22,381 bases of DNA. It comes from a virus. Both the position numbers and the translations under genes were made by a program. This document shows positions 1 through 22,381 of this stretch, piece by piece. Under the pieces are notes generated by a model. It was not told where the DNA came from, made no database searches, and was given only the letters and a program-made list of their open reading frames with translations. The stretch covers positions 1-22,381 of the IMG/VR virus record IMGVR_UViG_3300037963_006401; one strand, written 5' to 3'. Every line of letters begins with the position of its first letter. The stretch's first letter is position 1.

Positions 1-45
1 TTGTCGAGAATATTCATAGTCATTTGCAATCTTATCACTATCCAT
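1..45 (-). CDS. N-terminus of a probable small terminase subunit (gp16-like), cut by window edge
   Basis: Only the first 15 codons are in the window, starting at an ATG at 45..43. They read MDSDKIANDYEYSRQ. The NDYEYSR stretch resembles the D-Y-x-Y-x-R segment near the start of gp16 small terminase subunits of T4-like marine phages, and gene 16 follows gene 15 in T4. The start is 7 nt after the gene 15 stop, and the TAGGTGAG at that stop can serve as the ribosome binding site. The call rests mostly on gene order, because 15 residues are too few for a firm family assignment. Confidence 0.45.
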   Translation of the reverse strand, partial: MDSDKIANDYEYSRQ

Positions 46-52
46 AACTCAC

Positions 53-841
53 CTATAAATCGCTATCACCATAGTAAATAGTATTATAACCCGGGAATAA
101 TGGATCATCGGGCGTTCTACTAAAAAACTTCGGTCGATAATGTACACTAAATGAAAATCCTGCTGAATCTGTTTCATCTAAATCATAATTAACAATAGAT
201 CTCTGTATAACGTTTTTACCTTTATCGATTGGTCCATAAAAAGCTGTTTTCATTTCAAAATCTAAAACATATTGTAATACACTTCTATCTTGTAATGCAC
301 CTTCAAAATCAGAAAGATAAGAAACACCTTGTAAAGTAATTGGTATATCTTCTAATAGATCTTGATATTCGCTAAACGGCTTCATAGTCAACGTATATTG
401 TGGACTGAAGAATGGTAAAATCTGTTCTACTACTTGTAAAGCATCATCTTGTGCTTTTGCATATATGGTAAGAGAGAAAGTTATATTGTAGGGTACAGAT
501 CTTGTAACTATATCTTTCTTAGAACCATGATCATCAATAGTATTATTATGAAATGTTTTATTTAACTTTTGTAGCTGCCTTGTATCATCATAAATGTATG
601 AAGTAATCTCAAAAGACATCCGAGGTAGTTTGAGTGCAACAGCCTCATCTCGTTGTATATCTTGAAGACCTTGAATACGTTCGATATACTTATCACGAGG
701 AGCATATGCCAGCGGTACTCGTACTGTACTAATAACACTACCAGCTGAATCCTTACGAATTACATATAAATTAGTAAATAGTGAACCAAATGCGGCTACG
801 CATTTTCTAACCTTCTGATGATAAAAGTGTGGACCGAACAT
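53..841 (-). CDS. 15: Tail sheath stabiliser and completion protein (T4 gp15-like)
   Basis: This 262-aa protein is close in length to T4 gp15 (272 aa), which caps the tail tube and sheath and joins the tail to the neck. The N-terminus MFGPHFYHQKVRKCVAAFG matches the gp15 opening (MFG-x-x-FY). Further gp15-like stretches are VRVPLAYAPRDKY (about residues 41-53), LPRMSFE (about 72-78) and VVEQILPFFSPQYTLTM (about 136-152), the last being very close to the T4 VEQILPYF-QP segment. The start has a good ribosome binding site, AGGAT, that overlaps the TAG stop of the upstream 281-aa gene. It is probably co-transcribed with that gene from the box at 1723-1730. The identity is confident from both sequence and gene order. 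Confidence 0.88.
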   Translation of the reverse strand: MFGPHFYHQKVRKCVAAFGSLFTNLYVIRKDSAGSVISTVRVPLAYAPRDKYIERIQGLQDIQRDEAVALKLPRMSFEITSYIYDDTRQLQKLNKTFHNNTIDDHGSKKDIVTRSVPYNITFSLTIYAKAQDDALQVVEQILPFFSPQYTLTMKPFSEYQDLLEDIPITLQGVSYLSDFEGALQDRSVLQYVLDFEMKTAFYGPIDKGKNVIQRSIVNYDLDETDSAGFSFSVHYRPKFFSRTPDDPLFPGYNTIYYGDSDL

Positions 842-849
842 TTCTTATC

Positions 850-1695
850 CTATTTGTTTATGATACTCATAATCTCTGGACTAATAATATTATCTTTACC
901 AAAAATCCTTTGAGTAGTCTTATCTGTTTCTTTATAATATTTGTCAGCCATTTCATCTAAAAAATCTTCAAGGTGATTCGAATGCGGTATCTGTTTACTA
1001 TTGATCATATCACTTACAACCTTAATATATCCTTGTACTTCTGTAAGTCCTACTTGAGGATGTACACCGTACTGTTGCATATATTCTATAGTAGCCGTAC
1101 TTGCACGTCCGCCATCCATTAGATTACGATACATCAATTCAAATCCACGTCTTACGTGATGCCTTTTCTCAGATTCTTCAAACTCCTCTTCTGACCAATC
1201 TTCCACGCCATGAGCTTCTTTTAAATTATTATATGCATTAATTAGAGTAGCAATATCTTTAAAAGAACCATTTATTTTACTTTCCATCATTTCTATGCCA
1301 ACATAAGCTGCACGTAATTTAGCACTTACAACATTATTATCAGGATCATTGAATAGTTTATCTTGTAACTTCTCAATATTCTTTAATGCTTTGGCATGAC
1401 TCACCTGAGCTTCAGCCAATGCCATCTTACGTTTTTCAGTTTCTGCCAACACTTGTCTCATTATTCTCATAGGTGAATGACCATTGAGCATTGTAAGACT
1501 CATCATTGCCAAAGTAGATTGAGAATTATTCCTATCAAAGAATTTAGTTTTCTCATCTAGTTCAGGCAAATATTCATTTACAATTGCAACAGCCTGCGGA
1601 TTGATCTTACTCTTAGAGACAGGAGTAATACCAAATGTTACTGGGTCAGTTGCTTTTAATTCTGTATTTTCCGTTTTCTTAACGACTTCACTCAT
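850..1695 (-). CDS. Unrecognised 281-aa helical protein between the fibre block and gene 15
   Basis: I do not recognise this protein. It has a polar N-terminus (residues 1-45), then a largely helical body. A charged stretch rich in Ala, Glu, Lys and Leu (about residues 85-120, for example ALAEAQVSHAKALKNIEKL) looks like a coiled coil. No signal peptide or membrane segment is visible. The ATG is preceded by a clear AAGGAT ribosome binding site at 1707-1702 and, 28 nt upstream, by a late-promoter-like box that overlaps the stop of the 1311-aa fibre gene. The TAG stop lies 8 nt before gene 15 and forms part of its ribosome binding site, so the two are probably translated together. The setting suggests a virion or assembly protein, but this is inference. 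Confidence 0.75.
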   Translation of the reverse strand: MSEVVKKTENTELKATDPVTFGITPVSKSKINPQAVAIVNEYLPELDEKTKFFDRNNSQSTLAMMSLTMLNGHSPMRIMRQVLAETEKRKMALAEAQVSHAKALKNIEKLQDKLFNDPDNNVVSAKLRAAYVGIEMMESKINGSFKDIATLINAYNNLKEAHGVEDWSEEEFEESEKRHHVRRGFELMYRNLMDGGRASTATIEYMQQYGVHPQVGLTEVQGYIKVVSDMINSKQIPHSNHLEDFLDEMADKYYKETDKTTQRIFGKDNIISPEIMSIINK

Positions 1696-1722
1696 AATAA
1701 ATCCTTAGTGTTTATAATATAC

Positions 1723-1730
1723 TATTTATG
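1723..1730 (-). promoter_or_regulatory. Candidate T4-type late promoter for the 281-aa gene and gene 15
   Basis: On the minus strand this reads CATAAATA, one base from the T4 late consensus TATAAATA. It overlaps the stop codon of the fibre gene and ends 28 nt before the ATG at 1695, the same spacing as at the two exact boxes elsewhere in the window. The constant spacing is the main support. Confidence 0.5.
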
Positions 1731-4700
1731 CGGCATTTCCTGAAGAAGAAAAACCTTGATCTATACCAGTTAGTAGATCACCAAAGTCTGTTGCATTACC
1801 TGTTGTTTGCGTAGTGATATATTGAATTTGATTACTATATGCATTAACTAGAGTGCCTGAGGCCTCGGTGCGACCGCCAGAAAAACATATTCTTGTTTCA
1901 TTCTCACATGCTCCTGCCATCCACACAGAATTAGCATTATCGGGATTTATATCACCAAAATCTGTGGTATTACCTGTAGTAGCAACAGTTATGTATTCTA
2001 GTTTATTAGACGCAGCTTGATTAGCATAATTAGGCCCTGCATTACCCAATTGACAGACAGCTCTTGTCTCATCTGAAGCAGCTGAACCACGCATACTTCC
2101 TTCTGACATATTACCAAAGCTAGAAGAATTTCCAGGGCTAGCTATTGTAATATATTCTATCGCGTCGTCATAATAGTAAGTGGGCCCTGGATCCTGTACC
2201 TGACCACCCCATATTGTGCCTCGTGTAGCATTACCTGCGCCACTCTGAAAACCTTTAACATTTTGAAGAGAACCAAAACTTGTAGCGTTACCTGTTGTTG
2301 CAATAGTAAAATAATCTATGTCGTCACGATAACCAGTACCAGTAGGGCCGTAAGAAATATAACCGCCCGCAAAAACTGCATAAGTACCATCACCAAGTCC
2401 AGCACCACTTCTAGCAATTTCCAAAGCATTACCAAAGGTTGAAGAATTTCCAGGCACTGCGACAGTGAAATAGTCGTATGATCCCCCAATCGCATTATTA
2501 ACATCACCATCACTTCCATTTCTAGATACAAGAGCTCTAGTTCCGTTTGAAGCAGAATGATCATTATTTGTAGAACTAGAACTGCTGGCTTGACAATCTC
2601 CAAAATCAGAAGCGTTACCAGTAACACTAATATTCCAATAGTCTAATGCAACGGACAGACCAGCCGAACCAGATCCCCTGCGTCCAGCTCTTAATGCTCT
2701 ATTACCACCCCATGGTACTGTAGAAGGAGGTGGAAGTAATGCACTTCTATAATTTCTAATTGTTACATATTCTGTGGCTGGACTAGTAGTCGGATTGTTT
2801 TCTTTAGAGATTAACCAGCCTTTACTAACAGCAAAAGTACTACCGTAATAATTATCTGTCGAAGCTTGACCTTGTAATGATTGTGTATCAAAATTAGTTA
2901 CGTGTGTTGAGCTATCTAACGTATAAGCCATTATACGACCAGCATTAGCATTACCATCGTTATAACCACCATCGTTTGTAAAAATATGATCGCTATCATC
3001 AAATTGCAAGTCATATCCTGGATATGCATTACCTTCAGTTATTTGTGTACTTGATTGTAATGTAAGCGTAGCAAAATCTCTAACCTCAATATAGGCGTTA
3101 TAATTGGGACTGCCAGTAGTTCTGCTAGCATAAACTTTACTATTTTTAATAAATAAATTATTAGGACCACTATTTCCATTTGGAAATGCATTAGTATTAT
3201 TTACGCCTGAAACCCAATTAGTTCCATTATATGAATGTGTTTGAAGTAGTGTTTTAAAATTAGATGCAAGTTTATTTCCTTCAATAGCTACTCCATAACC
3301 AAAATTAAAATAATTACTATAATATGTACCTTGACCATATGTAGTAATCATATTGTCTACTCTAGTACTAGTCCAATTTGCTGGATCAGAATCTGTAATA
3401 TCGAATACTTCTATTGAACCTTGATTATAGTCGCTGTTGGCTCCAGAACCTACATCAGCATGACTCGCGCCTATCGCTAACCAATCATTAGTAGCTGCTA
3501 TTCCACTACCTCCCCAATTTGTACCTCCTGCAACATACGACGGTCCAGAAGCATACATTGTAGACATCATTTTTATTGTTCTAACATGGGTCATATCACT
3601 TAGTCTAATTACACTTACATAAGCATTATTTCCATTACCGTAGAATCCGCTACCATCTTGTCCGTTACCCCAGTTACTTTCACCTGATGAATATGATATG
3701 GGTGCTGTAACAAAAGCATATGTATCATTAATAGCAACACGCTGACCAAAATACATTTTATGATATTTACTAGACGCATATGCGCCATTACCGTTTCTAG
3801 AATATAATTGAGAATCATTAGGAGCATGACCATCTAAAATACTATTGAAAGATGCCATCTCTTTACCGTCTGAATTTCTATAAATCCATGCCCAACCTGG
3901 TTGATTTATGTTTCCTATATTCATTCGTGGATCGCCAACAACCGTATATGTTCCATTAGTTGCTATTCTACCATCATCTGCAAAATCACTACTTAATCCA
4001 CTAGAATTTGCTGGCAATTGAGATAAAATAACACCACCCGACCAATCAGTACCACCCGTAATTGGTGTAATCACATTACCATCACTTGCTTGCGTAGATG
4101 ATGCCATATTACTTGCATTAGATACTGTTACGTTACTTGCTGCATTACTTGACATTGTAGTGAATGCATTTGTTGCCAAAGTTCCTGCAACATCTCCAAG
4201 TGTGCCAGCTGTTAACACAAAGTTATCCGATGTTCCTGCAATTATAGTTGCTGGTAATACAGCAAAAAATGGTTCTACTCCGCTACTACCATCAAAATAC
4301 ATTCCAACTATCACAGCATTTCCATTTTGATCTGGTTTTACGTCTTCTGTATAGTACGATCCTGATCCTGTTGCTGTTACTTCCCATTCTCCAGTTAATG
4401 TGCCTGAAGTATTATAAATTAGAATCGTGTTGTCATCTGTTACAACATATACATCGGTGCCAATTGCTGAAATACCTGTAGAGCCATTAGTTGTTAAATG
4501 ACGTCTTTGCCAAGTTACACTGCCATCTGTTCCTGAAAGTTTTACTACTGGCGTATAATATGTATTTAAATATTCAAAATTATTCCATCCAGTTGTATAA
4601 ACATCATCATTGCTATCTACTGTAACAGCATAAAAAGAGTCACTGTGATATCCGTTTGCTTGAACATCATCATTCAATATTTTTTGCCAAATAATACTAC

Positions 4701-5661
4701 CATCTGTTCCTGACAATTTTACAACAAACCCAGATGAGTATCCACCGCCTGTTATTTGTTCGTGTATTGCTCCTGCTACAATAACATCATTGTTGCTATC
4801 AATTGCAATAGCTCTACCGTTTGATTGCTGACCTGTATGATCTAATTTTTGAATCCATACAATTGCACCTGCAGAATTTAATTTTGCTACAAAAGTATAA
4901 TCATTATTATTTGCTGAGCTATATGAACCGCCTCTCCCAGTTATGTAAAAATTGTCATTGCTATCAATAGCTGTAGCTTGTCCTATCCAGCTACTAGTTC
5001 CGCCATCAGTGAAGACTTTTGTGTAAACCTCTGTTCCGTCAGGTTGATATTTTGTTATTAATGTTGGATACGGTGATCCACCACTGTGACTGTATGTATA
5101 TCCCCCAGTGATAACATTTCCCGAAGTATCTACATGGCTACCAAATATCCTATCTGGCCCGTTGCCTGCATTGGCATGTTTACGTGCCCACTGGAATGTA
5201 CCCGATGAATTATATTTGGCTATCAGTATATTATCATCAACTGCATCGTAACCTGTTGCATAAAAATTGTTACTAGTATCAGTACCGATGCTATAGAATC
5301 TCTCATTTGACATTCCTGTGAAGTTATTTCTTACTATAAATCCGTTAGCAGCTACGCCTCCACCGCCTCCGCCTCCGCCGCCTCCTCCGGCGACAGCAGG
5401 AATTAAAATGTGATTACCCATTCTCAATCCATGAGTGCCGCAATAATAATTTAGATTATTAGGTGCATTTGCAGGCACAACAAAACTAATTGATGCACCA
5501 GATTGACCTTGTGTTCCGGTTAACGTAATGCCATCTGTGTATTCTGTAGCACCACTATCAGCTGTGAATTTTAATGGATGAGTTGATAAGCTAGGATCGC
5601 TTACATCAAAAGTGTAAGTGGAACCTCTTAATAACTTTAATCTTTTATTTTTAATTGCCAT
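1726..5661 (-). CDS. 1311-aa fibre-like protein: cupredoxin, poly-Gly hinge, two middle repeat regions, six-repeat propeller
   Basis: This is a large, probably exported-by-assembly virion protein of receptor-binding type; the exact role is inferred. Residues 1-90 form a cupredoxin-like domain with H28, C74, H77 and M81 at copper-ligand positions. Residues 92-102 are eleven glycines. Residues about 103-470 hold SBBP-like beta-propeller repeats (pattern D-x-x-N-N-x-x-x-TG followed by a KYNSSGTFQW-type strand). Residues about 475-545 are low-complexity and rich in Ala, Ser, Asn and Thr. Residues about 545-975 carry FG-GAP-like repeats such as FGQRVAINDTYAFVTAP. From W984 to the end there are six Kelch-like repeats with the cores DFGDC, TFGNA, SFGSL, SFGNM, DFGDI and DFGDL, ending GNAA. 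The start follows an AGGAAAT ribosome binding site that overlaps the upstream TAG stop. It is the last of five fibre-type genes. Confidence 0.82.
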   Translation of the reverse strand: MAIKNKRLKLLRGSTYTFDVSDPSLSTHPLKFTADSGATEYTDGITLTGTQGQSGASISFVVPANAPNNLNYYCGTHGLRMGNHILIPAVAGGGGGGGGGGGVAANGFIVRNNFTGMSNERFYSIGTDTSNNFYATGYDAVDDNILIAKYNSSGTFQWARKHANAGNGPDRIFGSHVDTSGNVITGGYTYSHSGGSPYPTLITKYQPDGTEVYTKVFTDGGTSSWIGQATAIDSNDNFYITGRGGSYSSANNNDYTFVAKLNSAGAIVWIQKLDHTGQQSNGRAIAIDSNNDVIVAGAIHEQITGGGYSSGFVVKLSGTDGSIIWQKILNDDVQANGYHSDSFYAVTVDSNDDVYTTGWNNFEYLNTYYTPVVKLSGTDGSVTWQRRHLTTNGSTGISAIGTDVYVVTDDNTILIYNTSGTLTGEWEVTATGSGSYYTEDVKPDQNGNAVIVGMYFDGSSGVEPFFAVLPATIIAGTSDNFVLTAGTLGDVAGTLATNAFTTMSSNAASNVTVSNASNMASSTQASDGNVITPITGGTDWSGGVILSQLPANSSGLSSDFADDGRIATNGTYTVVGDPRMNIGNINQPGWAWIYRNSDGKEMASFNSILDGHAPNDSQLYSRNGNGAYASSKYHKMYFGQRVAINDTYAFVTAPISYSSGESNWGNGQDGSGFYGNGNNAYVSVIRLSDMTHVRTIKMMSTMYASGPSYVAGGTNWGGSGIAATNDWLAIGASHADVGSGANSDYNQGSIEVFDITDSDPANWTSTRVDNMITTYGQGTYYSNYFNFGYGVAIEGNKLASNFKTLLQTHSYNGTNWVSGVNNTNAFPNGNSGPNNLFIKNSKVYASRTTGSPNYNAYIEVRDFATLTLQSSTQITEGNAYPGYDLQFDDSDHIFTNDGGYNDGNANAGRIMAYTLDSSTHVTNFDTQSLQGQASTDNYYGSTFAVSKGWLISKENNPTTSPATEYVTIRNYRSALLPPPSTVPWGGNRALRAGRRGSGSAGLSVALDYWNISVTGNASDFGDCQASSSSSTNNDHSASNGTRALVSRNGSDGDVNNAIGGSYDYFTVAVPGNSSTFGNALEIARSGAGLGDGTYAVFAGGYISYGPTGTGYRDDIDYFTIATTGNATSFGSLQNVKGFQSGAGNATRGTIWGGQVQDPGPTYYYDDAIEYITIASPGNSSSFGNMSEGSMRGSAASDETRAVCQLGNAGPNYANQAASNKLEYITVATTGNTTDFGDINPDNANSVWMAGACENETRICFSGGRTEASGTLVNAYSNQIQYITTQTTGNATDFGDLLTGIDQGFSSSGNAA
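1729..2712 (-). repeat. Six-repeat Kelch-like propeller module, copy in the 1311-aa protein
   Basis: The module starts at WGGNRA and holds six degenerate units of about 50 residues. Each unit has the form R-A-x-x-x-GG, then a (D/E)Y-(I/F)-T-(I/V)-x-T-x-GN strand, then (D/S/T)FG-(D/N/S)-x. It ends in GNAA and matches the C-terminal modules of three neighbouring genes. Confidence 0.72.
5356..5388 (-). repeat. Eleven-glycine codon run
   Basis: Eleven consecutive GGN codons, mostly GGA and GGC, encode residues 92-102 of the 1311-aa protein. They lie just after the cupredoxin-like domain and before the first propeller, so they look like a flexible hinge. The triplet repeat is locally much more GC-rich than the surrounding DNA and could change length by whole codons without breaking the frame. 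Confidence 0.9.
5392..5661 (-). repeat. Cupredoxin-like domain, copy 4 (1311-aa protein)
   Basis: About 90 codons shared with three upstream genes. Putative copper ligands are H28 (STHPLKF), C74, H77 and M81 (YYCGTHGLRMGN). The C-x2-H-x3-M loop is intermediate between amicyanin (C-x2-H-x2-M) and plastocyanin (C-x2-H-x4-M). This copy alone has Arg at residue 80, where the others have Gly. Confidence 0.72.
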
Positions 5662-5671
5662 TTTTTATTTC

Positions 5672-6835
5672 CTAGCTAAATTTCCATATCTTATCATCAC
5701 TGAGTGATCCGTAGAATATGCCACTACCGTCAGCCGCTATATCAAAACCCATACCATCATCATCGGTTGTTATAATTTGACCACCTACATTTGTTGTAGC
5801 AAATACAAATGGCGTCGCAAAACTCATCCATGAAATTTTTTCAACAACCCCTGTGGCCTTGTTTGTTTCTTGATACACAAATGTTTTACCATCAGCACTA
5901 ACAACTATACCCCTTATCCAAAGACTAGCGTCAGTAGTAATCCATTGCTTCGAACTCCCAGTATCTATGCTGCTAAGTGACCATGGTGTGTTTAAATTGT
6001 GTATAAAAATTCTACTATGATTTTGAGAAGTTGTAATAAGCTTAGTACCATCAGGTGATAAATGTACACCAGATATACCATTAATAGTAGTGGATCCCAT
6101 TTGACCCATTTGACCATTTCCACTTGTCGTATCTAGAGAATGTGTAAGTGATATGGTACTTGCATCCCAAGGAGTTGAAAGAGTATATTCATTTATTGCA
6201 TCATATCTTCCTTCATATAATTTAGTACCATCTTCGTTAATGTGCATGTCATAAGGTGCCTGTGCACCAGTTCGAGTATAACTAGTTATTGCAGTACTAC
6301 CACTAGTAAGATCAAAAGGTGTAGCTAATGTAAAAATACGGATTACAGGACTTTGATATGGAGTTGCAACAAAATACTTTCCATCTGGTGAAAATTTAAA
6401 TGGACCAGAAGGTGCACCAGGATACCATTCATTAGGCGACTGTAGATTAGTCGATAAGTCTATTGATGTTCCTGTAGTTGGATTATTTGGAAGCAGAGCT
6501 GATAAAGACTGTCCATTTCCATTCCAATCAGTCTCGCTACCATTCCAATAATAAACCGCATTAGGATCATCTATTATTTTTACTTTATTACCCATACCGA
6601 TTCCATGAGTACCGCAATAATACATTAGATTACTCGGAGCATCAATAGGTACAGCAAAAGTAACTGTAGCATTTGCAGAACCAGAATTACCAGCAGCTGT
6701 CACTCCATTAGTATATTCACTTGTACCACTGTCACTTGTAAATTTTAATGGATGTGATGCTAAGCTAGGATCACTTACATCAAATACGTAAGTGCTACCT
6801 CGATGTAATTTTAATTTTGGTCTTTCTATTGCCAT
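5672..6835 (-). CDS. 387-aa fibre-like protein: cupredoxin domain plus WD40/lactonase-like propeller
   Basis: Residues 1-90 are the cupredoxin-like domain (H28, C74, H77, M81). The rest, about residues 130-387, is a beta-propeller built of units such as SPDGTKLITTSQNHSRI followed by LNTPWSLSSID. These are the same 'DGTKLY ... TPWD-x-ST' repeats that fill the 1968-aa protein, where they are much more numerous. This is the only one of the five fibre-type genes without the six-repeat Kelch-like C-terminus and the G-x-AA end; it stops at KIWKFS. It has no signal peptide or membrane segment. The start has an AAGGAAT ribosome binding site overlapping the upstream TAA, with a 10-nt spacer. A role in host binding or tail decoration is inferred from domain type and context. 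Confidence 0.8.
   Translation of the reverse strand: MAIERPKLKLHRGSTYVFDVSDPSLASHPLKFTSDSGTSEYTNGVTAAGNSGSANATVTFAVPIDAPSNLMYYCGTHGIGMGNKVKIIDDPNAVYYWNGSETDWNGNGQSLSALLPNNPTTGTSIDLSTNLQSPNEWYPGAPSGPFKFSPDGKYFVATPYQSPVIRIFTLATPFDLTSGSTAITSYTRTGAQAPYDMHINEDGTKLYEGRYDAINEYTLSTPWDASTISLTHSLDTTSGNGQMGQMGSTTINGISGVHLSPDGTKLITTSQNHSRIFIHNLNTPWSLSSIDTGSSKQWITTDASLWIRGIVVSADGKTFVYQETNKATGVVEKISWMSFATPFVFATTNVGGQIITTDDDGMGFDIAADGSGIFYGSLSDDKIWKFS
6566..6835 (-). repeat. Cupredoxin-like domain, copy 3 (387-aa protein)
   Basis: Same 90-codon unit as in the neighbouring genes. H28 is in ASHPLKF, and C74, H77 and M81 are in YYCGTHGIGMGN. Residue positions of the four candidate copper ligands are identical in all four copies. 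Confidence 0.72.
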
Positions 6836-6845
6836 CTCTTATTCC

Positions 6846-8429
6846 TTAAGCTGCATTGCCTGATGCACCACCAGCATCCATTGTCTTTAATGTTAAATCT
6901 CCAAAATCATAAGCATTTCCTGGAGTTTGAACAACAACTTTATTAATAGTAGTTAATTGAACCATTGAATAAGAAGCCTCTCTACCACCAATAAAGTGTG
7001 TACTTGTTCCATCATTAGCAGTCGCCGAACTATGCATACCTATATCATTTAGGTCTCCAAAATCTGTACCATTACCTGTAGTTTGTATTGTTATGTATTC
7101 AATAACATTTGTATATGCTAAAAGAAATGGAGTAGCTGCTGAAGAATGTTCTTCACCACCTCCAAATATTGCTCTAGTAGTATCACCACCCGCTGCATAA
7201 TTTTTTCGTCCAATATGATAAGCATATGTCGGATCTGTAGCTGTCATTTCACCAAACGTAGCGGCACCAGCTCCTGTTGCTATTGCAAAATATTGATACC
7301 ATCTACTGGCTGTTGAGTTATTTGCAGTACCATCAGCTTGGTTAAAAGGCTTATAAGCGTTATGCGCACCGCCACCTATAACAACTCTAGTTTTATCATT
7401 CCATGCTCCGGCCATTGCTACTGGCCTAGCTAAATCTGTAAAATCTGTAGAATTACCAGGAGTAGCCATAAGTATCGTTTCTACTCTTGTACCTTGTTCT
7501 AAGTCACTGCCATAACCACCCGCTGACTCTACATTAGGAAATGCCATTATAACCATACGATTACCATCACTAGCTGATGTTCCGCCTGATCCTTTATTCA
7601 ATAAATCACCAAAATCTGTACCATTACCTAAAACAGATGGTGTTATGTATTCTATTGTGTTTACTCTAGTACCTGATCCATAGTTATTGGTACCGTGAGT
7701 CCAACCACCAGCACTGACTACCCTAGTACCACTAGATGAAGATGTGAGACTATAATTAGTTTGAGTCATATCGCCAAAGTCTGTAGCATTACCACCAACT
7801 GCCATAGACCAATAATCGATTATATTAGTAGGTCTAGAATTCGGTAAATTTCCAAAGTTATTGGGGTATCCACCTAATCTTAGTCCTCTTGCTCCACCCC
7901 ATGTCAGTGTAGTTTGAATATTAAACACATCACCATGGCCACCGCCATAGAGATAATCGCTATCTATACTAATTGTTATATCACTATCAGTAAAGAAAGA
8001 ATTACTATCTTCATTAGTTGGAGGTACACCCTCATCAACTGCCATAAAATATACTGTTCCGTTACTACCTGTATATAAAGTTCCTGAGGCTGCAGTTACA
8101 TTATAATGACTTCTATAAGCTGATGATAAGAAACTACCATCGCTTTCAGGTATAAATGTTAATGGTGGAATAAAGATATGATTGCCCATACCCATACCGT
8201 GAGTACCACAATAATAATTGAGATTTGTAGGAGCATTATTTGGTACAACAAATGTAATTTCTGCGCCTGCTTGACCTTGAGTTCCTGTTAAAGTTACGCC
8301 ATTCGTATATTCCGTAGAACCACTATCTGCTGTAAACTTAAAAGGATGAGTAGCTAAATCGGCATTACTCACATCAAACGTATACGTCGATCCTCTTAAA
8401 AATTTTAATTTAGGTCTATTCGTTGCCAT
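6846..8429 (-). CDS. 527-aa fibre-like protein: cupredoxin, linker module, six-repeat propeller
   Basis: Residues 1-90 are the cupredoxin-like domain (H28, C74, H77, M81, with an extra M79). Residues about 107-176 are a linker module (VYFMAVDEG ... DYLYGGGHG ... WGG) that is also present in the 1968-aa protein. From W177 the protein has six Kelch-like repeats with cores DFGDM, DFGDL, DFTDL, TFGEM, DFGDL and DFGDL, ending GNAA. There is no signal peptide or membrane segment. The start follows an AGGGAAT ribosome binding site overlapping the upstream TAG, 10 nt away. The architecture suggests a modular receptor-binding or virion decoration protein; the specific role is not shown by the sequence. 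Confidence 0.8.
   Translation of the reverse strand: MATNRPKLKFLRGSTYTFDVSNADLATHPFKFTADSGSTEYTNGVTLTGTQGQAGAEITFVVPNNAPTNLNYYCGTHGMGMGNHIFIPPLTFIPESDGSFLSSAYRSHYNVTAASGTLYTGSNGTVYFMAVDEGVPPTNEDSNSFFTDSDITISIDSDYLYGGGHGDVFNIQTTLTWGGARGLRLGGYPNNFGNLPNSRPTNIIDYWSMAVGGNATDFGDMTQTNYSLTSSSSGTRVVSAGGWTHGTNNYGSGTRVNTIEYITPSVLGNGTDFGDLLNKGSGGTSASDGNRMVIMAFPNVESAGGYGSDLEQGTRVETILMATPGNSTDFTDLARPVAMAGAWNDKTRVVIGGGAHNAYKPFNQADGTANNSTASRWYQYFAIATGAGAATFGEMTATDPTYAYHIGRKNYAAGGDTTRAIFGGGEEHSSAATPFLLAYTNVIEYITIQTTGNGTDFGDLNDIGMHSSATANDGTSTHFIGGREASYSMVQLTTINKVVVQTPGNAYDFGDLTLKTMDAGGASGNAA
6849..7901 (-). repeat. Six-repeat Kelch-like propeller module, copy in the 527-aa protein
   Basis: Runs from WGGARG to GNAA, with six units ending in DFGDM, DFGDL, DFTDL, TFGEM, DFGDL and DFGDL. 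The unit order and module boundaries match the other three copies, although the sequences are diverged. Confidence 0.72.
7902..8111 (-). repeat. Linker module shared with the 1968-aa protein (shorter gene copy)
   Basis: About 70 codons with the pattern VYFMAVDEG, an Asp/Ser-rich stretch, ISIDSDYLYGGGHG and then the WGG that opens the propeller. The 1968-aa protein has VFALAINEG, an Asp/Ser-rich stretch and DDLYGGGYG at the equivalent place. The two are diverged but clearly related. Confidence 0.6.
8160..8429 (-). repeat. Cupredoxin-like domain, copy 2 (527-aa protein)
   Basis: Same unit as its neighbours, with H28 in ATHPFKF and C74, H77 and M81 in YYCGTHGMGMGN. It is closest in the residue 41-65 region to the copy in the 1311-aa protein (both have TLTGTQGQ-x-GA). 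Confidence 0.72.
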
Positions 8430-8439
8430 ATCTTATTCC

Positions 8440-9645
8440 CTACGCTGCATATCCTGATCCAGCTGTTCCATTCAAATGGTTAGTTTCTGTTATTTCACTT
8501 AAGTCAGTAGCATTTCCTGTTGTCTGTATTATAATATATTGATTAGTAACTCCATTTGTACCAGTTCCCCATAAAAGTCCTCTAACATTATTAGATGTAG
8601 CTTGATCACTACCTCTATTGTAACTATTATTAGTTAAGTTACCAAAATCTGTTGAATTGCCTGTTGTATCCATTGTAATATATTGTATTCTATCTGTACC
8701 AGGTTGTGAGCCTTCATAACCGCCCATCCATAATCCTCTTGTTTCATCACTAGTTGAGTTAGGTTCTTGACTATTAGAAGCTAAATTACCAAAGTTTGTA
8801 CTATTTCCTGGAGTGTCTATTGTTATGTATTCTATTCTATTTTGTGGGAATAGTCCAGTAGTATCTGCTCCTCCAGTTAATGCTCTTGTAGCACTATTAC
8901 AGGCTGCTCCGTATCTACCTCTTCCTCCTGATACATCTCCAAAATCAATAGAGTTTCCGGGTGTATCTGGTGTAAAGTACTGTATAGTATCTACTGTAGG
9001 TGGAGTAACACCATATTGATAACCCATCATATGAAAAGCTCTTGATGTATTACCACAACCATTACCTCCATAAGTTAAAGTATCAAGCTCGCCAAAGTCT
9101 ATGGCATTGCCTGGTGTTGCAACTGTAATATAATCTACTGCATTATTAGTATCATTAATTGTAGTACTTCCTGTTTGGCCACCCATAATGAGAACTTTTG
9201 TTCCACTTGATGCAGCGGCTAAATTATTTCTCCCTATAGTTAGATCACCAAAATCTTGAGAATTATTAGTTGTAGTCATATTTAAATAAGATATATCATT
9301 TCTGCGTAGACTTCCTCCATAACCACCAGCGTAAATGGCTCTATCACCACCCCAATATGATGGTACATAATTAGGATCATTTATTGTCTTTAAATGATTT
9401 CCCATTCCTAAACCATGTGTACTACAATAATACATAATATTAGTAGGTGCACTATCAGGTACATTAAATGTAACTGTAGCTCCGGCCTGGCCAGGTGTAC
9501 CAGTAATTGTAACACCATGGGTATATTCGGTTGCTCCACTATCAGCAGTAAATCTCAAAGGATGACCTGCATTACTAGAATCACTCTGGTCAATAACGTA
9601 TGTGTTACCTCTTAGAAATTTTAATTTAGGTCTCTTAATTGCCAT
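8440..9645 (-). CDS. 401-aa fibre-like protein: cupredoxin domain joined directly to a six-repeat propeller
   Basis: This is the minimal form of the family. Residues 1-90 are the cupredoxin-like domain (H28, C74, H77, M81), and W98 opens six Kelch-like repeats with cores DFGDL, DFGEL, DFGDV, NFGNL, DFGNL and DLSEI, ending GYAA. Almost nothing separates the two domains. No signal peptide, membrane segment or enzyme motif is visible beyond the copper-ligand set. The ATG has an AAGGAAT ribosome binding site that overlaps the TAA of the 1968-aa gene, with a 10-nt spacer. It is presumably a virion surface or receptor-binding component by context. Confidence 0.8.
   Translation of the reverse strand: MAIKRPKLKFLRGNTYVIDQSDSSNAGHPLRFTADSGATEYTHGVTITGTPGQAGATVTFNVPDSAPTNIMYYCSTHGLGMGNHLKTINDPNYVPSYWGGDRAIYAGGYGGSLRRNDISYLNMTTTNNSQDFGDLTIGRNNLAAASSGTKVLIMGGQTGSTTINDTNNAVDYITVATPGNAIDFGELDTLTYGGNGCGNTSRAFHMMGYQYGVTPPTVDTIQYFTPDTPGNSIDFGDVSGGRGRYGAACNSATRALTGGADTTGLFPQNRIEYITIDTPGNSTNFGNLASNSQEPNSTSDETRGLWMGGYEGSQPGTDRIQYITMDTTGNSTDFGNLTNNSYNRGSDQATSNNVRGLLWGTGTNGVTNQYIIIQTTGNATDLSEITETNHLNGTAGSGYAA
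8443..9354 (-). repeat. Six-repeat Kelch-like propeller module, copy in the 401-aa protein
   Basis: Runs from WGGDRA to GYAA. The six units carry strands such as VDYITVATPGN and IEYITIDTPGN, each followed by a DFG-type turn. The last unit (DLSEI) is the most degenerate. Confidence 0.72.
9376..9645 (-). repeat. Cupredoxin-like domain, copy 1 (401-aa protein)
   Basis: Same unit as in the three downstream genes. H28 is in AGHPLRF, and C74, H77 and M81 are in YYCSTHGLGMGN. This is the only copy with Ser rather than Gly after the cysteine. Confidence 0.72.
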
Positions 9646-9655
9646 CTTTTATTCC

Positions 9656-12600
9656 TTAAGCCGCATTACCTGAACAAGCACCAGGTTGTTCTCCAGCATT
9701 TATTAAATCACCATGATCAGTTGCTGTAGCTGCACTACTAAAATTAAATCGATCTATATCTACTATATGAGGTGATCCAAAACCACCACCAAAAGTTGCG
9801 TATGTGCCATTTGACGAAGCTCCCATTGCTCTATTTACTCTATTTAAATTTCCAAAGTTAGTAGCATTGCCTGTCGTTTGAATAGTAATAACATCAGTAG
9901 TTGCTAAATTTAAAGAAGAGACATTTTCGTAACCACCTGCAATAAGTGCATGAGTTTTATCTGAAGTGGCTGTAGCATAAGCTCTATTATCTGATAAATT
10001 ACCAAATGTAGTAGATGTTCCAGGCGTAGAAAATGTGAAATACTGAATTAAACTATTATTATTATTGTTAGCAGTGTATCCACCTGCTATTATCATTCTC
10101 GTTTCATCATTTGCACCTGATGTATAACGTGCACCAGTAGCTAAAGTAAATGAACTTGCAGCTGCATTACCTGGAGTAGCAATTGTGATTGTATCTGTAC
10201 TAGTCATTTCTGCCCATGGTGATACACTTTGTTGACCACCTGTGATATATCCTGTTGTTCCGTCTGACGCACCGGCCGGTACGTTTTCTCTTTTGGTAGT
10301 TAGAGAACCAAAATCAGAAGAATTACCAATCGTCGCAAATGTAATATAGTCTATTTGATCAGTTCCATTATAATTATGCTCGCTATTACCTCCAGCATAT
10401 ACACCGTATGTCTTATCAGATACACAAACACCGCCACGTTTACCTGGTCCAAATCCATCTACTTGTCGATGAACATTACCAAAAACTGAAGCATTACCAG
10501 GAGTTGGTATACTAAAATAGTCTATTTTTTCTCCAGGTGTATTACCACCGAAGCCGCCCCACACGACTGCTCTATCTCCACCCCAGGCTATACTAACACC
10601 AGCTTGCAATTGAAATGCATTACCATAACCACCGCCGTATAGATCGTCTTGTGCAATTGAAACTATGTATGCACTATCAGCTGTATAACTACTATCACTA
10701 CTATCAGCTAGTATACCTTCGTTAATTGCTAATGCAAATACGTTACCTGTACTCGCTGTACGTGGGTCATTAGAATATAATAATCCGGTTTCAACAGTAG
10801 AGATAAGATGTGTAGCCGATGATCTAAAGTATGAGTTATCACTATCAGCAGGGAATATGTAAGGTCTATTATTACTATCTTTAGTAAGATCCCAACCAAA
10901 TATTATGTTACCCATAATCGTATTACCTGCAGAGTCAACTTTATTTTGAGCACCTGTATACAACATACCATTAGGTGTAGTTGCAATACCTCCTAGGTCA
11001 GTTGTACTAATATGATTATCACCAGAATCTGGGAAGTAAATTAATTCCCAAGATGCTGAATCGACAGTTTGTAAATCCCAAGCTGTATTTAAATCAAATT
11101 GCCATATTAATCTATTATAGTTACCTGAACCGTAATCAGTTGCCCACATTCTTGTACCAGAATCATTAAAATCAAAATCAAAGAATGCAGTAGCACTTGC
11201 ACCTTTTGTTATTGAATAATCTCTCCAAGATCCAGAATCCCAATTTCTTAGAGAAAATAAATCTGCACTTTCGCCATACCAATTTTCTATTGAATGAACA
11301 TTATATGGTTCAGGTAAATTGTATATTAACATATTATCGGTATAACCAGGATCATACCATATTAGTTTATTACCATTATCCGCAAATCTTGAATGCTTAA
11401 CAAATTGTCCAATATAAGTATTGTGAGTATTCTGCAACCATTGTTGCAATCCTCCATTATTATGCGTGCTTATTTGTGTTTGTAATGGAGTAGTATTGTT
11501 TATAGAATTTAGATCAAATGCTGAATCTAAATAAAATGTTGTCCAATAAGCATATGATGGATTTGTTGAAGTCGATTGATGAACCGTTACTTCAGTACCT
11601 GAATCATTAAACATTAAATCAGAAGTACCTCGTCTACCTGAATAATCAGTTGATCCAACTGTAAACGCATTTGTAGCTTCAGTACCGTTTTTAATACTCA
11701 TACTAGAATCTAATACGGCTGACGTAATGTCATATGAATCAGCTAAATTATAGTAATGAGCTTCAACAAAGTTTGAATTTGTTAAAAATAATTTAGTACC
11801 ATTGTCATGAAATTGAATTCTATCAGGCTGCAAAGACATAAAAGGTGCAATATAACTACTAGAATATTGCGATGGTCTTTCACCAACATCACCAGATATA
11901 ACTTTGTTTGACAATGTACCAGGTGTATATTGCAATGGCACATAGTTTGTATTTTCTAATTTATATTCTACGATACCATTCTGAGTAGTATATGATCCAT
12001 TAATTTTAACACCATCACCGCCAATAAATAAACTTCCTCTCGATTCGTTCCAATGTAAACTCGTCGGAATATTAAATTTTGTTACAGCAAATCGTGTACC
12101 GTTATAAGTAGCAGTTTTTGGATTATATGGAGTAGTCAAAGTTAATTCATATAACCATCTTGAACTTCTACTTAATAACCATACTTTATTACCATAGTCA
12201 TTCATTTCAAAATCACTAAAATTGCTTTCATTAATACCGTGATAGTTATTGATTAATCCTTTTAGATCTTTACCACCCACATAATTAGCTGCCCAACCAG
12301 GTGCAACATATTTGTTAGGATAAGTTGTGTTGTTAGTACCATAACTATAATATCCATCAGCCGAATACTTATCACCCGGTTGTGACCAGACTGCTAATTG
12401 TGCTCCTTTAGATGAACCATAGCCTTTAGAGAATAGTCCGAAATAAGCGCCGCTATTTCCTAACCATCTTATGCATCCTCTAATATCACGAGCATCGACG
12501 TCGCTATCTAAAACAAGATCTAAATCATCAAAATGATATGATATAGTCTGTGCATTATTTGTACTTTGAGTGCTAAATGCTCCAGGAGTTGTTTGTTGAT

Positions 12601-15562
12601 GATACCTTGGAAAATTTTGCATTGCATCAATATTATTAATATTATTCGGATGTATTTTATGTGGAGAATAAAAGCCATGTCCACCACTATAATTTTGATA
12701 TGATGATACAGTATCTTTATAAGGTTCTATAAAACCCATATTTGAATGATGATCCCAACCACTGCCATTCACTCCCCATGTAATAGCAGTTGTATTACTT
12801 GCAGTAGTTTCTATATCGTACGGAGTATTTAATGGGCCGTATTGAATTAGTAAATCATTACCTGACATATACAAATAATTACCATCACCAGTAAACGTAA
12901 AATTAGTTGGAACTGGAACTTGGCTTTCATAATATGTGTATTTTAATTGTGTATAAGCACCTTCACTATCAATCAACGAAATACTATATGGAACTGAACT
13001 ACTCACAGGTGGTGGAGGTGTAACATAATGTGGGCTATTCGGATCAGCCTGTGTGATTTGTTTCCAGGCTGTTAATGAAGAATTAGCCATATAAGCTTCG
13101 GCCCATGCATCAGCACTGTCTGCTTGTACCATAGGCTTGACTGAAATATCTGGATGCGTAATAAAAGATGAACCAGCACTATCTCCAGATGTGCCAAATT
13201 CAACAATATTAAATTGTGATGTACCTGTCCAACCACTATCTACTGGAATATCTTCCATAGTATTAGTCAGTACATATATTTTAGATCCGTCAGGATGCAT
13301 ACCAAATGCACCTCTGATGCCCATCTTAGTAGGTGCACCTGAGTCTGCTCTATTTGTTAATTCTATTTGGCTATGATAACTCATAGTTGATAAATCATAA
13401 GGAGATGATAGATCTGTTCTTAATAGAGTTTTTCTCCAACCATTTAGACCATTACCATAACCTGATGATGAACTATCATAATCAGAATCTGAGAATTGGT
13501 TATGCAAGAAATAACGTCTTGTACCGTCATGGTTAAACATAGAACCTGCAGTAAATGCAAGTTTATATTCAAATTGATTTACATAGCCAGATGAATCTGG
13601 TATATTATTTGTATGATATGTTCGAGAGCTAAGAGTGCCAATATCATATGGAGTAGTAAAAGTTAATTCGTCTACTGGTCCATTAACTCCTAGTTTACCA
13701 ACCGCCATCTTACGACCGCTATCATACCATTCCATAGAATAGGTATTATTTAAATTAGCACTTGAATTAACTGTTACATTATTTTGAGCAACTGTATATC
13801 CATATGGAACTGAACCAACAAGGCCTTTTTCGTAAGTTGCTGTTGTAATATCCCATGAATCAGATAAGTTAAACTGATTTAATATATCTCTATCAGCTTC
13901 AACAACATACATCTTAGTACCGTGTGGATTAAACGCAACCGCACTTAATCTCTGACCACCATAGAATTGATCTGAATCTGCATTTGAATAAAAAGATCTG
14001 GCAAATACTGTACTTAAGTCTGCTCTTTCTTCATCACCGTCTGATATAGAAGATATATCATATGGTGATTCTAGTTTAGCACCGTATACTATTGCACTTG
14101 AATCAGCATAATTTAAATTCGTATAGTATGCTCTTCGACCATTTTCACCAAATACTATATTAGATGGGTCTGAAAGTCCAGGTACATCGGATAAAACAAG
14201 TGGGTAGTTTCTGATATAACTAATAGAACCGATACTAGTACCGAAGTTTGTAGCTGCACTATCCCATACCATAGATGTAGCAGACCTAGAAACTTGAGTA
14301 GAAAATGCCACATCAGTCATAAATCCAGCATCGACACTATCACCCAGTCGTGGTGCTGCACTATCGCCTGGTTGTAGAGCTGAACTAGTTGGAGCTGTTT
14401 CACTAGATGGATTTAATTCATAATTGCCTTCAGGAATACCTAAATGTATAAATCCATCACCTGCTAATGTTAAAGTATCTCCAGCCGTTTGAGGCGTATA
14501 TGTCACTTGTATTGCATCAGTAACACTATCTGTACTATGTGTACTTACGGCAAATCCAGGTATATTTAAATCTCTTACACCTTCAATATAGTTTTTATCA
14601 TCTTCATCAGCAACAAACTGATATGATACACCATTTGCAATAATCTTATATGTTTTAGGAAATACAAATGCAGGATCGCTACTAGCACCTCGAACAGTCA
14701 TTTGAGTTGCTGGCGCAGATGCAACGACTGCGGCCGCAGCTTCTTCTTGAACTATGCTTGCAACTTCTGGTTCACCAAATGGATTTGATTCTGAAAAATC
14801 TAAGAAATCTTGTGTTTCTTCGTTAAACTCGTCTGATACATCTCCAGCGATCTCAGGTCTTGTGACCTTTGTAATTTTACGACTAGCACCTGAGTTAGAA
14901 CCTGTAATTGTAAGTCCTGAACTTGGCTCAACAAAAGTACCGTCATCATTTGCTGTGTGAATTAAAGATAGTGTTTGACTACTTTCTATAAAATTACCAA
15001 CCTCACCACTTACAACTGCTCCATTAGCATCGGCTTGAATCGTTACATCTTCACCACGCTCAAAATTAGTACTTGGAAATGGAGGATCGATAGTAACGAC
15101 AGGTGGATTATCTGAATCATAGAAGTTGCCGCTGTCTGAAACGTTTACTTTTGTAACTGTACCTGTTGCCGAGTCAAATTCTAATGTTACTGCAGCCGCA
15201 AAGTCTGTTTTAGGATCAGTAGACTTTGCAATTGTAACTGTAGGAGTTGTCGAATAACCTGAACCTGGATTTGTAATCGTAACGCCTGTAACTTCACCAT
15301 TCGAAATTTGTGCAGTACCTGTTGCTTGTACACCACCAGAATCTGGTGCACTTAAAGTAACAGCTGGAGGCGTTGAATAAAAATTACCACCACTATCTAG
15401 ATTAACAGAATTTACTGTACCATTTACGTTTAGAGCCGCCGTTCCCTGAGCTTCTTGCTTAGGAGCAGCTGGCGGTGAAATGGTTACCGCAGGTTTTTCA
15501 GTATATTGATCACCAGGACTTGTTACACTAACTCGACGTAATCTTTTCCATCTATGAGACAT
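9656..15562 (-). CDS. 1968-aa giant fibre-like virion protein with N-terminal repeats and two kinds of beta-propeller
   Basis: Residues 1-165 contain about four repeats of the form V-x-x-V-x-x-x-x-x-G-x-x-Y-x-x-PP-x-VTI, a pattern common in marine phage fibre proteins. Residues about 165-275 hold a 'GxF ... GLTITGSNSGASRK' type linker and an acidic segment. From about 470 to 1590 there are many WD40/lactonase-like units, each with a DGTKMY-type turn and a (S/T)P(Y/W)D(I/L)-x-(S/T) turn; at least nine of the latter can be counted. A linker module precedes W1660, which opens six Kelch-like repeats ending GNAA. It lacks the cupredoxin-like domain of its neighbours. The start overlaps the gene 14 stop as TAATG, so translation is coupled to the neck gene. 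It may be a neck- or tail-attached fibre; this is inference. Confidence 0.82.
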   Translation of the reverse strand: MSHRWKRLRRVSVTSPGDQYTEKPAVTISPPAAPKQEAQGTAALNVNGTVNSVNLDSGGNFYSTPPAVTLSAPDSGGVQATGTAQISNGEVTGVTITNPGSGYSTTPTVTIAKSTDPKTDFAAAVTLEFDSATGTVTKVNVSDSGNFYDSDNPPVVTIDPPFPSTNFERGEDVTIQADANGAVVSGEVGNFIESSQTLSLIHTANDDGTFVEPSSGLTITGSNSGASRKITKVTRPEIAGDVSDEFNEETQDFLDFSESNPFGEPEVASIVQEEAAAAVVASAPATQMTVRGASSDPAFVFPKTYKIIANGVSYQFVADEDDKNYIEGVRDLNIPGFAVSTHSTDSVTDAIQVTYTPQTAGDTLTLAGDGFIHLGIPEGNYELNPSSETAPTSSALQPGDSAAPRLGDSVDAGFMTDVAFSTQVSRSATSMVWDSAATNFGTSIGSISYIRNYPLVLSDVPGLSDPSNIVFGENGRRAYYTNLNYADSSAIVYGAKLESPYDISSISDGDEERADLSTVFARSFYSNADSDQFYGGQRLSAVAFNPHGTKMYVVEADRDILNQFNLSDSWDITTATYEKGLVGSVPYGYTVAQNNVTVNSSANLNNTYSMEWYDSGRKMAVGKLGVNGPVDELTFTTPYDIGTLSSRTYHTNNIPDSSGYVNQFEYKLAFTAGSMFNHDGTRRYFLHNQFSDSDYDSSSSGYGNGLNGWRKTLLRTDLSSPYDLSTMSYHSQIELTNRADSGAPTKMGIRGAFGMHPDGSKIYVLTNTMEDIPVDSGWTGTSQFNIVEFGTSGDSAGSSFITHPDISVKPMVQADSADAWAEAYMANSSLTAWKQITQADPNSPHYVTPPPPVSSSVPYSISLIDSEGAYTQLKYTYYESQVPVPTNFTFTGDGNYLYMSGNDLLIQYGPLNTPYDIETTASNTTAITWGVNGSGWDHHSNMGFIEPYKDTVSSYQNYSGGHGFYSPHKIHPNNINNIDAMQNFPRYHQQTTPGAFSTQSTNNAQTISYHFDDLDLVLDSDVDARDIRGCIRWLGNSGAYFGLFSKGYGSSKGAQLAVWSQPGDKYSADGYYSYGTNNTTYPNKYVAPGWAANYVGGKDLKGLINNYHGINESNFSDFEMNDYGNKVWLLSRSSRWLYELTLTTPYNPKTATYNGTRFAVTKFNIPTSLHWNESRGSLFIGGDGVKINGSYTTQNGIVEYKLENTNYVPLQYTPGTLSNKVISGDVGERPSQYSSSYIAPFMSLQPDRIQFHDNGTKLFLTNSNFVEAHYYNLADSYDITSAVLDSSMSIKNGTEATNAFTVGSTDYSGRRGTSDLMFNDSGTEVTVHQSTSTNPSYAYWTTFYLDSAFDLNSINNTTPLQTQISTHNNGGLQQWLQNTHNTYIGQFVKHSRFADNGNKLIWYDPGYTDNMLIYNLPEPYNVHSIENWYGESADLFSLRNWDSGSWRDYSITKGASATAFFDFDFNDSGTRMWATDYGSGNYNRLIWQFDLNTAWDLQTVDSASWELIYFPDSGDNHISTTDLGGIATTPNGMLYTGAQNKVDSAGNTIMGNIIFGWDLTKDSNNRPYIFPADSDNSYFRSSATHLISTVETGLLYSNDPRTASTGNVFALAINEGILADSSDSSYTADSAYIVSIAQDDLYGGGYGNAFQLQAGVSIAWGGDRAVVWGGFGGNTPGEKIDYFSIPTPGNASVFGNVHRQVDGFGPGKRGGVCVSDKTYGVYAGGNSEHNYNGTDQIDYITFATIGNSSDFGSLTTKRENVPAGASDGTTGYITGGQQSVSPWAEMTSTDTITIATPGNAAASSFTLATGARYTSGANDETRMIIAGGYTANNNNNSLIQYFTFSTPGTSTTFGNLSDNRAYATATSDKTHALIAGGYENVSSLNLATTDVITIQTTGNATNFGNLNRVNRAMGASSNGTYATFGGGFGSPHIVDIDRFNFSSAATATDHGDLINAGEQPGACSGNAA
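9659..10585 (-). repeat. Six-repeat Kelch-like propeller module, copy in the 1968-aa protein
   Basis: Runs from WGGDRA to GNAA with six units (VFGNV, DFGSL, SSFTL, TFGNL, NFGNL, DHGDL). It is the same C-terminal module as in three of the four cupredoxin-bearing proteins, although the N-terminus of this protein is unrelated to theirs. Confidence 0.72.
10586..10811 (-). repeat. Linker module shared with the 527-aa protein (giant gene copy)
   Basis: About 75 codons containing VFALAINEG, an Asp/Ser-rich stretch and DDLYGGGYG, placed directly before the WGG of the six-repeat propeller. It matches the linker at 7902-8111 in pattern and position. Confidence 0.6.
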
Positions 15563-16155
15563 TAATCAAGCTCCACTTTAGCTGCCGCAGTAATACCCTG
15601 CGTGAGTGTTAACTCATATCTAAATGCTGCGTCTTGTTCTAGTTGTGTAATGGCATCATTATTAACATCAAAGTCTTCATCATTGTATTCGAATAATTCG
15701 CATTGTAATTTAAATACTGGTAGGTTATTTAATTGATAAAAAGGTTGCTCATGCTCAACATGCATGATTTGAAATATTTTCTTTGAGAATGGCGTAAAAA
15801 CTAAATCGCCCTCGAGAGGACGAATACCTTGAATCTCATTATCATATCTCATAACGGTTTGTTGCCATCTACGCTTAGCAACAGTAAATGTAACTTGGTC
15901 TCTTATTTCAACACCAAATTTTGTAAATAGATCTCCTTCACCATCGAAGCCATCGATGTTGTCTACATACATTTCTAACAAATAATTAGAATTAAATTTT
16001 GATACAGGATCTTCTCTGAAAACATCGTCAACATTCACTAAATCACGTGGCAAATAATATAAGTCTTGTCCATATATTTTAATGGACTCTATAATTAAAT
16101 CTTCATATAAATTCTGTTCAGACCTTGCACCAGCACTGAAATAAAGATTTCGCAT
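15562..16155 (-). CDS. 14: Neck protein (T4 gp14-like)
   Basis: This 197-aa protein is a head completion/neck component; in T4, gp14 joins gp13 to close the packaged head and receive the tail. The N-terminus has NLYFSAGARSEQNLYEDLI and IYGQDLYYLPR, features seen in gp14 of marine T4-like phages, followed by VEIRDQVTFTVAKRRW (about residues 82-97) and a LEGDLVFTPF-like segment (here PLEGDLVFTPF, about 113-123). It is shorter than T4 gp14 (256 aa). The ATG lies 4 nt after the gene 13 stop, with an AGGA ribosome binding site overlapping that stop. Its own stop overlaps the 1968-aa gene start. Confidence 0.87.
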   Translation of the reverse strand: MRNLYFSAGARSEQNLYEDLIIESIKIYGQDLYYLPRDLVNVDDVFREDPVSKFNSNYLLEMYVDNIDGFDGEGDLFTKFGVEIRDQVTFTVAKRRWQQTVMRYDNEIQGIRPLEGDLVFTPFSKKIFQIMHVEHEQPFYQLNNLPVFKLQCELFEYNDEDFDVNNDAITQLEQDAAFRYELTLTQGITAAAKVELD

Positions 16156-16159
16156 ATTC

Positions 16160-16912
16160 TTATCCTATGAAAAACGATACTGGGTCTTCGTGTTCTAGTC
16201 TTAACTCCTCTTGCAATCGTAAAATTTCTTGAGTTGCCGCTTCATATATAGCATCGCCGTTCATTGTGACACCGCCAGGAAGTTGCATTCCTGAGAACTT
16301 CATTAAGTTTGACCCCCATTGTTGTTTTATCAACTGAGTGCCATATAGCTTTAACCATTTGTCATTCCATACACTATTATGTGCTGCTTCATCTATTTTT
16401 ATTAAAGCTTCAATTACAACGTATTTATTTTCTTTGAGTGTTTCATCTTCGAAATCACCGTGAATATAAACCCGTTGCTGATGATATGAATAATCGTGTT
16501 GAGGATGACCATTTAATGTCATATCTAACAATTGTGTATATTGTTGTATCTGACTAAAATATCCAACGTCTCCAAGGAATGATGTCATGTTTGTAATGTC
16601 ATGAAGCATCAATTGATACTTAACGTCAAACATGGTTGACCCTTGGCTAGAGATCATAAATGGCAAGACTCTCTTAACTTGTAGGACATTTGCTGGCATG
16701 GCTATATACTTATTTGTAATATCAGTTGCTGTTAACTGATGCTTAATATAAGTACGTAACATTGAATCGTTGTGATATTCTCTGTAATACTCTAAAGCTT
16801 GATCTACTCGATCATCTATCTGATCTTCGTCTACATTTATTTCTATTACAGGATCGCCTAGTGCTCTTTTGCAATAGTCGATATAAGTATCTCTTGTTGT
16901 TGGAATGGCCAT
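16160..16912 (-). CDS. 13: Neck protein (T4 gp13-like)
   Basis: This 250-aa head completion protein matches gp13 of marine T4-like phages. The best evidence is the N-terminal segment TRDTYIDYCKRALGDPVIEI, then NVDEDQIDDRVDQALEYYRE (about residues 26-45), which is highly typical of the family. T4 gp13 is longer (309 aa). The gp13-gp14 pair is in T4 order and direction. The ATG at 16912 has an AGGAT ribosome binding site with a 6-nt gap and an exact late promoter box 29 nt upstream, so this gene probably leads the late transcript for the neck and fibre genes. Confidence 0.88.
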   Translation of the reverse strand: MAIPTTRDTYIDYCKRALGDPVIEINVDEDQIDDRVDQALEYYREYHNDSMLRTYIKHQLTATDITNKYIAMPANVLQVKRVLPFMISSQGSTMFDVKYQLMLHDITNMTSFLGDVGYFSQIQQYTQLLDMTLNGHPQHDYSYHQQRVYIHGDFEDETLKENKYVVIEALIKIDEAAHNSVWNDKWLKLYGTQLIKQQWGSNLMKFSGMQLPGGVTMNGDAIYEAATQEILRLQEELRLEHEDPVSFFIG

Positions 16913-16923
16913 TTTAATATCCT

Positions 16924-16943
16924 ATAGAGTTTATTTACTCTAT
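16924..16943 (-). other. Perfect 7-bp inverted repeat between the late promoter and the gene 13 ribosome binding site
   Basis: On the minus strand ATAGAGT, a 6-nt AT loop and ACTCTAT form a perfect hairpin. It begins inside the late promoter box (sharing its last bases) and ends at the base before the AGGAT ribosome binding site. There is no following U-run, so it does not look like an intrinsic terminator. Read-through RNA from the oxygenase genes could form the whole hairpin, while RNA started at the late promoter would probably lack its 5' half. Confidence 0.55.
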
Positions 16944-16948
16944 TTATA
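16941..16948 (-). promoter_or_regulatory. T4-type late promoter for genes 13, 14 and the fibre block
   Basis: An exact TATAAATA on the minus strand, the T4 late consensus recognised by the phage sigma factor gp55 in T4. It lies in the only sizeable gap of the left operon, 29 nt before the gene 13 ATG. Confidence 0.72.
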
Positions 16949-16957
16949 TTAATTTTT

Positions 16958-17512
16958 TTATCTAAAAGCTGGCCCTTCTATCCAAGTTACAAAAGATTTT
17001 CGTGTTCCTGCTGTTACAGGTTCCACTTTATGCCTTATAAAAGATGGGAATGCAAAGACTGTACCTTTCTTTCTCATTAAATCTTTGGGTGGTTGAACAT
17101 ATTGTGGATCAATAAGAAAGTCTCCGCCTTCATATTCATCGCCATCTGTTAATTGAATAATTACAGATATTTTTCTATCATATAAAGTTAGCTTATTATC
17201 CCAAAATATATCAACGTGCCAATCATAATGGCCATGATCCTCATGATGATATCGAGTATGCTGTACATCTTCCATATAATTAATATCAAAATTCCATAGA
17301 GCTCTATTAGCAACTTTGGCATATTCCATCATTTTATTTTTTATGAGATCGTCTTTTACCCATCTAATTTGACTACGTCTCATTTGGTCTTTTTTACTTT
17401 TATTTCCTTGACCAATTACTGCATCTATTAATGGATATTGTTCTGCGATGTAATTATATTCATCTACATTATTTTCTTCCATGCGATCCCACATCATCCA
17501 CATGTCTTTCAT
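16958..17512 (-). CDS. 2-oxoglutarate/Fe(II) oxygenase, prolyl-4-hydroxylase (PKHD) type
   Basis: This 184-aa protein has the double-stranded beta-helix motifs of the P4Hc/PiuC-like family, which hydroxylate peptide or small-molecule substrates using 2OG, O2 and Fe(II). The iron triad is H99-x-D101 (in YDWHVDIFW) and H151 (in FPSFIRHKVEPV). R161 is placed to bind the 2OG carboxylate (AGTRKSFVTW). The YEGGDFLI segment (about residues 117-124) is typical of the family. The N-terminal 60 residues are charged and unassigned. The start overlaps the upstream oxygenase stop as TAATG, so the two are coupled. Such genes are common in marine T4-like phages, and the substrate is unknown. Confidence 0.82.
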   Translation of the reverse strand: MKDMWMMWDRMEENNVDEYNYIAEQYPLIDAVIGQGNKSKKDQMRRSQIRWVKDDLIKNKMMEYAKVANRALWNFDINYMEDVQHTRYHHEDHGHYDWHVDIFWDNKLTLYDRKISVIIQLTDGDEYEGGDFLIDPQYVQPPKDLMRKKGTVFAFPSFIRHKVEPVTAGTRKSFVTWIEGPAFR

Positions 17513-18057
17513 TAATCTTTTCTCCTAATAAGCATAATATCTAATGGTAATGCAATACGTAATCCTGAGTAAAAAGGATTTACCGAATGATATAAAAATG
17601 AGGGAAATATAACAACATCATCTGTTTTAGGCAATATCACTTTATCTTCAAAGTGTTTTGCAAAGTTTTCATCATATCCACGATTTGCATTATGTCTTGG
17701 ATCATGGAATCTAATTTCACCGCCTGAATCATTTTCTTCGGCCAATACATAAAACACAGAAGAAAACATTGCACCCATATGATTATGGAATGGGTGTACA
17801 TATCCGTCTTTTGGTGATATAAGCCATCCTTTTATTTCGGTATGGTACGTGTCAATATCTACACCATAACATCTATTGATATAGCTTTTAAAATTATCAT
17901 AAGCTATTTGTTTTAATAAATTAATAGGTTTACTATCTTCATCAAGTATGTTATAATTGATCTTAGAAGTGTCAGAATATGTGAGTATATAATCTAATAA
18001 ACCTTCAACATGTGACTTTTTGTGTTCAATTGGTGTAGCCCAAGCGTTGTGTATCAT
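17512..18057 (-). CDS. 2-oxoglutarate/Fe(II) oxygenase, TIGR02466-like type
   Basis: This 181-aa protein resembles the putative 2OG-Fe(II) oxygenases of the TIGR02466/2OG-FeII_Oxy_5 kind. It has H91-N-H93 (in HPFHNHMGAMFSS) where other subfamilies have HxD, then SGGEIRFHDPR (about residues 101-111), the distal H147 (FPSFLYHSVNP) and R157. I chose the ATG at 18057 because TGAGGT lies 5-8 nt upstream; an in-frame ATG at 18117 would add 20 residues but would run across the opposing promoter and the start of the cupin gene. It is the first gene of the leftward group, coupled to a second, distinct oxygenase. The substrate is unknown. Confidence 0.78.
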   Translation of the reverse strand: MIHNAWATPIEHKKSHVEGLLDYILTYSDTSKINYNILDEDSKPINLLKQIAYDNFKSYINRCYGVDIDTYHTEIKGWLISPKDGYVHPFHNHMGAMFSSVFYVLAEENDSGGEIRFHDPRHNANRGYDENFAKHFEDKVILPKTDDVVIFPSFLYHSVNPFYSGLRIALPLDIMLIRRKD

Positions 18058-18068
18058 TTGAACCTCAT

Positions 18069-18076
18069 TATAAATA
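18069..18076 (+). promoter_or_regulatory. T4-type late promoter for the cupin and radical SAM operon
   Basis: Exact TATAAATA on the plus strand, 27 nt before the cupin ATG, in the 45-bp gap between the divergent gene groups. It implies late expression of the whole overlapping radical SAM run, as no other promoter gap exists in it. Confidence 0.7.
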
Positions 18077-18083
18077 ACAGTAC

Positions 18084-18091
18084 TATCTATA
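18084..18091 (-). promoter_or_regulatory. Candidate late promoter for the tandem 2OG oxygenases
   Basis: TATAGATA on the minus strand, one base from the late consensus and 27 nt before the oxygenase ATG at 18057. It faces the plus-strand box at 18069-18076, so each polymerase would start by crossing the other's promoter. Confidence 0.42.
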
Positions 18092-18102
18092 AGGGAAATA
18101 AA

Positions 18103-18585
18103 ATGACATTTGAGCAATTCGAAGAATTCCTAATGTCGGGGCAATGTTATTATGAGCATGATGTTTCAATAATCGATGAGAATGGATTACAACATTATAT
18201 AGAACCTACCGAGTATTATGCATATTGTGCACTCATGGCAGAATATATAGCGGTTGGTAAAGTAACAATCAAAATAGAACAAATGGAAAAGTATTGGAAG
18301 TTTGACGACCGAACGATCCATTTATTCTATAATCCTAAATTTGGTCCGACATTTGAACAACATACAGATCCAGTCGATGTTATCATCGAATGTAAAGCAG
18401 GACAAAAATCTATGTGGGTAGACGGCATGGAAGTGATACTCCAGGTCGGAGATAAATTGTCTATACCTGCTGGTACTGAACACAAAGCTTTGAATTATGA
18501 AAGGGCACTAATAGCTTCCCATGGCATTAGCGACACAGAAACACTTGATCGCGTACGTGAAAACGACGGAGACGTGCAATCTTAA
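18103..18585 (+). CDS. Single-domain cupin protein, first gene of the radical SAM operon
   Basis: This 160-aa protein has a C-terminal cupin barrel. Motif 2 is canonical: G116-x5-P122-x-G124-x2-H127-x3-N131 (GDKLSIPAGTEHKALN). Motif 1 is G81-x5-H87-x-D89 with E96, so the usual second His is Asp and the metal site may be three- rather than four-ligand. The first 70 residues are helical, acidic and unassigned. The ATG at 18103 is chosen for its AAGGGA ribosome binding site; an in-frame ATG at 18022 would lie upstream of the promoter. The end overlaps the first radical SAM gene by 65 nt. Cupins range from dioxygenases to binding proteins, so its reaction is not known. Acireductone dioxygenase was considered but its His pattern does not fit. 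Confidence 0.75.
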   Translation: MTFEQFEEFLMSGQCYYEHDVSIIDENGLQHYIEPTEYYAYCALMAEYIAVGKVTIKIEQMEKYWKFDDRTIHLFYNPKFGPTFEQHTDPVDVIIECKAGQKSMWVDGMEVILQVGDKLSIPAGTEHKALNYERALIASHGISDTETLDRVRENDGDVQS

Positions 18586-19552
18586 TTGCTCTCATTGTTT
18601 TACTTCTGGAACTAAAGGTCGTAAAATATATTTTGACGCAGCTAAGACAGCCGATTGGTGTAATCAACTAGATACAGGAGATAACTTAATCCACCTTGAA
18701 TATCATGGTGGAGAGCCTATGCTTGCACCCATGAAAGATATCATGGAATTTTATGATATTACAAAATCACATTGGGGTAAAAGATGTACTCATGGTATTA
18801 CAACTAATCTAGTATTTAAGTTGAAGCCTGAACATATACAATTCTTTGACGAGTGTATTGACGGCGGTAATGTTGCTACATCATGGGATCCTAATATTAG
18901 ATTTGCAAATCAAAGGCAAAGAGAATTATGGGAATTTAATGTTCGAACATTAGTTGAGTATGGTATAAGGCTGAAGTGTTTTATATCGGTCACAGCTGAC
19001 ATGGTAAAAATGGATCCATTAGAAATAGCTGACTATATGCATTCGCTCGGTATATCTGAGATCTCATATGAACGTCTTACTCATAATGGTAATGCCGAAC
19101 TCAATCCAGATATATTTCCACACAATAAAGACCTTGATAAGTGGTGGATGTTGATGCATGAAACAACTAAGGATCATCCAGTAGAGAATGGATTCCTTGA
19201 TTCAGTATATGCTAAGTTTGATGCCGGTCAGTTTTTCAATGGTACATTCTGTAGAGATTGTGAACAAAAGATTCATACTATTAATGCCGATGGTACAGTC
19301 GCGGGCTGCCCGAATGCCGCACCAACAGAATGGTATGGACACATAAATACACCTGCAAAAGAAGTAAGATCTTCACCAAAGCGTATGGAAATTATTTCTT
19401 GTGAATTACACGAGAGAGATCAGAGATGTTATGACTGTCCGGTCTTTATATACTGTCACTCTGATTGCCATCAATTAAGATGGATGGACGATGTATGTCC
19501 AGCACCTAAAACACTTATGATGACCCTAGCTAAGGAAAAGGGATGGATTTAA
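18521..19552 (+). CDS. Radical SAM protein with complete SPASM domain (rSAM 1)
   Basis: This 343-aa protein has the radical SAM cluster motif C19-x3-C23-x2-C26 (CNLNCSHC) and a SAM-binding GGEP at 63-66. The C-terminus holds a full SPASM set for two auxiliary Fe-S clusters: C247-x10-G258-x4-C263, then C303-x2-C306-x5-C312-x3-C316 and C326. Characterised SPASM enzymes, such as anaerobic sulfatase-maturating enzymes and RiPP maturases, mostly modify peptides or proteins. The ATG overlaps the cupin gene by 65 nt and its nearest purine-rich ribosome binding site (AAAGGG) is about 15 nt away, so the exact start is uncertain; in-frame TTG (18545) or GTG (18557) codons are alternatives. It overlaps the next gene by 10 nt. 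The substrate is unknown. Confidence 0.85.
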   Translation: MALATQKHLIAYVKTTETCNLNCSHCFTSGTKGRKIYFDAAKTADWCNQLDTGDNLIHLEYHGGEPMLAPMKDIMEFYDITKSHWGKRCTHGITTNLVFKLKPEHIQFFDECIDGGNVATSWDPNIRFANQRQRELWEFNVRTLVEYGIRLKCFISVTADMVKMDPLEIADYMHSLGISEISYERLTHNGNAELNPDIFPHNKDLDKWWMLMHETTKDHPVENGFLDSVYAKFDAGQFFNGTFCRDCEQKIHTINADGTVAGCPNAAPTEWYGHINTPAKEVRSSPKRMEIISCELHERDQRCYDCPVFIYCHSDCHQLRWMDDVCPAPKTLMMTLAKEKGWI

Positions 19553-20604
19553 TTATAAAGCCTACCGAGGCATGTAACTTTAAATGTTCTTTCTGTTCTT
19601 CAACAGCGATCGACCCTAATAATGCAGGGTTGTTAGACTTGGATTATGTGTTTCGATTTCTAAAGCGTTATCCGGATACAAACTCACTGATTATAAATGG
19701 CGGTGATCCATTGATGGTTGATCCGAGTTACTATTGGAAAATCATTGAACATCTTGATGAGCATGAATATCCTGCATATATTTCCTTTACTACAAACCTA
19801 TGGCCATTCTACGTAAAGCCTGAGAAGTGGGTAGATCTATTCAACCATCCGCGTATGGGTATTTGTACATCATTCCAATATGGTGGTGGTAGACTCAAAG
19901 GTGATTTTACAGAATTTACAGAAGAAGACTTTTGGGCCGTATCAGATGCAATGTTAAAATATTGTGGTGAGCGGCCTGACTTTATTGCAGTTCTTACAGA
20001 TATGAATGATTATCGTGCACTTGATAATGTCAAGCTTGCAAAAGAAATGAATGTAGAATGTAAACTCAATTATGCAATGGCCTCAGGTGTACAAGGTTCT
20101 ACATATAGGCTTAGCAAAATCTATCAGTTATATCTAGACGTGTATGACGCAGGCCTGCACCCGTGGGAGTTTAACACAAAACAAATGATGCGACGGTTAA
20201 AACGTGGATTTACAACCTGTCCACAAAACCGTAATTGTGACGAAGGAATTCGTGCATTCAATCCAGGTGGTGATTATTATTCATGTGGTTCATTGGCTGA
20301 TGATCTTGACTATCCCATCAACTTTGACGAAGAAATGAATGGACCAATGCAAACACCATTGCAAAATGATCCTAACATACAAACTATGAAGATGGCATGT
20401 TACACATGTCCTATGTTTGAAATTTGTAATGGTTGTAAGAAGACAGTACGAGATATGAAACGAGAAGGTACCGTAGAAGCTCATTGTAAACAAATGAAAG
20501 GTATGGCACCTCGTATTTTAGAATTAAATGGAATGGACCCAAGTGGAGTGACGCCGTATGTCGATGAATCTATCGATCAACCCGACTTACTATTGCAACT
20601 TTAG
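19543..20604 (+). CDS. Radical SAM protein with near-complete SPASM domain (rSAM 2)
   Basis: This 353-aa protein has C11-x3-C15-x2-C18 (CNFKCSFC) almost at its N-terminus and GGDP at 53-56 in place of GGEP. The SPASM region has C232-x10-G243-x4-C248, then C286-x2-C289-x5-C295-x2-C298 and C315; the last pair is one residue closer than the usual C-x3-C. It is therefore likely to bind two auxiliary clusters. The ATG overlaps the rSAM 1 stop and follows an AAGGAAAAGGG ribosome binding site, a strong start. About 35 residues follow the last SPASM cysteine. Pairwise likeness to rSAM 1 is limited to motifs, so they are probably not a recent duplication. Substrate unknown. Confidence 0.85.
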   Translation: MDLIIKPTEACNFKCSFCSSTAIDPNNAGLLDLDYVFRFLKRYPDTNSLIINGGDPLMVDPSYYWKIIEHLDEHEYPAYISFTTNLWPFYVKPEKWVDLFNHPRMGICTSFQYGGGRLKGDFTEFTEEDFWAVSDAMLKYCGERPDFIAVLTDMNDYRALDNVKLAKEMNVECKLNYAMASGVQGSTYRLSKIYQLYLDVYDAGLHPWEFNTKQMMRRLKRGFTTCPQNRNCDEGIRAFNPGGDYYSCGSLADDLDYPINFDEEMNGPMQTPLQNDPNIQTMKMACYTCPMFEICNGCKKTVRDMKREGTVEAHCKQMKGMAPRILELNGMDPSGVTPYVDESIDQPDLLLQL

Positions 20605-21472
20605 ATGTGACTTTTGTTATCTGACACCTGAACAATTAGGTGATAGGCAGCAAATCAATCTCGCTGTCTTAGATCAAAGACTATCTGAAATACCAGAGAT
20701 AAACCATATTGATTTGTATGGTGGTGAAATAGGTTTATTGAAGCCAGATTATTTCTATGCTATGAAAGATATTATTCGTAAATATTACGATGATGAAATA
20801 AATATAAACACAAATCTTTCTGCCTTTCCAGATTTTTTTCGTGATGATGATATTTCATTATCTGTTTCATATGACTTTGATGCACGAGAGAAACAACAAC
20901 ATGTGTTAAATAATATGATGGATGCAAATAAAGAGTTAGCAGTTCTTGTTCTTGCATCTAAAAAGGTTATTGAGATGGACGTAGACTTTATGGTCCACAC
21001 ATTTAATATGATTAGAAATGTACAGAGTGTAGAAATAAAACCATACTCAACCAATCAGGCTAATCAACAGAATGTTAGTCATAAAGACTTTGAGGATTTT
21101 GTAAAGAAATGGATTGACTATCCTGGTCAGTTTGAATTTCATTTCGAAAACTCTGCTCGTATTACTGATTGCTTACTTGGTTTATATAATGCATTTAGTG
21201 ATGACCATGTCTATATCACACCTAACGGTAGATTTGCCGTATTAGAATTTGACAAGAACGACAATGAATATTTTTTAGAATTAGATTCATACGACGATTA
21301 TATTAAATGGACTGAGAAAGAAAAAGAAGAAAACGTATCAGACATTTGTAGATCATGCGATTGGTTTGGTAAATGTTTAACTGAACACTATAGATATGTT
21401 ACTGATTTGACAAACAGCTGTAACGGTTATAAAGGATTATTAGATTATGCAAGAATGGAAAGCCCGGTCTAA
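20558..21472 (+). CDS. Radical SAM protein with reduced SPASM/twitch region (rSAM 3)
   Basis: This 304-aa protein has C13-x3-C17-x2-C20 (CNFRCDFC) and GGE at 55-57. The C-terminal cysteines are fewer than in rSAM 1 and 2: C205, C264-x2-C267-x5-C273 and C288. The G-x4-C element is missing (the region reads TPNGRFAVLEF), and the position after C273 has no C-x3-C partner. It probably keeps one auxiliary cluster or an incomplete pair. The ATG at 20558 lies inside the end of rSAM 2 (47-nt overlap) with a GGAG about 9 nt upstream; an ATG two codons later is also possible. The substrate is unknown, but the small size and reduced cluster set suggest a different task from rSAM 1 and 2. Confidence 0.8.
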   Translation: MSMNLSINPTYYCNFRCDFCYLTPEQLGDRQQINLAVLDQRLSEIPEINHIDLYGGEIGLLKPDYFYAMKDIIRKYYDDEININTNLSAFPDFFRDDDISLSVSYDFDAREKQQHVLNNMMDANKELAVLVLASKKVIEMDVDFMVHTFNMIRNVQSVEIKPYSTNQANQQNVSHKDFEDFVKKWIDYPGQFEFHFENSARITDCLLGLYNAFSDDHVYITPNGRFAVLEFDKNDNEYFLELDSYDDYIKWTEKEKEENVSDICRSCDWFGKCLTEHYRYVTDLTNSCNGYKGLLDYARMESPV

Positions 21473-21848
21473 AGCATATCATTTGATGGCAACAGAACAC
21501 AAAGACGATTTAAATAAAGTAGATATCGTATGGCGACCTGATTCTATAGTTAATGATGCCGTAAGACATTTTGACGAGAAGGTAGATGAGTGGATATACC
21601 CAGCTAAATCATACTTTGTGGCCATATGCTATGCAAACTGGATAGCTTTAGATTTCAATGAAGATTTTCACGAGGTTTTAAACGATAGAGATTTACTGCC
21701 ACACGATCCTTATTTTAAACCATACACTGAGGATCAAAACACATATGACGACATTCTTTGGTATGCTAATTGGAATAATAACGAACAAGGCATGGTGCCT
21801 GACGTAAGAGAGTATTACGAAGAAGAGATGCTAATTGGAAAACTTTGA
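21447..21848 (+). CDS. Unrecognised acidic 133-aa protein between radical SAM genes
   Basis: I do not recognise this protein. It is acidic and rich in Trp, Tyr and Asp, with a charged N-terminus and a hydrophobic core around YFVAICYANWIALDF (about residues 56-70). It has no cysteine clusters, signal peptide or membrane segment, and it does not look like a RiPP precursor (no Gly-Gly or short repeated core) or a clear PqqD-type recognition domain. The ATG overlaps rSAM 3 by 26 nt and has an AAGGAT ribosome binding site; the end overlaps rSAM 4 by 14 nt. Lying inside the coupled run, it may be an adaptor or a substrate, but that is position-based inference. Confidence 0.7.
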   Translation: MQEWKARSKAYHLMATEHKDDLNKVDIVWRPDSIVNDAVRHFDEKVDEWIYPAKSYFVAICYANWIALDFNEDFHEVLNDRDLLPHDPYFKPYTEDQNTYDDILWYANWNNNEQGMVPDVREYYEEEMLIGKL

Positions 21849-22381
21849 TTTTACAAAAGCAATACTAGAACCCAAGAGGCCAAACATAGGTGAGATTGAA
21901 CTGACCTTGTTTGAGAACTGCCACTTGAATTGTATCTTTTGTCATCATGATAAAAAGTCAACAGTTGGATTATCTCGAGAAGGTATATTTTCTAAGATAC
22001 CATTAGTAGAAGACCATGTAAAGAAAATGGTTGGAATGGTTAAGACTTGCCAAATTAATATGGTTGGCGGTGAACTATTTCAAGACAGGATATCTCATTG
22101 GGCATATGATGTATATTATGATATGCTAATAGAGATTAAAAAGATATACGACAAATACGATATGGAAATAAAAGTCGTATGGGTTACGTCCTTTCAATTT
22201 AATAAACAAGAAAGAGTACAAAAACTATTAGATGATTTAAATAAAGCAGGCATCCCATCTTATATTATTTGTTCATACGACTTTGACGGTCGACCAGTGA
22301 AAGGACCTTATGGAAGAAACATTGAGTACTTTGCAGACTATATTACATCAATTAATATGGTTGCAACAGTCCCATCTATAG
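21835..22381 (+). CDS. Fourth radical SAM protein, N-terminal part, cut by window edge (rSAM 4)
   Basis: The frame stays open to the window end (182 codons). It has C29-x3-C33-x2-C36 (CHLNCIFC) after IELTLFEN, and GGE at 78-80 (NMVGGEL), both standard for radical SAM proteins. Any SPASM region lies beyond the window. No ATG exists in frame between the upstream in-frame stop at 21832 and the cluster motif, so the start is probably TTG at 21835, preceded by the purine-rich AGAAGAGA. That gives a 14-nt overlap with the 133-aa gene. It shows a more distinct N-terminus (about 28 residues before the first Cys) than rSAM 2 and 3. Function unknown. Confidence 0.8.
   Translation, partial: MENFDFTKAILEPKRPNIGEIELTLFENCHLNCIFCHHDKKSTVGLSREGIFSKIPLVEDHVKKMVGMVKTCQINMVGGELFQDRISHWAYDVYYDMLIEIKKIYDKYDMEIKVVWVTSFQFNKQERVQKLLDDLNKAGIPSYIICSYDFDGRPVKGPYGRNIEYFADYITSINMVATVPSI

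Follow-up and report, generated by a model that had tools for sequence, protein, structure and literature searches.

Four consecutive genes on the minus strand of the window (the whole stretch of DNA analysed here, 22,381 bases from an IMG/VR virus record) encode proteins that start with related versions of one domain of about 88 residues. On balance, we favor the view that this is a cupredoxin-fold module with a type-1-like His-Cys-His-Met site for one metal, which would most likely be copper, and followed by a propeller at the C-terminus. There is good support for a real ligand site whose residues are retained or lost as one. The metal itself is putative and would be copper rather than zinc. 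The copper reading as a whole is likely, if unproven.

The four genes and their products

The open reading frames code for proteins of 1311 aa (1726-5661), 387 aa (5672-6835), 527 aa (6846-8429), and 401 aa (8440-9645). The window is T4-like on both flanks, with a tail sheath stabilizer at 53-841 (PHROG 227), a neck protein at 15562-16155 (PF11649, PHROG 460), and a head-tail adaptor at 16160-16912 (PHROG 211), and the best explanation is a marine myovirus of the T4-like kind, with the products of the four genes being virion proteins. The initial annotation had described a cupredoxin-like domain with a complete set of copper ligands on all of them, and H28, C74, H77, and M81 are indeed found in the four reading frames, the last three in a loop of the form YYC-x2-H-x3-M. 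In the 401-aa protein, the one for which the domain was modeled (mean pLDDT, 94.2), residues 1-88 correspond to 9382..9645 on the minus strand, with the codons of H28 at 9562-9564, C74 at 9424-9426, H77 at 9415-9417, and M81 at 9403-9405. The other three copies, also residues 1-88 and on the minus strand, were recognized by sequence. They are located at 8166..8429 in the 527-aa protein (H28, 8346-8348; C74, 8208-8210; H77, 8199-8201; M81, 8187-8189), at 6572..6835 in the 387-aa protein (6752-6754, 6614-6616, 6605-6607, and 6593-6595, in the same order), and at 5398..5661 in the 1311-aa protein (5578-5580, 5440-5442, 5431-5433, and 5419-5421). The copy of the 387-aa protein also matches PHROG 677, a baseplate/tail-fiber connector family (E value, 2.3e-15). 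C74 is the sole cysteine of the 387-aa and 527-aa proteins. The copies are paralogues with 61 to 75% amino acid identity over residues 1-88 and are not independent observations, so their agreement is by itself weak evidence. Their third codon positions are just 45 to 59% identical, with synonymous positions near saturation, which points to old duplications in which the ligand residues were kept by selection.

The proteins had also been described as fiber type. This is wrong at least for the 401-aa protein, since a domain-plus-propeller architecture was predicted for it. The AlphaFold2 model of the full protein has the N-terminal domain and then a propeller, with 31 strands in all, and VIA-align superimposes residues 101-401 (8443..9345, minus strand) on Keap1 and on designed six-bladed SAKe propellers with Z values of about 36 (286 residues; rmsd, 2.3). 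This part is thus predicted to be a kelch-type beta-propeller with six blades of four strands each, although it is viral and only ca. 12% identical to the Keap1-like ones. By sequence, the C-termini of the 527-aa and 1311-aa proteins and of a neighboring 1968-aa protein, all on the same strand, are kelch-propeller homologues. Over 364 aa, N-terminal domain included, the 527-aa protein (C-terminal part at 6849..8165) has 36% identity with the 401-aa one (E value, 2e-43), and residues 979-1311 of the 1311-aa protein (1729..2727) are 37% identical to the 401-aa propeller (E value, 7e-38). The 1968-aa neighbor (C-terminal part at 9659..10864) shares 34% identity over 458 aa with the 527-aa protein and has no cupredoxin-like domain. 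The C-terminal part of the 387-aa protein (5675..6571, minus strand) has sub-threshold similarity to PD40 (E value, 7e-4) and WD40 (E value, 0.019) and is probably a propeller of a different type, with WD40/PD40-like repeats.

Predicted fold and comparison with cupredoxins

AlphaFold2, run on the domain with an alignment of 56 sequences, produced a confident model, a seven-stranded sandwich. By DSSP, H28 follows strand 2 and precedes strand 3 (30-33), C74 closes the penultimate strand (69-74), and M81 is found early in the last one (78-88). In plastocyanin, the ligands have the same arrangement relative to the strands. Thus, the structure prediction suggested in the initial annotation puts H28, C74, and M81 topologically where cupredoxins have them, at the loop end of the modeled sandwich. 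The order of the residues, His and then Cys-x2..4-His-x2..4-Met (Met being the usual one), is also that of cupredoxins. With plastocyanin, pseudoazurin, and amicyanin (PF00127), the phage domain shares the order His...Cys-x2-His-xn-Met in a single domain of about 90 to 100 residues and, in the model, a His immediately ahead of an internal strand, with the Cys-His-Met group between the last two strands. It differs from them in having HP instead of HN at the first His, in the H-x3-M or H-x2-M spacing, in scoring below the PF00127 cut-off, and in belonging to cytoplasmically assembled virion proteins without an export signal.

The comparison of folds gave a middling result. Foldseek found nothing in the PDB below an E value of 1e-3, while about 39 of the top 50 rows of VIA-align (counted by eye) were cupredoxin-fold chains. 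Among them were the purple cupredoxin of Nitrosopumilus maritimus (5fc9), aligned over 79 residues with a Z of 6.2, two plastocyanins (1bxu and 2gim; Z, 5.5), a Hyphomicrobium nitrite reductase with its N-terminal cupredoxin region (22 to 24% identity), AcoP, laccases, and many second domains of nitrite reductases. The latter lack a type 1 site. The Nitrosopumilus protein resembles the phage domain in being a small single-domain cupredoxin, but it is only 16% identical and is a secreted archaeal redox protein. Dystroglycan Ig-like chains score level with the cupredoxins (Z values of 6.2 to 6.6, the latter being the maximum), and so comparing folds is not enough to tell whether the seven predicted strands form a cupredoxin Greek-key sandwich, which has 7 to 8. 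The profile alignment gives better support to the cupredoxin assignment. When the domain family was aligned by hhalign with 26 plastocyanin/pseudoazurin-like bacterial sequences, the E value was 1.2e-4 and the score 27.7, versus a mean of 10.8 (s.d., 2.4; maximum, 20.4) for 200 column shuffles, and H28, C74, H77, and M81 all fell opposite known cupredoxin ligands; against just three or four cellular sequences, the match was weak. The likeness to plastocyanin that had been proposed therefore holds for the profile, with the ligands in register, and is only middling for the fold, with Z values near 6 and the tie with Ig-like chains. The Pfam model Copper-bind (PF00127) matched 5 of the 56 members, with a best E value of 0.013, and the gathering cut-off was missed (13.8 bits for member P0001 versus 21.2). 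Sequence searches of the PDB found no significant relative, their top matches being antibody V domains and SUMO fragments that align through YYC and other short stretches.

Ligand conservation and alternative readings

The ligands are conserved more than chance would allow, also among highly divergent homologues. When residues 1-69 only were used as query, so that the Cys-His-Met loop had no influence on the search, 64 sequences were aligned (the four window copies included), with H28, C74, and H77 invariant in all 64 and M81 present in 62, the remaining two, both phage copies, having Lys. H28 is slightly favored here because one of the six patterns used contained it. Other columns are also highly conserved (Y16, G13, G49, Y72, F18, G82, and G52, plausibly core and turn positions), and the ligands are thus not unique in this respect; the telling feature is their loss as a set and not conservation as such. 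With the four ligand columns masked in the profile, a search of all the fetched loci gave 107 copies at <80% identity, 92 of which have both H28 and CxxH, 14 neither, 1 H28 only, and none CxxH only (Fisher, 1e-16, uncorrected for relatedness). The lone discordant copy has Gly at C74 and retains H77. A tree of 127 rows, built without the ligand columns and with the bacterial copies, places the losses in seven clades, with H28 and CxxH both gone in each. The independent pairs on supported branches were concordant in four of four cases, which is not significant (sign test, p 0.125) since there are only four such pairs; an earlier tree without cellular copies had three. Free variation of the Cys, His, and Met among homologues had been named as evidence against the site, and it is not what the sequences display. 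The spacing from H77 to Met is x2 in 49 copies and x3 in 41, both within the limits seen in type 1 copper loops. Exactly one cysteine is present in 91 of the 92 ligand-bearing copies, which rules out an intradomain disulfide, and 13 of the 15 copies outside that set have none.

Among the alternatives, the one that fares best, although we consider it unlikely, is an adhesive sandwich of cupredoxin-like or Ig-like type, metal free in the virion, with the Cys/His/Met loop kept for packing, oligomer contacts, or descent. Ephrins are metal-free cupredoxin folds, Ig-like chains match the modeled fold as well as cupredoxins do, and virions are assembled in a cytoplasm generally known to be poor in copper. 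Ligand-free copies are common and persist in large and giant virion tail proteins, and therefore neither the fold nor its placement needs metal. What argues against this reading is that H28 and CxxH, some 46 residues apart, share one fate in seven clades, being either both kept or both lost, while the Met spacing varies by one residue. A single SAR86 protein (L428) even has one intact copy and another with Asn, Ser, and Ala for His, Cys, and His. A metal site would be expected to show such coupling. If there is a metal, a structural zinc in the cupredoxin-like fold seems to us somewhat less probable still. Zn(II) can be bound by Cys-His-His-Met, type 1 sites over-expressed in the cytoplasm are known to take up zinc, and phage assembly is cytoplasmic, but the order and spacing of the ligands are those of blue copper loops, and Met and Gln are unusual zinc ligands. 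Gln replaces Met in a giant SAR86 protein (L423) and is a natural axial ligand in stellacyanins. The exported bacterial relatives suggest in addition an extracytoplasmic setting in which copper is accessible.

A third reading accepts copper and gives it a function in host contact, either surface redox chemistry or bait for host copper uptake. The domain is located on tail and baseplate proteins, and its exported relative is found beside a GMC oxidoreductase gene in some OCS155-group genomes, a redox setting. Against it, type 1 sites bury their metal and do not readily give it up, and no partner or electron acceptor of the phage domain came to light. We consider this reading quite improbable. 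It has a parallel in the iron proposed for phage tails, where HxH motifs of T4 tail fibers and a Trojan horse idea have been described (PMC11705849). The gp37-type sites resemble the putative one in being metal on a phage tail protein, but they consist of paired histidines with octahedral iron at a trimer axis in another fold, and direct reading of the four window domains revealed no HxH motif. Finally, an immunoglobulin V-type domain with a coincidental copper set, suggested by the YYC matches in the PDB searches and by the frequency of Ig-like domains on phage virions, can be rejected as very improbable, since the second cysteine is absent in 91 of the 92 ligand-bearing copies, nothing in Ig domains corresponds to the conserved H28, H77, and M81, and the profile alignment to cupredoxins is significant.

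Phage and bacterial relatives and a possible role

By tblastn, the domain is present in 221 of 50,697 phage records, chiefly phages of Synechococcus and Prochlorococcus but also methylophages and pelagiphages. In IMG/VR, 176 stretches were confirmed in one scan and 188 in another. Several matches can occur in one phage (six in P-HM1, four each in S-SSM4 and S-ShM2). The annotated contexts are tail fiber, baseplate wedge, baseplate-tail fiber connector, and other virion structural proteins. The tail families PHROG 677, 30742, and 693 include the domain, with its fold unnamed in all three and without metal-binding or cupredoxin annotation, and neither Pfam, PHROGs, nor NCBIfam gave a cupredoxin assignment above cut-off. 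Plasmid records had no match.

The domain is also found in marine bacteria. A scan of GTDB genomes recovered 22 loci, several of them on contigs with typical bacterial genes. Within the SAR86 order, 39 of 121 genomes have a match, and several of the proteins are of about 180 aa, in which a lipobox precedes a single domain bearing all the ligands. In the seven SAR86 loci examined, a large exported protein without a recognized family, such as the partner of 997 aa, is always encoded after the domain gene. In the OCS155 order (7 of 42 genomes), the proteins are short and exported, and in two genomes the gene adjoins that of a GMC oxidoreductase. These exported lipoproteins, for which no name was found, belong to the same domain family as the phage copies and have the full H...C-x2-H-x2-M set but, in contrast, are free-standing products of cellular genes and not parts of a virion. 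Export is the usual setting of cupredoxins, which supports the copper reading.

If the favored copper site is correct, the N-terminus of each virion protein would hold a single metal ion, probably copper, at the loop end of its cupredoxin-fold domain. After assembly in a cytoplasm poor in copper, the virion would acquire the metal from the periplasm or from seawater. Its N-terminal position and the PHROG names suggest that the domain may act as an adaptor, a conserved module joining diverse receptor-binding propellers to the baseplate or tail, with the propeller presumably facing the host. The metal may serve not for redox chemistry but to lock the sandwich at its loop end. In azurin, copper binding alters the path by which such a fold unfolds mechanically (PMC5792602), and a locking role in a tail part is thus plausible.

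More tentatively, and with less confidence than for the window proteins, T4-like cyanophages, methylophages, and pelagiphages might have genuine type 1 copper domains on proteins of the tail and baseplate, in common with exported bacterial cuproproteins. Their virions would then be particles that contain copper, with the metal being important for tail assembly, stability, or host contact. No report that places a cupredoxin, plastocyanin, or type 1 copper site in a phage tail was found in the library searched, which has few subscription papers and no preprints. The domains are small and should be soluble, their cofactor would be colored if it is copper, and the copies without the site provide natural controls. 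Copper is not known to have been considered in phage structure, whereas iron has. If the sites are filled, the tails of abundant marine phages would bear a copper ion for each copy of the domain. A module without annotation in more than 200 sequenced phages would then have a named fold, and the SAR86 and OCS155-group bacteria a new cuproprotein family.

Relatives of the cupredoxin-like domain

A large subfamily of the domain, found in giant virion proteins of cyanophages (L281-L360), has lost the ligand site as a set (YFLSF...YYFDP). In SAR86-order bacteria, the gene for the domain-family lipoprotein is followed by one for a large exported protein in all seven loci (L186, L424-L427, L429 and L433); this partner, 997 aa long in L186, had no matches in Pfam or PDB. 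In OCS155-order genomes, a GMC oxidoreductase gene adjoins the exported relative (L416, L420 and L179).

Neck protein and propeller termini

Neck protein Hc2 (PHROG 460) appears, from profile matches, to be split in two within positions 9656-16155 on the minus strand. The product of the 197-aa gene aligns with profile positions 18-209; positions 228-377 find their match in the N-terminal part of the neighboring 1968-aa protein, so that this giant propeller protein seems to be fused to part of the neck protein. The 1968-aa protein ends in SGNAA, as do the 1311- and 527-aa tail proteins, with GSGYAA as the counterpart in the 401-aa one. This terminal motif, also present in many IMG/VR homologs, may form the strand that closes the propeller.

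Radical SAM and oxygenase genes

Three radical SAM proteins in a row, all PHROG 1802, are adjoined by two 2OG-Fe(II) oxygenases and one cupin-like protein (18521-21472, plus strand, with 16958-18117, minus strand, and 18022-18585, plus strand). Together, these genes could possibly represent a phage-borne cassette that modifies a peptide or metabolite.
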